Positions 1 through 64,000 of a DNA stretch of 64,000 bases are shown one piece after another. The notes beneath the pieces were generated by a model. The model was not told where the DNA came from. It saw nothing but the letters and a program-made list of their open reading frames with translations, and did no database searches. Positions within the stretch are counted from its first letter, which is position 1. Every line of letters starts with the position of its first letter. This stretch comes from Sideroxyarcus sp. (GTDB taxonomy: Bacteria; Pseudomonadota; Gammaproteobacteria; Burkholderiales; Gallionellaceae): the NCBI GenBank assembly GCA_030651895.1, contig JAUSBR010000002.1, positions 62,001 to 126,000 on the forward strand, written 5' to 3'. The translations under genes were made by a program, and so were the position numbers.

Positions 1-163
1 TCTGGCGCGCTTCCAGTCGGCACTCACCCAGCGGGGGTATACTGTCACAGCCGAGAAGATGCCTCTGGACGTCAGCTCCCGGGGCATCATCAGCGGCGAT
101 ATCCAGAGCAACAGCAGTTCGGCCCAGTTCACGCTGAAGATCATCTGGAGGCAGAAAGAATGA
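1..163 (+). CDS. Pilus/secretion assembly protein, C-terminal end (partial)
   Basis: The window opens inside a reading frame (codons from base 2) that ends at TGA 161-163, leaving 53 C-terminal residues. The stop overlaps the ATG of the next gene (ATGA), so the two are translationally coupled. The fragment is polar with alternating beta-strand-like residues and ends in IIWRQKE. From the neighbours (PilO-like, MshK/PilP-like, pseudopilins) it is probably a PilN- or MshI-type inner-membrane assembly component. That is inferred from position only; the fragment carries no diagnostic motif. Confidence 0.6.
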   Translation, partial: LARFQSALTQRGYTVTAEKMPLDVSSRGIISGDIQSNSSSAQFTLKIIWRQKE

Positions 164-756
164 GTTTCTCCAAAGACGACCTGCCCTTTCTCAAATTGAG
201 CCTTGGTGCCCTCGCGCTCAGCATCGCGCTCGCCGCCGGCATGATTACGTACAGCGACAGTTACCTGGCCAAATCCCAGCAGGCCCGCGCAGACGCACAA
301 AAACATCTCCTGGATGCACGCGCCCAGCTGGTCGCCGCCCAAGGCGATCAGGAGAACATGTCATCCTATTCGCAGGAATATCTCTCCCTGCAAAATCAGA
401 AAGTCATCGGCGCCGAGCAGCGCCTCGACTGGATGGAAGGCATGGAGAAACTGCGTCAGCAGGGCTTCGTGCTCGACTTCAAATACACCATTTCCCCGCA
501 GCAGGGCTATGTACCCAATCCCCCTGTCGATGCGGGCAACTTCCAGCTCAACCGCAGCAATATGTCGATGCAGATCGACCTGCTGCATGAAGAACAGCTG
601 CTGCAATTCTTCACCGCCCTGCACTCGCAACTGAATGGCTGGTTCATGCTCGACGGCTGCACTCTCACCCGCGCAACTGCGGGTGTTGAAAGCACCCCGC
701 TCAAGGCGGAATGCAGCGGCGGCTGGTTCACCATGAAGAACAGGAACATGCCATGA
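160..756 (+). CDS. PilO-like inner-membrane pilus assembly protein
   Basis: The protein has 198 residues: a short cytoplasmic N-terminus, one transmembrane helix (about residues 13-31, LSLGALALSIALAAGMI), a Gln/Ala-rich coiled coil (about 35-95) and a periplasmic beta-rich domain. This is the layout of PilO/GspM-type alignment-complex proteins, although sequence similarity is weak by eye. GGAGG lies 9 bases upstream of the ATG. The start overlaps the preceding gene by ATGA and the end overlaps the following gene by ATGA, so the set behaves as one operon. It would link the inner-membrane platform to the periplasmic PilP/MshK-like protein. The family assignment rests on topology and context. 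Confidence 0.7.
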   Translation: MSFSKDDLPFLKLSLGALALSIALAAGMITYSDSYLAKSQQARADAQKHLLDARAQLVAAQGDQENMSSYSQEYLSLQNQKVIGAEQRLDWMEGMEKLRQQGFVLDFKYTISPQQGYVPNPPVDAGNFQLNRSNMSMQIDLLHEEQLLQFFTALHSQLNGWFMLDGCTLTRATAGVESTPLKAECSGGWFTMKNRNMP

Positions 757-1118
757 ACAAGTTCCTGATCACCCTATCCCTGCTCGCGGCGTTCCCGGCG
801 GTCCAGGCCGGCGAACTGGGACGCCTGTTCAATACACCGCAACAGCGGCAGCAAATGGAATTCCAGGAAGCCAACGACATCGAAGACAACGGCGGCGGCA
901 GCAGCACACCCAACTACATCATCGTCAACGGCGTGGTGCAGAAGCAGGGCGGCAACCGCGTCATCTGGGTCAACGGTGCCGCGCAAGCCGCAGAACGCGG
1001 CAACGACAAGACACCCGCTTCCGTCTCGGTCACCGTTCCCGGAAAAAGCACACCGCAGCATGTCAAAGTGGGACAAAAGATCCTGCTCGAACAGCCGGCA
1101 GAGCAGCCCGGCGAATAG
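753..1118 (+). CDS. Periplasmic PilP/MshK-like pilus assembly protein
   Basis: This 121-residue protein has a clear signal peptide (MNKFLITLSLLAAFPAVQA, cleaved near residue 19). The mature part contains IIVNGVVQKQGGNRVIWVNG followed by a second short beta unit. NGVV...VWVNG is the pattern of MshK/PilP-type proteins that bridge inner-membrane PilO to the outer-membrane secretin. The ATG at 753 overlaps the upstream stop (ATGA) and gives a proper signal peptide, so I prefer it to the in-frame ATG further upstream. The protein is probably periplasmic and a partner of the PilO-like protein encoded before it. Confidence 0.7.
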   Translation: MNKFLITLSLLAAFPAVQAGELGRLFNTPQQRQQMEFQEANDIEDNGGGSSTPNYIIVNGVVQKQGGNRVIWVNGAAQAAERGNDKTPASVSVTVPGKSTPQHVKVGQKILLEQPAEQPGE

Positions 1119-1127
1119 AGGCAGACC

Positions 1128-2693
1128 ATGCCTGCCTGCCGCTCCTCCCTTCGACAGCAACATGGTGGCGCGTTCATCGTGATGCTGGTCATCATGATCC
1201 TCGGTATCACCACCGTGCTGGTCGGCGCCCTGACCGGCGCAGGGCAGATGGCTGCCAACAACATCAAATCCGGCGAAGCGCTGTCCCAGGCCAGGGATGC
1301 CCTGATCGCTTATGCGGTGAGCGATACGAACCGACCAGGTGAATTGACGTGCCCGGATTTAGACAACGATGGCTCCGCCGATTTCACTGGTGGTTTTGGC
1401 AGTCCCTGCACCAACTATGTTGGCAGGCTGCCATGGAAAACACTGGGCATCCCCGATCTGCGTGATGCATCCGGCGAGCGTCTCTGGTATGCATTGTCCG
1501 ATCCATTCCATGCTGGTGGAGCTGCCACACTGAACAGCGAAACCGCCGGCACGATCAGCCTCTCGGGCAACGTCACAGCCAACAATCTGATCGCCATCGT
1601 CTTCGCGCCGGGGCGCCCGCTGCCCACGCTGAATCAGAGCCGCTCGGTGGCTGATGAGAATACGGCAGCGAACTATCTCGAAAGCATCTTGGTTTCGCCC
1701 ACCAGCTTCCGGCAACTCGCGCCGAACGACCATGAGGGTGGCGCATACACCTACAACGACCAGTTGGTCTACATCGGCCACGACCACCTGTTGCCGCTGA
1801 TCGAAAAGCGCATCGTGCGCGAAGCGAAGAAATGTCTCGACACCTACGCAGCCACATCGGCGAGCAAGTACCCCTGGGCCGCGCCGGTCTCCACCGGCGC
1901 CTATGTCACCACGCCCAACACCCTGTTCGGCCGGATACCGACCGACCCGACCTACAACATCTATACACCCAGCGATCCCTGGGTCATCGACATGCTGGAC
2001 TACATCGACGACTTGCAGGCCGCGCTGGATGCGTACGCCGCAAACAACAACGCGACCACCAGGAGCAATCTCGACACCGCGGGGGATAATCTCAACGATA
2101 TCGCCGATGACATCATCGATGCCACCACCCCCGCCTACTCTTCCGAGATCGTCACCGTTGCCACGCCGGCCAGAACTGCGGGTAGCCGCGCCGAGCACCT
2201 GGCGGATGGCGATGTCGGCTATACGGTGGCGGGCGTACAAAGCAAGATCGACTCGGCCAATGCCGCGCTGGCTGCCATCCCCGGCAGCCCGGAAGATGCC
2301 TCCATGTCCGCCACCTGGCCAGCAGGTTGCTTTGCCGCCGGCACTTACTGGGATCAATGGAAGAGTCTGGTCTTTTACCAGATCGACCAGAAATTCAAGC
2401 CCAACGGCACAACCACCGCCTGCAGCAATGATTGCCTGTCCATCAACGGCTCCGGCAACCCGAACGGCGGCTCGGGCAATTACCGCGCTGCCGTCGTCAT
2501 CGCGGGCAGGATCGTGGGCGGCCAGACCAGGGCGGCGCAGACCGTGGACCAATATCTCGAACTGAACAACCAGACCAACAAGAGCAACCCACCGACCAAC
2601 CTGACGTTCGATACCTATCGCATCTCCGATTCGAACTTCTCGACACTGAATGACCAGGTGTTGTGCCTGGATGGGAATACCAATTGCAATTAA
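1128..2693 (+). CDS. Large PilX/PilV-like minor pseudopilin
   Basis: A 521-residue protein with a hydrophobic segment at residues 14-36 (GAFIVMLVIMILGITTVLVG) of the PilX N-terminal type. A helix with ARDALIAYAV follows, then a Cys-containing module with the motif LPWKTLGIPD near residue 100, and a long C-terminal region with more Cys residues. There is no canonical G-FxxxE prepilinase site; HGG-AFIVM is the nearest candidate. The LPWKTLG module recurs in the next gene, which argues for a paralogous pair. It starts 9 bases after the upstream stop. It is probably a tip or minor subunit of the pilus machine encoded here. The large C-terminal part matches nothing I recognise. Confidence 0.7.
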   Translation: MPACRSSLRQQHGGAFIVMLVIMILGITTVLVGALTGAGQMAANNIKSGEALSQARDALIAYAVSDTNRPGELTCPDLDNDGSADFTGGFGSPCTNYVGRLPWKTLGIPDLRDASGERLWYALSDPFHAGGAATLNSETAGTISLSGNVTANNLIAIVFAPGRPLPTLNQSRSVADENTAANYLESILVSPTSFRQLAPNDHEGGAYTYNDQLVYIGHDHLLPLIEKRIVREAKKCLDTYAATSASKYPWAAPVSTGAYVTTPNTLFGRIPTDPTYNIYTPSDPWVIDMLDYIDDLQAALDAYAANNNATTRSNLDTAGDNLNDIADDIIDATTPAYSSEIVTVATPARTAGSRAEHLADGDVGYTVAGVQSKIDSANAALAAIPGSPEDASMSATWPAGCFAAGTYWDQWKSLVFYQIDQKFKPNGTTTACSNDCLSINGSGNPNGGSGNYRAAVVIAGRIVGGQTRAAQTVDQYLELNNQTNKSNPPTNLTFDTYRISDSNFSTLNDQVLCLDGNTNCN

Positions 2694-3400
2694 AACATCC
2701 ACACCTCATGTCAGGCTTCAGCCTGGTCGAAATGGCCGTCGTTCTGGCCATCGTTGCGCTGCTGATGGGCGGCCTGCTGCCGATGCTGTCAGGGCAGCAG
2801 GAACGCGCGCAAAGGAATGAGACGCGCCAGCAGATGGAAGAGATTCGGCAGGCGCTGATCGGGTTTGCTGTCGTCAACGGCCGCTTGCCCTGTCCGACCG
2901 ATCCGACCATCACCGATCCGACCCACGCCGATTACGGATCGGAAAGAGCAGACTGCTCGGCAGCGCCGACCGAAGAAGGTTATCTGCCATGGAAGACACT
3001 GGGAGTGAGCGAGATCGATGCCTGGGGCACCAAGCGTAGCGCGATAGCCCAGCCCTGGAACGGTTACTGGCGTTACCGCGTCAATCGCAACTTTGCCAAC
3101 ACAGCCGCGCTCATCACGATGACGACATCGCCAAGTGCGGCTGACGCACTGGTGGTCCAGGAACGGAATGGCACCCAGATCACTTCGAACACGGAGAACC
3201 CGGTCGCCATCGTCTTCTCGGCCGGCCCCGACCTGACTCCCAACGGAGAGAACGGGGATGCCTTCGAGGCTGCATCTGGAACCTATGTGGGCGATACTCC
3301 GGGCTCCCTGCCGGATGGCACCCAGTATGACGATATGCTTGTCTGGATATCGCGCCCGCAGATCATCAACCGCTTGGTCGCGACGGGAAAACTGCCCTAG
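2663..3400 (+). CDS. Type IV prepilin-like minor pseudopilin
   Basis: The protein has a type III prepilin signal, [20 protein letters not shown], with processing expected between Gly and Phe and Glu at mature position 5. The mature part contains [17 protein letters not shown] and then [15 protein letters not shown], the same module as the preceding gene. The start is uncertain. ATG 2663 has AGGTG upstream and overlaps the previous gene by 31 bases. TTG 2684 would give an 11-residue leader ([11 protein letters not shown]) and ATG 2708 a 3-residue one. It converges with cysS and overlaps its end by 4 bases. Membrane/periplasmic pilus subunit; last gene of the operon. Confidence 0.8.
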
Positions 3401-4773
3401 GCTCTGCGCCAGCTCGTGCCCTGCGCGGTATCTTCCAGCACGATACCCGCGTCCAGCAGTTCCTTGCGTATGCGGTCCGCCTCGGCGAAGTTCTTCGCTT
3501 TCTTGGCGGCGATGCGCGCTTCGATCTGAGCATCGATCGCGGCATCATCCAACCCGCCATCACTTGAGTCACCCTGCAGGAATTGCTGTGCGTCTCGCTG
3601 CAGCAGACCGAGTACTCCGGCCAGAGACCTGAGTTGCGCCGCTGCCTGTGCAGACTGACTGCGGTTCACTTCGTTGGCGAGGTCGAACAGGACAGCAACG
3701 GCTTCGGGGGTGTTGAGATCATCATCCATGGCAGCCTTGAAACGCTGTGCATGCGCTTCGTTCCAATCCACTTCCACAGCGGCAGGTGACAGCTTCAACG
3801 CGGTATACAAACGCGTCAGCGCGCCCTTGGCATCGTCCAGATGCTGGTCGGAATAGTTCAGCGGGCTGCGGTAGTGCGCGCGCAGGATGAAGAAGCGCAC
3901 GACTTCGGCATCGTATTTTTTCAGAACTTCGCGGATGGTGAAGAAGTTGCCCAGGCTCTTGGACATCTTTTCGTTGTCCACACGCACGAAGCCGTTGTGC
4001 ATCCAGTAGTTCACGTACTGGCACTGGTGTGCGCCTTCACTCTGCGCGATCTCGTTCTCGTGGTGCGGGAACTGCAGGTCGGCACCGCCGCCGTGGATGT
4101 CGAAATGATTGCCCAGCAATTCGGAACCCATCGCCGAACATTCGATGTGCCAGCCGGGACGACCCTTGCCCCACTTGGAATCCCATTTCACTTCGTCCGC
4201 CTCGGAATCCTTGGCGTGTTTCCACAGCACGAAGTCGAGCGGGTCGTGCTTGTCCGATGCGACTTCCACGCGTTCGCCCGCACGCAGGTCTTCCAGCGAT
4301 TTGCCGGAAAGTTTGCCGTAACCTTCGAACTTGCGCACCGCGTAGTTCACGTCGCCATCGGCCGCTTTGTAGGCCAGACCGTTCTTCTCCAGCTGTTCGA
4401 TCATCTCCAGCATCTGCGGCACATATTGCGTGGCGCGCGGCTCATGGTCGGGGCGCTGCACACCGAGCGCATCGGCATCCTCGTGCATGGCGTCGATGAA
4501 ACGCTGGGTGAGCGTGTGGATGGATTCCTTGTTCTCGGCCGCGCGCTTGATGATCTTGTCGTCGATGTCGGTGATGTTGCGCACGTAGGTCACGTCGTAA
4601 CCGCTCGCCTTCAGCCAGCGCTGCACCATGTCGAACACCACCATCACGCGCGCATGGCCGAGGTGACAATAGTCGTACACCGTCATTCCGCACACATACA
4701 TGCGGACCGCATTCGGTGTGATGGGTTTGAAGTCCTGCTTGTCGCGGGCGAGGGTGTTATAGATTTTTAACAT
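3397..4773 (-). CDS. cysS: Cysteine--tRNA ligase
   Basis: A 458-residue class I aminoacyl-tRNA synthetase that charges tRNA-Cys in the cytoplasm. The HIGH motif is HLGH at about residue 38 and the KMSKS loop is present as KMSKS near residue 267. Zinc ligands are visible as the Cys of YVCGMT, the Cys of GWHIECSAM, and His/Glu of PHHENE. Length is normal. The gene is monocistronic by position: it converges with the pilin operon (4-base overlap of stops) and lies downstream of a toxin-antitoxin pair on the same strand. No strong Shine-Dalgarno is visible before the ATG. Confidence 0.98.
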
Positions 4774-4820
4774 GAATATTCTGCTGTTTTCTGAGGTGAC
4801 GCCGGAATGGATGTCACCGA

Positions 4821-5123
4821 TTATTGACTTGGAGCTCGCTCAACCCAGTAATCCGGTCGACGATGTTGATGGGAAACCGCCAGAATCCAGACATCCTCTC
4901 CGCGAACGACGTAGCGCAACGTATAAGGAAAGCGATTCATCACATAACGCCGCACATCCTGGAGTTCAACGGGAAACAATAAAGGGGCGCCTGCTATTCT
5001 GAGTACGCCTTCGCGCACGTCACTTTTGAAACGTTCACCCAAGCCGACCTGTTGCTGCTCATACCACTCACAGGCATCAAGCAGCTCAATATTTGCTGCT
5101 TCAGCAAACCTGATCCGCATCAC
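4821..5123 (-). CDS. ParE/RelE-superfamily toxin
   Basis: A 100-residue basic protein of the ParE/RelE toxin superfamily. The N-terminal [21 protein letters not shown] matches the helical hairpin of the family, and the C-terminal half has the strand pattern [27 protein letters not shown], ending in the usual HxxRxPxYW. ParE-type toxins usually poison gyrase and RelE-type ones cleave mRNA; which applies cannot be read here. The start is either GTG 5123, overlapping the antitoxin stop as GTGA, or ATG 5120. It is the second gene of the pair, directly coupled to the antitoxin. Confidence 0.88.
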
Positions 5124-5329
5124 TTATCGCCGAACACGGCTTCAAATGGAAGTGTCTTCATGCGTCCATCGTCACACGCCTTCGCCCTTTGCAGGGCTTC
5201 TTCTGCCCAAACATGATCGACCTCGGGGTCGGACTTATCCAGACTTTGCATGATCTGCTCAACGACCTCGTAGCGCTCGGAAGCCTTTAACTGCAGCGCC
5301 ATATCAATGATTTCACTTTTCCCCATCAT
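5120..5329 (-). CDS. Antitoxin of the addiction-module family
   Basis: A 69-residue acidic protein with an N-terminal helix (SEIIDMALQLKASERYEVVEQIMQSL) and a C-terminal WAEEALQRAKA segment. This is the pattern of the small putative addiction-module component family that pairs with ParE/RelE toxins. It precedes and overlaps the toxin gene (GTGA), the usual antitoxin-first order. AGGAGGC lies upstream of its ATG. It would bind and neutralise the toxin in the cytoplasm and probably repress its own promoter. It starts 13 bases downstream of the glnS stop on the same strand, so read-through from glnS may add to its expression. Confidence 0.87.
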   Translation of the reverse strand: MMGKSEIIDMALQLKASERYEVVEQIMQSLDKSDPEVDHVWAEEALQRAKACDDGRMKTLPFEAVFGDK

Positions 5330-5342
5330 TGCCTCCTGTAGC

Positions 5343-7022
5343 TCAATTCTGCTCTTTTGCCCATGAATCTCGCAATGTCACGGTGCGATTAAATACCAGC
5401 TTACCACTTGCTTGGTGGTCGCGCCGGTCGGTCACAAAATAGCCCAGACGCTCAAACTGGTAGTGCGTTTCCGGCGCTGCGTCCTTAACGCTGCTTTCCA
5501 CCCAGCCCTGCACCACGGTGAGCGAGGCCGGATTCAGATGCGTACAGAAATCCACATCACGGTCGCCGTCCGGCTCCGGTATGGTGAACAGGCGGTCGTA
5601 GAGACGAATCTCGGCGGGCAACGCATGTTCGCGCGACAAAAAGTGGATCACGCCCTTGACCTTGCGCCCTTCCGGATTCTTGCCCAGCGTGTCGTGGTCG
5701 ATGCTGCACTTGAGCTCAATCACCTTGCCGGAAGCGTCTTTCACCGCTTCATTGCAGCGCATCACATAGCTGTGACGCAGGCGGATCTCGCCGCCCAGCG
5801 TGAGACGTTTCCAGCCTGCAGGCGGCACTTCGGCGAAGTCATCCGCTTCGATGAACAGTTCTTTACCGAACGGCACGACGCGTTTGCCCAGCTCGGGCAT
5901 GTTCGGGTGGAAATCTGCCTCGCGCGCCAACGCGCCTTCGGCATTGGTGATGGTGACCTTGAGCGGGTTGATGATGGCCATCACGCGCGGGGCGCGCAAT
6001 TCCAGGTCTTCGCGGATCGCGCCTTCCATGACGGCCATGTCCACGCTGTTCTCGCTCTTGGAGACGCCTATGCGCTTGGCGAATTCGCGAATGCCTTCCG
6101 GTGTGTAGCCGCGGCGGCGCATGCCGGAAATCGTAGGCATGCGCGGATCGTCCCAGCCGCTCACCTTCTTCTCGTTCACCAGTTGCAACAGCTTGCGCTT
6201 GCTGGTGATGGTGTAGTGCAGTTCCAGTCGCGAGAATTCGTACTGGCGCGGATGGCAGGGAATGGTGATGTTGTCCAGCACCCAGTCGTACAACGGGCGG
6301 TGATCTTCGAACTCCAGCGTACAGATGGAATGGGTGATGCCTTCCAGCGCGTCGGAGATGCAGTGGGTGTAGTCGTACATCGGGTAGATGCACCACTTGT
6401 CGCCGGTGCGGATGTGGTGGGCGCGCTTGATGCGGTAGATCACCGGGTCGCGCATGTTGATGTTGGGCGAGCTCATGTCGATCTTGGCGCGCAGCACCAT
6501 GGCGCCGTCGGCGAATTCGCCGTTCTTCATGCGCGTGAACAGGTCCAAGTTCTCTTTGGCCGAACGGTCGCGGTTCGGGCTGTTCTTGCCGGGCTGGGTC
6601 AGCGTGCCGCGGTATTCGCGCATCTGCTCCGGCGTAAGGTCATCCACATAGGCCAAGCCTTTGTTAATGAGCTCGACCGCAAAATCGTACAGCGCGTCGA
6701 AATAATCCGAGGCCCAGCGCACTTCGCCGTTCCACTGGAAGCCCAGCCAGCGCACGTCGTCCTGGATGGATTGTGCGTATTCCGCGTTTTCCTTCTCGGG
6801 GTTGGTGTCGTCGAAGCGCAGGTTGCATTTGCCCTGGTAATCCTTGGCCAATCCGAAGTTGAGGCAGATGGATTTTGCGTGGCCGACGTGCAGATAACCG
6901 TTCGGCTCGGGCGGGAAGCGCGTGACGATGCTCTGATGCTTGCCGGAAGCCAGGTCGGCATCGATGATGGTGCGGATGAAATTGGAAACGGGGGCGGCGG
7001 TTGTGGGCTCTTTGCTGCTCAT
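5343..7022 (-). CDS. glnS: Glutamine--tRNA ligase
   Basis: This 559-residue class I synthetase charges tRNA-Gln. Visible features are the HIGH-type motif [14 protein letters not shown] (about residues 37-50), FDDTNPEKE, the GlnRS-specific [16 protein letters not shown], and the KMSKS-type loop TSKRKL. The C-terminal anticodon-binding beta-barrels (about 345-559) are intact. Length is typical for bacterial GlnRS. It is divergent from the TPR gene at 7184, with a 161-base intergenic region between them. Confidence 0.98.
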
Positions 7023-7122
7023 TTTGGCTTAAAAAAGTGTCGGCGATGAAGGTGCGGAATTCTACCTGAAAATAACCCCCTCCAGACCCGGCGCAAACCG
7101 TGTGAGTCAGGCGCTTATTTGA

Positions 7123-7128
7123 TAGAAT
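7123..7128 (+). promoter_or_regulatory. Candidate extended -10 promoter for the 7184 gene
   Basis: TAGAAT at 7123-7128 is preceded by TG plus one base (7120-7122), an extended -10 element. It lies about 55 bases upstream of the ATG at 7184. No convincing -35 box is seen. This is pattern recognition only. Confidence 0.35.
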
Positions 7129-7183
7129 CGCGGCTCCCCGGATGGACTTGACCGCCGGACTCTCTTCGGAACATTTGCACGCA

Positions 7184-8170
7184 ATGAACAAGATCAAAAA
7201 AGTTAGCCGTATCGCCGCGCTGTGCGCATTCCTGTCAGTCTCTTTCGCCGCTCAGGCCGACGACATCCAGGATGCCAACAAGCTGTTCAAACAGGGGCTA
7301 CACGCGCAGGCGATGGAGAAGGTCAACACCGTCCTCGCCGGCAAACCGAAAGATGCGCAGGCGCGCTTCCTCAAGGGTCTGATCCAGACCGAACAGGGCA
7401 ATACCAACGAGGCCATCGCGACCTTCACCGGCCTGACCGAGGATTATCCCGAGCTGCCCGAGCCCTACAACAACCTCGCCGTGATCTATGCCGGCCAGGG
7501 CCAGTACGAAAAAGCCAAGGTCGCACTGGAGATGGCGATCCGCACCCACCCGACCTATGCCACCGCGCACGAGAACCTCGGCGACATCTACGCCAAGATG
7601 GCCAGCCAGGCCTATGACCGCGCGCTGCAATTGGAAAAGAGCAATACCGGCACCCAGACCAAACTGGCACTGATTCGCGAACTGTTCGGCGACAACGCCA
7701 AGACCGCCCGCACCGGCAAGACCACCGTGGTCGCCGCTGCCGAGCCCGCCGTGATTGTGCCCCCCGCCGCTGCCGTGAAGAAACCCGAGCCTGCCGCCGC
7801 GACCAAGCCCGAGACCGCTGCCGCCGACCCTGCTGCCGAGGTGGCGAAAGCCATCCAGACATGGGCCGCCGCCTGGTCAGCCAAGGACAGCAAGAAATAC
7901 CTGTCCTTCTACGCCAAGGAGTTCAAGACCCCTGACGGCATGAGCCGCAGCGCCTGGGAGACGCAGCGCAAGCAGCGCATCGCCGCGCCCAAGTCGATCA
8001 AGGTCGAAGTGCGCGATGCCAAGGTCAAGCTGGCCGATGCCAGCCACGCCACTATCTCGTTCCGCCAGAGCTACCGCGCCAGTCACCTGAACAGCCAGTC
8101 CAGCAAGTTGCTGGATATGGTGAAGGTGGATGGCCAATGGCTGATCGCGGCCGAGCACTCGGGCAAGTAG
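7184..8170 (+). CDS. Periplasmic TPR protein with C-terminal NTF2-like domain
   Basis: A 328-residue protein starting at ATG 7184 (MNKIKKVSR), which gives a signal peptide cleaved near AAQA. At least three tetratricopeptide repeats follow (DANKLFKQGLHAQAMEKV, LPEPYNNLAVIYAGQGQYEKA, ATAHENLGDIYAKMA). Then come an Ala/Pro/Lys-rich linker and a C-terminal domain (about 230-328, IQTWAAAWSAKDSKKYLSFY...) of the NTF2/SnoaL-like kind found with L,D-transpeptidases. The next gene, 4 bases downstream, encodes an L,D-transpeptidase with the same C-terminal domain, so the two are probably co-transcribed and act together in peptidoglycan or envelope remodelling. Confidence 0.85.
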   Translation: MNKIKKVSRIAALCAFLSVSFAAQADDIQDANKLFKQGLHAQAMEKVNTVLAGKPKDAQARFLKGLIQTEQGNTNEAIATFTGLTEDYPELPEPYNNLAVIYAGQGQYEKAKVALEMAIRTHPTYATAHENLGDIYAKMASQAYDRALQLEKSNTGTQTKLALIRELFGDNAKTARTGKTTVVAAAEPAVIVPPAAAVKKPEPAAATKPETAAADPAAEVAKAIQTWAAAWSAKDSKKYLSFYAKEFKTPDGMSRSAWETQRKQRIAAPKSIKVEVRDAKVKLADASHATISFRQSYRASHLNSQSSKLLDMVKVDGQWLIAAEHSGK

Positions 8171-8174
8171 ATCC

Positions 8175-9335
8175 ATGCGCAACATCGCCAGTCTCCTGTT
8201 GATCGGCTCTTTCGCTCTCCCCGCGCTGGCGGAGACGCCCTCGCGCGATCTGGAACTGGGATTGGCCAAGAGCCTGCAGGCGGTGCGCGAGAACCGCCTG
8301 GACGTGGCGCTGAACGAAGTCGATTCGCTGCTCAAGCTCAACCCCAACTTCAAACTGGCGCAACTGGTCCGGGGCGACCTGCTGCTGGCGCGCTCCAAAC
8401 CGATCGGCGATTTCGGTGCTGCCCCCAACGCGCCGCGCGACCGCGTGCAGGACCTGCGCGAGGAAGCCAATGCGCGCCTGCAGCGCGTGCAGCAACAGCA
8501 GCCCATCGCCGTGCCCAAATATCTGTGGCAACTCTCGCCCAAGCAGCGTTACGCGGTGGTGGTGGACACCAGCAAGTCGACGCTCTACCTGTACGAGAAC
8601 GTGAAGGGCGAACCGCGCTACGTGGCCGACTTCTACATCAGCGTCGGCAAGAAGGGCGCGGACAAGATCGTCGAGGGCGACCAGAAGACTCCGCTCGGCG
8701 TGTACTTCGTCAACCAGCATCTGACCAAAGACAAGCTCACTGATTTCTACGGTTCTGGCGCCTACCCGATCAGTTACCCGAACGAGTGGGACAAGCGTCT
8801 GGGACGCAACGGCCACGGCATCTGGCTGCACGGTACGCCCTCCGACACCTATAGTCGCCCACCGCTGGCCAGCAACGGTTGCGTGGTACTCAACAACGAC
8901 GACCTCACCCATCTGGGCAGCCATATCCAGGTCGGCGTCACCCCGGTGATCATCACCCGCAAGATGGACTGGATGGCCGATGACGACCTCAGTGATCGCG
9001 ATGCGCTGCTGAAGTCGATCGAACAATGGCGCAACGACTGGTCCAGCCGCGACACCGAGAACTATCTTTCCCACTATGCCAGGGACTTCTCCACCGGAAC
9101 CGTGACCCTGCCCGCGTTCGCGCAGCAGAAACGTCTGGTCAATTCCGGCAAGACCTGGATCAAAGTCAAGCTGTCCGACCTCAGCGTATTCCCCTATCCC
9201 AACCAGCCGGACATGGTGGTGGTGAATTTCGAGCAGGATTACGAAAGCAACAACCTGTCCAACCGCATGCACAAGCGCCAGTACTGGATGAAACGCGACG
9301 GGCGCTGGCAGATCGTCTATGAAGGAGCCGCATAA
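8175..9335 (+). CDS. L,D-transpeptidase (YkuD domain) with NTF2-like tail
   Basis: A 386-residue secreted protein with a signal peptide (MRNIASLLLIGSFALPALA). An N-terminal helical region is followed by a YkuD catalytic domain (about 135-265) with IWLHGTP and SNGCVVLNNDD, which hold the catalytic His and Cys of the HxxGxx...SxGC family signature. The C-terminal domain (about 275-386, IEQWRNDWSSRDTENYLSHY) is NTF2/Cds6-like, as in the preceding gene. Family members form 3-3 peptidoglycan cross-links or attach or release proteins at meso-DAP. Localisation is periplasmic. It shares an operon with the TPR gene and abuts the cyclophilin gene. Confidence 0.9.
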   Translation: MRNIASLLLIGSFALPALAETPSRDLELGLAKSLQAVRENRLDVALNEVDSLLKLNPNFKLAQLVRGDLLLARSKPIGDFGAAPNAPRDRVQDLREEANARLQRVQQQQPIAVPKYLWQLSPKQRYAVVVDTSKSTLYLYENVKGEPRYVADFYISVGKKGADKIVEGDQKTPLGVYFVNQHLTKDKLTDFYGSGAYPISYPNEWDKRLGRNGHGIWLHGTPSDTYSRPPLASNGCVVLNNDDLTHLGSHIQVGVTPVIITRKMDWMADDDLSDRDALLKSIEQWRNDWSSRDTENYLSHYARDFSTGTVTLPAFAQQKRLVNSGKTWIKVKLSDLSVFPYPNQPDMVVVNFEQDYESNNLSNRMHKRQYWMKRDGRWQIVYEGAA

Positions 9336-9923
9336 ATGAAATTCATCCGCATCGTCCTCGCATTCCTGCTGGTCGGACTCTGTGTCCTGCCCGCGCAAGC
9401 CGAATCCACCCCCGCAACCAAAGGAAAAATGAAAATGGTAAAACTGCATACCAACCACGGCATCATCACCCTGCAACTCGACGCCGAGAAAGCGCCTGTC
9501 ACCGTGCAGAACTTCCTCGACTACGTGAACAGCGGTTTCTTCAGCAACACCGTGTTCCACCGCGTGATCCCCAACTTCATGATCCAGGGCGGCGGCTTCG
9601 AGCCGGGCATGAAGCAGAAGCCCACCAATGCGCCGATCAAGAACGAGGCTGCGAACGGTCTGAAGAACGAGAAATACAGCATCGCCATGGCACGCACCGG
9701 CGACCCGCATTCCGCCACCGCGCAGTTCTTCATCAACACCAAGACCAACGACTTCCTCGACTATCCGGGCCAGGACGGCTGGGGCTATTGCGTGTTCGGC
9801 ATGGTGGTCGAAGGCAAGGAAGTGGTCGACGCCATCGGCAAGGTGAAGACCGGCAGCAGCGGCTTCCACCAGGACGTGCCCAAAGAGGACGTCATCATCA
9901 CCAAGGCTGAAGTGGTGCAATAA
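9336..9923 (+). CDS. Cyclophilin-type peptidyl-prolyl isomerase, exported form
   Basis: A 195-residue cyclophilin (residues about 34-195) with the family core [19 protein letters not shown] and [10 protein letters not shown]. The catalytic Arg (FHRV), Phe and Gln positions are present. A signal peptide ([22 protein letters not shown]) precedes the domain, so the full product should be periplasmic. It starts immediately after the L,D-transpeptidase stop (TAA-ATG). AAAGGA and two in-frame ATGs (9429, 9435) sit exactly where cytosolic PpiB proteins begin (MVKLHTNHG), so a second, cytosolic product is possible. A terminator follows. Confidence 0.93.
9420..9437 (+). promoter_or_regulatory. Internal Shine-Dalgarno and start inside the cyclophilin gene
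   Basis: AAAGGA at 9420-9425 stands 9 bases before ATG 9435, in frame with the cyclophilin. Translation from there gives MVKLHTNHG..., the canonical N-terminus of a cytosolic PpiB. A further in-frame ATG is at 9429. Use of this start is inferred. Confidence 0.45.
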
Positions 9924-9926
9924 GGA

Positions 9927-9955
9927 AAAACGGCGCTTCGGCGCCGTTTTGTTTT
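9927..9955 (+). terminator. Rho-independent terminator after the cyclophilin gene
   Basis: The stem AACGGCGC / GCGCCGTT closes on a TTCG tetraloop and is followed by TTGTTTT. It ends the 7184-9923 operon. The ATG of lpxH directly follows the U-tract at 9956. Confidence 0.85.
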
Positions 9956-10684
9956 ATGTCCCACAGTCTGTTCATCTCCGACCTGCACCTGAGTACCGAC
10001 CATCCGCACAGCACGGAGATGTTCCTGCGCTTCGCGTCCGATGTCGCGCCCGGGGCCGAAGCGCTCTACATCCTCGGCGACCTGTTCGAGTACTGGGCGG
10101 GAGATGACGACCTCGGCGATCTTTTCCATCAAGGCATCTGCGATGCCCTGCGCGGGCTGGATGCGCGCGGTACGCGCATCTACATCATGCACGGCAACCG
10201 CGATTTCCTGATGGATAACGAGCTTGCTTCGGCCTGCAACGCGACGCTGCTCGACGACCCGACCCTGCTCGACCTGTACGGCACACCCACCCTGCTCACG
10301 CACGGCGACATGCTGTGTACCGACGATGCCGAGTATCAGCAGTTCCGCGCGCTGGTGCGCAACAGCGACTGGCAGGCCAGGTTTCTGGCGCAGCCGCTGG
10401 CGCAGCGCAAAGCACTGATCGAGCAGATGCGCGCGCAGAGCAGGAACGAGAAACAGACGAAGGCCATGGACATCATGGACGTGAACGGCGACGCGGTGGA
10501 CGCGCTGCTGCGCCGCCACCATTACCCGCGCCTGATCCACGGCCACACCCACCGTCCGGCCAAACATCTGCACCAGCCCGATGGCCACGCCTGTGAACGC
10601 TGGGTGCTGGGAGACTGGGATGCCGGGCGTGCCAGCATCCTGCGCTGCGATGCGGAAGGCATCCGCCAGATCGTGCTGGAGTGA
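9956..10684 (+). CDS. lpxH: UDP-2,3-diacylglucosamine diphosphatase
   Basis: A 242-residue calcineurin-like phosphoesterase that removes UMP from UDP-2,3-diacylglucosamine to give lipid X in lipid A synthesis, at the inner-membrane surface. Metal-binding motifs are complete: SDLHL (residue about 8), GDLFEYW, GNRDF, HGDMLC and HGHTHRP. Length is typical. The ATG sits directly after the U-tract of the preceding terminator and has no Shine-Dalgarno; no other in-frame start fits better. It converges with the nuclease gene (8 bases between stops). Confidence 0.95.
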   Translation: MSHSLFISDLHLSTDHPHSTEMFLRFASDVAPGAEALYILGDLFEYWAGDDDLGDLFHQGICDALRGLDARGTRIYIMHGNRDFLMDNELASACNATLLDDPTLLDLYGTPTLLTHGDMLCTDDAEYQQFRALVRNSDWQARFLAQPLAQRKALIEQMRAQSRNEKQTKAMDIMDVNGDAVDALLRRHHYPRLIHGHTHRPAKHLHQPDGHACERWVLGDWDAGRASILRCDAEGIRQIVLE

Positions 10685-10692
10685 AGTCTGGA

Positions 10693-11415
10693 CTACTGCC
10701 CCGCGCACAATGCCTTGCACGGCTCGCCGTCGCGATCGCCATCCAGCGTCATGACTCCGCAACGGACAAGATAGAAACGCGCCTCGTCGCATGAGGTCAT
10801 CTCGGAGCACCTCCGCTTCTTGCCACACTCCATGTCGTACAACATCACCGGCACCTCGCGCAGTTCGGAAAATGACTTCTGTTGCACGGAGGGTTTCTTC
10901 CAGGGATGCTGCCGACGCCACTGCCACGGCGCCTGCGGATCGGGCGCGGCCCAGAGTCCGCGTTGTGCCTGCTGCGCTTCGCTTTGCAGGGCGATATATG
11001 ACTCGTCGCTGTGGCGGTAGGAGTATTCCCCCGCAAGGGGGACGCCGGTGGGTGCCCGGCGGCTTTGCCGCCACCCTTCCGCAGCCCACGCCATGCCGCG
11101 TTTCAGCTGTTCCCGGTTGACGTCGAGTCCTTCGGCCGAAACCAGCGCGACGATGCGGCCATACTGGTCCACGGCACGGCCTTCGATCTGCACCTGCTTC
11201 TTGTACACCAGTTCCCGCAACGACAGCCGCGCCTGTTTACCGAAGGGCTGTGCTTTCTCGGGGGCATCGATGTTGGCGAGGCGAACCTTGGCGGTCTTGC
11301 CCTCATGCCGGACCAGGATCGTATCTCCGTCCAGCACACCGACCACCCCTGCCGTGAAGACCTCCGCTTGCGCGACCAGCGCGAAGCAGCACGCCAGCGC
11401 GACCGGCAGTCTCAT
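10693..11415 (-). CDS. Secreted thermonuclease (SNase) with excalibur tail and in-frame insertion
   Basis: A 240-residue protein with a signal peptide (MRLPVALACCFALVAQA), a staphylococcal-nuclease domain (VRLANIDAPE near 44-53, YGRIVA near 85-90) and a C-terminal Cys-rich LDGDRDGEPC segment of the excalibur type, often calcium-associated. Residues 111-132 interrupt the normally continuous GMAWxYR stretch of the domain. They are encoded by palindromic repeat DNA inserted in frame. The start at 11415 overlaps the pgpA stop as ATGA and yields the signal peptide, so an upstream in-frame start is not used. Whether the enzyme tolerates the insertion is unknown. Confidence 0.87.
   Translation of the reverse strand: MRLPVALACCFALVAQAEVFTAGVVGVLDGDTILVRHEGKTAKVRLANIDAPEKAQPFGKQARLSLRELVYKKQVQIEGRAVDQYGRIVALVSAEGLDVNREQLKRGMAWAAEGWRQSRRAPTGVPLAGEYSYRHSDESYIALQSEAQQAQRGLWAAPDPQAPWQWRRQHPWKKPSVQQKSFSELREVPVMLYDMECGKKRRCSEMTSCDEARFYLVRCGVMTLDGDRDGEPCKALCAGQ
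11027..11076. repeat. Palindromic repeat element inside the nuclease gene
   Basis: There are two adjacent stem-loops: TCCCCC-GCAA-GGGGGA at 11027-11042, and at 11050-11076 GGCGGC-TTT-GCCGCC with outer GGGT/ACCC pairing. They encode residues about 114-129 of the nuclease in frame. A TTT-loop stem of the same design recurs at 57520-57532 and 57612-57630. Confidence 0.7.
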
Positions 11416-11918
11416 CCCAGTATGCTTTTGATGACCGCCAGACACAGCAGGGCGTAACCCGCCGCAAGGATATCGTCGAACATCACGCCGAGGCCGCCGC
11501 GCCAGGTCTTGTCGAAATGGCGGATGGGTTCGGGTTTGACGATGTCGAAGTAACGGAACAGGACGAACGCGAGGACCTGCCACGCCACGCCCTCGGGAGT
11601 GAAGAACAGCACCAGCGTGAACGCGACGATCTCGTCCCACACGATGCCGCCGTAATCATGCACGCCCAGCGCCTTGCCGGTGATGTCGCATACCCACACC
11701 CCGAAAGCGAAGGCCCAGATCAGCACCAGCAGGAACATCGCGTCGGTCAGCCGCGGCGCAAGGAACCAGTACATCGGAAAAGCGACCAGCGTGCCCGCCG
11801 TGCCCGGCCCTTTCGGCATCAACCCGGCACCGAAACCGAAGGACAGCAGATGCGCGGGATGGCTGAACAGGAAACGCCAGTCCGGCTTGAATCTCAGTTG
11901 GTCATGCGAAGTGGTCAT
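11412..11918 (-). CDS. pgpA: Phosphatidylglycerophosphatase A
   Basis: A 168-residue inner-membrane enzyme that dephosphorylates phosphatidylglycerol phosphate to phosphatidylglycerol. It shows the family motifs GFGAGLMPKGPGTAGTL (about 28-44), DYGGIVWDEIVAF (acidic active-site region) and the C-terminal FRYFDIVKPEPI...KTWRGGLGVMFDD. Several hydrophobic helices are present. The start overlaps the end of thiL by 17 bases and the stop overlaps the nuclease start by ATGA. The thiL-pgpA order is usual in Proteobacteria. Confidence 0.96.
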   Translation of the reverse strand: MTTSHDQLRFKPDWRFLFSHPAHLLSFGFGAGLMPKGPGTAGTLVAFPMYWFLAPRLTDAMFLLVLIWAFAFGVWVCDITGKALGVHDYGGIVWDEIVAFTLVLFFTPEGVAWQVLAFVLFRYFDIVKPEPIRHFDKTWRGGLGVMFDDILAAGYALLCLAVIKSILG

Positions 11919-12861
11919 AGCCCGACTCCTTGAGAACCATCACGTTGCCGTCCGCCTTGCGCACTTTGCAGCCGCGTCCCGACACGATCTTGCCGATACG
12001 CGTCAGCGGCAGGTGCAAGCGCGATGAGAGTGCCGCGATCTCGTCGCGTTGCGTGTCGGGCGCGGTGAAACACAGTTCGTAATCGTCTCCGCCGGACAGC
12101 ACGCAACTCTGCGCCAGGTCGAGCATCTCTTCGCCGTTGGAAGCGAACAGCGAGGAGACCGGCAATTTGTCGTAGCGCACTTCGGCGGCGACATTGGAGC
12201 TTTCGAGGATGTGGCCGAGATCGGCGAGCAGACCGTCGGAGATGTCGATCATGCTTCTGGCGATACCGCGCAATGACAGTCCCAGGGCGACGCGCGGCTG
12301 CGGCTGCTGCAGTGCGGCAAGGCAGGATGCACGGGCATGTTCCGGCAACTGGATCCTGCCGCGCAGTTGCGCCAGGCCCAATGCGGCATCGCCCAGTTTC
12401 CCGGACACCCAGATGTCGTCGCCGGCCTGAGCACCGCTGCGGCGCACCGCCGTGCGTTTCGGCACTTCGCCGAGGATGGTGACGCAGAGGTTGAGCGGGC
12501 CGCGCGTGGTATCCCCGCCGATGAGCTCGACACCGTATTCGTCGGCCAGCGCAAAGAATCCCTCGCTGAAGCGCTGTAGCCAGTTCTCATCCACCTCCGG
12601 CAAAGACAGGGCCAGCGTCGCCCAGCGCGGCTGCGCGCCCATGGCCGCCAGATCGGAGAGGTTGACGGCCAAGGTCTTGCGGCCAAGCAGGAAAGGATCG
12701 GTGTCGGAAAAGAAATGCGTGCCGCTCACCAGCATATCGGTGGAGATCGCCAGCTCCATCCCTTCCGCGATGCGCAGCAGGGCGGCATCGTCGCCCACAC
12801 CCAATTTCGCGCCGGGGGTGGGACGGGTGAAGAAGCGTTTGATCAGATCGAATTCGGTCAA
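11902..12861 (-). CDS. thiL: Thiamine-monophosphate kinase
   Basis: A 319-residue kinase that makes thiamine pyrophosphate from thiamine monophosphate. Motifs are EFDLIKRFF at the N-terminus, GVGDDAALL (acidic Mg/ATP site), STDMLVSGTHF, AVNLSDLAAMGAQP and SGGDDYELCF. The start is TTG 12861: GGAG lies 7 bases upstream and the protein then begins with the conserved EFDLI segment. An ATG much further upstream would overlap nusB in another frame and add unrelated residues. It lies 19 bases downstream of nusB and overlaps pgpA by 17 bases. Confidence 0.95.
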   Translation of the reverse strand: MTEFDLIKRFFTRPTPGAKLGVGDDAALLRIAEGMELAISTDMLVSGTHFFSDTDPFLLGRKTLAVNLSDLAAMGAQPRWATLALSLPEVDENWLQRFSEGFFALADEYGVELIGGDTTRGPLNLCVTILGEVPKRTAVRRSGAQAGDDIWVSGKLGDAALGLAQLRGRIQLPEHARASCLAALQQPQPRVALGLSLRGIARSMIDISDGLLADLGHILESSNVAAEVRYDKLPVSSLFASNGEEMLDLAQSCVLSGGDDYELCFTAPDTQRDEIAALSSRLHLPLTRIGKIVSGRGCKVRKADGNVMVLKESGYDHFA

Positions 12862-12880
12862 GACGACTCCGCCGGATTGT

Positions 12881-13333
12881 TTATTTTGCGGCAACCTCGG
12901 TCGCGCGCATCTTCGCCGCCAGTTTGTCGAGCACGCCGTTGACGAATTTGTGCCCGTCGCTGCCACCGAAGGTCTTGGCCAGTTCGACCGCTTCGTTGAT
13001 GACCACACGGTACGGTATCTCGGGATGCTGCATCAGCTCGTAAGTGCCCAGCATCAGCACGGAATATTCGACCGGGCTGAGTTCGTCCACTTTGCGGTCG
13101 AGGTGCGGAGCAAGCTGTTCGGCGAGGGCCTCATGCTGCGCGATCACGCCGTGCAGCAGTTGTCCGAAGAATTCGTGGTCGTAGCGGCCCAGACTCTTTT
13201 CATCCAGCGTCGCCTTCTCGATCAGCCGCGCGCCCTTGCCGGACAGGCGCCACTCGTAGACGCCCTGCATCGCCAGTTCGCGCGCGCGGTGGCGCTGGCT
13301 CTTGGCCGGGTTGTTCGGCTTGCTCTCGCTCAT
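12881..13333 (-). CDS. nusB: Transcription antitermination factor NusB
   Basis: A 150-residue all-helical RNA-binding protein that joins NusE/S10 at boxA in rRNA antitermination. Visible signatures are [13 protein letters not shown] near residue 16, [32 protein letters not shown] (shown here only as the family region, about 92-123) and [13 protein letters not shown]. The start overlaps the ribH stop by ATGA, the conserved ribH-nusB coupling. Confidence 0.97.
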
Positions 13334-13782
13334 GCGAGCGCTTTCAGCAGATGCGTCATCTCGATGGCGACCAGCGCCGCTTCGGCACCCTTCACGCTCA
13401 TGCGCACTTCGGCCTGCTCGTCGGTATCGGTGGTGAGGATGGCATTGGCAACGGGAACGCCGCTGTGCAGTTGCACCTCGCCGACGCCGCGCGCCGACTC
13501 GTTGGAAACGACCTCGAAATGGTAGGTATCGCCGCGTATCACGGCGCCGAGGGCGATGAGCGCGTCATATTTCTTGCTCTGCGCCATGGTCTGCAGCACC
13601 AGCGGGATCTCCAGCGCGCCCGGCACGTTGGCCAGGGTGATGTCGTTCTCGCTCACGCCGCTCTGCACCAGCTGCGCGCGGCAGGCCGACAGCAGACCTT
13701 CGCATACCGTTTCGTTGAAACGGCTCTGCACGATGCCGATGCGCAGGCCTTTGCCGTTCAGGTTTTTTTCAATTTCTTTCAT
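13330..13782 (-). CDS. ribH: 6,7-dimethyl-8-ribityllumazine synthase
   Basis: A 150-residue lumazine synthase that condenses the ribityl-amino-uracil with dihydroxybutanone phosphate in riboflavin synthesis. Conserved parts are [30 protein letters not shown] (active-site His) and [13 protein letters not shown]. The ATG at 13782 has AGGAAG upstream and overlaps the ribBA stop (ATGA). A second in-frame ATG at 13797 is less well placed. It precedes nusB with a 4-base overlap. Confidence 0.97.
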
Positions 13783-14879
13783 TTTGCTTCCTTGCATTGA
13801 CAGTAACGCACCACCTCCAGACCGAAGCCGGTCATGCTGGGCAGTTTGCGCGGGGTGGCGATGAGGCACATCTTGCCGACGTTGAGATCGCGCAGGATCT
13901 GCGCGCCGATGCCGTAGCTGCGCGGGTCCCATTGCGCGTGATGGGCTTCCGGTTTGGCGGCGGCGCGCGCCAGCAGGTTCTCCGAGGTCTCGTTGTGGTG
14001 CATCAGCACCAGCACGCCGGCGTCGGCCTCGCTGATCTTCTTCAGCGCGTCGTGCACGCTGGTGCTGTTGGGCAGGCTGACCTGTTCGAGGAAGTCCAGC
14101 GCCGACAGCGGTTCGTGCACGCGCACGACGGTCTCTTTCTGCGGCTGGATGTCACCCTTGACCAGCGCCAGATGGGTGCGCTGCGAAGTCTTGTCGGTAT
14201 AGGTCACCAGGTCGAGTTCGCCGTAGGCGGTCTGCACGCGGCGCTTGGCCACGCGCTCGATCAGCGTCTCGTTGTTGATGCGGTATTCGATCAGATCGGC
14301 GATGGTGCCGATCTTGAGGCCGTGTTCCTTGGCGAACGGGATCAGGTCGGGCAGGCGCGCCATCTCGCCGTCTTCCTTGAGTATCTCGCAGATCACCGAG
14401 GCCGGTGTCACGCCTGCCAGTTGCGCGAGGTCGCAGCCCGCTTCGGTATGGCCGGCACGCACCAGCACGCCGCCGTTCTGTGCGCGCAGGGGGAAGATGT
14501 GGCCGGGCTGCACGATGTCGGCAGGCTTGGCGTTCTTGTCCGCCGCGACCTGAACGGTGCGCGAGCGGTCGGCGGCGGAGATGCCGGTTGTCACCCCGGT
14601 CGCGGCCTCGATGGAAACGGTGAAGTTGGTCGCCAGCGACAGGCCGTTGTCGCGCACCATCAGTGGCAGGTTGATTTGCTGGCAATGCGCCTGTGTCAGG
14701 GTCAGGCAGATCAGGCCGCGCCCGTGTTTGGCCATGAAGTTGATCTTCTCGGGGGTGACGAATTCGGCAGCGAACAGCAGGTCACCCTCGTTCTCGCGAT
14801 CTTCTTCGTCCACCAGCACGACCATGCGTCCTGCGCGTATCTCGGCGATGATCTCGGTGATTGGGGCAATATCGGTCAT
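13779..14879 (-). CDS. ribB: 3,4-dihydroxy-2-butanone 4-phosphate synthase with degenerate GTP cyclohydrolase II domain
   Basis: A 366-residue two-domain protein. Residues about 1-205 are a complete DHBP synthase ([11 protein letters not shown] acidic metal site, [21 protein letters not shown] region), which makes dihydroxybutanone phosphate from ribulose 5-phosphate. Residues about 210-366 follow the GTP cyclohydrolase II fold but lack the zinc Cys cluster (normally Cx10CxC after RVH; here [17 protein letters not shown]). This domain is therefore probably not a cyclohydrolase, as in RibBX-type proteins. It is coupled to ribH by ATGA. Another GTP cyclohydrolase II (ribA) is expected elsewhere. 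Confidence 0.93.
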
Positions 14880-14978
14880 GTAACGGCTCAGTCGGTCTAA
14901 AGTTCGAGTGCGGATTCTATCATCACTTCAACTCCCGCCAGAGCGCGTGTAGTATGCCTTCATCCTTTACGGAAGCGG

Positions 14979-15533
14979 ATGAATATGCTGGAGTGGATCG
15001 CCTTCATTGCCGGAACCGTCGTGCTGAGCTATGTCTCACGCGCCTCCCTGCGCGCCCCAAAGTCGCACGGGTTCTACCGCTTCATTGCCTGGGAGTTGAT
15101 GCTGCTTCTGGTCGTGTACAACCTGGACGGCTGGTACGATGCGCCGCTCACCTGGGATCAGGCCGTTTCCGGGATATTGATGGGCATCTCGTTGCTGCTG
15201 TTCGTCACCAGCTATGCGACCTTGCGCCTGTTCGGCCAACCGGATCGCAACCGCAAAGATGCGTCATTGCTGGTATTCGAGAAAACAACAGTGCTGATCT
15301 CACACGGCATCTACCGCTATATCCGCCACCCGATGTACAGCTCGCTGCTCTTTCTCGATTGGGGATTTTTCTTCAAACAGATGTCATGGCTGAGCGGCAG
15401 TACCGCACTGATTGCCACTTTCTTTCTGGTGTTGGCCTCGCTGGTGGAAGAGCAGGAAAGCATCCGCTATTTCGGCGCTCGCTACCGCGAGTACATGAAA
15501 AGCAACAAGCGCTACCTGCCGTTCTTGCTTTGA
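14979..15533 (+). CDS. Isoprenylcysteine carboxyl methyltransferase-type membrane protein
   Basis: A 184-residue membrane protein with about four hydrophobic helices and the C-terminal signature GIYRYIRHPMYSSLLFL followed by VEEQESIRYFGARYREYM. This is the pattern of the ICMT/PEMT-like small-molecule or lipid methyltransferases that use S-adenosylmethionine. The substrate is unknown. The start ATG 14979 is preceded by GGAAGCGG. It reads against the flanking rib genes and, with the next gene, interrupts the otherwise common ribE-ribBA order. Confidence 0.82.
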   Translation: MNMLEWIAFIAGTVVLSYVSRASLRAPKSHGFYRFIAWELMLLLVVYNLDGWYDAPLTWDQAVSGILMGISLLLFVTSYATLRLFGQPDRNRKDASLLVFEKTTVLISHGIYRYIRHPMYSSLLFLDWGFFFKQMSWLSGSTALIATFFLVLASLVEEQESIRYFGARYREYMKSNKRYLPFLL

Positions 15534-15594
15534 ACTCTTGCGCACTGCTAGAGTCGCACCGTTGCAGGCCCCATATCAACCAACAGGAGTCCCC

Positions 15595-16176
15595 ATGAAA
15601 CGTTCTGTCTCGATCGCAACGGTTTCCCTGCTTTGCCTTGCCCTGCCCGCACAAGCCGAAGATTCCGGCGGCTATATGGGTATCGGGGTTGCCAACGGAA
15701 AGATGTCGTCCTGCGTCAACACCGCATGCACTTATTACTCCGACAATTCCGAGAACGGCGGCCATGCGCGTCTGATCGGCGGATACGATTTCAAGAAATA
15801 TATCGGCGTCGAGGCAGGCTTGTCCGGGCTGGGTACCTACAAGATTCGCGACAACACCGGCGTGCCGGCCGGAACGGTGAAGGTGTCGGCCATTACGCTG
15901 GCTGCCAAGGGGACCTATGTATTTCCGCATGGATTCTCAGTCTTCGGCAAGCTCGGTCTGGCCCGCGTGTATTCGAAGTACACAGCCGATCCGGGATGGA
16001 CTATTACCGGGGATGCCAACCAGGAATCGACCGGCGTGTTGATCGGGGCCGGCGGCCAGTACAACATCAACGAGAATGTCGGATTCCGCCTGTTCACCGA
16101 GATCGTTTCCTACAAGGACGACGCTTACACCAGCGCAGTTGGCGGTACCACGCTGATGGCAGTGTTCAAGTTCTAA
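15595..16176 (+). CDS. Outer-membrane beta-barrel protein (OmpA-like N-terminal type)
   Basis: A 193-residue protein with a signal peptide (MKRSVSIATVSLLCLALPAQA). It then shows alternating amphipathic strands rich in Gly and aromatic residues (GGYMGIGVANGKM, GGHARLIGGYDFKKYIGVEAG, VFGKLGLARVYSKY) and ends in aromatic Phe (MAVFKF), as required for BamA recognition. This is the small 8-stranded OmpA-like barrel layout. AGGAG precedes the ATG at 15595, which gives the signal peptide. Two Cys residues (SSCVNTACTYY) may form a loop disulfide. A terminator follows. Function is unknown. Confidence 0.83.
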   Translation: MKRSVSIATVSLLCLALPAQAEDSGGYMGIGVANGKMSSCVNTACTYYSDNSENGGHARLIGGYDFKKYIGVEAGLSGLGTYKIRDNTGVPAGTVKVSAITLAAKGTYVFPHGFSVFGKLGLARVYSKYTADPGWTITGDANQESTGVLIGAGGQYNINENVGFRLFTEIVSYKDDAYTSAVGGTTLMAVFKF

Positions 16177-16197
16177 AACCTGCAGTTGAATACGTGA

Positions 16198-16220
16198 AAG
16201 GCGGGAGCGATTCCCGCCTT
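16198..16220 (+). terminator. Rho-independent terminator after the beta-barrel gene
   Basis: The stem AAGGCGGGA / TTCCCGCCTT closes on a GCGA loop and runs into TTTTTT. It separates the plus-strand gene from the convergent ribE. Confidence 0.85.
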
Positions 16221-16222
16221 TT

Positions 16223-16819
16223 TTATTTCTCTTCCGCCGTGAGCATGCGCTCGACATAGCGCGCGATCAGGTCGATCTCCAGGTTCACCTTGCTGCCGAC
16301 CTTCAGCTCGTTCAGTGTGGTCACGTCCAGCGTATGCGGGATGAGATTGACTTCGAATTCCGCCCCTGAAACCTGGTTCACCGTCAGGCTCACGCCGTTG
16401 ATGGTGATGGAACCCTTCATCGCGATATATTTCGCCAGAGCCTGCGGCGCACGCACCACCAGCCGCCAGCTTTCGCCGATGTCGTTGAAGGCCACCACTT
16501 CGCCCACGCCGTCGACGTGACCGCTGACCAGATGACCGCCCAGCCGGTCGGACAGGCGAAGCGCCTTTTCCAGATTAAGGTGCTTGCCCTGCTCTCCCAA
16601 CCCTGTGGTGCAGTTCAGCGTCTCTCGCGACACTTCCACCGTGAAGTCGTTACCATCCAGTTTGACCACAGTCAGGCACACGCCGTTGCAGGCAATGCTG
16701 TCGCCGAGTTGCACATCGTCCATGCCGAGCGCTTCGGTATTCACGGTCAGGCGCAAACCGCCGTCCCTGTCCTTCGCCGATTTGATCAGGCCCACATCCG
16801 CAATGATTCCGCTGAACAT
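16223..16819 (-). CDS. ribE: Riboflavin synthase alpha chain
   Basis: A 198-residue riboflavin synthase that dismutates two lumazines to riboflavin. It consists of two similar half-domains: MFSGIIADVG...GDSIACNGVCLTV (about 1-95) and SGHVDGVGEV...GSITINGVSLTVNQV (about 96-190). MFSGII is the standard N-terminus, which fixes the start at 16819. AAGGAG lies upstream inside the end of ribD. ribD ends 2 bases upstream. Confidence 0.96.
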   Translation of the reverse strand: MFSGIIADVGLIKSAKDRDGGLRLTVNTEALGMDDVQLGDSIACNGVCLTVVKLDGNDFTVEVSRETLNCTTGLGEQGKHLNLEKALRLSDRLGGHLVSGHVDGVGEVVAFNDIGESWRLVVRAPQALAKYIAMKGSITINGVSLTVNQVSGAEFEVNLIPHTLDVTTLNELKVGSKVNLEIDLIARYVERMLTAEEK

Positions 16820-16821
16820 TC

Positions 16822-17907
16822 TCATTTCTCCTTTGTAATCCTGGCGACGATACGCAGATCGCCGCCCACCTGCCGCACATCCTGCCAATGCAACTCCACA
16901 CGCTGCTGCAACTGCGTGAGTTCGCCCAAGTCTGCCATGCCGCGTGCCGCATCGCCCAGCAGTTGCGGGGCGAGATACAGCACCAGTTCGTCCACCAGCC
17001 CGGCCTTCAGCAATGCGCCGTTGAGCGTGCGGCCCGCTTCCACCAGCACTTCGTTGCAGCCGCGTTGCGCCAGATCACGCAGCACGGCGGACAGATCGAC
17101 CTGCCCGTTCGTGCCCGGCATCTGTATCACCTCGGCACCTTTTTGCTGCAGTGCCGCACGTTTGGCGGCATCCGCCGAGGCGGTGTAGACCAGCGCGCCG
17201 CCACCAAGGATGCGCGCTGTCGGCGGCATGCGCAGATGGCTGTCGAGGATGACACGCAGCGGCTGACGACCACTCTCGTTGCGCACATTGAGCTGCGGAT
17301 CGTCTGCCAGCACCGTGCCGACACCGGTGAGTACCGCACAGGAACGCGCGCGCCACTGCTGCACATCGCTCCGCGCCGCCTCGCCGGTGATCCATTTGCT
17401 GGTGCCGTTATTGAGTGCGGTATGTCCGTCCAGGCTGGCTGCGACCTTGCTGCGCACCCAGGGCATGCCGCGCGACATGCGCGTGACGAAACCGATGTTC
17501 AATTCGCGCGCGGCGGTTTCCATCAGGCCGCTCTCGACGTCGATCCCGGCGGCACGCAATTTGGCGATACCCTGCCCGGCCACCAGCGGATTGGGGTCCT
17601 GCATCGCCGCGACCACGCGTTTGACGCCTGCCGCGATCAGCGCATCGGAACAGGGCGGCGTACGCCCGTGGTGGCTGCACGGTTCCAGCGTGACATAGGC
17701 CGTGGCACCCTGCGCCTGTTTGCCCGCTGCGCGCAATGCATGCACTTCCGCATGCGGCTCGCCGGCGCGCTCGTGCCAGCCTTCACCGACGACCTTGCCG
17801 TCCTTCACCAGCACGCAGCCGACCCGAGGGTTCGGACTGGTCGTATACAGGCCGCGCTCGGCAAGTCGCAGAGCGAGTGCCATCCACTGACTGTCGGCAG
17901 CGTTCAT
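16822..17907 (-). CDS. ribD: Bifunctional riboflavin biosynthesis deaminase/reductase
   Basis: A 361-residue two-domain enzyme. The N-terminal deaminase (about 1-145) has the zinc motif HAEVHAL and [11 protein letters not shown]. The C-terminal reductase (about 150-361) has [14 protein letters not shown] and the NADPH-binding [15 protein letters not shown] region. It catalyses the second and third steps from GTP. It overlaps nrdR at its start (ATGA) and is directly followed by ribE. Confidence 0.97.
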
Positions 17908-18386
17908 GTTTTGGAGTTGTCGGTTTTACGGCGGCGGGTGTTCTTGACTGCGTCGATGGCGTCTGAGAAATCGCCCACGTCCTGGAAACTCTTGTACACG
18001 GAGGCAAAGCGGATGTAGGCGACCTTGTCGAGCTTGAGCAGTTCCCGCATCACCATCTCGCCGATCTGGCGCGAACCGATCTCGCGTTCGCCGCTGGCGA
18101 AGACTTTCTGCGTGACATGGTCAATGGCGGCATCCACCAGTTCCGTGGGCACAGGACGCTTGTGCAGCGCGCGGGAGAAGCTGGTGCGCAGCTTCTCCTC
18201 GTCGAACTCGCTGCGCATGCCGTTCTGCTTGACCACCTGCGGCATGCGCAACTCCACCATCTCGTAAGTGGTGAAGCGCTTGTCGCACGACAGACAGCGG
18301 CGGCGGCGGCGGATGCTGTCGCCTTCCTCGCTCTCGCGGGTATCCACCACTTGTGTATCGGGCCCTTTGCAGAATGGACACCGCAT
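17904..18386 (-). CDS. nrdR: Ribonucleotide reductase regulator NrdR
   Basis: A 160-residue transcriptional repressor of nrd genes. The N-terminal zinc ribbon is complete (CPFC at 3-6, CLSC near 31-34) and is followed by RRRRRC and FTTYE. An ATP-cone domain (about 46-136) senses ATP/dATP. It lies 9 bases after the glyA stop and overlaps ribD by ATGA; glyA-nrdR-ribD is a widespread proteobacterial order. Confidence 0.97.
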
Positions 18387-18395
18387 GATGTTCTT

Positions 18396-19643
18396 TTACG
18401 CGCCGTAGACCGGGAACTGTGTGGTGAGCTTCTTCACCTCGCCGACCACGCGGGCGATCACCGCTTCATCGCCGGGCGCATCAAGCACGTCGGCGATCAG
18501 GTGCGCCAGCTTCTCGGCTTCCAGCTCCTTGAAACCGCGGGTGGTCATCGCCGGCGAACCGATACGGATGCCGGAAGTGACAAAAGGCTTTTCCGGATCG
18601 TTCGGGATGGCGTTCTTGTTCACGGTGATGTGCGCCTTGCCCAAAGCCGCCTCAGCATCCTTGCCGGTGAGCTTCTTGGCGCGCAGATCAACCAGGAACA
18701 CGTGACTATCGGTACGGCCGGAGACGATGCGCACGCCGCGTTCGGTCAGCACTTTCGCCATCACGCGCGCGTTGTCGATGACCTGCTTCTGGTACACCTT
18801 GAATTCCTTGCTGGCCGCTTCCTTGAACGCCACCGCCTTGGCAGCAATGACGTGCATCAGCGGGCCGCCCTGCAGTGCAGGGAAGATGGCGGAATTGAGC
18901 GCTTTTTCATGCTCGGCCTTGGCCAGGATCAGGCCGCCGCGCGGACCGCGCAGGGTCTTGTGGGTGGTGGTGGTCACGAAGTCGGCGATGCCGACCGGAT
19001 TCGGATAGTAGCCGGCAGCAATCAGACCGGCGTAGTGCGCCATGTCCACGAACAGATAGGCACCGACGCTGTCAGCGATGGTGCGGAAGCGTTTCCAGTC
19101 GATGACCAGCGAGTAGGCGGATGCTCCGGCCACGATCATCTTGGGCTTGTGCTCGGTGGCCAGCTTCTGCACTTGGTCGTAATCGATCTCTTCTTTTTCG
19201 TTCAGCCCGTACTGGATGGCGTTGTACAGCTTGCCGCTGATGTTCACCGAGGCGCCATGGGTCAAGTGGCCGCCGTGCGCCAGGCTCATGCCCAAAATGG
19301 TGTCGCCGGGCTTGAGCACGGAAACGTACACGCCCTGGTTCGCCTGCGAGCCGGAGTGCGGCTGCACGTTGGCGTATTCGGCGCCGAACAGCGCTTTGGC
19401 GCGATCGATGGCCAGTTGCTCGGCCACGTCGACGAATTCGCAGCCGCCGTAATAGCGCTTGCCTGGGTAGCCTTCGGCATACTTGTTGGTCAACTGGCTG
19501 CCCTGTGCCTCCATCACCGCCGGGCTGGTGTAGTTTTCCGAGGCGATCAGCTCAATGTGATCTTCCTGGCGACGGTTTTCATTCTGGATCGCGGCCCAGA
19601 GTTCGGGGTCGGTCACGGCGATGGTGTTTTTGCTGGAGAACAT
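18396..19643 (-). CDS. glyA: Serine hydroxymethyltransferase
   Basis: A 415-residue PLP enzyme interconverting serine and glycine with tetrahydrofolate. Visible motifs are [19 protein letters not shown] (about 32-50), [11 protein letters not shown], the PLP-lysine segment [14 protein letters not shown] near residue 225, and the C-terminal [14 protein letters not shown]. Length is normal. First gene of the minus-strand glyA-nrdR-ribD-ribE series. It is divergent from rpoH across 177 bases. Confidence 0.98.
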
Positions 19644-19765
19644 GGCAAGTATCCCTAAAAATTGGTTGGAAACAGGAAGGCGTGGATTCTACCATGCCCT
19701 GCCGCAGGCCTTACAAATGCCCTTCTTCCTGCCATATGTATACTAACGGCGAACCTTTTTGTTTC

Positions 19766-19792
19766 TTGGCACTCTCAATCAGCGAGTGCTAG
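19766..19792 (+). promoter_or_regulatory. CIRCE operator (HrcA site) overlapping the rpoH promoter
   Basis: TTGGCACTC, a 9-base spacer and GAGTGCTAG match the CIRCE consensus TTAGCACTC-N9-GAGTGCTAA at 16 of 18 positions. A sigma-70-type promoter fits inside it: TTGGCA (19766-19771), 18 bases, TAGAAT (19790-19795). HrcA binding would therefore block transcription of rpoH. Confidence 0.88.
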
Positions 19793-19820
19793 AATCTTCT
19801 CATATCAAGGAGGAAATGCC

Positions 19821-20690
<870 letters not shown>

Positions 20691-20708
20691 TTAGCCGTCG
20701 CCAAAGTG

Positions 20709-20741
20709 AAAAAGCCGCAGAGCGATCTGCGGCTTTTTTTA
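20709..20741. terminator. Bidirectional terminator between rpoH and sspB
   Basis: The stem AGCCGCAG / CTGCGGCT (20713-20734) closes on an AGCGAT loop. It is flanked by five A on the left and seven T on the right, so it can end both rpoH (plus) and sspB (minus). Confidence 0.85.
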
Positions 20742-21140
20742 TTTCACCACCCTGAGCGTGGGCCGGCCCTGCGGCGGCGGATCCTCCGGCGACTCGTCGG
20801 TCTTTCCGCTACCGCCGACAGGGGTGGATTCCTGTCCCTGGAACACCAGTCCCTGACCGGTCTCCTTGGCAAAGATACCGATCACCGCGGACATCGGAAC
20901 GATGATCTGGTGCGCCACGCCGCCGAAACGGCCTCCGCAGGTGATGTCCTCGTTGCCCAGCTGCAGATTGCGTACCGCATCGACGCCGATGTTCAGCACG
21001 ATCTTGCCATCCTTGACGTAGGCCATCGGCACTTGCGTGTACTCGTCCACCTGTACCGCCAGATAGGGGGTATACCCGGCATCCGCGCACCAGTCGAAGA
21101 TGGCGCGGATAAGATAGGGTTTGGTGGACGGTTCGCTCAT
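20739..21140 (-). CDS. sspB: ClpXP protease specificity-enhancing factor SspB
   Basis: A 133-residue adaptor that binds ssrA-tagged proteins and delivers them to ClpXP. The folded substrate-binding domain (STKPYLIRAIFDWC, FGGVAHQIIVPMSAVIGIFA) occupies about residues 1-100. A flexible Gly/Pro/Glu-rich tail leads to a C-terminal LRVVK, the ClpX-binding XB motif. The start at 21140 lies 5 bases after the sspA stop. sspAB follows petABC, the common order in Beta- and Gammaproteobacteria. Confidence 0.96.
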   Translation of the reverse strand: MSEPSTKPYLIRAIFDWCADAGYTPYLAVQVDEYTQVPMAYVKDGKIVLNIGVDAVRNLQLGNEDITCGGRFGGVAHQIIVPMSAVIGIFAKETGQGLVFQGQESTPVGGSGKTDESPEDPPPQGRPTLRVVK

Positions 21141-21145
21141 ACCGC

Positions 21146-21745
21146 TTACTTGCGCATCGCCTTCTCGGCCGGAGTCATCGCCTCGATGTAGGCTGGGCGC
21201 GAGAACAGGCGCTCGGCATACTTCATCAGCGGCGCGGCTTCCTTGTCGAGCTGGATACCATAGTGGTCCAGGCGCCACAACAGCGGCGCGATCGCCACGT
21301 CGAGCATGGAGAACTCGTCGCCCAGCATGAACTTCTGCTTGGCAAACACGGGAGCGATCTGGGTCAGGTTCTCGCGCACAGCGGCACGGGCCTTTTCTGC
21401 GACCTTGGCATTGCTGCTTTCCAGGCCGGGGATATGGCAGAACAGCTCGTTCTCGAAGCGATGCAGGAACAGGCGGGCGCGGGCGCGCATCACCGGATCG
21501 GGCGGCATCAGTTGCGGGTGCGGGAAGCGCTCGTCGATATATTCGTTGATGATGTTGGCTTCGTACAGGATCAGGTCGCGTTCGACCAGCACCGGCACAG
21601 TGTTGTACGGATTCATCACCGCCAGGTCTTCCGGCTTGTTGAAGACGTCCACGTCGATAACCTGAAAATCCATGCCCTTTTCGAACAGGACAAAGCGGCA
21701 ACGGTGGCTGTAGGGATCGGTCGTCCCGGAATAAAGTGTCATCAT
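21146..21745 (-). CDS. sspA: Stringent starvation protein A (GST-fold)
   Basis: A 199-residue GST-fold protein that binds RNA polymerase and affects stationary-phase transcription. The N-terminal thioredoxin-like part has TLYSGTTDPYSHRCRFVL and NPYNTVPVLVERDLILYEANIINEYID (described as about residues 46-72). The C-terminal part is all-helical. The usual GST catalytic residue is absent, as in SspA proteins. AGGTGG stands before ATG 21745; ATG 21742 is an alternative. A terminator-like hairpin lies between it and petC. Confidence 0.95.
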   Translation of the reverse strand: MMTLYSGTTDPYSHRCRFVLFEKGMDFQVIDVDVFNKPEDLAVMNPYNTVPVLVERDLILYEANIINEYIDERFPHPQLMPPDPVMRARARLFLHRFENELFCHIPGLESSNAKVAEKARAAVRENLTQIAPVFAKQKFMLGDEFSMLDVAIAPLLWRLDHYGIQLDKEAAPLMKYAERLFSRPAYIEAMTPAEKAMRK

Positions 21746-21772
21746 AAGAACCACCTACACGAAAAAACGCTG

Positions 21773-21812
21773 CGACAAAAAACCAAAAAGGCGAAGCTTT
21801 TATAGCTCCGCC
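21773..21812 (-). terminator. Terminator between petC and sspA
   Basis: Read on the minus strand, GGCG-G-AGCT / AGCT-T-CGCC (21790-21812) forms a hairpin with an ATAAA loop, followed by TTTTTGGTTTTTT. It would end petABC transcription and leave only about 30 bases for an sspA promoter, so partial read-through is possible. Confidence 0.65.
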
Positions 21813-21878
21813 CGTTTGGCACTAGGTGAAACGGGGTGCGGAAGTTACCACAAACACACCACCAAATTCAAATAGATA

Positions 21879-22604
21879 TCAGTGAATGTCCTTCCAGAAC
21901 TCTTTCTTCAGCGCATATGTCAGGATCAGGAGCAGGAACAGGAATCCCAGCACGATGTAACCGATCTTGTAGCGCACGAGCTTGGCCGGTTCGCCCATGA
22001 AATCGAGGTAATTGACCAGGTCGCCTACCGTTGCATCGAACTCGGCTGTAGTCATGGAGCCCGGCGTGGTCAGCTTCAACATCTGCACTTCATGACCACC
22101 TTCGTGTTTTTCCACGACCAGCGCCTGCTCACCCTGCAAGCCACCCAGGATGTTGGGCATTGCTACCAGCGGGAACAGCACGTTGTTCACGCCGTTCGGA
22201 CGCGTGGCGTCCGCGTAGAAGCTGCGCAGATAGGTATACAGCCAGTCATTGCCGCGCGAGCGGGCGATGACGGACAGGTCCGGCGGAGCGGCGCCGAAAG
22301 CCATCTTGGCAGATTCCGAATCCATCGCGGCCTTCATGGTCGAGCCCAGCTTGCTGCCTTCCGGCAGCAAAGTCTTGATCTCGGCCTCGGTCATGCCGAT
22401 GTCGGCCAGACGGTTGTAGCGCATGTACGCAGCACTGTGGCAAGCGATGCAGTTGACCACAAAGAATTTCGCACCGCGCTGCAGCGAAGCCTGGTCACTC
22501 AGACTGGCCGGGGCCTTATCCAGGTGGGCCTCACTGCTGGCGAATGCCATCGCCGACACTGTCGAAAACAGCACCAGCACCCATAGTTTTTTGATTAGTT
22601 TCAT
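21879..22604 (-). CDS. petC: Cytochrome c1 of the bc1 complex
   Basis: A 241-residue membrane-anchored c-type cytochrome. It has a signal peptide (MKLIKKLWVLVLFSTVSAMAFA), the haem-binding motif CIACH near residue 52, a Met ligand candidate in the MPNILGG region and a C-terminal anchor helix (YIVLGFLFLLLILTYAL) ending in KKEFWKDIH. It passes electrons from the Rieske protein to soluble cytochrome c. It lies 19 bases downstream of petB. Confidence 0.97.
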   Translation of the reverse strand: MKLIKKLWVLVLFSTVSAMAFASSEAHLDKAPASLSDQASLQRGAKFFVVNCIACHSAAYMRYNRLADIGMTEAEIKTLLPEGSKLGSTMKAAMDSESAKMAFGAAPPDLSVIARSRGNDWLYTYLRSFYADATRPNGVNNVLFPLVAMPNILGGLQGEQALVVEKHEGGHEVQMLKLTTPGSMTTAEFDATVGDLVNYLDFMGEPAKLVRYKIGYIVLGFLFLLLILTYALKKEFWKDIH

Positions 22605-22623
22605 ATCAACGAACCTCTCTCAA

Positions 22624-23859
22624 TTATTTGAACGTCAAGCGATCAGGCTCAGGCTTGCACTTGTCGATCTTGGTGTACCACGGCATCAGGATGAAGAATG
22701 CAAAGTACACCACCGAGAGCACTTGAGAGATCAATGTATAGGTGGGTGTTACCGGCATCAGACCCAGATAGCCCAGACCGATGAAGCTAACCACGAACGA
22801 GGCCATGAATGCCTTGTAGATCGGCCCGCGATAACGGATCGACTTGACCGGACCGCGATCCAGCCAGGGAAGGAACACGACGGCAATAGCAGCAACGCCC
22901 ATCGCGATCACGCCCGGGAACTGCGAACCAAACATCGGCGGTACTGCACGCAGGATGGCGTAGTAGGGAGTGAAGTACCAGACCGGTGCAATATGTGCCG
23001 GAGTCTGCATCGGGTTGGCCGGCACGAAGTTATTGGCTTCGATGAAGTAACCGCCCATGTCCGGCGCGAAGAACACGATCGCGCAGAACACAATCAGGAA
23101 CAGCACCACGGCCACGATATCCTTCACCACGATGAACGGGAAGAAGGGGATGCCATCCAGCGGGATGCCATTGGCGTCCTTGTTCTTCTTGATCTCGATA
23201 CCGTCGGGGTTGTTGGAACCGACCGCATGCAAAGCAACCAAGTGCACGAACACGATACCGGCCAGCAGCAACGGGATCGCGATCACGTGCAAAGCGAAGA
23301 AGCGGTTCAGGGTCGCATCCGAGATCACAAAGTCGCCGCGGATCAGCACGGACAGTTCGTTGCCTACGAAAGGTACGGAAGAGAACAGGTTGACGATCAC
23401 CTGTGCACCCCAGAACGACATCTGGCCCCATGGCAACAGGTAGCCCATGAAGGCTTCGGCCATCAGAGCCAGATAGATCACCACACCGATGATCCACAGC
23501 AGCTCGCGCGGCTTGCGATAGGAACCGTAGATCATGCCGCGGAACATATGCAGGTAGACCACGATGAAGAACATCGAAGCGCCGGTGGAGTGGATGTAGC
23601 GGATCAGCCAGCCCGACTGCACATCACGCATGATGTACTCGACCGAGGCAAAAGCGATCAGCGCGTCCGGCTTGTAGCTCATGGTCAGGAAGATGCCGCT
23701 GACGATCTGGATGACCAGCACCAGCAACGCCAAGGAACCGAAGAAGTACCAGAAGTTGAAGTTCTTCGGCGCGTAATACTTGGAAAGGTGGAATTCCCAG
23801 GTTTCAATCAGCGGAAAGCGCTCATCGACCCAACCCAGCAGGTTTTTCAAATATTTCAT
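22624..23859 (-). CDS. petB: Cytochrome b of the bc1 complex
   Basis: A 411-residue polytopic membrane protein with about eight helices. Conserved parts include GSLALLVLVIQIVSGIFL, the haem-ligand helix HSTGASMFFIVVYLHMFR, GYLLPWGQMSFWGAQVI, the Qo-site PEWY-equivalent PVWYFTPYYAILR, and the second His pair in the FALHVIAIPLLLAG helix. It is the quinol-oxidising core. Its ATG shares one base with the petA stop (TAATG). Confidence 0.97.
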   Translation of the reverse strand: MKYLKNLLGWVDERFPLIETWEFHLSKYYAPKNFNFWYFFGSLALLVLVIQIVSGIFLTMSYKPDALIAFASVEYIMRDVQSGWLIRYIHSTGASMFFIVVYLHMFRGMIYGSYRKPRELLWIIGVVIYLALMAEAFMGYLLPWGQMSFWGAQVIVNLFSSVPFVGNELSVLIRGDFVISDATLNRFFALHVIAIPLLLAGIVFVHLVALHAVGSNNPDGIEIKKNKDANGIPLDGIPFFPFIVVKDIVAVVLFLIVFCAIVFFAPDMGGYFIEANNFVPANPMQTPAHIAPVWYFTPYYAILRAVPPMFGSQFPGVIAMGVAAIAVVFLPWLDRGPVKSIRYRGPIYKAFMASFVVSFIGLGYLGLMPVTPTYTLISQVLSVVYFAFFILMPWYTKIDKCKPEPDRLTFK

Positions 23860-24455
23860 TATGCAGCTCCCATTTTCTTGTCATCACCGATCAGCAGCGT
23901 AGTGTCGCTGAGATACTGGTGCGGGGGGACGATCAGGTTGGTCGGTGCGGGCGAACCCTTGTAGACGCGTGCGGACAGATCGAAACGCGAACCGTGGCAC
24001 GGGCAGAACCAACCACCGCCCCAGTCGGCACCCAGATCGGCAGGTGCCACTTCCGGACGGTAGCTCGGCGAGCAGCCCAAATGGGTGCAGATGCCGATCA
24101 CAACGAAGATCTCGGGTTTGATGGAACGGTTGGGGTTATTGCAGTAATCTGGTTGCTGGGGAATGTTACCGGCGGGGTCGGTCAGGTCGCCGTCGTGCTT
24201 GGCCAGCAGATCCAGCATCTCCTGGGTGCGGCGCACGATCCAGACCGGCTTGCCCTGCCATTCGACGACCTTCATCGTTCCCGGCTCGATAGCGCTGATA
24301 TCCACCTCGACCGGTGCACCGGCCGCCTTGGCGCGCTCGCTGGGCATAAAGCTCAGCACGAATGGCGTTGCCATCCCTGCTGCGGCTACACCGCCCGCCG
24401 CCGAGGTCGCGGCGAGTAATAGTCGCCGCTTGCTGCGATCAACATTGTCTGTCAT
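23859..24455 (-). CDS. petA: Rieske iron-sulfur subunit of the bc1 complex
   Basis: A 198-residue Rieske protein. The N-terminus (SKRRLLLAATSAAGG) is a twin-arginine signal-anchor, and tatABC lies 3 kb away in this window. The 2Fe-2S ligands are in CTHLGC and CPCHGS. Start 24455 has AAGGG at suitable spacing; ATG 24464 is too close to it. It is the first gene of petABC and carries electrons from quinol to cytochrome c1 in the periplasm. Confidence 0.97.
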   Translation of the reverse strand: MTDNVDRSKRRLLLAATSAAGGVAAAGMATPFVLSFMPSERAKAAGAPVEVDISAIEPGTMKVVEWQGKPVWIVRRTQEMLDLLAKHDGDLTDPAGNIPQQPDYCNNPNRSIKPEIFVVIGICTHLGCSPSYRPEVAPADLGADWGGGWFCPCHGSRFDLSARVYKGSPAPTNLIVPPHQYLSDTTLLIGDDKKMGAA

Positions 24456-24838
24456 AACTCTCATCCCTTCTTAAAGAAAAATCGCATTATTCCCAGCCAG
24501 AACCAAGGATTCGGACTGATCGAAATATCGTTACGCACGCCACTGGTTGTTACGGGAACCGGGCCAGCCTCATCGCCCAGGCAAACCGCCCCGTAAAAGC
24601 TCTCACCGCAACCATTAACAACCTCTAATATTACCCAGTAACCCAAGCTGCCGCAAGCACAGCCAGTGTGGTTTTGGGGAATGCCCTGCCGAACAAGTCG
24701 GTTATACCCCCTGGCCGCCAAACCAGGTCAAACCGGCCTGCACCCCACAAATACGCGGCAGGAATACGGAGCCTCCAGGCAGTAATCCACGTCCGATTCT
24801 TGTACACTCATGACCAAATATAAAAAGGGAGAGCACGA
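24456..24838. other. Intergenic region between petA and the MgtC-like gene
   Basis: These 383 bases separate divergent petA and the MgtC-like gene. They should hold both promoters, but I see no hexamer pair good enough to call. AAGGGAG ahead of 24839 is the Shine-Dalgarno of the MgtC-like gene. A GGCCG/CGGCC inverted repeat lies near 24712-24737. Short reading frames here lack start signals and recognisable sequence, so I call no gene. Confidence 0.6.
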
Positions 24839-25588
24839 ATGGATACGCTGTCATTTGAACATCTGGCGACATATTGGTCGGCCCAGGAAGTGGCAATCAA
24901 CATAATCGTGTTTCTCAACCTGCTCGGCGCACTCGCTTTGGGCCTGATTGTTGGTTATGAACGCTCCTATCATGGCCGAGCCGCCGGGATGCGCACCTAC
25001 GGCTTGGTTTGCATGGCCGCCGCCGCACTCACGGTGATCGCGGGTTACCCCTCCCTCTGGTTCGGCGGTCAGGTGAACTCCTATCTCGCAGGCGACCCGA
25101 CCCGCATCATCCAGGGCATCGTCACGGGGATCGGCTTCCTCGGCGCGGGCGTCATCATGCGCGACGGACTCAACATCAGCGGCCTCACTACCGCCGCTTC
25201 CATCTGGACCTGCTCGGCCATCGGCATCATGGTCGGGGTCGGCTTTTACGGCGCGGCGATATTGCTCACCTTCCTCTCGGCCATGAGCATGATGTGGATA
25301 TCCAAGCTGGAAAACTGGCTGCCCTCGCGTCCGGCCATCGCCATCACGCTTGAGTTCGAGAAGAACTTCGTGCCGCAGGAGAATACCCTGCGCGAAGTGG
25401 TTTATTCCCACGGCTACGAAGTGGCCACCGGCTCCTTTTCCATACGCTCAAGCAACGAAAAGCTGGAATGGCACTTCGTCGCCATCGCTCTGAGCAAGAA
25501 CAGCGGTGTCCCCATGAACGAACTCGCCAGCGGTTTGAGTACCCTGCAAGGCGTGGAAGACTTCTCGCTCTCCCACGCGCGTAACTGA
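24839..25588 (+). CDS. MgtC/SapB-family membrane protein
   Basis: A 249-residue protein with four to five N-terminal helices containing the family signature LGLIVGYERSYHGRAAGMRTY and GIVTGIGFLGAGVIMRDG, followed by TTAASIWTCSAIGIMVG. The C-terminal soluble domain (about 160-249) is ACT-like. MgtC proteins are linked to Mg limitation and to modulation of the F-type ATP synthase; the role here is inferred only from the family. AAGGGAG lies 7 bases before the ATG. It sits as an extra gene between petABC and nif3 and converges with the latter (4 bases between stops). Confidence 0.92.
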   Translation: MDTLSFEHLATYWSAQEVAINIIVFLNLLGALALGLIVGYERSYHGRAAGMRTYGLVCMAAAALTVIAGYPSLWFGGQVNSYLAGDPTRIIQGIVTGIGFLGAGVIMRDGLNISGLTTAASIWTCSAIGIMVGVGFYGAAILLTFLSAMSMMWISKLENWLPSRPAIAITLEFEKNFVPQENTLREVVYSHGYEVATGSFSIRSSNEKLEWHFVAIALSKNSGVPMNELASGLSTLQGVEDFSLSHARN

Positions 25589-25592
25589 GTCG

Positions 25593-26339
25593 CTAGACCG
25601 GGATATCCTGATCGAAGAAGCGGTGTTCCAGACCAAAGCGCGCGGCAAGGTGTTCGCCCAGCGCCTGCACGCCGAAGCGCTCTGTCGCATGATGTCCGGC
25701 GGCAAAGAAGGCGATGCCGGTCTCTTGGGCGACATGCACGTTCTGCTCTGATATCTCACCGGTCAAAAAAGCATCCACCCCCAGCGCCACCGCCTGTTCG
25801 AAATAGCCCTGCGCCGCGCCGCTGCACCAGGCGATACGGGCGATATTGGGATTGGCGTGGCCGATGACCTGCGGTTCGCGCTGCAGGGTGTGCTGGATAT
25901 GGCGGGTGAGTTGTTGCAGCGTCTGCGGCTGGGCCAGCACGCCGTGCATGGCGATATCCTGCTCGCCGAAGCGTCCTTTTTCGATAAAACCCAGCCGTTC
26001 GCCAAGCTGTGCGTTGTTGCCCAGTTCGGGATGCGCATCCAGCGGCAGGTGATAAGCCAGCAGACTGACGTCGTGTTTCAGCAGGTGGGCGACGCGGCGT
26101 TTCTTGATCCCGGTGATGGCGGCATCTTCGCTGCGCCAGAAATAGCCGTGATGGACCAGGATGGCGTCCGCGCCCCAGGCAGTCGCCGCTTCCAGCACAG
26201 CTTGCGAGGCGGTGACGCCCGTTGCGATGCGGCGAACTTCCGCCCTGCCTTCGACTTGTACGCCGTTCGGGCAATAGTCACGAAATCGGCTGACCGCCAG
26301 CTCGCTTTCGATATAATCGCGCAATTCGTTCAATCGCAT
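25593..26339 (-). CDS. NIF3-like dinuclear metal-centre protein
   Basis: A 248-residue protein of the NIF3/YbgI family. Metal-binding motifs are visible: CPNGVQVEGR near the N-terminus, DAILVHHGYFW (His-His pair), YHLPLDAHPELGNN, GEISEQN and the C-terminal FFAAGHHATE. YbgI-type proteins form toroidal hexamers with two metals per subunit; some have been described as GTP cyclohydrolase I-like, but the true function is uncertain. It is divergent from the DegS-like protease gene with a 38-base gap, a neighbourhood common in Betaproteobacteria. Confidence 0.93.
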   Translation of the reverse strand: MRLNELRDYIESELAVSRFRDYCPNGVQVEGRAEVRRIATGVTASQAVLEAATAWGADAILVHHGYFWRSEDAAITGIKKRRVAHLLKHDVSLLAYHLPLDAHPELGNNAQLGERLGFIEKGRFGEQDIAMHGVLAQPQTLQQLTRHIQHTLQREPQVIGHANPNIARIAWCSGAAQGYFEQAVALGVDAFLTGEISEQNVHVAQETGIAFFAAGHHATERFGVQALGEHLAARFGLEHRFFDQDIPV

Positions 26340-26377
26340 CGGGTTCGTCCCTAAATTAAGCGGTTCAAAATCATAAC

Positions 26378-27535
26378 ATGCGCAAATTCTGGCTTTTGTT
26401 CGCCCAAGCTACCACAGTCGGCCTCGCGATGCTGTTCGTCATCCATACGCTACGGCCCTCGCTGCTGCCCAACGCGGCACGCAGCGGCGTGGTGACGCTG
26501 TACGAGAGCGCGACCGGCGACGGCGGCGACCTGCCCGCGGTGGGTTTCAGCCGTGCCGCGCAGAAAGTGATGCCTGCCGTGGTCAACATCTTCACCAGCA
26601 GCGAGGTCAAGACACCCGCGGCCCCTTTCATGGATGACCCGCGCTTCCGCTTCTTCTTCGGCGACGAATTCGACGACAATGCCCCGCAACAGAGCTCCAG
26701 CCTGGGTTCCGGCGTCATCGTCAGCCATGACGGCTATATCCTGACCAACCATCACGTGGTCGAAAGCGCAGACGAGATCGAGGTCGCGCTGGCCGACGGT
26801 CGCACCGCCAAGGGACACATCATCGGCTCCGACCCGGAGACCGACCTAGCCGTGATCAAGGTGGACATCGGCAAGGATCTGCCCGCCATCACCTTCGGCC
26901 AATCCGACCAGGCGCACGTTGGCGACATCGTGCTCGCCATCGGCAACCCCTTTGGCGTCGGCCAGACCGTCACCATGGGTATCGTCAGCGCGCTGAAGCG
27001 CAACCATCTGGGCCTCAGCACTTTCGAAAACTTCATCCAGACGGATGCGGCGATCAACCCGGGCAACTCGGGCGGCGCGCTGGTGGATATCGAGGGCAGC
27101 CTGCTCGGCATCAACAGCGCGATCTATTCGCCCAACGGCGGCTCCCTCGGCATCGGCTTCGCCATTCCGACCAGCACGGCCAAGAAAGTGATGGAACAGA
27201 TCATCCAGAGCGGCTCGGTGACGCGCGGCTGGGTAGGTATCGCGGTGCAGGAACTCACGCCGGAACTGGCGGAGTCGTTCAAACTGAAAGATACGCAGGG
27301 AGTACTGATCGCGGAAGTGGTGCGCGGCAGCCCGGCGGACAAATCCGGCATCAAGGCCGGAGACATCTTGGTCAGCATCGACGGCAAGGCGATGGCCGAT
27401 TCCACCACCATGCTGGAAACTATCTCGGCATTGCCGCCGGGCAAAGTGGCGCTGCTCAAGCTGATGCGGAATCAGTCCGAGGTCGCGATCCAGGTCAAAG
27501 TAGGCAAACGCCCCAAGCCCAAGCCGCAGGAATAA
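26378..27535 (+). CDS. DegS/AlgW-like periplasmic serine protease
   Basis: A 385-residue HtrA-family protease with an N-terminal membrane anchor (LLFAQATTVGLAMLFVIHTL), a trypsin-like domain with catalytic His (TNHHVVE), Asp (ETDLAVIKV) and Ser (NPGNSGGALVD), and a single PDZ domain (about 285-370). One PDZ plus an anchor points to the DegS/AlgW type that starts the sigma-E envelope-stress cascade rather than two-PDZ DegP. It converges with tatC (18 bases between stops). Confidence 0.94.
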   Translation: MRKFWLLFAQATTVGLAMLFVIHTLRPSLLPNAARSGVVTLYESATGDGGDLPAVGFSRAAQKVMPAVVNIFTSSEVKTPAAPFMDDPRFRFFFGDEFDDNAPQQSSSLGSGVIVSHDGYILTNHHVVESADEIEVALADGRTAKGHIIGSDPETDLAVIKVDIGKDLPAITFGQSDQAHVGDIVLAIGNPFGVGQTVTMGIVSALKRNHLGLSTFENFIQTDAAINPGNSGGALVDIEGSLLGINSAIYSPNGGSLGIGFAIPTSTAKKVMEQIIQSGSVTRGWVGIAVQELTPELAESFKLKDTQGVLIAEVVRGSPADKSGIKAGDILVSIDGKAMADSTTMLETISALPPGKVALLKLMRNQSEVAIQVKVGKRPKPKPQE

Positions 27536-27553
27536 ACGCTGGCGGGAAAGGTT

Positions 27554-28279
27554 TTACTTGGCCGGAGGCGGAGTCACCCACCAACTGGACACCACGATCC
27601 CGGCTTCGTAGAGCAGCCACAGCGGGATCGCCAGCATGAACTGCGAGACCACGTCGGGCGGTGTGAAGATCGCGCCGGCCACGAAGGCGCCGACGATGAC
27701 GTAGGAACGTATCTCGCGCAGCTTCGCCACCGACACCATCCCCATCCTCACCAGCACCACCACCACCACCGGCACCTGAAATGCAAGACCGAAGGCTACG
27801 AACATGCCGAGCACGAAGCTGAGGTATTTGTCGATATCGGTCATCACCGCCACGCCTTGCGGCGCTGCAGCGACGATGAAACCGAACACCACCGGAAACA
27901 CCACGAAATAGGCAAAGGCCATGCCGCAAAAGAACAGCAGCGTGCTGGCGACGATGAGCGGCAGCACGAGTTTTTTCTCGTGCGCATACAGGCCCGGCGC
28001 AACGAAGCTCCAGCCCTGGAAGAGGACATAGGGCAATGCGATCAGAAAGGCCGTCATCAGCGTGACCTTGAGCGGCACGAAGAACGGTGTGGTCACATCG
28101 GTGGCGATCATCTGCCCGCCCTGCGGCAGCTTGGCGAGCATCGGTTGCGCCAGCAAGGCGTACAGATCCGAAGCCCACGGGAACAGACAGACGAACACCA
28201 GCAACAGCGCGATGACGACGTTCATCAGTCGCGAGCGCAACTCGATCAGGTGCGCGATGAAGGTTTCTGTGGTGCTCAT
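27554..28279 (-). CDS. tatC: Sec-independent translocase subunit TatC
   Basis: A 241-residue polytopic membrane protein with six helices. Family motifs are HLIELRSRL at the N-terminus, PLKVTLMTAFLIALPYVLFQ, the APGLYAHEKK loop (the conserved Glu is present) and FTPPDVVSQFMLAIPLWLLYE. It recognises twin-arginine signals; the Rieske protein in this window is a likely substrate. It overlaps tatB by ATGA and is the last gene of the his-tat series. Confidence 0.97.
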   Translation of the reverse strand: MSTTETFIAHLIELRSRLMNVVIALLLVFVCLFPWASDLYALLAQPMLAKLPQGGQMIATDVTTPFFVPLKVTLMTAFLIALPYVLFQGWSFVAPGLYAHEKKLVLPLIVASTLLFFCGMAFAYFVVFPVVFGFIVAAAPQGVAVMTDIDKYLSFVLGMFVAFGLAFQVPVVVVVLVRMGMVSVAKLREIRSYVIVGAFVAGAIFTPPDVVSQFMLAIPLWLLYEAGIVVSSWWVTPPPAK

Positions 28280-28686
28280 TTGGGCGGGTCTTCGGGAGGT
28301 GTTGGAGGTGCCGCAGGTTCAGCTGTGGGTTCAGCCGCAGCATCGGGCTTCTTGTAGCGCGCCTGCAGGATATGCTGCTCCAGCGTCAGACCGTCTGCCT
28401 CGAACTCGCGTTCGATCTGGGTGGCTTGCTGCTCCAAAGCACGGCTCTTCTCCTGCACCGATTGTTCGATATCGAGCGCCTGCTGTTCGAGGTCGCTCTT
28501 GAGCTTGCGCGCTTCCTCCAGTGCCAGATCGCTGTTGATGTCGTTCTTGACGTTGTTCACATAACGCTGCACGCGGCTCCACAGGTGACCCGCCGTGCGC
28601 GCCAGTTTGGGCAACCGTTCCGGACCGACGACGATGAGCGCCACCAGCGCGACCACCACCAGTTCGGAGAATGCGATATCGAACAT
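28276..28686 (-). CDS. tatB: Sec-independent translocase subunit TatB
   Basis: A 136-residue protein with an N-terminal membrane helix (MFDIAFSELVVVALVALIVVGPERLP), the GPERLP hinge typical of TatB, a long amphipathic and charged coiled helix (about 25-105), and a Pro/Ala-rich tail. It forms the receptor complex with TatC. It lies 16 bases after tatA and overlaps tatC by 4 bases. Confidence 0.95.
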   Translation of the reverse strand: MFDIAFSELVVVALVALIVVGPERLPKLARTAGHLWSRVQRYVNNVKNDINSDLALEEARKLKSDLEQQALDIEQSVQEKSRALEQQATQIEREFEADGLTLEQHILQARYKKPDAAAEPTAEPAAPPTPPEDPPK

Positions 28687-28702
28687 GGGCTATGCGGCTC
28701 GA

Positions 28703-28912
28703 TCAGTGTGTCTTGTCTTTTTCTTTGACTTCGCCTTCGATGACCTTGGGGTCCTGCGGCTTGGCCGAATCTTCCTCGCCCTTCATGCCTTCCTTGAAAC
28801 CCTTCACAGCCCCGCCCAAGTCGCTGCCGATATTGCGCAACTTCTTGGTACCAAAGATCAACACCACGACTAGCAACACGATCAACCAATGCCAGATACT
28901 GAATGAACCCAT
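28703..28912 (-). CDS. tatA: Sec-independent translocase subunit TatA
   Basis: A 69-residue protein with a short N-terminal membrane helix ([17 protein letters not shown]), the [14 protein letters not shown] hinge and amphipathic helix, and a charged Lys/Glu-rich tail. It oligomerises to form the translocation path. GAGGAG lies just upstream of its ATG. It follows the HIT gene by 14 bases. Confidence 0.96.
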
Positions 28913-28926
28913 TTTGCTCTCCTCGT

Positions 28927-29277
28927 TTAGTCCCGTTTGACCATCGGCGGGATGTTGCCGCCGCCGATGACATGAATGTGCAGATGAAACACTTCCTGCC
29001 CGCCGCCTTTGCCGCTGTTGATGACGGTGCGGAAACCGTTTTCCAGCCCCTGCTCGCGCGCCAGCTTCGGCGCCAGCAACATCATCCTGCCGAGCAGGGC
29101 CGCATGTGCTTCCCCGGCTTCGAGCAGGGAAACCAGATGCAACTTCGGTACCAGCATGAAATGTACCGGCGCGACTGGATTGATGTCGTGGAAGGCCAGC
29201 ACCTCGGCATCCTCATACACTTTTTTGCACGGGATCTCGCCGCGCACTATCTTGCAAAAGAGGCAGTCGTTGCTCAT
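28927..29277 (-). CDS. HIT-family nucleotide-binding protein (HinT-like)
   Basis: A 116-residue histidine-triad protein with [12 protein letters not shown] at the N-terminus, [16 protein letters not shown] and the active-site triad [10 protein letters not shown]. HinT-like enzymes hydrolyse purine nucleoside phosphoramidates. The start overlaps the hisE stop by ATGA. It lies between hisE and tatA, its usual place in Betaproteobacteria. Confidence 0.95.
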
Positions 29278-29591
29278 TTTCGGCTCGCTTTCTCTGCGAT
29301 ACCCGACACACCTTCGCGGCGCGCCAACTCGTTCAGCACATCGTCCGCACTCAGCCCTTTGTGCGCCAGCAACACCATGCTGTGGAACCACAGATCGGCA
29401 ACTTCGTATACCAAATGTTGTTTATCCGCATCCTTGGCTGCCAGCAAAACCTCGCCCGCTTCCTCGATCACCTTCTTCAGGATGGCATCATCGCCCTTGC
29501 TGAAAAGTTTGGCGACATAGGACGACTCCGGCGCCGCGCCCTTGCGCGCCTCCAGTGTCTCGGTCAGTCGTTGCAGAATGTCGTTGCTCAT
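29274..29591 (-). CDS. hisE: Phosphoribosyl-ATP pyrophosphatase
   Basis: A 105-residue all-alpha MazG-like enzyme that removes pyrophosphate from phosphoribosyl-ATP in histidine synthesis. The acidic metal site is visible in [15 protein letters not shown] and [14 protein letters not shown]. It overlaps hisI at its start and the HIT gene at its end (both ATGA). Confidence 0.96.
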
Positions 29592-29977
29592 TTCTTGTAT
29601 ATCTCATCCGGGTTCTTCAACACCGCATCGGTTGCCACCCATTCGCCGTTCTCGAGCTTGCTGTAAAAGCAACTCTCCCGTCCGGTATGGCAGGCAATGC
29701 CGCCGCTCTGCTCAACTTGCAGCAGGACCACATCGGCATCACAGTCTATGCGTATCTCTTTGACCTTCTGCGTGTGGCCGGACTCCTCGCCCTTGTGCCA
29801 CAGCTTCTTGCGCGAACGTGACCAGTATATCGCCTCGCCGGTCTCCACGGTGCGCCTGAGCGCCTCGCGATCCATCCACGCCACCATCAACACGCGCCCG
29901 GTCGCCGCATCCTGCGCGATGGCGGGGACGAGGCCATCTGCCGACCAGTTCACCTTGTTGAGCCAGCTTTCGGTCAC
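29588..29977 (-). CDS. hisI: Phosphoribosyl-AMP cyclohydrolase
   Basis: A 129-residue enzyme opening the purine ring of phosphoribosyl-AMP. Motifs are [30 protein letters not shown] and the metal-binding [23 protein letters not shown]. The start codon is GTG 29977 overlapping the hisF stop (GTGA). HisI and HisE are separate proteins here, as in other Betaproteobacteria. Confidence 0.96.
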
Positions 29978-30732
29978 AAGCGCACCTCGATACCTTGCTT
30001 GGCCATATACTCCTTGGCCTGCTGCACCGTGTATTCGCCGAAGTGAAATATGCTGGCCGCCAGCACCGCATCGGCGCCACCGAGCTTCACGCCGTCGGCC
30101 AGATGTTGCAGGTTGCCCACGCCGCCGCTGGCGATCACCGGAATCTCCAGCGCATCGGTCACCGCGCGCGTAAGCGCCAGATCAAAGCCTTTCTTCTGTC
30201 CGTCTTGGTCCATGCTAGTCAGCAGTATCTCGCCCGCGCCCAAGCTTTGCATCTTTTTCGCCCACTCCACCGCGTCCAGCCCGGTGGCTTTGCGGCCGCC
30301 ATGGGTGAACACCTCCCATTTGCCTGGCTGAACCTGCTTGGCGTCGATGGCGACCACGATGCATTGCGAACCGTAACGCGCCGAGGCATCGGCCACCAGT
30401 TGCGGATTGACCACGGCGGAGGTGTTGATGCTCACCTTGTCCGCGCCGGCATTCAATAGATTGCGAACATCGCCAACTTCGCGCACACCGCCGCCCACAG
30501 TCAGCGGGATGAACACCTGCTCGGCCACTTTTTCGATGATGCGGAAGATGATGCCCCTGTCATCGGAGCTGGCGGTGATGTCGAGGAAGGTGAGTTCGTC
30601 CGCGCCCTGGTCGTCGTAGCGTTTGGCAATCTCCACGGGATCGCCCGCGTCGCGCAATTCGACGAAGCTGACGCCCTTGACCACCCGGCCGGCGGTCACG
30701 TCGAGACAGGGAATGATGCGCTTGGCCAGCAT
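29974..30732 (-). CDS. hisF: Imidazole glycerol phosphate synthase subunit HisF
   Basis: A 252-residue TIM barrel, the cyclase half of IGP synthase. Conserved parts are [17 protein letters not shown] (catalytic Asp), [20 protein letters not shown] and [11 protein letters not shown]. It works with HisH encoded two genes upstream. Its ATG shares one base with the hisA stop (TGATG). Confidence 0.97.
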
Positions 30733-31490
30733 CAGATCTTGGGAGACAACTCGTCAGCCAGGGCCTGCGCGGCCCTGAAGTCCAGCGTGCCTTCGTAGAT
30801 GGCACGTCCGGTGATGGCGCCGGTGATGCCCTCATTGCGCACCGCGCACAGCGCGCGCACATCGTCCAGATTGGTGATGCCGCCGCTGGCGATGACCGGC
30901 ACATGTAATGGTCGCGCCAGATCGACAGTCGCTTCGATATTCACGCCGCTCATCATGCCGTCGCGGCCGATGTCGGTGTAGATGATCGCTTCCACGCCAT
31001 AGCCCTCGAAACGCTGCGCCAGATCGGCGACATCGTGCCCGGTGAGCTTCGACCAGCCGTCCACCGCGACCTTGCCGCCTTTGGCGTCGAGGCCGACCAT
31101 GATGTGGCCAGGGAATGCATCGCAAGCTTCGTGCAGAAAACCGGGCACTTTCACCGCGGCAGTGCCGATGATGACATAGGTGATACCCAAGTCGAGATAG
31201 CGCTCGATGGTCTCCAGATCGCGGATGCCGCCGCCCAGTTGCACCGGAATGTCGCTGCCGACAGCTTCGATGATGCTCTTCACTGCGGCTTCGTTCTTGG
31301 GCTTGCCGGCAAAGGCACCGTTCAGATCGACCAGGTGCAAACGGCGCGCACCCTGTGCCAGCCAGTGTTTTGCCATCGCAGCAGGATCGTCGGAGAACAC
31401 GGTCGCGCCCTCCATCACGCCCTGGCGCAGGCGCACGCATTGGCCGTCTTTCAGATCGATCGCGGGAATGATCAGCGTTTTAGTATCCAT
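30732..31490 (-). CDS. hisA: ProFAR isomerase
   Basis: A 252-residue TIM barrel that isomerises ProFAR to PRFAR. Visible are [18 protein letters not shown] (catalytic Asp), [29 protein letters not shown] and [11 protein letters not shown]. The start ATG 31490 gives the standard N-terminus [12 protein letters not shown]. It lies 10 bases after hisH and touches hisF. Confidence 0.97.
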
Positions 31491-31500
31491 GATTTGGGTG

Positions 31501-32139
31501 TCAGGCAGGATTCCAGTTGATGAAATTTTGCAGCAGCTGTAAACCGGCTGCCGCACTCTTTTCCGGGTGGAACTGAACAGCGAACAAGTTATCACGCGCC
31601 GCCGCGCAGACAAAGGGCTGCGGGTAGTCGCTGGTGGCCTGCACCAGCCCCGCATCGCTCGGTTGCACATGGTAGCTGTGCACGAAATAGAAACGCGCGT
31701 CCTGGGCGATACCTGCCCAGAGGGGGTGGTCGCCATGATGCACCTGGTTCCAGCCCATGTGCGGCACCTTTAATTTGTTGCCTTGCACATCGTGCAAACC
31801 GGAGGCAAAGCGTTTGACCGGCCCCTGAAACAGACCGAGGCATGGCGTATCGCCCTCTTCGCTGTGCTCGAACAGCACTTGCAGTCCCATGCAGATACCC
31901 AGGAAGGGTTTGCCTTCGCTGACCACCCCGGCGATCACCCGGTCGAGGTGGCGGGCGCGGATCTCGCGCATGCAGTCGGGAGCAGCCCCCTGGCCGGGGA
32001 ATACCACCCTTGCAGCGGAGGCGATCACATCTGGCTCGCCAGTCACGATGATGTTTGCGCCCGGCGCGACCTTGCGCACGGCCTGCTGCACCGAGCGCAA
32101 ATTGCCCATACCGTAATCGACGACTGCGATATCAACCAT
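31501..32139 (-). CDS. hisH: Imidazole glycerol phosphate synthase amidotransferase HisH
   Basis: A 212-residue class I glutamine amidotransferase that feeds ammonia to HisF. The nucleophile elbow is FLGICMGLQ (Cys), with His and Glu in [19 protein letters not shown] is the family N-terminus. It lies 9 bases after hisB in the his operon. Confidence 0.97.
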
Positions 32140-32148
32140 GATGAGACG

Positions 32149-32736
32149 TTATAACGTTCCCTTGGTGGAAGGCATGACACCGGCCATGCGCGGGTCGAGC
32201 TCCAGCGCGACGCGCAGGGCGCGACCGAATGCCTTAAAGATGGTCTCGGCCTGGTGGTGGGCGTTGTCGCCAGCCAGATTGTCGATGTGCAGCGTCACCA
32301 GAGCGTGATTGACGAAGCCCTGGAAGAATTCGCGAATGAGGTCGACTTCGAACTCGCCGACGTTGGAGCGCACGAACTCGGCATTGAACACCAGCCCCGG
32401 ACGCCCGGAGATGTCCAGCACCACGCGCGACAGCGCTTCGTCCAGCGGCACATAGGCATGGCCGTAACGGCGCAGCCCCTTCTTGTCGCCGACCGCCTTG
32501 GTGAAGGCCTGCCCCAGCGTGATGCCGATGTCTTCCACCGTGTGGTGCGCGTCGATGTGCAGATCGCCCTTGGCGGCGATGTCCAGATCGATCAGGCCGT
32601 GGCGCGCGATCTGGTCCAGCATGTGCTCGAGGAAGGGCAGGCCGGTATCCAGCTTGACCTTGCCCGTGCCGTCCAGATTCAGCTCGACGCTGATCTGGGT
32701 CTCCAGGGTGTTGCGACTGACTTTTGCGCTGCGCAT
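32149..32736 (-). CDS. hisB: Imidazoleglycerol-phosphate dehydratase
   Basis: A 195-residue monofunctional IGP dehydratase. Manganese-binding motifs are [26 protein letters not shown] (as [14 protein letters not shown]) and [15 protein letters not shown]. No phosphatase domain is present, unlike the enterobacterial fused HisB. It lies 8 bases after hisC. Confidence 0.97.
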
Positions 32737-32744
32737 GGTTCGCC

Positions 32745-33839
32745 TTATGCGAGTTGGTTAATAGTATCCTGCAATGCGGACAGGAACTGTGCATTTTCCT
32801 GCTTCGTCCCGACCGTGACGCGCAGGCAATCGGCCAATGCCGGATGTCCGCCGTCGAGGTTCTTGATCAGCACCCCGCGCTGCTTCAGTCCCTCGAATAT
32901 CTTCGTGGCCCTGGCCACACGGAACAGAATGAAGTTGGCCTCGCTGGAATAGGTGCGCACCCCGACGACCGCATTCAGCGCCGCCAGCATCCTGGCCCGC
33001 TCCTGCCGGATGCTTTCGGCCTGCGCCAGCAACACATCGTGGTGTTCCAGCAGCTTCGCCGCGACCAGCTGCGGCAGCACGCCCACATTATACGGTAAGC
33101 GCAGCTTTTCCAACTGGCTCAACCAGGCCGCCGAACCGGCCAGAAAGCCCAGCCGCAATCCGGCCATGCCCAGCTTGGAGAAGGTGCGCATCACCAGCAG
33201 GTTATCGTAGCGTGCTAAGTGCGGGATGAAGCTGTCGCGGGCGAAGGCGTAATAGGCCTCGTCCACCACCACCAACCCGGGAGCGGCCTCGATGATCTTC
33301 TTGAGCGAGTAAGAATCGAACAGATTACCGGTCGGATTGTTGGGATAGGCCAGGAAGATCAGCGCGGGTTGTTCGCGCTTGATCGTTTCCAGCATCGCCT
33401 GCAGGTCGAGCGAGAAATCCTTGTCCAGCGGCACGCCGACATAGCGCATGCCGACGAAAGTGGCGATCATCCGGTACATGACGAACGAGGGCTCGACGCT
33501 CAGCAGCACCGCATCCGACCTGGCAACGGCCAGCGCCAGCAACTGGATGATCTCGTCGGAACCGTTGCCGAGCAGGACTTCCATGCCGGCCGGCAGCCCG
33601 CTCACGCGGGCGATCGCGGCCTTGAGTTGCTGCGCGGCGGCATCGGGATAACGGTTGATGGCAGCGTCCGCCACCAGCCGCGCGATCTCGTCGCGCAGAC
33701 TTTGCGGCAGCAGGTGGGGGTTCTCCATCGCGTCGAGCTTGACCATGCCGGCGGCAGGGGGAACATGATAGGCATGCAGCGCCAGTATCTCTGGTCGGAT
33801 CAGACGCTCTGGCGTGATGGCGTTGCTGGCGGAAGGCAT
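32745..33839 (-). CDS. hisC: Histidinol-phosphate aminotransferase
   Basis: A 364-residue class I/II PLP aminotransferase. Motifs are [12 protein letters not shown], the phosphate-binding [33 protein letters not shown] and the PLP-lysine segment [14 protein letters not shown]. First his gene in this window, followed by hisBHAFIE on the same strand. hisG and hisD are not in the window. It is divergent from the sensor kinase gene, 103 bases apart. Confidence 0.96.
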
Positions 33840-33942
33840 GATGAAAAAGTTTCAGGGACGGCCGGCATTCTACCGCAAACTCCCGCCTAGTGCGGGACGG
33901 CAACGGCGCATATAATCCGAAAAATAAGTACGGAAAACCAGA

Positions 33943-35454
33943 ATGACTGCCAAGAAACTTAGCGTATTGCTGGTCGAGTCTTCGAATGCTGATGCGCAGC
34001 ATACCTTGAGCAAACTGACCCTGGCCGGTTATGAGCTCAAGCACCGGAGAGTGGATAGCGCCAAAGCAATGAGAACCGCGCTGTCCGCAAATCAGTTCGA
34101 TGTGGTGCTGTGCAGCTACGACCCTCCCGGCTTCGGCGGCCTGCCCGCGCTCGAACTGATGCAGCAAAGTGGCGTCGACATCCCGTTCCTGTTCCTTTCC
34201 CACGACCTGCGCGAAGAGACCATCATCCATGCCATGCACCATGGCGCGGATGACTATATCTTCAAGGGCAGCCTGAACCGTCTCTCCCCGGCCATCGAGC
34301 ACAACCTGCGGGAAGCACGTATCCGCCAGGAACACCGCGCCGCGCAACTCGCGCTGCAGGAGAACCAGACACGGCTGCACGCATTCATCGCCGACCTGCC
34401 GGGCATGGCTTACCAGATGCTGCTGCACGACGACGGCAGCGTAAACTTCCCCTACGTCAGCGAGGGCTGCCAGTCGCTGCTCGGCATCACCCCGCAGGAC
34501 CTCACCCATGTTGCCTCGCTGTTCGAGGCACTGCTGCACCCGGAGGATTTCGCCTCCTACCAGTTGAGCATGCATGCCTCTGCCAGAGAGCTTTCGTTCT
34601 GGAACTGGGAGGGGCGCATCCTCACCATGCCCGACAACCAGACCAAGTGGATCAACCTGCGCTGCAGCCCGCGCCAGACCGAACAGGGCGTGCAATGGGA
34701 AGGCATCATCTTCAACATCACGCAGAGCAAACTGTCCGAACTCGAGATCAAACATTCCAAGGTGCAGTTGCAGGAGCTCTCCTCGCATATCCAGGACGTG
34801 CGCGAACAAGAGCGCATCGCCATCGCGCGCGAAGTGCATGACGACATGGGCAGCACGCTCACCGCCATCAAGCTGGATATCGCCTGGCTGGCCGGACGTC
34901 TCGCCGACCACCCCGTACTCCAGGAAAAGGCCAGGAACATCGAAGCGCTGGTGGACAAATGCACCACGGCCGCGGGCAACATCTCGCGCAGCCTGCGCCC
35001 CAGTGTGCTGGACACTTTCGGCGTCATCGCTGCGATAGAGATGGAAGCGGATGAATTCGAACAGCGCACCGGCATCTCCTGCATCGTCGAGCACGGAGCG
35101 GAGATCGCCGAGGTCCCGCCGGACATCTCCATCGCCATGTTCCGCATCTTCCAGGAGACACTGGCCAATATCACCAAACACTCCCAGGCCAGCGAAGTCG
35201 AAGTGAAGTTACAAGACCTCGACGGCATCCTCGAACTTGCGGTACGCGACAACGGGCGCGGCATCAGCGCGAACGACCGCACCAAACCACGCTCTTTCGG
35301 CTTACGCGGCATCCGCGAACGGGTAGAATACTTCGGCGGCAGGGTCACCATAGACGGCCTCCCGGGCAAGGGGACCCGGGTGCGCGTGTTCATCCCGCGC
35401 GAAGCCGGACGACCCGATTCGGAAGACCTGCTGGCACAACAGAAGCTGTTCTGA
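33943..35454 (+). CDS. Hybrid sensor kinase: pseudo-receiver, PAS, HisKA_3 kinase
   Basis: A 503-residue cytoplasmic protein. The N-terminal receiver-like domain (about 5-122) has LCSYDPPGF where LxDxxxPG is expected, so the phospho-acceptor Asp is replaced by Ser58, and the acidic pair is E12/S13. A PAS-like domain follows (about 140-265). A NarX/DegS-type kinase core then has the His box REVHDDMGSTLTAIKLD (about residue 300) and an ATPase domain ending DNGRGI...GLRGIRERVEYFGG. No membrane segment is seen. A NarL-type regulator follows after 12 bases and is the likely partner. A TATAAT (33911-33916) and a TCCCGC/GCGGGA inverted repeat (33881-33897) precede it. Confidence 0.88.
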   Translation: MTAKKLSVLLVESSNADAQHTLSKLTLAGYELKHRRVDSAKAMRTALSANQFDVVLCSYDPPGFGGLPALELMQQSGVDIPFLFLSHDLREETIIHAMHHGADDYIFKGSLNRLSPAIEHNLREARIRQEHRAAQLALQENQTRLHAFIADLPGMAYQMLLHDDGSVNFPYVSEGCQSLLGITPQDLTHVASLFEALLHPEDFASYQLSMHASARELSFWNWEGRILTMPDNQTKWINLRCSPRQTEQGVQWEGIIFNITQSKLSELEIKHSKVQLQELSSHIQDVREQERIAIAREVHDDMGSTLTAIKLDIAWLAGRLADHPVLQEKARNIEALVDKCTTAAGNISRSLRPSVLDTFGVIAAIEMEADEFEQRTGISCIVEHGAEIAEVPPDISIAMFRIFQETLANITKHSQASEVEVKLQDLDGILELAVRDNGRGISANDRTKPRSFGLRGIRERVEYFGGRVTIDGLPGKGTRVRVFIPREAGRPDSEDLLAQQKLF

Positions 35455-35466
35455 GAACGATACCGA

Positions 35467-36099
35467 ATGATCAAAGTACTGATAGCCGACGATCACGCAC
35501 TCATCCGCAAGGGCCTCAAGCAATTGCTGGATGACACCGATGACATGCGCATGACCGGCGAAGCCGAGAACGGTATGCAGGCCATCCGTATGGTGGACGA
35601 GTCGCCCTTCGACGTGGTGCTGCTCGACATCAGCATGCCGGACAAGCACGGCATCGACGTGCTCAAACAGATCAAGGCGAACCACCCGCAACTGCCGGTA
35701 CTGATGCTCAGCATGCATCCGGAAGAACAATACGCGCTGCGCTCGATGAAAGCCGGCGCTGCCGGGTATCTCAACAAGCAGAGCGCCCCGCTGCAACTGG
35801 TCACCGCCATCCGCCAGGTCGCCAGCGGCAAGAAGTACATCAGCACCGAACTGGCGGAACAACTGGCCAACGGCCTGTCGCAAGGTTACCAGGAGTTGCT
35901 GCACCAGACTCTGTCCAACCGCGAATACCAGACGCTGTGCCTGATGGCTTCCGGCAAGAAACTCAGCGAGATGGCAGACATCATGTCGCTCAGCCCGAAG
36001 ACCGTCAGCGTGTACCGTTCGCGCCTGCTGGAGAAGATGAAGCTGAAGAACAATGCCGAGGCGATCCACTACGCCATCAGCAACCACCTGATCGAATGA
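35467..36099 (+). CDS. NarL/LuxR-family response regulator
   Basis: A 210-residue two-domain regulator. The receiver domain (about 1-120) has DDHALIRKGL, the phospho-acceptor Asp in VVLLDISMPDKHG and Lys in YLNKQSAP. The C-terminal LuxR-type helix-turn-helix (about 145-205) reads LSNREYQTLCLMASGKKLSEMA and SPKTVSVYRSRLLEKM. It is encoded 12 bases after the sensor kinase, so they form a two-component pair. Target genes are not evident; the flagellar genes downstream are a possibility by position only. Confidence 0.93.
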   Translation: MIKVLIADDHALIRKGLKQLLDDTDDMRMTGEAENGMQAIRMVDESPFDVVLLDISMPDKHGIDVLKQIKANHPQLPVLMLSMHPEEQYALRSMKAGAAGYLNKQSAPLQLVTAIRQVASGKKYISTELAEQLANGLSQGYQELLHQTLSNREYQTLCLMASGKKLSEMADIMSLSPKTVSVYRSRLLEKMKLKNNAEAIHYAISNHLIE

Positions 36100-36199
36100 C
36101 GCGCCGAAATTGGGGCGATAAACTGTCGCTATTCACCGCTTGATGAACGCACTGCAACCGGATAATGCCCAGTATGAATTCACTCTGTAACATTCGCCC

Positions 36200-37849
36200 A
36201 TGAGCAAAACCAAGAATCCCTCGGACATCGCCCGCGAAACGCTGATCGCGCTCGCCTCGCGCAAACTCGCCCCGACGCCGGAGAACTATGCACAGATGTA
36301 CCACGAGATCGGCGGCGAAGGCGGTGCGGAAGACACCGGCGCGACGACCAGCAAAGGCAAACTCGTTCCGGCCTGGTCTGAGTTGATCCGCGACCTGCTG
36401 CGCCAACTGGAGATCCAGCACAAGGGCATCACCGTCACGCGCAAGAAAGAGGGCGTGGAAACCGTGCTGAGCCGCTTCGCCAACGATCCCGAGGTGCTGT
36501 TTGGCAAGCTGCAGAACCTGATGCGCTCCTGGTCCACCGCACCCACCGTCGAAAATCCCGGGGATATGGTCACCGCGATCGCGCCGGCAGTGCCAGCCCG
36601 CAGCGCCGGCACTGCCGTACCGGTCGCTGGCGCGGAAACCCCGACCACCGACAACCGCGAGATGCTGAACCAGTTGCGCGAACTGCTGGCGCAGACGCTG
36701 GAGAACACCCTTTCCGACCAGCCTGAACTGGGCGGCGAGATACAGACCCTGCTGGCACTGGTCCGCGCCACCGACAACAACGACCGTCTCAACGACCTCG
36801 CCAAGCAATTGCGCCAGTTCTGGCTGAAACTGGAACTGCGCGGCGGCGACAAGGCCAAGATACAGGAAGGTCTGGTGCGCCTGCTCCGCCTGCTGATCGA
36901 GAACGTCAGCGAGATGGTGGAAGACGACAAATGGCTGCACGGCCAGATTGCCGCGCTGCAGGAGATCGTCACCAAGCCGCTGGACCGGCGCGCCATCGCC
37001 GACGCCGAGCGCAGCCTGCGCGATGCCGTGATCAAACAGGGCACGCTCAAGCAGAGCCTGACCGATGCCAAAGCGACCCTGAAGAGCCTGATGACCACCT
37101 TTATCGACCGTCTCGGCGAACTGACCGCCAGCACCGGCGAATACCACAACAAGATCGAGGGCTACAGCCAGAAGATCGGCAAGGCCGACAACATCGCCGA
37201 ACTCGGCCACATCCTCAAGGACGTGATGCAGGACACCCGCGTCATCCAGGCCAGCGCCTTGCGTTCGCACGAGGAACTGCTGCTGCACAAGAAGGAAGCC
37301 GATGCCGCCGAAACGCGCATCCGCGAACTGGAGCATGAACTGGAAGAAGTCAGCGAACTGGTGCGCGAAGACCAGCTCACCGGCGCCCTCAACCGGCGCG
37401 GACTGGATGAAGCCATCGACAAGGAACTGAAGCGTGCCGACCGCAGCCAGGCCCCGGTCAGCGTCGCCCTGCTCGACATCGACAACTTCAAACACCTGAA
37501 CGACTCGCTCGGCCACCAGGCCGGCGACCTCGCCCTCAAACACCTCACAAAAGTGATTAAAGAAACCCTGCGTCCTGCCGATACAGTAGGTCGCTACGGC
37601 GGTGAGGAGTTCCTCATCGTCCTGCCGGACACCGATCTGAACGCGGCGGTCGAAGCGATGCAGCGCCTGCAACGCGATCTGACCAAGAAGTTCTTTCTGC
37701 ACAACAACGAACGTGTCCTGGTCACCTTCAGCGCCGGAGTCGCCCTGCGCGGTGCCGAAGAGGATGCCGACGACCTCGTCGGCCGTGCCGACAAGGCCAT
37801 GTACAAGGCCAAACAGACCGGCAAAAACCGGGTGGTGGCGTCAGAATGA
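36200..37849 (+). CDS. Diguanylate cyclase (GGDEF domain)
   Basis: A 549-residue cytoplasmic protein. A long helical N-terminal region (about 1-365), with a coiled coil near 300-365, precedes a GGDEF domain. The active-site loop is GGEEF and the inhibitory RxxD site (RPAD) lies exactly five residues upstream, so the enzyme should make c-di-GMP and be product-inhibited. The N-terminal region has no transmembrane or recognisable sensory domain. It stands just before the flagellin gene, and a YcgR-type c-di-GMP receptor is encoded 5 kb downstream. Confidence 0.93.
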   Translation: MSKTKNPSDIARETLIALASRKLAPTPENYAQMYHEIGGEGGAEDTGATTSKGKLVPAWSELIRDLLRQLEIQHKGITVTRKKEGVETVLSRFANDPEVLFGKLQNLMRSWSTAPTVENPGDMVTAIAPAVPARSAGTAVPVAGAETPTTDNREMLNQLRELLAQTLENTLSDQPELGGEIQTLLALVRATDNNDRLNDLAKQLRQFWLKLELRGGDKAKIQEGLVRLLRLLIENVSEMVEDDKWLHGQIAALQEIVTKPLDRRAIADAERSLRDAVIKQGTLKQSLTDAKATLKSLMTTFIDRLGELTASTGEYHNKIEGYSQKIGKADNIAELGHILKDVMQDTRVIQASALRSHEELLLHKKEADAAETRIRELEHELEEVSELVREDQLTGALNRRGLDEAIDKELKRADRSQAPVSVALLDIDNFKHLNDSLGHQAGDLALKHLTKVIKETLRPADTVGRYGGEEFLIVLPDTDLNAAVEAMQRLQRDLTKKFFLHNNERVLVTFSAGVALRGAEEDADDLVGRADKAMYKAKQTGKNRVVASE

Positions 37850-37883
37850 TGTGTTTTCGTCCTGCTCAATTTTCATCCAGCGC

Positions 37884-37910
37884 TAAAGTTTTCCCGCAAA
37901 GCTCCGATAA
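37884..37910 (+). promoter_or_regulatory. FliA (sigma-28) promoter of the flagellin gene
   Basis: TAAA (37884-37887), exactly 15 bases, then TCCGATAA (37903-37910). This matches the FliA consensus TAAA-N15-GCCGATAA at 11 of 12 positions. Transcription would start near 37917, leaving a leader of about 87 bases. Confidence 0.88.
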
Positions 37911-37929
37911 CTGGTTCAACGGCGGTTGC

Positions 37930-37991
37930 TAAGCTTCATGAAACGGCAACCAAAGTAAGCGACCACAAGTCGCGAATGTGAACGAAGCTTA
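37930..37991 (+). promoter_or_regulatory. Structured 5' leader of the flagellin mRNA
   Basis: TAAGCTTC (37930-37937) pairs perfectly with GAAGCTTA (37984-37991). Inside lies the hairpin GCGAC-CACAA-GTCGC (37959-37973). The outer stem ends directly on the Shine-Dalgarno AAGGAG (37991-37996), so it may stabilise the message or gate translation. Confidence 0.6.
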
Positions 37992-38003
37992 AGGAGAACT
38001 AAA

Positions 38004-38720
38004 ATGGCACAAGTCATCAACACAAACGTCTCGGCCCTGTTCGGTGGAGCAGCCCTGAATAAATCCAACCTGGCCCTGCAAACTGCCATGGCACGCCTGT
38101 CTTCCGGCGTACGCATCAACACCGCCAAGGACGACGCCACCGGCATGGTGACAGCCAGCGGCTACGAAAGCACAATGCGTGGCGCGGCTCAAGCTGCCCG
38201 CAACGCGAACGACGGTATTTCGACCGCCCAGATCAACGACGGTTACCACCAACAGATTTATGAGAACCTGCAGCGCATGCGCGAAATCGCGGTTCAGTTG
38301 GGCGGTACAGCCTCAGGTGCGGAAACAACCGCGCTGGTCGCAGAGAACACCCGTATCTTGGGTTTGGCGACAGCAACCGGTGCCGTGGTGGTTAACTCCA
38401 ACGGTGCAACTGTAACCGGCGTGGGCACTGTAGCCACACTGGGCGCAGGTCTGGCGATCTCCGCAATCGATGCAAACATCACCGCAGTGACCACAGCCCG
38501 TGCAACTTACGGTGCAGATATGGCGACCTTCCAGTCTGCCATTAACAACCTGCAGACACAGTCGGTGAATACCGCAGCCGCTTATAGCCGAGTGATGGAT
38601 ACCGACTATGCGATCGAAACCACAACCATGACCCGCAACATGATTCTGCAACAGGCAGGTACGGCGATGTTGGCACAAGCCAACCAGATTCCGAACAACG
38701 TCCTGACCTTGCTGCGTTAA
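38004..38720 (+). CDS. fliC: Flagellin
   Basis: A 238-residue short flagellin. The conserved N-terminal D0/D1 part (AQVINTNVSALFGGAALNKS...LSSGVRINTAKDDATGM) and the C-terminal part (VMDTDYAIETTTMTRNMILQQAGTAMLAQANQ... about 200-238) are complete. The central variable part (about 115-165) is only a Thr/Val/Ala-rich stretch, so outer domains D2/D3 are missing. The many exposed Thr and Ser residues are candidate O-glycosylation sites for the GT41 enzymes encoded downstream. It is driven by the FliA promoter at 37884, with AAGGAG ahead of the ATG. Confidence 0.95.
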   Translation: MAQVINTNVSALFGGAALNKSNLALQTAMARLSSGVRINTAKDDATGMVTASGYESTMRGAAQAARNANDGISTAQINDGYHQQIYENLQRMREIAVQLGGTASGAETTALVAENTRILGLATATGAVVVNSNGATVTGVGTVATLGAGLAISAIDANITAVTTARATYGADMATFQSAINNLQTQSVNTAAAYSRVMDTDYAIETTTMTRNMILQQAGTAMLAQANQIPNNVLTLLR

Positions 38721-38734
38721 AAGTAGCGTAGTAC

Positions 38735-38758
38735 CCCCAGCCGCCAAAACGGCTGGGG
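38735..38758 (+). terminator. Hairpin after the flagellin gene
   Basis: CCCCAGCCG / CGGCTGGGG with a CCAAAA loop. Only two T follow, so it is at best a partial terminator. It may protect the 3' end of flagellin mRNA while allowing some read-through into flaG. Confidence 0.55.
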
Positions 38759-38780
38759 TTGATGATTAAGGAGAGGCAAA

Positions 38781-39158
38781 ATGCTCATCCAGAACACAAG
38801 TAGCATGACACAGGCCCCAGCGCCTGCCGGGCTCGCCAGCAATGGCGGGCCTGTCAGCGTTCCGGTGCATGTGCAGGAAGCGCGTGCCGAGGTCAAACCG
38901 GCGGCGGCGGCGGTGCAACAGCCCACGCCCGCGCAACTGGAAAACGAAGTCGGCAAGATCAATTCCGCCCTGCAGCGCAGCAACAAGAACCTTGAGCTGA
39001 GCATCAGCGTGGATGAGACCACCAGGAAGCAGGTGATCCGGCTGACCGACAAGGATACGGGCGATACGCTCATGCAATATCCGTCAGAGGCCGTGCTGGC
39101 CATCGCGCGCAGTATCGACGAGTTCCAGCAAGGCATGCTGTTGAAACAGCAGGCATAA
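38781..39158 (+). CDS. flaG: FlaG family protein
   Basis: A 125-residue protein. The N-terminal half is a Pro/Ala-rich linker. The C-terminal FlaG domain (about 55-120) has VGKINSALQRSNKNLELSIS, QVIRLTDKDTGDTLMQYPSE. FlaG affects filament length in several bacteria. It lies between flagellin and fliD, its usual position, with AAGGAG before the ATG. Confidence 0.93.
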   Translation: MLIQNTSSMTQAPAPAGLASNGGPVSVPVHVQEARAEVKPAAAAVQQPTPAQLENEVGKINSALQRSNKNLELSISVDETTRKQVIRLTDKDTGDTLMQYPSEAVLAIARSIDEFQQGMLLKQQA

Positions 39159-39173
39159 GAGGGAGATCGCATC

Positions 39174-40583
39174 ATGGCAGTTTCCTCGGCAACTTCGGGC
39201 TCCAGCATCGACGTCGATGCCATCGTCAAGGGACTGATGTCCGTTGAGCGCATTCCCATCGACAGGCTGGATGCAAAAAAGTCCAGCTTCGAGGCGAAGC
39301 TCAGCGCACTGAGCCTGCTCAAGAGCAAGATGTCCACGCTCCAGACCTCCGCACAGGCGCTGGGGAGTTCAAGTTCGAGCAGCCTGTCCGCCTACAAGGC
39401 GACTTCTTCCGATACCAGCGTAGTCACCGCCACCGCCGCCAGCACCGCAGTCGCCGGCACCTATTCCCTGGCGGTAACCGCACTGGCGCAGTCGCAGAAA
39501 CTGGTCGCCGCAGGGCAAGTCAGCAGCACCGCCGCCATCGGCGACGGCACTTCGACCGTGGTTACCTTTGATTTCGGCACCATCAGCGGCGGCACACTGA
39601 CCAACGGCATCTACACCGGCGCCTCCTTCGCTTCCGGCGGCACCACCGCCAATATCACCATCGACAGCACCAACAACACGCTGGAAGGCATCCGCGACGC
39701 GATCAACACCGCCAACATGGGCGTCTCTGCCACCATCGTCAACGATGGCAGCGGCACCCCCTACCGTCTGGCGCTGTCTTCAAACAACAGCGGTGTGAGC
39801 AACAGCATCAAGATCAGCACCGACGGCGCGAACGCCGCGATCAGCGGCCTGATTGCGCATGACCCGGCCGGCACCCAGAATCTGGCACAGACAGTGACCG
39901 CGCAAAACGCCACTTTCAGCGTCAATGGCATCGCCGTCAGCAAGACCAGCAACACCGTGTCCGACGTCATTGACGGCGTCACCCTGACGCTGAGCAAGTC
40001 GCCGGCGACCGCCACGCTGACCGTGGAGCGCGACACCACCGCCGTCACCACCGCAGTGAGCAGCTTCGTCACCGCTTACAACGACCTGTACACGTCGATG
40101 AAGAACACTTTCGCGTACAAGTCCGGCTCGGCGCTGTCAGGCGACACCACGCTGCGTTCGCTGCAATCCGAGATGCGCGAGATCGTCGCCACCGCAACCA
40201 GCGGCGGCACGCTCGCCAATCTGTTCGAAGTGGGTATCAGCTCGAAATCGGACGGCACCCTGCAGCTGGACAGCGCCAAGCTGAGCAGCAAGATGGCCAC
40301 CAATTTCAGCGATGTCGCCAGCCTGTTCAATTCCACTACCGGCTTCGGCACCCGCTTTGACACCTGGTCGAGCGCAGCACTCGCCTTCGACGGCGCATTC
40401 GCCAACCGTACTTCCAGCTTCAACCAGACGCTCACCTCTCTCTCCAACCAGCGCCTTGCGCTGGAGACACGCATGGCGAGTCTGGAGAAAATGTATCGCC
40501 AGCAATACAGCCAGCTGAACGTGACACTGGCTGGTTTGAACAAGACCAGTTCTTACCTGACCGAACAACTTGCCAAGCTCTAA
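39174..40583 (+). CDS. fliD: Flagellar filament cap protein FliD
   Basis: A 469-residue capping protein (HAP2) that promotes flagellin polymerisation at the filament tip. The N-terminal coiled-coil region (SGSSIDVDAIVKGLMSVERIP, LDAKKSSFEAKLSALS) and the C-terminal one (RLALETRMASLEKMYRQQY...LNKTSSYLTEQLA) are typical. The centre is Thr/Ser/Ala-rich. GAGGGAG lies upstream of the ATG. It heads the fliD-fliS-fliT series. Confidence 0.96.
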   Translation: MAVSSATSGSSIDVDAIVKGLMSVERIPIDRLDAKKSSFEAKLSALSLLKSKMSTLQTSAQALGSSSSSSLSAYKATSSDTSVVTATAASTAVAGTYSLAVTALAQSQKLVAAGQVSSTAAIGDGTSTVVTFDFGTISGGTLTNGIYTGASFASGGTTANITIDSTNNTLEGIRDAINTANMGVSATIVNDGSGTPYRLALSSNNSGVSNSIKISTDGANAAISGLIAHDPAGTQNLAQTVTAQNATFSVNGIAVSKTSNTVSDVIDGVTLTLSKSPATATLTVERDTTAVTTAVSSFVTAYNDLYTSMKNTFAYKSGSALSGDTTLRSLQSEMREIVATATSGGTLANLFEVGISSKSDGTLQLDSAKLSSKMATNFSDVASLFNSTTGFGTRFDTWSSAALAFDGAFANRTSSFNQTLTSLSNQRLALETRMASLEKMYRQQYSQLNVTLAGLNKTSSYLTEQLAKL

Positions 40584-40598
40584 CCAGGGGACGACATC

Positions 40599-41060
40599 AT
40601 GAACGCCACTACAGCCACCAAAGCCTACGCAGCCGTCGAGATCGAGTCGGGCGTGCACGCCGCCGATCCGCACAAACTGATTTCCATGCTGTTTCAGGGC
40701 GCCCTGCTGGCGATTGCCAATGCCAGGAACGGCATCCTGCGCAAGGATATTCCCGCCAAAGGCGCTTCCATCTCCAAAGCCATCATGATCATCGGCGAAG
40801 GACTGCAGGCCAGCCTGGACAAGAATGTCGGCGGCGAACTGGCGCAGAATCTGGACGCGCTGTACAGCTACATGTGCACCCGCCTGCTGATCGCCAACGT
40901 GAATGACGATGTTGCCGCGCTGGATGAAGTCGCGCGCCTGCTCGGTGAACTGAAAGGTGCCTGGGACGGTATCCGCCAGTCGGTGACCGCACCGGCAGCG
41001 GCAGCGCAACCCGTGAAGAGCCACAACAAACAACCCGCTCTCGTCTACGGAAGGATGTAA
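40599..41060 (+). CDS. fliS: Flagellin export chaperone FliS
   Basis: A 153-residue helical chaperone that binds the C-terminus of flagellin and prevents early polymerisation. AYAAVEIESGVHAADPHKLISMLFQGAL and NLDALYSYMCTRLLIANVNDD are the family signatures (near 9-36 and 86-106). The tail is Ala/Pro-rich. It lies 15 bases after fliD and 3 bases before the fliT-like gene. Confidence 0.95.
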   Translation: MNATTATKAYAAVEIESGVHAADPHKLISMLFQGALLAIANARNGILRKDIPAKGASISKAIMIIGEGLQASLDKNVGGELAQNLDALYSYMCTRLLIANVNDDVAALDEVARLLGELKGAWDGIRQSVTAPAAAAQPVKSHNKQPALVYGRM

Positions 41061-41063
41061 GCC

Positions 41064-41384
41064 ATGAGCATGGTCATCGAGGACTACCAAAGCCTTTCCA
41101 GCATCACCGGCAAGATGCGCGATGCCGCTGCGGAAGGCGAATGGGACAGACTCATCTCGCTGGAGCAGGAATGCCAGCGCAAAGTGGAAGAACTGAAGCC
41201 GCGCGACGTCGTCCCAGCCGACCCGAGCGAGCGCCAGCAGAAGATCGCCCTCATCAAGAAGATGCTGGCCGACGATGCCGACATCCGCAGCCGCACCGAA
41301 ACATGGATGGGCCAATTGCAGCGCATCATGCAAAGTACGCGCAGCGAACAGCAACTGCAACAGACCTATCTCGCCAACTACTAG
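41064..41384 (+). CDS. fliT: FliT-like flagellar export chaperone
   Basis: A 106-residue all-helical protein with the FliT-like pattern (MRDAAAEGEWDRLISLEQEC in the first half, KKMLADDADIRSRTETWMGQL in the second). FliT binds FliD and, in enterics, FlhDC. The assignment uses the short length, helical character and position after fliS; sequence conservation in this family is low. It lies 3 bases after fliS. Confidence 0.82.
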   Translation: MSMVIEDYQSLSSITGKMRDAAAEGEWDRLISLEQECQRKVEELKPRDVVPADPSERQQKIALIKKMLADDADIRSRTETWMGQLQRIMQSTRSEQQLQQTYLANY

Positions 41385-41399
41385 GCTGCAACACGATGC

Positions 41400-42461
41400 A
41401 TGCTGCCCGCCAACCTCACCTCCACGCTCAAGGCGCTCGCGCTCCACGATAAGCCGCTGATCACGGCGACGCCGGACAAGAACGCCGCCAACGCGGGCAA
41501 ACAATTCGAGCTGGGCCAGAAGCTGCAGGGTACGGTGCAGGCGCAGGTCGCACCCAACGTGTTCAATGTCCGCGTCGCCGACCAGTTGCTGCAGATGCAA
41601 CTGCCCAGCTTCATCCGCTCCGGTGACACCATCACCCTGCAAGTCGCCTCGCTGCAACCGCGCCTGACCTTTACTCTGGCCGCCTCCTCCAACCCGGTCT
41701 CCACTCCAGAATCGCTCAGCGCCACCGCGCGCCTGCTCTCGTCACTGTCGCAGCAACCGCTGGAAAGAAGCTATGTGCGCCCCATCCAGAGTTCGCCGCT
41801 GTGGACCGGCGCACAGGCGCTGCCGGATACCACCCAACTCGCCGGCAAGCTGCACGATGCGCTGAGCCACAGCGGCCTGTTCTACGAATCGCACCAGGCG
41901 CAGTGGATCTCCGGTACGCGCCCTACCACGCAACTACTGCTGGAACCGCAGAACCAGCTTGCGCAAAACCTGACGGCGCAGAATCCCGCAGCAGCTGGAG
42001 CTAACGCCAGAAATGCTGAGACAGCCATCGGCACGATGCCGCACCCCCTCACGGGAAGCGAACCGCGCCCTGCCGGTACGGCAGCTATCCCGGAACATCT
42101 GCAAACGCTGGTGCAGCAGCAGATGAACGCGCTGGAGACGCGGCAGGTGCTGTGGCAGGGCCAGGTCTGGCAGGGCCAGGAGATGCGCTGGGAGGTGCGC
42201 GAGGAATCGCCGCACCGCAATACCAGCGGCGAGCAGGAAGGGCAGTGGGTCACCCAGATCAGCCTGGACCTGCCCAATCTGGGCGGCGTCTCCGCCCGGC
42301 TCAGCTTCAATGGCAATGCGCTGAACCTCAGTCTCGAAGTGTCCGACGAACAGACTTGCACCAGACTGGGCAACGCCAGTTCGCAACTGGTCGCCGCGCT
42401 GACCGAGCGCGGCATCCCCGTCACCCAGACGCAGATCACCCAAAATGAGCCTGCCCGATAA
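41400..42461 (+). CDS. FliK-type C-terminal domain flagellar protein
   Basis: A 353-residue protein. A variable region comes first. The C-terminal domain (about 230-345) has QVWQGQEMRWEVREE, WVTQISLDLPNLGGVSARLSF and LSLEVSDEQTCTRLGNA, the pattern of the hook-length control (Flg_hook) domain. A second FliK with the same domain type is encoded at 63032 after fliJ, so this is a paralogue with an uncertain role. The end overlaps the FlhB-tail gene by 17 bases. Confidence 0.78.
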   Translation: MLPANLTSTLKALALHDKPLITATPDKNAANAGKQFELGQKLQGTVQAQVAPNVFNVRVADQLLQMQLPSFIRSGDTITLQVASLQPRLTFTLAASSNPVSTPESLSATARLLSSLSQQPLERSYVRPIQSSPLWTGAQALPDTTQLAGKLHDALSHSGLFYESHQAQWISGTRPTTQLLLEPQNQLAQNLTAQNPAAAGANARNAETAIGTMPHPLTGSEPRPAGTAAIPEHLQTLVQQQMNALETRQVLWQGQVWQGQEMRWEVREESPHRNTSGEQEGQWVTQISLDLPNLGGVSARLSFNGNALNLSLEVSDEQTCTRLGNASSQLVAALTERGIPVTQTQITQNEPAR

Positions 42462-42777
42462 GCGCCAGCTGGCGGTCGCCCTCGCCTACCGCAACGGCGA
42501 TGCCGCCCCCAAGGTCGTCGCCAGCGGGCGCGGCCTGATCGCCAAGGCCATCATCGAGCGTGCAAGGCAAAACGGCATCTATGTGCATGAATCGGAAGAA
42601 CTGGTCGGCATGCTGATGCAGGTGGAACTGGACCAGCATATCCCGCCCCAGCTCTATCTGGCCGTGGCCGAGTTGCTGGCCTGGCTATACCGTTTGGAAC
42701 GGGGTGAAACCGGTCCAATTCCGGGTACTGCCCCGCAGGCAAACCCGCTACAATCGTCACAAGTGAAACCACGTTGA
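42445..42777 (+). CDS. FlhB C-terminal-domain homologue
   Basis: A 110-residue cytoplasmic protein matching only the tail of FlhB/EscU export-switch proteins: LAVALAYRNGDAAPKVVASGRG, IAKAIIERARQNGIYVHESEEL and YLAVAELLAWLYRLE. The NPTH autocleavage motif of full FlhB is absent. Stand-alone FlhB-tail proteins (FhlB type) occur next to FliK-like genes in many bacteria and may modulate substrate switching. It overlaps the FliK-like gene by 17 bases, so the two are probably made together. Confidence 0.9.
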   Translation: MSLPDKRQLAVALAYRNGDAAPKVVASGRGLIAKAIIERARQNGIYVHESEELVGMLMQVELDQHIPPQLYLAVAELLAWLYRLERGETGPIPGTAPQANPLQSSQVKPR

Positions 42778-42787
42778 CGATTGTCCC

Positions 42788-43552
42788 ATGCGCACCAAAG
42801 AGATCCCGCTAAAGATCGAGCTATTCTCCAGCGACCAGGAAAACGAGTTCCTGATCACCAATCCCAAGGAGATCGCCTCCATCCTCGCAACCATCGCCCA
42901 GCGCAAATCGCGCGTCGCCCTGTATTACAACGAAGGCAACAGCATGGTGCTGACCATGATCCTTGCCGCCGACGAGAACGGCGTCTGGATCGATGCCGCC
43001 TCCAACCCGCTCGACAACCGCCATATCGAACGCAGCAACCGCATCGTCTTCGTCAGCACCCACAATCAGGCCAAGGTGCAGTTCATCGCCAGCAGCGCCA
43101 TGCTGGGCAGCTACGAGGATTCCCCGGCTTTCCTGCTCGCGCTGCCGCGCAAACTGCTGCGACTGCAACGGCGCGACTACTACCGTCTCGTCGCCCCGGA
43201 AACGCACGCACTCAAATGCGTCATCCGTCCCGTGCCCGACCAGGCGCACATCACGCACGAGATCACCGTGATGGACATCAGCATCGGCGGCGTCGCGCTG
43301 GTATGCGAAGCGAGCGGCATCGAACTGCAACCGGGCATGAGGTATGAGAACTGCGAGATCGAACTGCCCGATGTCGGCACGGTGGAAGCGACCATAGAAG
43401 TGAAGAACACCTTCGAGATCACCGACCGCAACGGCCATATCAAGCGCCGCGCCGGCTGCGTGTTCGTCAGACCGAACGGGCAGACCACCAAGCTGCTGCA
43501 GCGCTACGTGGCGCAGATGCAGCAAGCCAGCATCCAGTCCACCACGAAATAA
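42788..43552 (+). CDS. ycgR: YcgR-type c-di-GMP-binding flagellar brake (PilZ)
   Basis: A 254-residue protein with an N-terminal YcgR domain (about 8-115) and a PilZ domain (about 118-250). The c-di-GMP motif is visible as RKLLRLQRRDYYR and, downstream, MDISIGGVAL. When loaded, YcgR binds the motor and slows rotation. The diguanylate cyclase at 36200 is a possible source of signal. It lies 10 bases after the FlhB-tail gene. Confidence 0.92.
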   Translation: MRTKEIPLKIELFSSDQENEFLITNPKEIASILATIAQRKSRVALYYNEGNSMVLTMILAADENGVWIDAASNPLDNRHIERSNRIVFVSTHNQAKVQFIASSAMLGSYEDSPAFLLALPRKLLRLQRRDYYRLVAPETHALKCVIRPVPDQAHITHEITVMDISIGGVALVCEASGIELQPGMRYENCEIELPDVGTVEATIEVKNTFEITDRNGHIKRRAGCVFVRPNGQTTKLLQRYVAQMQQASIQSTTK

Positions 43553-43577
43553 CACCGCCCCAATGGAGAGTGCAGCG

Positions 43578-44297
43578 ATGCCCGCCGGAAAGAAAGTGGC
43601 CATCATGCAGCCCTACTTCTTTCCCTATCTGGGCTACTGGCAGTTGCTCGCCGCCGTCGACACTTTCGTCATCCTCGACGACGTCAATTACATCAACCGC
43701 GGCTGGATCAACCGCAACCGCATCGCCATCAACGGCGAACCGAGCTGGCTCACCGTGCCGCTGAACGGTGCCAGCCAGAACAAACTCATCTGCGACATCA
43801 CCATCGCCCCCGACGACGGCTGGAAGAAACGCCTGCAGCGCACCCTCGCCACCGCCTACGCCAAGGCCCCGCAATCCGCGAACGTGCTGGCACTGTTCGA
43901 GCAATGGCTGGCACAGGCCGACGGCGACCTCTCCGCCGCACTGCATCACAGCATCACCCAAGTGGCCGCATCACTCGACATCAAAACCACCATCATCCCC
44001 AGCAGCTGCATCTACCCCAAAGGTGAACTGAAAGGCGCAGACCGCATCCTCGACATCTGCAAACGCGAAGGCGCAAGCGTGTACGTGAATCCGCCGGGCG
44101 GAAAAGAGCTTTACGATGCCGCGATGTTCCGCGAAGCCGGGATAGAACTACAGTTCCTGCAACCCGACCTGCACCAGGACGAACTGCGCAGCGGCGCGAG
44201 TGATGGCAGCGTGTTGTCGATACTGGATTCGATGATGCACAACTCGGCGGAAAAACTGGCGGGGGCGGTGAAGCGGTTCGAATTATCGAGAGCCTGA
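43578..44297 (+). CDS. WbqC-family protein
   Basis: A 239-residue protein with the family N-terminus VAIMQPYFFPYLGYWQLLAAVD, DDVNYINRGWINRNRI and WLTVPLNGAS. WbqC-family genes occur in O-antigen and flagellin-glycan loci, and the biochemical role is not firmly established. ATG 43578 has GGAGAG 7 bases upstream; ATG 43563 has no Shine-Dalgarno. As the last plus-strand gene of the flagellin series it faces the glycan island, so it probably acts on the same sugar. Confidence 0.88.
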   Translation: MPAGKKVAIMQPYFFPYLGYWQLLAAVDTFVILDDVNYINRGWINRNRIAINGEPSWLTVPLNGASQNKLICDITIAPDDGWKKRLQRTLATAYAKAPQSANVLALFEQWLAQADGDLSAALHHSITQVAASLDIKTTIIPSSCIYPKGELKGADRILDICKREGASVYVNPPGGKELYDAAMFREAGIELQFLQPDLHQDELRSGASDGSVLSILDSMMHNSAEKLAGAVKRFELSRA

Positions 44298-44368
44298 TAG
44301 AGTCAGAAGCGAGGGCTAGGCTATTGCGCACGAACCGCACCCCACCCAACACAAAGACGCACATCCGG

Positions 44369-44410
44369 CACCGACAATGTCGTCGGTGATAGGCGGCCTT
44401 GCCGCTCTAT
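44369..44410. repeat. Pair of stem-loops upstream of the 44443 gene
   Basis: CACCGAC/GTCGGTG at 44369-44388, and GCGGC-CTT-GCCGC at 44393-44405 with flanking ATAG/CTAT. The second resembles the short-loop stems at 11058-11072 and 57520-57630. It lies at the left edge of a stretch of atypical genes. Confidence 0.55.
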
Positions 44411-44442
44411 AAGAATGTTTTCTAATTTTAGTTAGGCCTCAA

Positions 44443-45099
44443 ATGCCCACACCCACTTCTTCACCTGAGTTCGTGCGCTTGGTAAAAACAGTGCGCATGC
44501 AGACTGGCACATTGACGGCACTGCTCGATCACCCGGAGCGCGACGAACTGGACTTTCACGTTTCGCTGGCGGGGCCGCTTCGCTCCATGCTTTGCGATGC
44601 CGACTGGCCGACCCTACTCAAACTTGCCGAAGTTCTTGGCGAATCACCCAGAGTGTGGGGACCGCACGCACCTTCGGACAGAGACAAGAAGGCTCCAACC
44701 CTCTACATGAACGCGCTCACCGTATCAGCCGAGCCTGTTGCCTTCTCTCAAGAGATGTCAATCGCGGAGTTTCTTGACGCCCCCGTGGGGGCCGTTGGGA
44801 TGATCGATCAAGCGGCAGGAAAGTCTAAGGGGCACTGGTACACACCTCGCCAACTCATCAAGTGGGCTGCAAACAAGGACGGCCCGTCGCACTTTGATCC
44901 AAAGACGCCCGCCACATACACGGCCATTGCTACCAATTCGCTAATCAGTACAGGCGAAGTGAGCATGGTCGGTCCAGGCGGCGAGACCGCACTTACGCGA
45001 AGCGACAACTTGCCTCTGCGAATGGCGCTCCTCCAAATTGCACAAGCATCTGTGATAATCGCCAAGGACCTTCTAACTCGATGCTCCGCTGATATCTAA
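44443..45099 (+). CDS. Hypothetical protein of unknown function
   Basis: A 218-residue soluble protein that I do not recognise. It has no signal peptide or membrane helix. Segments such as LVKTVRMQTGTLTALLDHPERDEL, SKGHWYTPRQLIKWAANKDGPSHF and LLQIAQASVIIAKDLL suggest an alpha/beta N-terminal half and a helical C-terminus. HWYTPRQLIKWAANKDG is the most motif-like stretch. No good Shine-Dalgarno precedes the ATG. It is flanked by palindromic repeats and differs in style from the flagellar genes around it, consistent with acquisition. Confidence 0.6.
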   Translation: MPTPTSSPEFVRLVKTVRMQTGTLTALLDHPERDELDFHVSLAGPLRSMLCDADWPTLLKLAEVLGESPRVWGPHAPSDRDKKAPTLYMNALTVSAEPVAFSQEMSIAEFLDAPVGAVGMIDQAAGKSKGHWYTPRQLIKWAANKDGPSHFDPKTPATYTAIATNSLISTGEVSMVGPGGETALTRSDNLPLRMALLQIAQASVIIAKDLLTRCSADI

Positions 45100-45152
45100 C
45101 CTTCGATCGAAAGAATGAAAACATTCGGCGCCATGCGCTGCGCCCTTCAACA

Positions 45153-45187
45153 AGCTCAGGACAGGCTTATTGCAGCCTGCACGAGCT
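45153..45187. repeat. Intergenic palindrome with CTTCAACAAGCTCAGGACAGG-type sequence
   Basis: AGCTC (45153-45157) and CAGGCT pair with AGCCTG and GAGCT (45183-45187) in an imperfect hairpin. The segment from 45144 resembles the dispersed CTTCGACAAGCTCAGG-type repeat seen between genes in many proteobacterial genomes. It sits between the convergent 44443 and 45223 genes. Confidence 0.5.
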
Positions 45188-45222
45188 GATATGCTAAACA
45201 TTTACCGTCTCGATTCCATTCT

Positions 45223-45729
45223 TCAGCTTTGTGGCACTTTCTTTCTTGCACCGAATCCCGCAACAAATACTGCAAGTATCAATATTATTAATGGCTTGTT
45301 ATAGAAACAAGACAAACCGGCTGGAATAACGCCTAACAGTAGGACCAGCGTTGAACTAATGTAGTTACTTTCGTAGCCATTGCGTCTGCTGAATTTATAG
45401 TTAATATCTAAAGCCAGCGTAACCGCAACGAATATCGTTGAGTGCATCGAGAATAATGGGGTAGGAACAAGCGTTCTGCCGCTCAGGACTTGAAGAAAGT
45501 ACTCTCCGTAAATCTGCGGGCCAATAAAATACATCGCGAGACCGAGCGCGAAGAGCAGTAGTAAAAATGCTCTGCTTGTCTTGTAATATCTTAATCCAGT
45601 ATTTGCGGCACCATAAAAAATGCCTTTACGAAAATATACAAGAGTAGCTATCAAGATATACGACGCAATTTTGAGTCCCATTATGAATCCGTATGTATGA
45701 TTAGAAAACTCAATACCTCTTTTGATCAA
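45223..45729 (-). CDS. Hypothetical AT-rich polytopic membrane protein
   Basis: A 168-residue protein with about five hydrophobic helices (GLKIASYILIATLVYF, AFLLLLFALGLAMYFIG, FSMHSTIFVAVTLAL, ISSTLVLLLGVIPAGL, PLIILILAVFVAGFG) and a basic C-terminus. I recognise no family. Codon use is markedly richer in A and T than its neighbours, a sign of horizontal transfer. The start could be ATG 45729 or internal ATG 45681. It lies downstream of the metallophosphoesterase gene on the same strand, 119 bases away. Confidence 0.6.
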   Translation of the reverse strand: MIKRGIEFSNHTYGFIMGLKIASYILIATLVYFRKGIFYGAANTGLRYYKTSRAFLLLLFALGLAMYFIGPQIYGEYFLQVLSGRTLVPTPLFSMHSTIFVAVTLALDINYKFSRRNGYESNYISSTLVLLLGVIPAGLSCFYNKPLIILILAVFVAGFGARKKVPQS

Positions 45730-45848
45730 TCCCCATTATCACGCCCCCCAATACACCAACCAATATTTTCATTCCACCAGCCAGGAATCAAACGGAGCTG
45801 GTCTTGCAATCACACATACCAGATAACTGCTGTAACTGCCCAGCCGCA

Positions 45849-46529
45849 TCAAGCCTTGCCCGTTTCCCACCCAAGATTCTTTGCCCCCGTCTTCAGGCAA
45901 TCAGAGTAATAGCCTGAGAACCCAGCCTTCTCCATCAGCCCTGCCACCCGGCTGATATCGTACTCGACCCGATGAAGAGCAAAGCTGCGACCGTCGAACG
46001 TGGCGAAGGCGGCTCTTGGGTCGTTATCCCTAGGCTGCCCGACCGATCCGGGATTGCAGTAGATCTTGTCGCCGAACTGGGCGATGACCTGTCTGTGGGT
46101 ATGGCCGGTGGCGAAGTAGGTACCTTCGACCCGGGAGAAATAGTCGTCGCGAGGATTCAGATATTCATCGATGGGGTCGCCCCAGCCGCCGTGCACCATG
46201 CGCAGGTCGCCGACATTCATATAGACCGGAAGGCTGCGTAACCAGGCAAGGTTCTCTGCCGTGATGACTTGTTTCTGATATTGCAGGCAGTCATTGGCGC
46301 TGTTCGATCTGGGGCAGAAGCTCTGCGCAGCCATGTACCAGTCGTGATTGCCCATGACCGACTTGATCTTCCGTTTGCGCAGCTCATCGCAGCATTCGTT
46401 TATCTCGGAATAGTATCCAGCCGTATCGCCCAGGCAATAGATATCATCGATGCCCATGCCATCGATACGCGCCAGCACTTCGCGTAGCGCGGTGTAATTG
46501 CCGTGAATATCAGAGATGAGTGCGATCAT
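45849..46529 (-). CDS. Calcineurin-like metallophosphoesterase
   Basis: A 226-residue protein of the YfcE/MJ0936-like phosphodiesterase family: SDIHGNYTAL (metal site), CLGDTAGYY, VMGNHDWYM, MVHGGWGDP, ATGHTHRQVI and CNPGSVGQPRD. The substrate is unknown. It overlaps the ATP-grasp gene by 20 bases and ends the glycan-island gene series, so it may hydrolyse a sugar-phosphate or nucleotide-sugar intermediate. That is inference from context. Confidence 0.88.
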   Translation of the reverse strand: MIALISDIHGNYTALREVLARIDGMGIDDIYCLGDTAGYYSEINECCDELRKRKIKSVMGNHDWYMAAQSFCPRSNSANDCLQYQKQVITAENLAWLRSLPVYMNVGDLRMVHGGWGDPIDEYLNPRDDYFSRVEGTYFATGHTHRQVIAQFGDKIYCNPGSVGQPRDNDPRAAFATFDGRSFALHRVEYDISRVAGLMEKAGFSGYYSDCLKTGAKNLGWETGKA

Positions 46530-47472
46530 AAAAAATCAAATCCTCTGTGTACCTGACTGCATAACCTTGTTTCAGCACCGGTTGGTCTGGAACCTTGCCG
46601 TCGAGCATCCATTCGACACTCATGGCGCTTTCGTTATAACCGAAGGCGGCGCGCAACGAGGTGCTGGATGAGATGCGCGGATTGATCTCCAGCAATCTCA
46701 ACTGGCCGCCGTCAACCCGGAACTGGAAATTGGTCGGGCCGACCGGCTTGAATATCTTCCCGAAGTGCAGCAGTGCGTCCTGAACTCCCTCCAGCTCGAC
46801 CGTCTCGGCCGTTTCAGTGAACCCGGCTTCGGAAAGCGTCCGCTTGAGGGTATGAAAAGCATACAGCCGACTGTCGCGATCAAAGAACGCCGATGTCGTG
46901 TATTCCTCTTCTTCAGTGCCGATCACGGGCTGGATCATCATGCCCTGCCCTGCTCCGCCCAGATGCTTCCTGAGTTCGTCGATGTCGTTGACGATGACTA
47001 TCCCTTTCGAGCCCGAGCCCTTTCTGGGTTTCAGCAGCAGCGGGAATCGTTGTGATGTCTCATCGAATTCCAGGCTGGTCGGGATCGCGTAAGGCGATTT
47101 ATTCTTTACCAGACTCTGATAGAACTGCCACTTGTCGGCACATAAGCGGATCAGGTCCGCATCGTTCAGCAGCACCTGCGCGCCACTCTGCTCTATTGTG
47201 TCGCGGTGCTCGTTCCAGGCAACGACATCCACCTCGATGCCGGGGATGACCATCGACACCTGGTGCCGTTGAATGACATCAAGCAGCCAGGGGAGATAGC
47301 TCTCATGATTGGTGAGCGGCGCTTTTTCAAACACATCGCAAAAAGCCGGTGCTGCCGACCGTTCATACACGGTCGTGCCGATCAATCGGCACTCGGGATG
47401 GCTCAGCCGCAGAGATTTCAAAATCCCGTAACCGATGATGCCGGAAGCACCTGATACCAGAATCGTTCTCAT
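46510..47472 (-). CDS. ATP-grasp domain protein
   Basis: A 320-residue protein with an N-terminal Rossmann-like pre-ATP-grasp domain (TILVSGASGIIGYGILKSL) and an ATP-grasp core (about 115-300). The core has LLLKPRKGSGSKGIVIV for ATP binding and FRVDGGQLRLLEINPRISSSTSL for Mg/catalysis. ATP-grasp enzymes ligate a carboxylate to an amine or thiol, so amide decoration of an amino sugar is one possibility. ATG 47472 overlaps the ThDP enzyme stop (TGATG). It overlaps the metallophosphoesterase start by 20 bases. Confidence 0.87.
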   Translation of the reverse strand: MRTILVSGASGIIGYGILKSLRLSHPECRLIGTTVYERSAAPAFCDVFEKAPLTNHESYLPWLLDVIQRHQVSMVIPGIEVDVVAWNEHRDTIEQSGAQVLLNDADLIRLCADKWQFYQSLVKNKSPYAIPTSLEFDETSQRFPLLLKPRKGSGSKGIVIVNDIDELRKHLGGAGQGMMIQPVIGTEEEEYTTSAFFDRDSRLYAFHTLKRTLSEAGFTETAETVELEGVQDALLHFGKIFKPVGPTNFQFRVDGGQLRLLEINPRISSSTSLRAAFGYNESAMSVEWMLDGKVPDQPVLKQGYAVRYTEDLIFYDRTHL

Positions 47473-49199
47473 CAGAAGATGCAATCCCTTTTGATCTGCT
47501 GGTTCTCTTCGTCGGAAAGCAGCGGCGTTTGCAGGTCGATCGCTGCGCCGGGTTCCGGGTTGTTCATGATCCTCGTTGGCAGTGCGACTTCGATGATCAT
47601 GGCGGCCGGGCTCTGTAACAATTTCCTGACCTGCGCGTATTGCTCCACCGCGTCTATCCTGATGTATTCAAGGCTGTAGGATGGCGCGATGGCCGAATAA
47701 TCGGGGGCTTCGTAGCCATCCACCGAACCGGTGGTGCGGTCATCAAAGATCCGCTCCTGCAACCGCCGGATCATGCCCAGACAATTGTTGTTCAGCACGA
47801 TGATCTTGATCGGCAGCTTGTCGCGTTTGACGGCTTGCAGTTCCTGGATGTTCATCATCAGGCCGCCGTCCCCATTGATGGATATCACCGTCGCCTTCGG
47901 CCAGGCATAAGCTGCGCCTATCGCCGCGGGAAGAGAAAATCCCATCGAACCGTACCCGCCCGTGTTCAGCAATCTATTCCCCTTCCTCAGGCGGAAGGAT
48001 TGAGCCGTGAACATCTGGTTCTGTCCAACATCGGCACACACCACCAAATGCTCGGGCAGGTCTTCAGAGATCGCGTGCAGAAAGTCGTTGGCATCCACCT
48101 CCCGACGGCTCGTGTCGTGGGAGGGATAGCGCGCTTTCCAGCGGGCGATCACCTCGTGCCATTTCGGGAAGGACAGCTTCGGGAAGTCAGCCTTGAGGAT
48201 CTGCTCCAGGAAATTCCCTGCGCTTGAATAGAGGTTGATGTTGCCCTTGCCGCTGCCGGGCTGCACCCGGTCGAGTTCTGTACGATCAATGTCCACCCGG
48301 ATGATCTTTGCCTCACCGGCAAATCTGGCCTTGTCACCCGCGAGTTGCCGCTCGTCCAGCCGCGAACCCAGAATGATCAGGCAGTCGCAATTCGCCAGCG
48401 CGAAGTTGGCATACCGGTTGCCGTAATGCCCTATGAAACCGACGAAGGAAGAATGCTCGTGCGGCAACACGTCGAGACCGCAGAGGGAAGCCACCGCCGG
48501 GATGGGCGCCTTGTCCAGGAACTGGAGAATGGCGCTTCTTGTCGATTCGTTCCTGCAGCCGCCCCCCAACAACAGCAACGGCCTTTTGGCGTTTTGCAGC
48601 GCTTCCAGTATCTGCGGGACATCGATCTTGTCGAATGCGCTTGTCACTTCAGGCGTGTAGCCCCTGAGCTCTTCCACATTGATGTCGCTTCTGGCCACAT
48701 CATAAGGAAGATCGATCAGCACCGGACCTTTGCGTCCTTCCTTCGCGATGTGAAGCGCTTTCTCCAGACAGAACCTTACATCCTTCGGATCATTGATCTT
48801 GACTGCGTATTTCGTTATCCCGGCAGTCAGTGCGACCATGTCCATCTCCTCGAAGGCGTTCTGCCTGACCTCGGGAGATTTTTTGACCGCTTCAGAATGG
48901 ACGCTGCCGACCAGGAACAGGCAGGGGATGGAATCAAAAAAAGCGTTGGCGATACCGGCGACGAGATTGCAGGAACTCGGCGCCCCCGAGGAGGTGGCCG
49001 CGGACACATCCTCCCTGACCATGGCAAACGCGTTGGCGGCAAAAGCGGCACCCTGCTCGTGATAGTTCAACACGAATCTCTGCCCCTTGCTCCCGGCGAT
49101 CGCATCGAGCAAGTCCGCGTTGAATCCGCCGATCTGGCCAAACACGGTATCGACCCCGTTGTTACTCAACAGATCGACTACATATTTGGCGACTTTCAT
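47472..49199 (-). CDS. ThDP-dependent enzyme, acetolactate-synthase-like
   Basis: A 575-residue three-domain thiamine-diphosphate enzyme. The N-terminal PYR domain has GVDTVFGQIGGFNADLLDA and the catalytic Glu in NYHEQGAAFAANAFA. The central domain (about 190-330) resembles the FAD/NAD-like domain. The C-terminal PP domain has INGDGGLMMNIQELQ...LNNNCLGMIR, the ThDP-Mg motif. It is not next to an ilvN regulatory subunit; it sits among sugar genes. YerE, which adds a two-carbon branch to a deoxy sugar, is a precedent for such a role. It is tightly coupled to the ATP-grasp gene. Confidence 0.88.
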   Translation of the reverse strand: MKVAKYVVDLLSNNGVDTVFGQIGGFNADLLDAIAGSKGQRFVLNYHEQGAAFAANAFAMVREDVSAATSSGAPSSCNLVAGIANAFFDSIPCLFLVGSVHSEAVKKSPEVRQNAFEEMDMVALTAGITKYAVKINDPKDVRFCLEKALHIAKEGRKGPVLIDLPYDVARSDINVEELRGYTPEVTSAFDKIDVPQILEALQNAKRPLLLLGGGCRNESTRSAILQFLDKAPIPAVASLCGLDVLPHEHSSFVGFIGHYGNRYANFALANCDCLIILGSRLDERQLAGDKARFAGEAKIIRVDIDRTELDRVQPGSGKGNINLYSSAGNFLEQILKADFPKLSFPKWHEVIARWKARYPSHDTSRREVDANDFLHAISEDLPEHLVVCADVGQNQMFTAQSFRLRKGNRLLNTGGYGSMGFSLPAAIGAAYAWPKATVISINGDGGLMMNIQELQAVKRDKLPIKIIVLNNNCLGMIRRLQERIFDDRTTGSVDGYEAPDYSAIAPSYSLEYIRIDAVEQYAQVRKLLQSPAAMIIEVALPTRIMNNPEPGAAIDLQTPLLSDEENQQIKRDCIF

Positions 49200-49229
49200 T
49201 TTGTATTCAACTCCTCTGCGCGTTTCATG

Positions 49230-50171
49230 CTACAGCACCAGTTCCGCATAGCCGAACCCCTCTTTGCCGAAATGATTGCCACAGTAAAACATGATGAACT
49301 TGTCATTGATCTTCGCAATATGGGGATACTCGATCATCTGCGAGTCCCAGCCGGTCTCGGAGACATCGATCCCGGCCTGTGCATCATCGCGCGCCCAACT
49401 CACCAAGTCATCCGAATATGCGTAGCCGATGCGGTAGGCCCGGTCTTTGGTCGCCCTGAAATCCAGCCCGTAGCGGTAACAGAAGAACATATGGTATCTG
49501 TCGCCCAGTTTCATGATCGCCGGCGTGGTCTGGCATTCGTTCTCCACCTTGAACGGGATGACCTGCTTGGTGTTCCTGGCCCAATCGATGCCGTTGGTCG
49601 AGGTGGCGTGCTTGATGACGTACTGCGACTCAAGCTTGCCACCTTCTTTGATCCATTGCACACCGGTGTGGTAGAACATATGCCAGTCATCCTCGGCCAG
49701 TTTGTAGACGACCGGAGTTGAATTCAAGTACGGTTCGTTCAGGGTCGGGCCGAGCAGCGGACCCTTGCCGACTTTTACAAACCTCTCGCCATCCTGACTT
49801 TTGGCCAGGCCGATCTCCCAGTCATAGGGAACGCTGAAGCCGCGCGACCAGCCCACATAGTAAAGATAAAACTCACCACCGTGTCTGACGACACTGATCG
49901 GCATCGAACCGAACTCGTCGAACTCACCCAGGCCGCCCAGATCCATCAGAGGCTGCGGGGATATCTTGATCACCTCAAAAGTGTTCTTATCCAGATCGAC
50001 GAAACCGCCATAGGCCCGGCACATGCCATCCTTGTAGTCTTCCCGGGTGGCGAAATAGACCCGAATGAAGTCATCGAACTCCAATGGAAAAGGACACTGG
50101 GCGTGACTGAACATCCATGGATAGTTGTTGTTCGGCGCAAAGATGCGCCCTTTTTTTTCCCACTTGAACAT
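49230..50171 (-). CDS. Five-bladed beta-propeller, GH43/GH130-like protein
   Basis: A 313-residue protein with repeated propeller blades. Blade-like signatures recur: YYVGWSRGFSVPYDWEIGLAKSQDG, WHMFYHTGVQW, HATSTNGIDWARN, YHMFFCYRYG, YAYSDDLVSWARD and FIMFYCGNHFGKEGFGYAE. This matches glycosidase-related (GH43/GH130-like) folds common in surface-polysaccharide loci. Acidic residues that could be catalytic exist (FDEFGSMP, WDSQMIEYP) but activity cannot be judged. No signal peptide is seen, so it is probably cytoplasmic. ATG 50171 has AAGGG upstream and is preferred to 50186. Confidence 0.82.
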   Translation of the reverse strand: MFKWEKKGRIFAPNNNYPWMFSHAQCPFPLEFDDFIRVYFATREDYKDGMCRAYGGFVDLDKNTFEVIKISPQPLMDLGGLGEFDEFGSMPISVVRHGGEFYLYYVGWSRGFSVPYDWEIGLAKSQDGERFVKVGKGPLLGPTLNEPYLNSTPVVYKLAEDDWHMFYHTGVQWIKEGGKLESQYVIKHATSTNGIDWARNTKQVIPFKVENECQTTPAIMKLGDRYHMFFCYRYGLDFRATKDRAYRIGYAYSDDLVSWARDDAQAGIDVSETGWDSQMIEYPHIAKINDKFIMFYCGNHFGKEGFGYAELVL

Positions 50172-50254
50172 TGCCACCCTTTCCATAGCGCCTCAGAGAA
50201 TCGCTGAGGCGGTTTGTTTGACACCGATCACCAGACCTTTCTTCAACCGGCCCA

Positions 50255-52306
50255 TCACCGAATTTTCTTTTCCGTCTCCGTTGTCTTCAGCCAATCCTGC
50301 CAGATCATACGCAGTCGTGTCTCGAAGTTGCGCGCGAACGACTTCACGTCCCACTGCGGCGAAGCCGCCATGCGCTTGCCCAGCGTGGCGCGCAGCTCGG
50401 CCAGCCGCGCCGGGTCGGCCGCCAGCGCGCAGGCCTTGTCGACATAGTCGCCGACATCGCGCGCGATGAATTCATCCAGTTGCGCGCCTGCCAGAACGGC
50501 AGCCGTACTTCTGCCGCGCCAGTCGTCGCCTTCGATGGCGATCACCGGCACGCTCTGCCACAGGGCATTGATCGTGGTCGAACCACTGCTGTAGGGAAAG
50601 GTGTCAATCGCGATATCCACCCACTCGTAACACTTCTTCATCTGCTTGAACGAGGACAATCCCTCCATGATGAGCCGTTGCGGGTCGACTCCCCGCTCGC
50701 GGAAGAAGCCGGATATCCGTTCGCGCTCCGAGCGCAGGCGCAGGTTGTTGGATTTCAAATACAGACGCGCATCCGGAACACGCTTGAGCAATCTCGCCCA
50801 GACCTCCAGCACCCCCTCGCCGATCTTGAAGAAATCGCCGAAACAGCCGAAGGTGACATACCCGTTCCGCAGACTCGGCGGGGGAGGCATTACCGGCGGC
50901 TCACCCATATCCCATGCGCAGATGGTGCTGGTCGGCATGCGGAACACCTTCTCCACGTAGTCAGCCTCTTCGCCCGGGCGGATGCAATAGTCGTCGGCGA
51001 TTGCGTAATTGAATGCTTTCACGCCGACAGTGCACGGCAGGTTGTACCAGTTGACCTGGATGGGTGCGGGCTGCCGTAGCAGCGTCTCGAAATGGTTGGG
51101 GGTGCGGATACGCCCGTTGATATCAAGCATGATGTCAATCACATCGTCGCGCACCAGTTTGAAGAATGCCTCGCCCGACATCGGGCTGATGTCGCGGTAA
51201 CGGTCGACGACAGTGCGGACATATTCACCGCCGGGGCCGAAGTTGTAGCAGAACAGCTCTATCCTGCTGCGGTCATACAGTTTGAAAAATGGGATCAGCG
51301 TGTATACCCCGATGACTCCGGCGAAATAATCACCGACGATGCCGACGCGCAAGCGCCGGTTCGGATCGCGCTTGTTCTTGAACCCGGATGGATTCGGCAG
51401 CGCATCCTCATGCTCGTGCGTCCGTGCCCATTCGCGCCCCTCCAAAAACAGGTCATGTGAAGAATGCCGCGCGCTGGCGAGGTAGCACTTGAGCAGGAAG
51501 TTGTGATTTTCGACCGAGTCATCGTGTACCAGATCGTCGCGCGCCATCTTCTCGGCCTCGTCGATCAGACCGGAATTGTAGAGCGCCTCCCTGACCGAGG
51601 CCGATTCCTGCATGGCGTTCCTCGCCTCCTGCAAGCGAACGCTGGCAAACGCATCGCCCGGACTGCACGACAGCACCTGCTCCAGATAAGGCACCGCCTC
51701 ATCCGGCAGCCCGAGTGCGATCTTGTTCAGCGCGATGAGATTCAGCACGTTGATGTCATCCGGAGCCAGCAGGTGCGTCTCAAGCAGACTTTCCAGCGAA
51801 ACATGCAGGTCGTCCATGCGGTAGAGGATCATTCCATGACGCACACGGGCCGCAATGAGATCGGATTGCAATTCGATCGCTTGCTGGCAATAGCGCAGGG
51901 CTTCCTGCATGCGACAGAGATCGAACAGCACGGTGGATACGTTGAAGTGCGCCTGCGCCGAATCGGGCTGAAGTTCTAGTACACGCCGGTAGTATTCCAG
52001 CGACTGCTCGTTTTGCTTGAGCGCCGCCAGCACCGCAGCAAGTTCGTTGAGCGCCTCCACCGCGTCCGGTCGCAGCGACAGCGCGTAGCGGAAGAAATTC
52101 TCGGCCAGCGTGGGTTGAGCTTGCCGGTTCATCGCCCTGCCAGCCAGCAGCACCGCATCGAAATGCTCCGGCTCCTGTTCCAGCACCTGCTGGCAAGCAG
52201 CGAGCGCCTCCTGCATCAAGCCTTTTCCAAAGAAAGAGCGCGCGCCGTCCCAAAGAGTCGCCGCCTCTTCTCCCATCCCGGTCTGCGCATTGTGTTGTTG
52301 GTTCAA
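50255..52306 (-). CDS. TPR-GT41 (OGT/FlmG-like) protein glycosyltransferase
   Basis: A 683-residue protein. The N-terminal part (about 10-250) consists of tetratricopeptide repeats (LQPDSAQAHFNVSTVLFDLCRMQEALRYC and others). The C-terminal part (about 305-675) is a bacterial O-GlcNAc-transferase-like GT41 domain, with RVGIVGDYF, MLDINGRIRTPNHFETLLRQPAP, YVTFGCFGDFFKIGEGVLEVW and FPYSSGSTTINALWQSVPVIA. The usual catalytic-loop GH is INGR here. TPR-GT41 proteins such as FlmG bind and glycosylate flagellin. The start TTG 52306 has GGGGA upstream; ATG 52276 is an alternative. Confidence 0.88.
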   Translation of the reverse strand: MNQQHNAQTGMGEEAATLWDGARSFFGKGLMQEALAACQQVLEQEPEHFDAVLLAGRAMNRQAQPTLAENFFRYALSLRPDAVEALNELAAVLAALKQNEQSLEYYRRVLELQPDSAQAHFNVSTVLFDLCRMQEALRYCQQAIELQSDLIAARVRHGMILYRMDDLHVSLESLLETHLLAPDDINVLNLIALNKIALGLPDEAVPYLEQVLSCSPGDAFASVRLQEARNAMQESASVREALYNSGLIDEAEKMARDDLVHDDSVENHNFLLKCYLASARHSSHDLFLEGREWARTHEHEDALPNPSGFKNKRDPNRRLRVGIVGDYFAGVIGVYTLIPFFKLYDRSRIELFCYNFGPGGEYVRTVVDRYRDISPMSGEAFFKLVRDDVIDIMLDINGRIRTPNHFETLLRQPAPIQVNWYNLPCTVGVKAFNYAIADDYCIRPGEEADYVEKVFRMPTSTICAWDMGEPPVMPPPPSLRNGYVTFGCFGDFFKIGEGVLEVWARLLKRVPDARLYLKSNNLRLRSERERISGFFRERGVDPQRLIMEGLSSFKQMKKCYEWVDIAIDTFPYSSGSTTINALWQSVPVIAIEGDDWRGRSTAAVLAGAQLDEFIARDVGDYVDKACALAADPARLAELRATLGKRMAASPQWDVKSFARNFETRLRMIWQDWLKTTETEKKIR

Positions 52307-52318
52307 GTCGTCCCCGCC

Positions 52319-52402
52319 TCAGAACCGCATACCGGTACTCGGTATCGCCAGCTTCGCCTTGCTGCTCTCCAGATCGCCCGGCACGAGATCGTCTTTGGAC
52401 AT
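52319..52402 (-). CDS. Small ORF, 27 residues
   Basis: A 27-residue frame from ATG 52402 to TGA 52319, with AGGGGGT 5 bases upstream of the ATG. It starts 2 bases after the methyltransferase stop and ends 12 bases before the TPR-GT41 start, so it fits the operon spacing. It begins MSKDDLVPGDLE and ends IPSTGMRF. No family is recognised. It may be a real micro-protein, a translation-coupling leader or a remnant. Confidence 0.4.
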   Translation of the reverse strand: MSKDDLVPGDLESSKAKLAIPSTGMRF

Positions 52403-52404
52403 GG

Positions 52405-53499
52405 CTACCCCCTGAATTTGACGAACAGTGCCTTGCCGCATTCGAACGAACGCTCGATGTCGGCGGCCCGTTCTTGCAACAAGGCATCGCCGACACGGCG
52501 CGGGCCGTCGCCGTGCACCCACAGATAATCGTCGAGGATGAGCCAACCGTTCTTGTCCAGCAACGGTAACCAAGCCTCGCAATCTAGCTTCACCTGCGCG
52601 TAATCGTGGTTGCCGTCGATGTGCATCACCGCGATGCGGCCCTGATATTCGGTGCGGCCGAAGGTTGGGCTCTCCACCGCCTTGTCGCGCTTGTAGATCT
52701 CGCAGCCGCGCACCGATTCCTGTTGCAGGCAGTTGAAGCTGCCGTAGCCGATGGGATAGGTGTTGACGGCGAAATCCTGCGGCGGCACGTCCCAGCGCCA
52801 TTCGTTCACCAGCCCGACCCGCACCGTCTCGGGCGAATCATGCTGCGTGGCGGCGGCGGCCTGCCAGGGATCGATGGCGAGCACGTTGCCAATGCGGTAG
52901 CGCCGCGACAGCAGGGCCAGCACCGAGGCCGACTTGCCCACCAGCGAACCGACCTCGACCACGTCGCCCTTGGGCGCGCTGCCGAAGATGGCCATCATCG
53001 CCGCGATCTTCTGCTCGTTCGATTCGCCGTAGATATTGACCGACATGCGGAACACCGCCGCGATCTCGATATCGCTGAGGTCGCACCTGCCGCCCGCGCA
53101 CTGGTCGATGAAACCGCGCCAGGACGCCACCTTCGCCATCAGGCGGTCGAAGCGTTCGATCTCGCGCTTGATCGGCGAGCTGCCGATCAGCCGCAGCGAC
53201 AATCCCTTTTCGGCGATGAAGCGCTCCAGCCATGAATAGGCGGCGGCCACCGGCGCGTACACGCGGGTGATGTTGTGCTGTTGCACCAGCGCCATGAAGC
53301 GCGCGGGGAACTCGGGATCGTCCACATAGGGCAGCACGGTCAGCGTGCCCACTGCGGCGGCCAGGTCCGCATCCCAGACCGAGGATGCCGCGACCACGCG
53401 CTCGTCGCGTTCGCGCGACACTTCAAGATATTCGCGCCCGTCCGGATGCGCGGCGGGAAACACCAGCGTCGCCGGTTCGATCACTGCGGATGCGTTCAT
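52405..53499 (-). CDS. SAM-dependent methyltransferase with ATP-grasp-like N-terminal domain
   Basis: A 364-residue protein. The C-terminal half (about 165-350) is a class I methyltransferase of the Methyltransf_24 type: GDVVEVGSLVGKSASVLALL (SAM-binding loop), VLAIDPWQ, IAVMHIDGNHDYAQVKLDCEAW and LDDYLW. The N-terminal half (about 1-140) resembles the small pre-ATP-grasp domain (RVYAPVAAAYSWLERFIAEKGL). The start overlaps the fused GT41 gene stop by ATGA. It probably methylates the flagellin sugar or its precursor, inferred from position. Confidence 0.82.
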   Translation of the reverse strand: MNASAVIEPATLVFPAAHPDGREYLEVSRERDERVVAASSVWDADLAAAVGTLTVLPYVDDPEFPARFMALVQQHNITRVYAPVAAAYSWLERFIAEKGLSLRLIGSSPIKREIERFDRLMAKVASWRGFIDQCAGGRCDLSDIEIAAVFRMSVNIYGESNEQKIAAMMAIFGSAPKGDVVEVGSLVGKSASVLALLSRRYRIGNVLAIDPWQAAAATQHDSPETVRVGLVNEWRWDVPPQDFAVNTYPIGYGSFNCLQQESVRGCEIYKRDKAVESPTFGRTEYQGRIAVMHIDGNHDYAQVKLDCEAWLPLLDKNGWLILDDYLWVHGDGPRRVGDALLQERAADIERSFECGKALFVKFRG

Positions 53500-56400
53500 T
53501 TATCCTCCCCGCGCAGCGCGCGATGCAGACATTCCACGACCACATCCTGCGTCTCCTCGTCCAGATCGGGATACATCGGCAGGCACAGTACGCGGTGCGA
53601 GATATCCGTCGCCACCGGCAGGTTGCCCGGCACGGACGAGGACAGGCCGCGGTAGACCGGGAACTCGCTGATCAGCGGATAGAAATAACGCCGCGCATAG
53701 ACGCCGCACTCGCGCATGCGCCGGTACAGCTCGTCGCGCGAGATCGGGAAGTCGTCCTCGATGAAGATGGGGAAGTAGGCGTAGTTGTAGCGGATGTCGT
53801 CCGGGATGGCGTGCATGCGGATGCCGCGCACCTCCTTGAGGATGGCGCGATAGCGCGCATCCACCTTCTTGCGCCGCTCCAGCGCATCGTCGATATATTG
53901 GAGTTGCAGCAGGCCGAACGCGGCCTGCACCTCGTTCATCTTGCCGTTGATACCGGGGCCGATCACCGTGACCTCGTCGGCGAAGCCGAAGTTCTTCAGG
54001 TAGTCGATGCGGTGCTTGGTCTTGGCATCGCGGCAGATGATGGCTCCGCCCTCGAAGGTGTTGAACACCTTGGTGGCGTGGAAACTGAGGATGGACATGT
54101 CGCCATACTCCAGCACCGAACGATTGCCATCCAGCCGCATGCCGAAGGTGTGCGCCGCGTCATAGATCACCTTGAGACCGTAGGTGTCGGCGATACGCTC
54201 GATCTCGTCCACCGCGCAGGGCACGCCGTACACGTGCACCGGCAGGATACCCGTGGTATGCGGCGTGATCGCCGCCTCGATCTTCTTCGGGTCCAGATTG
54301 AGCGTCACCGGATCGATGTCGACGAACACCGGCCTGATGCCGTTCCAGTCCAGCGCGTGGCTGCTCGCCACAAAACTATAAGGTGTAGTGATCACCTCGC
54401 CGGTCACGCGCAAGGCCTGCAAAGCCGTGACCAGCGCCAGGGTCGCGTTGGCGAAGAGCGAGATGTGCTCGACGCCGAGATATTTCGCCAGTTCCTGCTC
54501 CAGCTCCTGATGGTAGGGGCCGTTGTTGGTGAGTTGCTTGCTGTCCCATATCTTCTGCAGGTAGGGAATGAATTCTTCCAGTGGCGGCAACAGCGGCTGC
54601 GTGACGAAGATCGGTGACGATTTGTTCGGCTGTTTCATTGCTGCGTCTCCTGCATCGCTGTGCACACTCTCTTTCTGCACGCCCGCCTCGAATGCCTGCG
54701 CTGCGCCATCCGCACACCAGCGCCGCCACATGACGCGCAGCGCCTGCGCCAGCGATGCGGCAAGCAGTTCCGGCTGCGACATCGGCGAATCGGCGACGCG
54801 CTGGCGCAATCCCGCGCGCAAGACGGACAAGGCGGCAAGATCGCCCGCCAACGCCCGGCCTTTGCTGACGAATTCTTCAGCGTCATGGGCAACGAGCTCG
54901 TCGAGCCCGACATTGCCAAGGATGGATGCGCCCGAACGCGCGGCCGGCGTATCGCCCGCCAGCGTCAGGGTGGGCACACCCATCCACAGGGCGTGCAGCG
55001 TAGTGGTGCCGCCGCTGTAGGGGAAAGTATCCAGACTGATGTCCACCTGCTGATGCAGCGCCAGATAGTCCGCCATGCTGCAACGCTGTTTGAAGATCAG
55101 CCGGTCGCGCGCGATACCCTGTTCTGCAAACCACTTGCCCAATTTCTCTTCGCCCCCGTCCTGCGGCATGCCGGCCAGCAGCATCTTCGAGTCCGGCAAG
55201 GCCTGCAGCAGGCGCGCCCACAGCGCGATCACTTCCGGATTCAGCTTGCTCAGTCGGTTGAAGCTGCCGAAAGTCACATAGCCGTTCTTCAGCGCGGGCA
55301 GCTCGCCGGCGGCGGGCGCGTCCTTGCTCGGCAGGAACGGCACCGAGGCGGGCAGATGCACGATCTTCTCGGTGAACTGCTGTTCCATCGCCCCGCTCGG
55401 CACCAGGCCGCGGTCGGTGAGGTAATAGTCCATGGCGCGCAGGCCGGTGGTGCAGGGATAGCCGATCCAGCTCGCCTGCACCGGCGCGGGTTTTCTGGCG
55501 AAGGTCAGCAGGCGGTTGCGCGCGGTATGGCCGGACAGGTCGATCAGGATGTCGATGCCGTCGGTGCGGATCTGCTCGGCCAGTTCGGCATCGCTCAGCG
55601 CGACCACAGACTGCCAGTGCGCAAAGTGGCCGCGCAGGCGCTTGCTGGTGTCGTCGTCGATGATGTGATTGGAGTAGGCATACAGTTCCAGTTGCAGATG
55701 CCCGTCAAGACCCGACAATATCGGCTCGATATAGGTCGCCACCACGTGGCTGCGCAGGTCGCCCGAAACGAAACCGACGCGCAGCTTGCGCTCCGCCTCG
55801 CGGGAATTGCTGAATTCCGGCACGGTTGCGCGGAACGGTGCCTCGTAGCGCTCGCCGAAACGGCGATGTTCCTCAAACAATTCATCCGCCGCCACGCCGG
55901 AACTCTGCGCCAGACAGAACAGCAGATTGCTGAAGGCGACCGCATTGTCGGGTTGTTTGTCGAGCACACGGCGGAAACTGGCCACCGCTTCCTGCAAGCG
56001 ACCCTGTTCGTGCAGGATGCCGCCGAGGTTGGCATGCGTCTCCGCCAGATCGGGGCGCAGTGACATTGCGCGCAGACAGCTCACTTCGGCCTCATCCAGC
56101 CGGCCCAGTGCCTTGAGCGTGAGCGCCAGATTGCCGTTGGCTGCATAGCCTTCAGGATCAAGCTTCAGCGCCCTGCGGCATACATTCTCGGCCTCTTGCG
56201 CGCGGCCCATGTCGTTCAGGATGCCGCCCAGATTGCCCAAGGCATCGGCATAGTTTGGATTGAGCTTCAGCGCCTGGCGGCAGCTGGCTTCGGCCTCCTT
56301 GAAGCGACCCAACCGCTGTAGCGAAGCGGCCAGATTGCTGTGTGCCGTGGCGAAACCCGACTTGAGTTTCACCGCATGGCGGAAGCTGGCGACCGCCTCG

Positions 56401-57110
56401 GCATGCCGCCCGAGATCGCTCAGGACGATACCGAGATTGTTGTGCGCCTCGGCATCCTTGGGCGACAGCGCGGTCGCTTTCTGCATCGGCGCCAGAGCCT
56501 CCGCATTGCGCCCCAACTGGCTGAGCACCACACCCAACATCTTCCAGCCTGCCCAGTGCTGCGGATAACGCAGTGTCAGCGATTGCGCCTGCTCTGCGAC
56601 CTCGGCATAGCGCCCCTTGTTGAAAGTGTCTTCCAGTTGCTTGAGTTCTTTGGCGTCGGGGACTTTATTGTTTTGCGGAGCCGGCTGCCGGACGCCGTTC
56701 CCGGAGGTCGCCGGGTTTTGCTTCCCGACTCCCAGCCGCGCTTTCAGCGTCTCTACCTGCTCGCCCTGCAACCCCTGCTGCTCGGCCAATGCCAGCACCT
56801 GGCGCGCGGTGTCTTCCTGCCCGGTCTGCGCCAGTGCATCGATATAACTCAGCCAGTATTGGCCCTGTGCCGGATCGGCATCGAGGGCGTTATTGAAATA
56901 GCCCAGCGCGGCATCCGTCTGTTGCGCCTGCATCGCCAGCAATCCAAGATTGTGGTTGGCCGGTGCGTGGCGCGGATCCAGTTGCAGGATCATGCGGTAC
57001 AACTCGTCGGCCTTTTGCGTCTGGCCGGCCTGGTGTTGTGCGACGGCGAGACCGAAGGCCTCATCTATCGCCTGCGCGACATCCTGCTGCGGTGGAGTAC
57101 TGGTCGTCAT
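53496..57110 (-). CDS. Fusion: TPR-GT41 protein glycosyltransferase + VioA-like sugar aminotransferase
   Basis: A 1204-residue fusion. Residues about 15-400 are tetratricopeptide repeats (for example DAEAHNNLGIVLSDLGRHAEAV). Residues about 435-810 form a GT41 domain with the catalytic loop DLSGHTARNRLLTF, FNRLSK and DTFPYSGGTTTLHALWMGVP. Residues 825-1204 are a complete DegT/DnrJ/EryC1/StrS aminotransferase: VTQPLLP, LTNNGPYHQELE, VYDAAHTFG-type VIYDAAHTFG and the PLP-lysine SFHATKVFNTFEGG. These resemble VioA, which makes dTDP-4-amino-4,6-dideoxyglucose. An internal AGGAG and ATG (54638) mark the joint. It lies 56 bases after fliE and overlaps the methyltransferase by ATGA. Confidence 0.92.
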   Translation of the reverse strand: MTTSTPPQQDVAQAIDEAFGLAVAQHQAGQTQKADELYRMILQLDPRHAPANHNLGLLAMQAQQTDAALGYFNNALDADPAQGQYWLSYIDALAQTGQEDTARQVLALAEQQGLQGEQVETLKARLGVGKQNPATSGNGVRQPAPQNNKVPDAKELKQLEDTFNKGRYAEVAEQAQSLTLRYPQHWAGWKMLGVVLSQLGRNAEALAPMQKATALSPKDAEAHNNLGIVLSDLGRHAEAVASFRHAVKLKSGFATAHSNLAASLQRLGRFKEAEASCRQALKLNPNYADALGNLGGILNDMGRAQEAENVCRRALKLDPEGYAANGNLALTLKALGRLDEAEVSCLRAMSLRPDLAETHANLGGILHEQGRLQEAVASFRRVLDKQPDNAVAFSNLLFCLAQSSGVAADELFEEHRRFGERYEAPFRATVPEFSNSREAERKLRVGFVSGDLRSHVVATYIEPILSGLDGHLQLELYAYSNHIIDDDTSKRLRGHFAHWQSVVALSDAELAEQIRTDGIDILIDLSGHTARNRLLTFARKPAPVQASWIGYPCTTGLRAMDYYLTDRGLVPSGAMEQQFTEKIVHLPASVPFLPSKDAPAAGELPALKNGYVTFGSFNRLSKLNPEVIALWARLLQALPDSKMLLAGMPQDGGEEKLGKWFAEQGIARDRLIFKQRCSMADYLALHQQVDISLDTFPYSGGTTTLHALWMGVPTLTLAGDTPAARSGASILGNVGLDELVAHDAEEFVSKGRALAGDLAALSVLRAGLRQRVADSPMSQPELLAASLAQALRVMWRRWCADGAAQAFEAGVQKESVHSDAGDAAMKQPNKSSPIFVTQPLLPPLEEFIPYLQKIWDSKQLTNNGPYHQELEQELAKYLGVEHISLFANATLALVTALQALRVTGEVITTPYSFVASSHALDWNGIRPVFVDIDPVTLNLDPKKIEAAITPHTTGILPVHVYGVPCAVDEIERIADTYGLKVIYDAAHTFGMRLDGNRSVLEYGDMSILSFHATKVFNTFEGGAIICRDAKTKHRIDYLKNFGFADEVTVIGPGINGKMNEVQAAFGLLQLQYIDDALERRKKVDARYRAILKEVRGIRMHAIPDDIRYNYAYFPIFIEDDFPISRDELYRRMRECGVYARRYFYPLISEFPVYRGLSSSVPGNLPVATDISHRVLCLPMYPDLDEETQDVVVECLHRALRGEDK
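54636..54651 (-). promoter_or_regulatory. Internal Shine-Dalgarno and ATG at the fusion junction
   Basis: AGGAG (54651-54647) lies 8 bases before ATG 54638, in frame at residue 825 of the fused gene, exactly where a stand-alone aminotransferase would begin (MKQPNKSSPIFVTQP). It could allow separate synthesis of a 380-residue aminotransferase. Confidence 0.55.
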
Positions 57111-57166
57111 AGGGCCTTTTCCGAAAGCTGCGGAGCTTCACTCGCGCATGTTCAGGGGATCGTCGC

Positions 57167-57496
57167 TCACACCTGCATGTTCATGATGTCGTTGTAGGCG
57201 GACACCACCTTGTTGCGCACCTGCACGGCCGTCTGGAACGAGATACTAGCCTTTTGCATGGCGATCATGGTATCTGAAAGACTGACTTTGTCGTCCCCCA
57301 GCACGAAAGCCTCCTGCATCGCCTGGGCCTGGCGCTGGGTCTGGTTGACACCGTCCAGCGACGATTTCAGCACATTGGCGAAGTCCACCCCGCCGCTGGC
57401 TGCGGTCGGCGCCTGTGCCGGCTGTCCCTGTGCCGCCGCCATCGCGGCGCGCATCTGACTCAACAGGCTATCCACATTGCTCACATTCATACTCAT
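57167..57496 (-). CDS. fliE: Flagellar hook-basal body protein FliE
   Basis: A 109-residue export-junction/MS-ring-rod adaptor protein. The N-terminal half is variable and Ala-rich; the C-terminal half has FANVLKSSLDGVNQTQRQAQAM, FVLGDDKVSLSDTMIAMQKAS and NKVVSAYNDIMNMQV, the family core (last residues about 90-109). GGAGG lies 6 bases before the ATG at 57496. It is divergent from fliFGHIJK and co-directional with the glycan island, which it may help to transcribe. Confidence 0.95.
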   Translation of the reverse strand: MSMNVSNVDSLLSQMRAAMAAAQGQPAQAPTAASGGVDFANVLKSSLDGVNQTQRQAQAMQEAFVLGDDKVSLSDTMIAMQKASISFQTAVQVRNKVVSAYNDIMNMQV

Positions 57497-57519
57497 GGCA
57501 CACCTCCGTAAATCAATAA

Positions 57520-57644
57520 CTCGCTTTGCGAGAACCTCCTGTACCCCTCGCCCCTATGGGACGGGGGGTGAACAAGGGATTTCGTGGAGCATGCTCCACG
57601 CCTTGTGAACGGTTTCGGCTTTGCCGAAACGCGCCCTGCAAGGG
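57520..57644. repeat. Mosaic of palindromes between fliE and fliF
   Basis: Five stem-loops stand in tandem: CTCGC-TTT-GCGAG (57520-57532), ACCCC..CCC-CTAT-GGG..GGGGT (57543-57569), the perfect 18-base palindrome CGTGGAGCATGCTCCACG (57583-57600), GTTTCGGC-TTT-GCCGAAAC (57612-57630) and CCCT-GCA-AGGG (57634-57644). This is the layout of a dispersed intergenic repeat, not of a gene. Confidence 0.75.
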
Positions 57645-57826
57645 AGAGAACGGATGGCCTGCTCTGCCGTCCGTTATCCATGGCGGCCACTGTACGCGCG
57701 CGGGCAAGCCTTCTAGGACCGGAAAAGCGCCCGAATTCCCCCGCTTTTCGGCCTACCGAACTTGTCCGGCGGGCAGATAATGCCCAGCATGAGGGATTGA
57801 CCCTTGTTACAACCGGGTAGAAAAGC
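57645..57826. other. Remainder of the fliE-fliF intergenic region
   Basis: With the repeat, 330 bases separate fliE and fliF. This part holds an inverted repeat AAAAGCG/CGCTTTT within 57719-57751, and GGGCA-GATAA-TGCCC (57771-57785) containing GATAATGCCCAGCATGA (57776-57792), which is nearly identical to a motif before the diguanylate cyclase gene. No convincing sigma-54 or FliA promoter was found. Confidence 0.5.
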
Positions 57827-59461
57827 ATGGCTGATACCGACACCAATATGAACCCATCGCTGGCCCGCATGCTGTTCGGCATGCCCAGTCAGCAGAAACT
57901 CGGCCTTATCGTGGCCGTGGCTTCCACGGTCGCACTTCTGGCCGGCCTGTTCATGTGGGGGCAGACCCCCGACTACCGCGTGCTCTACGCCAACATGTCC
58001 GAGCGCGACGGCGGCGCGGTCATCGAGGCACTGCAACAGCAGAACGTCCCCTACAAGTTCTCCGAAGGCGGCACCCTGATGGTCCCCGCCGACAAGGTGC
58101 ACGAGATGCGCCTGCAGATGGCCGCCAAGGGCCTGCCCAAGGGCGGCGCGGTCGGCTTCGAATTGATGGAGAACCAGAAATTCGGCACCAGCCAATTCCT
58201 CGAACAGGTCAATTACCAGCGTGCGCTGGAAGGCGAACTGGCACGCTCGGTCGAGACCATGGCCTCGGTCGCCAGCGCCCGCGTGCATCTGGCCATCCCC
58301 AAACCGACCGTGTTCGCGCGCGAACAGCAGAAACCCAGCGCCTCGGTGGTACTGGCCCTGCATGCCGGCCGTTCGCTCGAAGCCGGGCAGGTCAGCTCCA
58401 TCGTGCACCTGATCTCCAGCAGCGTACCCAACATGCCGTCGCAGGCCGTCACCGTGGTCGACCAGAGCGGCACCCTGCTGAGTTCCGCCCGCAGCGGCGC
58501 TTCCGAACAACTGATGGACGCCACCCAGCTCAAATACGTGCGCCAGATCGAGCAAGACTACGTCAAGCGCATCGAAGACATCCTGATCCCGATCACCGGC
58601 GCGCAGAACGTGCGCGCACAGGTCACTGCCAACCTCGATTTCTCGCAGACCGAGCAGACCGCCGAGATCTACAAGCCCAACCAGCCGCCCAACCAGGCCG
58701 CCGTGCGCAGCCTGCAGACACTGGAAACGACCAACGGCTCGACCACCACGGGCGGCGTACCCGGTGCTTTGTCCAACCAACCGCCGGTCCCGGCCACCGC
58801 CCCCATCACCACACCGGCCGCGACCGCCGCGCCGGGAACCGCGACCGCGCCGACCAACGCGCACAAGGAACTGACCACCAACTACGAAGTGGACCGCACC
58901 ATCCAGCACACCAAGACGCCGACGGGCAGCATCCAGCGCCTGTCCATCGCCGTGGTGGTGAACAACCCGTCCAGCACCGACAAGGACGGCAAAGTCACTT
59001 CGCGCCCCTACACCGATGCCGAGAAAGCGCAGATCACCGCACTGGTGAAAGAGACCGTCGGCTTCGACGAGAAACGCGGCGACAGCCTCAACCTGCTCAA
59101 CAGCGCCTTCAACAACGAACAGGTCGTGATCCCGGAGACACCGATCTGGAAACAGCCGGATACCATCGCGACGGCCAAGGACATCTTCAAGTTCCTGCTG
59201 ATCTCGGGCGGCATCGCCTTCCTTTTGTTCGGCGTGATCAAACCCGCGTTCAAAACCATTGTCGAACAGAGTGCGGCGCAGGAAGAGGCCTGGGCGATGC
59301 CGCACCAGGCCGCACACCACGCGGGCGGCGCGACCGGACAATACGCGGCGCAGCAGGCTTCCACCTCCTACGAGGACAACCTGCAGCTCGCCAAACAACT
59401 GGCCAAGGACGACCCCAAGATCGTCGCCACGGTGGTCAAGGAATGGGTGAATAAAGAATGA
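57827..59461 (+). CDS. fliF: Flagellar MS-ring protein FliF
   Basis: A 544-residue inner-membrane ring protein with two transmembrane helices: LGLIVAVASTVALLAGLFMWG (about 26-46) and FLLISGGIAFLLFGVIKPAF (about 455-475). Between them lie the ring-building motifs (DYRVLYANMSERDGGAVIEAL, RVHLAIPKPTVFAREQ, SASVVLALHAGRSLE). An Ala/Thr/Pro-rich insert occurs near 300-345. The C-terminal tail (NLQLAKQLAKDDPKIVATVVKEWVN region) binds FliG. It overlaps fliG by ATGA. Confidence 0.97.
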   Translation: MADTDTNMNPSLARMLFGMPSQQKLGLIVAVASTVALLAGLFMWGQTPDYRVLYANMSERDGGAVIEALQQQNVPYKFSEGGTLMVPADKVHEMRLQMAAKGLPKGGAVGFELMENQKFGTSQFLEQVNYQRALEGELARSVETMASVASARVHLAIPKPTVFAREQQKPSASVVLALHAGRSLEAGQVSSIVHLISSSVPNMPSQAVTVVDQSGTLLSSARSGASEQLMDATQLKYVRQIEQDYVKRIEDILIPITGAQNVRAQVTANLDFSQTEQTAEIYKPNQPPNQAAVRSLQTLETTNGSTTTGGVPGALSNQPPVPATAPITTPAATAAPGTATAPTNAHKELTTNYEVDRTIQHTKTPTGSIQRLSIAVVVNNPSSTDKDGKVTSRPYTDAEKAQITALVKETVGFDEKRGDSLNLLNSAFNNEQVVIPETPIWKQPDTIATAKDIFKFLLISGGIAFLLFGVIKPAFKTIVEQSAAQEEAWAMPHQAAHHAGGATGQYAAQQASTSYEDNLQLAKQLAKDDPKIVATVVKEWVNKE

Positions 59462-60447
59462 GCGAAGAAGGCATAAACAAGAGCGCGATCCTGCTCATGA
59501 CGCTGGGTGCCAACGAGGCTGCCGACGTGATGAAATATCTGGAGCCCAAGGAAGTGCAGAAGATCAGCGCCGCAATGGTCTCGCTGAAGAACCTGTCGCG
59601 CGACCACATCACCGAAGTGTTCGACGAGTTCCACCAGCTCGCCTCGGAAAAGACCACCATCGGCATGGATTCCAGCGAATACATCCGCGACATGCTGACC
59701 CAGGCGCTGGGCGACGACAAGGCCGCCGGCCTGCTCGACCGCATCCTGCACAACAGCGACACCAGCGGCATCGAGAGTCTGAAGTGGATGGAACCCTCCT
59801 CCGTCGCCGACCTGATCGCCAACGAACACCCGCAGATCATCGCCACCATCATGGTGCATCTGGAACCGGACCAGGCCGCCAGCGTGATGGCACTGCTGAC
59901 CGAGCGCGTACGCAACGACGTGATGCTGCGCATCGCCACCCTGGACAGCGTGCAACCGACCGCCCTGCAGGAGCTGAACGACGTGCTGGTCAAACTGCTG
60001 GCCGGCAACGCCGTCGGCAAGAAGAGCATTCGCGGCGGCATCAAGACCGCCGCCGAGATCCTCAACTACATGGGCAACCAGGAAGCCGTGCTGGAATCGG
60101 TGCGCACCCACGATGCCGAGCTTGCGCAGAAGATGATGGACGAGATGTTCGTGTTCGAGGACCTGCTCGAGGTCGAGGACCGCGGCATCCAGCTGGTGCT
60201 GCGCGAAGTGCAGTCCGAATCGCTCATCGTCGCGCTCAAGGGCGCCAGCGAGGAACTGCGCGAGAAGGTATTCAAAAACATGTCGCAACGCGCCGCCGAG
60301 ATGCTGCGCGAAGACCTGGAATCCAAGGGCCCGGTCAAACTCAGCGACGTGGAAGCCGAGCAGAAGGAGATCCTCAAGATCGTGCGCCGTCTGGCCGACG
60401 AAGGTCAGGTCGTGATCGGCGGCAAGGGCGAGGAAGCGTATGTCTGA
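59458..60447 (+). CDS. fliG: Flagellar motor switch protein FliG
   Basis: A 329-residue switch protein. The N-terminal domain binds FliF (NKSAILLMTLGANEAADVMKYL). The middle domain has the EHPQ motif (NEHPQIIATIMVHLEPDQAA). The C-terminal torque domain has FVFEDLLEVEDRGIQLVLREV and charged residues KGASEELREKVFKNMSQRAAEMLREDLE (about 262-289). Start overlaps fliF by ATGA; end overlaps fliH by 8 bases. Confidence 0.97.
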   Translation: MSEEGINKSAILLMTLGANEAADVMKYLEPKEVQKISAAMVSLKNLSRDHITEVFDEFHQLASEKTTIGMDSSEYIRDMLTQALGDDKAAGLLDRILHNSDTSGIESLKWMEPSSVADLIANEHPQIIATIMVHLEPDQAASVMALLTERVRNDVMLRIATLDSVQPTALQELNDVLVKLLAGNAVGKKSIRGGIKTAAEILNYMGNQEAVLESVRTHDAELAQKMMDEMFVFEDLLEVEDRGIQLVLREVQSESLIVALKGASEELREKVFKNMSQRAAEMLREDLESKGPVKLSDVEAEQKEILKIVRRLADEGQVVIGGKGEEAYV

Positions 60448-61051
60448 TGTCGTCACAGCGCCGGAGAAACTCACCGCCTGGCAACGCTGGGAACTGCCCA
60501 ACTTCGAGGCAGGCGCATTGGCGAACACGGGCGGCGTACCGCTGCCCACCGCTTCGCAACTCGAGGAGATAGAAAAACTGGCGCGCGACGAAGGCTACCG
60601 CAATGGCTACGCCGAGGGCATGCAGAAGGCCTTGCAGGAGAACCAGCGGCTGGCCGCACTGATCGACGCGCTGTCGAAACAGGCGGACGAGCAAGTCGCC
60701 CAGGAACTGCTCGGACTGTCGCTGGATATCGCGCGGCAGATGCTGCACCAGGCATTGAAGGTGAACCCGGAACTGCTGCTCGGCGTGGTGCGCGAGGCCA
60801 TCGGCACGCTGCCGCACTTCAACCAGGGCGCGCATCTGGTGCTGCATCCGGACGATGCCGCGCTGGTGCGCGAGCGCATGGGCGAACAACTGACCCATTC
60901 CGGCTGGAAGATTTTCGAGGACGACCGCATCGAACGCGGCGGCGCGCGCATCGAGACCGCCAACAGCCAGATCGACGCCACGCTGGAGTCGCGCTGGGAC
61001 CGCGTGGTTGCGGCATTGGGGCAGGATAATTCATGGATGGTAAAAGAATGA
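60440..61051 (+). CDS. fliH: Flagellar assembly protein FliH
   Basis: A 203-residue regulator of the FliI ATPase in the flagellar export apparatus. The N-terminal part has [10 protein letters not shown], followed by the helical stretch [20 protein letters not shown] and the C-terminal FliI-binding domain ([23 protein letters not shown] near the end). It overlaps fliG by 8 bases and fliI by ATGA. Confidence 0.94.
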
Positions 61052-62544
61052 ACAACAGCCCTGACAGCATTGCGCAAAATCCTCCGCTCAGCGAAGGGCT
61101 GTCGGAGGTTGCTCCCGCAAACGGCCGCGCTGCGGTAACGAGTCGCAACCTCCACCACCAGACCTGGCAGAACGTGCTGCATCTGAACCGCGACCTGGTC
61201 GCGCAGAGCAGCCCTTTGCTGGTGAGCGGACGCCTGACCAAAGTCACCGGCCTGGTGATGGAAGCGGTCGGCCTGCGCATGGCGGTGGGCAGTACCTGCT
61301 GGATAGAATTGCCGAACAACCGCATCGAGGCGGAAGTCGTCGGCTTCGCCGGCGACAGACTGTTCCTGATGCCGGAGAACGATGTGCAGGGTCTGGTGCC
61401 CGGCGCGCGCGTGACACCCGCCGAACCGCTGCGCACCCCCGCCACCCTCGACCAACCGCAACTGCCGCGCCGCCGCACTTCCGATCTGGCGCGCCACCTG
61501 CCGGTGGGCGAACACCTGCTCGGCCGCGTGCTCGACGGCGCCGGCCGCCCGCTCGACCAGTTCGGCCCGTTGCTGGAAGGCAAGACTGCCCCGCTGCAAA
61601 GCCGCCCCATCAATCCACTCGACCGCGCCGCGATCAAGGACGCACTCGATGTCGGCGTGCGCGCCATCAACAGTCTGCTCACCGTCGGCCGCGGCCAGCG
61701 CATGGGCCTGTTCGCCGGTTCCGGCGTCGGCAAGAGCGTGCTGCTCGGCATGATGGCGCGCTACACCAGCGCTGACGTGATCGTGGTCGGTCTGATCGGC
61801 GAACGCGGCCGCGAAGTGAAGGAATTCATCACCGACATCCTCGGCAAGGAAGGCATGAAACGTTCGGTGGTGGTTGCCGCCCCGGCCGACACCAGCCCGC
61901 TGATGCGCCTGCAGGGCGCGGCCTACGCCACCACCATCGCCGAATATTTCCGCGACCAGGGCAAGAACGTGCTGCTGATCATGGACTCGCTCACCCGCTA
62001 CGCCATGGCGCAGCGCGAGATCGCGCTGGCCATCGGCGAGCCGCCCGCGACCAAAGGTTATCCGCCCTCCGTGTTCGCCAAGCTGCCGCAACTGGTGGAG
62101 CGCGCCGGCAACGGCGCCGAAGGCGGCGGCTCCATCACTGCGTTCTATACCGTACTGACCGAAGGCGACGACCAGCAGGACCCGATCGCCGATTCCGCGC
62201 GCGCGATCTTGGATGGCCATATCGTGCTGTCGCGCCGCCTCGCCGAACAGGGCCACTACCCGGCCATCGACATCGAGGCGTCGATCAGCCGCGCGATGAA
62301 CCATCTTGTCAGCCCGGAACATTTCCAGCAGGTGCAACGTTTCAAGCATCTGTATGCGCACTACCAGCGCAACCACGACCTCATCAGCGTCGGCGCCTAC
62401 GTGCAGGGCAGCGACCCTTTGCTCGACAGGGCTATCGCGCTGTATCCGCACATGGAACATTTCCTGAAACAGGGAATGTACGAATCAGAGGCATATACTG
62501 CCAGTATGGGAAAGTTCTCCGAACTGTTCCCGAACGAAGGTTGA
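61048..62544 (+). CDS. fliI: Flagellum-specific ATP synthase FliI
   Basis: A 498-residue export ATPase related to F1-beta. Walker A is [15 protein letters not shown], the Walker B region is [21 protein letters not shown], with [10 protein letters not shown] between them. The N-terminal 40 residues are atypical: residues about 12-36 are encoded by palindromic DNA (61081-61153) in frame, and the conserved part starts at about residue 38. ATG 61048 overlaps the fliH stop by ATGA; an ATG at 61033 is also in frame. It is followed by fliJ after 9 bases. Confidence 0.95.
61081..61153. repeat. Palindromic element inside the 5' end of fliI
   Basis: CCTCCG-CT-CAGC-GAAGG-GCTG-T-CGGAGG forms a stem-loop at 61081-61108. 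It overlaps a second inverted repeat, GGAGGTTGC (61104-61112) with GCAACCTCC (61145-61153), which encloses CCGCA/TGCGG. The whole element is read in frame as fliI residues about 12-36. Confidence 0.65.
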
Positions 62545-62553
62545 TGAACAAAG

Positions 62554-63015
62554 ATGATCAAGCCATTCACACTGCAACCGCTGGTCCATCTGGCACAACA
62601 ACGCAACGATGCCGCCACCAAGAAACTCGGCCTGCTCAACCAGCAACACCAGAGCGCGCAGGCCAAGCTCGACGCGCTGCTGCAATACCGCAAGGACTAT
62701 CAGGCGCAGTTTCAGGAAGAAGCAAAGAAGGGGATGGCCCCGGCCGACATGAGGAACTTTCAGGACTTCATCGACCGTCTCGACCAGGCCGTCAAACAGC
62801 AGACTGCGGCTATCGAAAAAACCAAGGCCGGCGTGCAGACCGGACGCACCGAGTTAATGGACACCACGCGCAAGATGAAGTCGTTCGACACGCTGGCGCA
62901 GCGTCACCTCGACGCCGAGAAGAAGCTCGAGGCGAAATCCGAACAACGCACGCAGGACGAATTCACCGGACGTTTTGCCGCCCACCGCGCGGCGGCCAAA
63001 GACGGCGACAAATGA
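62554..63015 (+). CDS. fliJ: Flagellar export protein FliJ
   Basis: A 153-residue coiled-coil protein, the central stalk of the export ATPase. It starts KPFTLQPLVHLAQQRNDAATKKLG and is almost entirely heptad-like helix with many Lys, Gln and Glu residues. It lies 9 bases after fliI and 16 before fliK. Length is typical. Confidence 0.93.
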   Translation: MIKPFTLQPLVHLAQQRNDAATKKLGLLNQQHQSAQAKLDALLQYRKDYQAQFQEEAKKGMAPADMRNFQDFIDRLDQAVKQQTAAIEKTKAGVQTGRTELMDTTRKMKSFDTLAQRHLDAEKKLEAKSEQRTQDEFTGRFAAHRAAAKDGDK

Positions 63016-63031
63016 TCACAGGAGCGACACC

Positions 63032-64000
63032 ATGACCAATCTGCCCATCACTGCCAGCACCGCACAGACTGCCGCACCCGGCAAACAGTCCGCCAACGCC
63101 AACGATAACGCCGACGCGACCACGCAACCGTTCGGCGAAGTGCTGGCGCGCCAGATCGCCACACCGGAAGTGAAGGTCGCCAAAAAAGACGACAAGCTCG
63201 CCGTCGACCTGGCCGCGCAGATCTCCGGTGAAACGACCGATATCAAAAAGGACGACAAGGCTGCGGCGGAAGTCGCCAGCACCTTACCGGCCGACATGCT
63301 GGCCGCGCTGCTACCGCAAGCCATGAACACCACGGTTGCCGCCCCCGCGGGTACCAAGACCGATGCCGATACCACCGCCGCCTTGCAGGGCCGGATAGGC
63401 GTGGCCGCGCGCAAAGCGGACAGCGCCGCCGGCGTCCAGACCGAAGTCACGAGCAAGGCCGCACCGCTGGCTGCCGCCGAACCGCAGCTCAAGGAACAGT
63501 CCTTCGCCGCCACGCTGGCGAGTTCGGCCGCCCGCACCGCGACCAGCACGGAGGCCCTTGCCGTTGCCCGCGAAGCGAGCGCTGCCGCCACGGTCGCCGC
63601 CGCAGCCTCGGTCGCCGCGCAGCAACCGAATACCACGGCGATGGCCACGATCCAGAACGCTGCCGGCATCGCCGCCCCGGTCGTGCAGGCCGCCACTCTG
63701 ACGGTCAGCACACCCGTCAATCAGGCACGTTGGGGCGACGAGTTCAGCCAGAAGATCACCTGGCTGGCTTCTTCCAAAATGGACCAGAGCGCCGAACTGC
63801 ACCTCAACCCGCCGCAACTGGGCCCGCTGGACGTGGTACTCAAGGTGAGCGGCGACCAGGCCACCGCCCTGTTCACCTCGCCGCATGCGGCGGTGCGCGA
63901 GGCGATCGAACAGGCGCTGCCGCGCTTGCGCGACATGCTGGCCGACAACGGCATCACGCTGGGCAACGCCACGGTCAGCGACCAGGCACCGCGCGAACAG
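63032..64000 (+). CDS. fliK: Flagellar hook-length control protein FliK (partial)
   Basis: At least 323 residues, cut by the window end. A long Ala/Thr/Lys-rich unstructured ruler region (about 1-235) is followed by the Flg_hook domain: RWGDEFSQKITWLASSKMDQ, AELHLNPPQLGPLDVVLKVS and HAAVREAIEQALPRLRDML. FliK measures the hook and switches export specificity through FlhB. GGAGCG lies upstream of the ATG. It is the sixth gene of fliFGHIJK and the second FliK-domain protein in the window. Confidence 0.93.
   Translation, partial: MTNLPITASTAQTAAPGKQSANANDNADATTQPFGEVLARQIATPEVKVAKKDDKLAVDLAAQISGETTDIKKDDKAAAEVASTLPADMLAALLPQAMNTTVAAPAGTKTDADTTAALQGRIGVAARKADSAAGVQTEVTSKAAPLAAAEPQLKEQSFAATLASSAARTATSTEALAVAREASAAATVAAAASVAAQQPNTTAMATIQNAAGIAAPVVQAATLTVSTPVNQARWGDEFSQKITWLASSKMDQSAELHLNPPQLGPLDVVLKVSGDQATALFTSPHAAVREAIEQALPRLRDMLADNGITLGNATVSDQAPREQ

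Follow-up and report, generated by a model that had tools for sequence, protein, structure and literature searches.

Two neighbouring genes that are separate but overlapping in relatives form one frame in a Sideroxyarcus lineage, as seen in the 64,000-nucleotide stretch of DNA analysed here (the window). The frame, on the minus strand at 53496-57110, is uninterrupted over 1204 codons from an ATG (57110) to a TAA and encodes in a single ORF, in this order, TPRs, a GT41 glycosyltransferase domain, a linker and a DegT-family aminotransferase. The original prediction of a real in-frame fusion between a complete TPR-GT41 protein and a complete DegT aminotransferase with its PLP lysine is confirmed by the open frame, the Pfam domains and K1014, and is amended in that the two enzymes are encoded by overlapping neighbours in relatives. 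The GT41-DegT fusion combines the domains of known enzymes in a new way that is rare and recurrent; it is no new kind of system. The features of the locus are listed in Table 1.

Table 1. The fused gene, its parts and its surroundings (positions in the window)
Feature	Position	Strand	Evidence
Fused gene, TPR - GT41 - linker - DegT aminotransferase, 1204 aa	53496..57110	-	ORF, Pfam, same frame in L030/G042
TPR repeats, residues 1-400	55911..57110	-	Pfam TPR families; dN/dS 0.12 vs sibling
GT41 domain, residues 401-805	54696..55910	-	PF13844; residues H455, H528, K622; dN/dS 0.07
Linker, residues 806-824	54639..54695	-	pLDDT <50 at 811-830; dN/dS 0.50; SD -7.4
DesI/VioA-like DegT aminotransferase, residues 825-1204	53496..54638	-	PF01041, PLP Lys1014, own ATG codon 825
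fliE, adjoins fused gene	57167..57496	-	Pfam, NCBIfam
PF13578-domain methyltransferase	52405..53499	-	overlaps fused gene's stop (TAAATG)
Second TPR-GT41 of the island	50255..52306	-	Pfam; matched in L009, L010, L084, L160
GH130-like, TPP enzyme and ATP-grasp genes of the island	46510..50186	-	Pfam/NCBIfam
Flagellin	38004-38720		Pfam
fliD	39174-40583		Pfam

The Pfam TPR families span about residues 20 to 400 of the fused protein, which scores 175.7 bits against PF13844 (GT41; gathering cut-off 25) and 343 bits against PF01041 (DegT; cut-off 19.8, residues 845-1195). In an alignment of 66 rows (A1), H455, H528 and K622 are invariant in all 35 rows covering GT41, as are K1014 and D984 throughout the 39 rows covering DegT; we take these five residues to have catalytic roles. 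The nearest solved chains to the GT41 domain are 5djs, SPINDLY and XcOGT. By its domain match and residues, this part is a predicted protein glycosyltransferase of the TPR-containing GT41 class. An AlphaFold model of residues 401-1204 displays two well-folded domains (mean pLDDT 89) connected by the low-confidence residues 811-830, with no defined packing between them (pTM 0.54).

In both sequence (E 1e-66) and fold, the closest solved aminotransferase to the DegT domain is DesI (2po3), whose alignment identifies K1014 as the PLP lysine. The DesI equivalog model, TIGR04427, is the top-scoring one among the NCBIfam models listed, but its 298.7 bits lie below the curated cut-off of 650, and the domain is therefore called DesI-like only. 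The product of DesI itself is dTDP-4-amino-4,6-dideoxyglucose. The domain resembles the enzymes that form 4-amino-4,6-dideoxy sugars; the predicted VioA-like character holds at the level of this sugar type, with DesI as the best match, and the identity as VioA is reduced to 'DesI/VioA-like'. The DesI and VioA-type 4-aminotransferases, whose PLP lysine aligns with K1014, are known as stand-alone enzymes, unlike the domain described here. Genes supplying dTDP-4-keto-6-deoxyglucose are encoded elsewhere in the genome, namely RmlA (506.8 bits, cut-off 360.65) and RmlB (513.6 bits, cut-off 365.1).

As the source genome is a draft that is 73% complete, a separate second copy of the GT41 or DegT gene is possible, and the draft state is also what could favour an assembly or sequencing artefact that deleted a stop between GT41 and DegT. 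However, locus L030 of a second assembly, UBA12482 (G042), has 96.3% DNA identity to the window over 5.1 kb and shares the 3615-nt frame with a gap-free protein alignment despite the 3.7% DNA difference (L030 corresponds to locus L109 of G042, identical over 3663 bases). Between the window and this sibling, dS is 0.137 and overall dN/dS 0.10, with 0.12 for the TPRs, 0.07 for GT41, 0.02 for DegT and 0.50, from 9 differences, for the linker; both halves of the fused frame are under purifying selection in this pair. The frame without indels in UBA12482 and this selection make an assembly error very unlikely and, with the same architecture present in six genomes of another genus, its probability is close to nil. 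The absence of any stop or frameshift at residues 810-825, on which the prediction depended, is upheld by the same open junction in the second assembly.

The origin of the junction can be read from the genus survey, in which 34 genomes were searched and the 15 with a DegT match at ≥69% were classed by the upstream gene. Two are fused, eight carry GT41 directly upstream in a separate overlapping frame, and five display neither arrangement, GT41 being absent upstream of DegT within the short locus examined. The stop of GT41 and the start of DegT overlap by ATGA in seven of the eight unfused pairs and by 8 nt in the other one. The distance from the motif near the end of GT41 (TTCGA, TTTGA or TTCGG) to the DegT ATG is 50 nt in L009, L010, L084 and L094, 47 nt in L092 and 49 nt in L093, and 54 nt in both fused genes. 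The GT41 stop was lost in the window strain and UBA12482 via a net +1 frame change upstream of the DegT start. Within the genus, the fusion occurs, among the matches listed, only in the window strain and this one close relative.

The old DegT start is kept in the fused gene as an ATG at codon 825, next to a Shine-Dalgarno sequence still in the linker (GCAGGAGACGCAGCA). Its energy is -7.4 in the window and -11.0 in the sibling; those of unfused DegT starts range from -7.0 to -10.3, except for L023 at -3.0. Only 2.4% of 1145 codon positions have as strong a Shine-Dalgarno, but codon 825 ranks only third in this respect among 20 internal in-frame ATGs. Given this start and its Shine-Dalgarno, a free aminotransferase is probably made from the same mRNA besides the full-length chain. 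The fusion into one frame stands, whereas a single chain as the only product is less probable. The aminotransferase could even be chiefly a separate 380-aa protein initiated at ATG 825, the GT41 tail being tolerated rather than useful. This would fit the resemblance of the Shine-Dalgarno to those of unfused genes, its greater strength in the sibling despite a changed surrounding linker, the weak constraint and modelled disorder of this linker, and the restriction of the fusion to two strains of the genus among the matches listed. However, as there is no stop, ribosomes in the GT41 frame that do not drop off must continue into DegT, TPR-GT41 still has a low dN/dS in the fused pair, and another genus has the same fusion without a clear internal start, so that a merely nominal fusion is possible but rather unlikely.

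This other genus, g58, also belongs to the Burkholderiales and carries the TPR-GT41-DegT architecture in at least 6 of 62 genomes, bringing the total among the matches listed to at least eight genomes in two genera. As these figures are those of the best matches listed, divergent fusions may have been missed; open-frame length alone was insufficient, and fused genes or junction stretches were translated as proof. The architecture is rare in the surveys, among the matches listed, and the prediction stands in this respect. No description of a GT41-DegT or TPR-GT-aminotransferase fusion was found in the PMC articles searched (subscription journals lying mostly outside this search). The fusion is not unique to the window. 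The g58 fusions possess Pro/Ala-rich linkers, and the Shine-Dalgarno analysis found no clear internal DegT start in them. In trees of reduced, hand-picked sets (30 of 66 GT41 rows and 49 of 138 DegT rows) that omit the window's own locus, L148, a single clade of all fused DegT domains is rejected (AU test, p-AU 0.0004), whereas a single origin is nearly but not rejected for GT41 (p-AU 0.056). A single origin of all fusions by transfer is therefore discarded on the DegT tree and only nearly so on the GT41 tree. The AU-test DegT tree contains two changes between fused and separate states. The g58 fused rows are not monophyletic in the DegT trees, since L200 (G795), whose DegT is now separate, nests inside them.

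Other candidates were dismissed as fusions. Stops lie within the match in G101 (two stops), in G1075 (two TAA) and in G816, G817 and G797 (a TAA, confirmed in the sequence itself for G816 and G797). For G1127 an open frame of 1421 aa was listed, but a stop lies between its in-frame parts and its DegT frame has 395 aa. In G834 and G992, the frame is open upstream of DegT, but GT41 lies in a different one. A distinct fusion was found in L225 and its relatives, which encode a chitin-synthase-type glycosyltransferase with a C-terminal DesI-like DegT domain (1037 aa); they belong to a third genus, where at least 6 of 25 genomes have the junction in one frame. Like the window gene, this fusion joins a glycosyltransferase to a C-terminal DesI-like aminotransferase but, unlike it, has chitin-synthase domains and no TPR or GT41 match.

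The fused gene sits in a flagellar cluster, in which flagellin, FliD, FliE, FliF and FliG were matched by Pfam; FliE, FliF and FliG exceed their NCBIfam cut-offs, whereas FliD is below its own. Beyond fliE lie fliF, fliG and the gene of an ATPase, presumably FliI judging from its T3SS-type ATPase domains. On the other side, the PF13578 methyltransferase is also the next gene in the unfused loci L009, L010 and L084, and the order of the GH130-like, TPP enzyme and ATP-grasp genes matches that of the unfused L160. None of the window's flagellar genes was matched in the 18-kb stretches around the six g58 loci; flagellin therefore need not be the acceptor of the g58 fusions.

Among known systems, FlmG of Caulobacter crescentus, like the fused protein, combines N-terminal TPRs with a glycosyltransferase domain, C-terminal in FlmG; it acts in flagellin O-glycosylation, its TPR part binding flagellins (PMC7591256). 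It is described there as a 596-residue protein with TPR and GT parts only, which transfers pseudaminic acid; unlike in the fused gene, the aminotransferase of that system, FlmB, is a protein apart from it. Enterobacterial flagellin glycosylation islands contain GT41 and DegT genes, as does the window locus, but there DegT appears as a protein in its own right; most of their GT41s also carry a methyltransferase domain (PMC4875605), so that GT41 fusions to sugar-modifying enzymes were already known. The GT41/DegT pair is also separate in L035, L047, L056, L058, L059 and L062. In the viosamine pathway of Mimivirus, L142 joins the N-acetyltransferase of the donor sugar to a predicted GT (PMC9614988); this is an acetyltransferase and not an aminotransferase, it serves a viral fibril polysaccharide, and the passages of that source on L142 mention no GT41.

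The preferred reading, which we consider likely, is that two operon neighbours became fused specifically in this lineage, giving one chain for donor synthesis and flagellin glycosylation. In related genomes, a TPR-GT41 gene precedes a DesI/VioA-like DegT gene, usually with the ATGA overlap. In the fused polypeptide, the TPRs would bind flagellin and the GT41 domain would glycosylate it, while the C-terminal domain would convert dTDP-4-keto-6-deoxyglucose and glutamate to dTDP-4-amino-4,6-dideoxyglucose, which other island enzymes would modify before transfer. The fusion would thereby keep the synthesis of the donor sugar and its transfer together in a single particle, at a 1:1 ratio. Subunits of complexes are over-represented among overlapping gene pairs (PMC10666635), and co-translation of the overlapping pair probably gave the same 1:1 association before fusion. 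The retained internal start may make the weight of the full-length chain uncertain; the g58 fusions look like a more settled form.

A stronger form of coupling would be true substrate channelling, in which the aminotransferase passes the NDP-4-amino sugar straight to the fused GT41 and a free-amine sugar reaches flagellin. It could explain that the same pair is fused in two genera with DegT parts that do not form one clade, and that a third genus joins a chitin-synthase-type GT to a DesI-like DegT. However, in P. syringae N-acylation precedes transfer and VioT requires the N-acylated sugar (PMC3927599), so that the product must leave the aminotransferase first, which argues against a direct hand-off. 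Furthermore, the flagellin of B. cenocepacia bears Qui4N(3-OHBut) (review table), the neighbouring island genes suggest further modification of the sugar, and the model lacks defined domain packing. Channelling is therefore improbable, and any coupling of sugar synthesis to transfer would, given the P. syringae pathway, be less direct. It is only tentatively proposed that the bifunctional chain both makes a 4-amino-4,6-dideoxy sugar nucleotide and glycosylates flagellin, and that the repeated fusions reflect selection for physical coupling.

In the FlmG and P. syringae systems, the transferase is a protein distinct from the sugar enzymes. Here, three states are seen: overlapping genes, a fusion with the old internal start, and a Pro/Ala-linker fusion without a clear internal start. 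This series offers a direct test of whether donor-sugar amination and protein glycosylation act as one complex. Furthermore, a DesI/VioA-like enzyme tied to a particular GT41 would aid the prediction of flagellin sugars in those beta- and gammaproteobacteria where the pair occurs.

The fusion of a TPR-GT41 glycosyltransferase with a DegT-type aminotransferase is real, rare and recurrent. As held by the original prediction, translation of the window gives a single open frame of 1204 codons, in which Pfam recognizes TPR repeats (about residues 20-400), a GT41 domain (PF13844, 175.7 bits) and a DegT domain (PF01041, 343 bits, residues 845-1195). The start of the next gene, encoding a PF13578 methyltransferase, overlaps the stop of the fused gene (TAAATG). 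The window belongs to a draft genome that is 73% complete. The same 1204-codon frame is carried by a sibling record (DMCN01000040.1, Gallionellaceae UBA12482; 96.3% DNA identity to the window over 5.1 kb), whose DNA is identical across 3663 bases to locus L109 of genome G042 and whose protein aligns with that of the window without gaps; the stop or frameshift near residues 810-825 that would speak against the fusion is absent. Between window and sibling, dN/dS is 0.12 for the TPRs, 0.07 for GT41 and 0.02 for DegT, and 0.50, on only 9 differences, for the linker. Given the second record and these ratios, an assembly error is very unlikely to be the source of the fused frame.

Coordinates of the features discussed
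Feature	Coordinates	Strand
Fused TPR-GT41-DegT gene (window)	53496-57110	-
Acetolactate-synthase-like TPP enzyme and carbamoyl-phosphate-synthase-like ATP-grasp protein, in the flagellar sugar island (window)	46510-49199	-
Extra DNA, about 8 kb, between the methyltransferase and second GT41 genes (sibling genome G042, locus L159)	3678-12160	
Chitin-synthase-type GT-DegT gene, 1037-aa frame (genome G1376, locus L225)	3616-6726	+

In overlapping surveys that counted matches crossing the junction in one frame without stops, the fusion was found, among the matches listed, in at least 2 of 34 genomes of the window's genus, 2 of 399 of the order, 1 of 369 of the class (804-aa query) and 1 of 398 of the phylum, the last with a query from g58, a second Burkholderiales genus. 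Among the matches listed, g58 itself has it in at least 6 of 62 genomes and its family (g58 query) in at least 5 of 392. Overall, at least eight genomes carry the fusion (G000, that of the window, G042, G299, G802, G829, G830, G846 and G847). The order survey also lists two contigs with apparent open frames, 2513 aa in G341:C1 and 2509 aa in G370:C13, each showing two separate GT41 matches.

The state of the pair was scored in the 15 genomes, of 34 searched in the genus, with a DegT match of at least 69%. Two are fused, eight have a separate GT41 immediately upstream of DegT (seven with an ATGA overlap, one with an 8-nt overlap), and in five no GT41 was found upstream within the short locus examined. 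The eight include, under other identifiers, L009, L010 (Sideroxyarcus), L084 (Sideroxydans), L092 and L094, where the TGA that ends GT41 shares bases with the DegT ATG, and L093, where the overlap is 8 nt; all keep separate frames. Counted up to the DegT ATG from the TTCGA/TTTGA/TTCGG close to where GT41 ends, the junction is 50 nt long in L009, L010, L084 and L094, 47 in L092 and 49 in L093, versus 54 nt in both fused genes. Relative to the commonest length, fusion therefore corresponds to a net +4, i.e. +1 in frame. Directly before the DegT start, L084 carries CACAGCGATGCAGGAGA as the window does, and its GT41 reads it in another frame. The fused gene of the window shares only 60-63% identity with L009, L010 and L084 over the GT41 part, versus 85-91% over the adjacent DegT; divergence is thus much faster in the transferase than in the neighbouring sugar enzyme. 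Locus L165 (G047) has a tandem pair of GT41a-like genes ahead of DegT.

In the DegT tree, the two fused Gallionellaceae genes group with unfused rows of their own genus. In the tree tests of fusion origin (INDEPENDENCE), forcing all fused DegT rows together lowers lnL by 206.8 (p-AU 0.0004), and a single clade is rejected; the same constraint on the GT41 tree is not clearly rejected (p-AU 0.056). An unfused pair with an ATGA overlap (G931, L204) adjoins the g58 fusions on both trees. With the reservation of the GT41 value, we conclude from these trees that the same pair was probably fused twice. The separate DegT of G795 (L200) is nested within the fused g58 clade and may perhaps reflect a later split of the fused gene; the GT41 gene that matches best in this genome is found about 3 kb downstream of it. 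All six g58 fused genes have Pro/Ala-rich linkers. In their six 18-kb stretches, the window's flagellar genes have no match, and the sole other window gene matched is a GGDEF gene (L158). Partial scans of neighbours at three loci revealed Rieske oxygenases (L158, L184, L188), hexapeptide transferases (L158, L188), methyltransferases (L184, L188) and an acyltransferase (L188).

The old DegT start persists as codon 825, with a Shine-Dalgarno pairing energy of -7.4 in the window and -11.0 in the sibling. This resembles unfused DegT starts (-7.0 to -10.3; L023, -3.0), so that DegT could possibly also be made separately. Codon 825 ranks third among 20 internal in-frame ATGs, and 2.4% of 1145 codon positions match its strength. 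In g58, in-frame starts near the DegT start reach at best -6.6 (L171, L172; L158, -5.9), weaker than every DegT start measured except L023, and internal initiation there is unclear, though conceivable. An AlphaFold model of residues 401-1204 (66-row alignment; mean pLDDT 89, below 50 at residues 811-830; pTM 0.54) predicts two good domains whose position relative to each other is not defined.

Among solved structures, the DegT domain comes closest in sequence to DesI with its TDP-sugar product (2po3, E 1e-66), which also ranks first of the aminotransferases in the fold comparison. The DegT domain scores under the DesI equivalog cut-off and is therefore predicted only as a DesI/VioA-like aminotransferase. 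RmlA and RmlB, which supply dTDP-4-keto-6-deoxyglucose, exceed their cut-offs elsewhere in the genome. For GT41, the nearest sequence is that of a Thermobaculum enzyme (5djs) and the nearest fold that of SPINDLY. The island sits between flagellin/fliD and fliE/fliF/fliG, and its order fliE-GT41-DegT-methyltransferase-GT41-GH130-TPP-ATP-grasp-phosphoesterase is retained, unfused, in G014 (L160). The sibling's extra DNA includes another GT41 match and a DegT match (32% identity).

As in this island, GT41 and DegT are present in Enterobacteriaceae flagellin islands, where most GT41 also have methyltransferase domains (PMC4875605). Mimivirus L142 likewise joins a donor-sugar enzyme to a predicted GT, the enzyme being a viosamine-pathway acetyltransferase (PMC9614988). 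Like the window's gene, that of G1376 ends in a DesI-like DegT, but its GT domains are of chitin-synthase type; within its genus, 6 of 25 genomes have a single frame across the junction (only this one translated), and two more match the query through its synthase part alone (frames of 666 and 670 aa). Taken together, these cases make proteins that join a GT to an enzyme of donor-sugar synthesis a known kind, of which the GT41-DegT combination itself has no description found in the searched PMC literature.

The TPRs of FlmG, another TPR-GT protein, can bind flagellins (PMC7591256), and flagellins carry Qui4N(3-OHBut) in B. cenocepacia (PMC12355684) and modified viosamine in P. syringae (PMC3927599). 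That the fusion couples sugar synthesis to transfer, as originally proposed, is plausible but unproven. Direct hand-off from DegT to GT41 is not favoured, because the P. syringae transferase requires an N-acylated sugar (PMC3927599). Favoured instead is that fusion would give co-localisation and a fixed 1:1 supply of donor-sugar enzyme and transferase, consistent with the way the unfused genes overlap at ATGA, since such overlaps are enriched among genes for complex subunits (PMC10666635).
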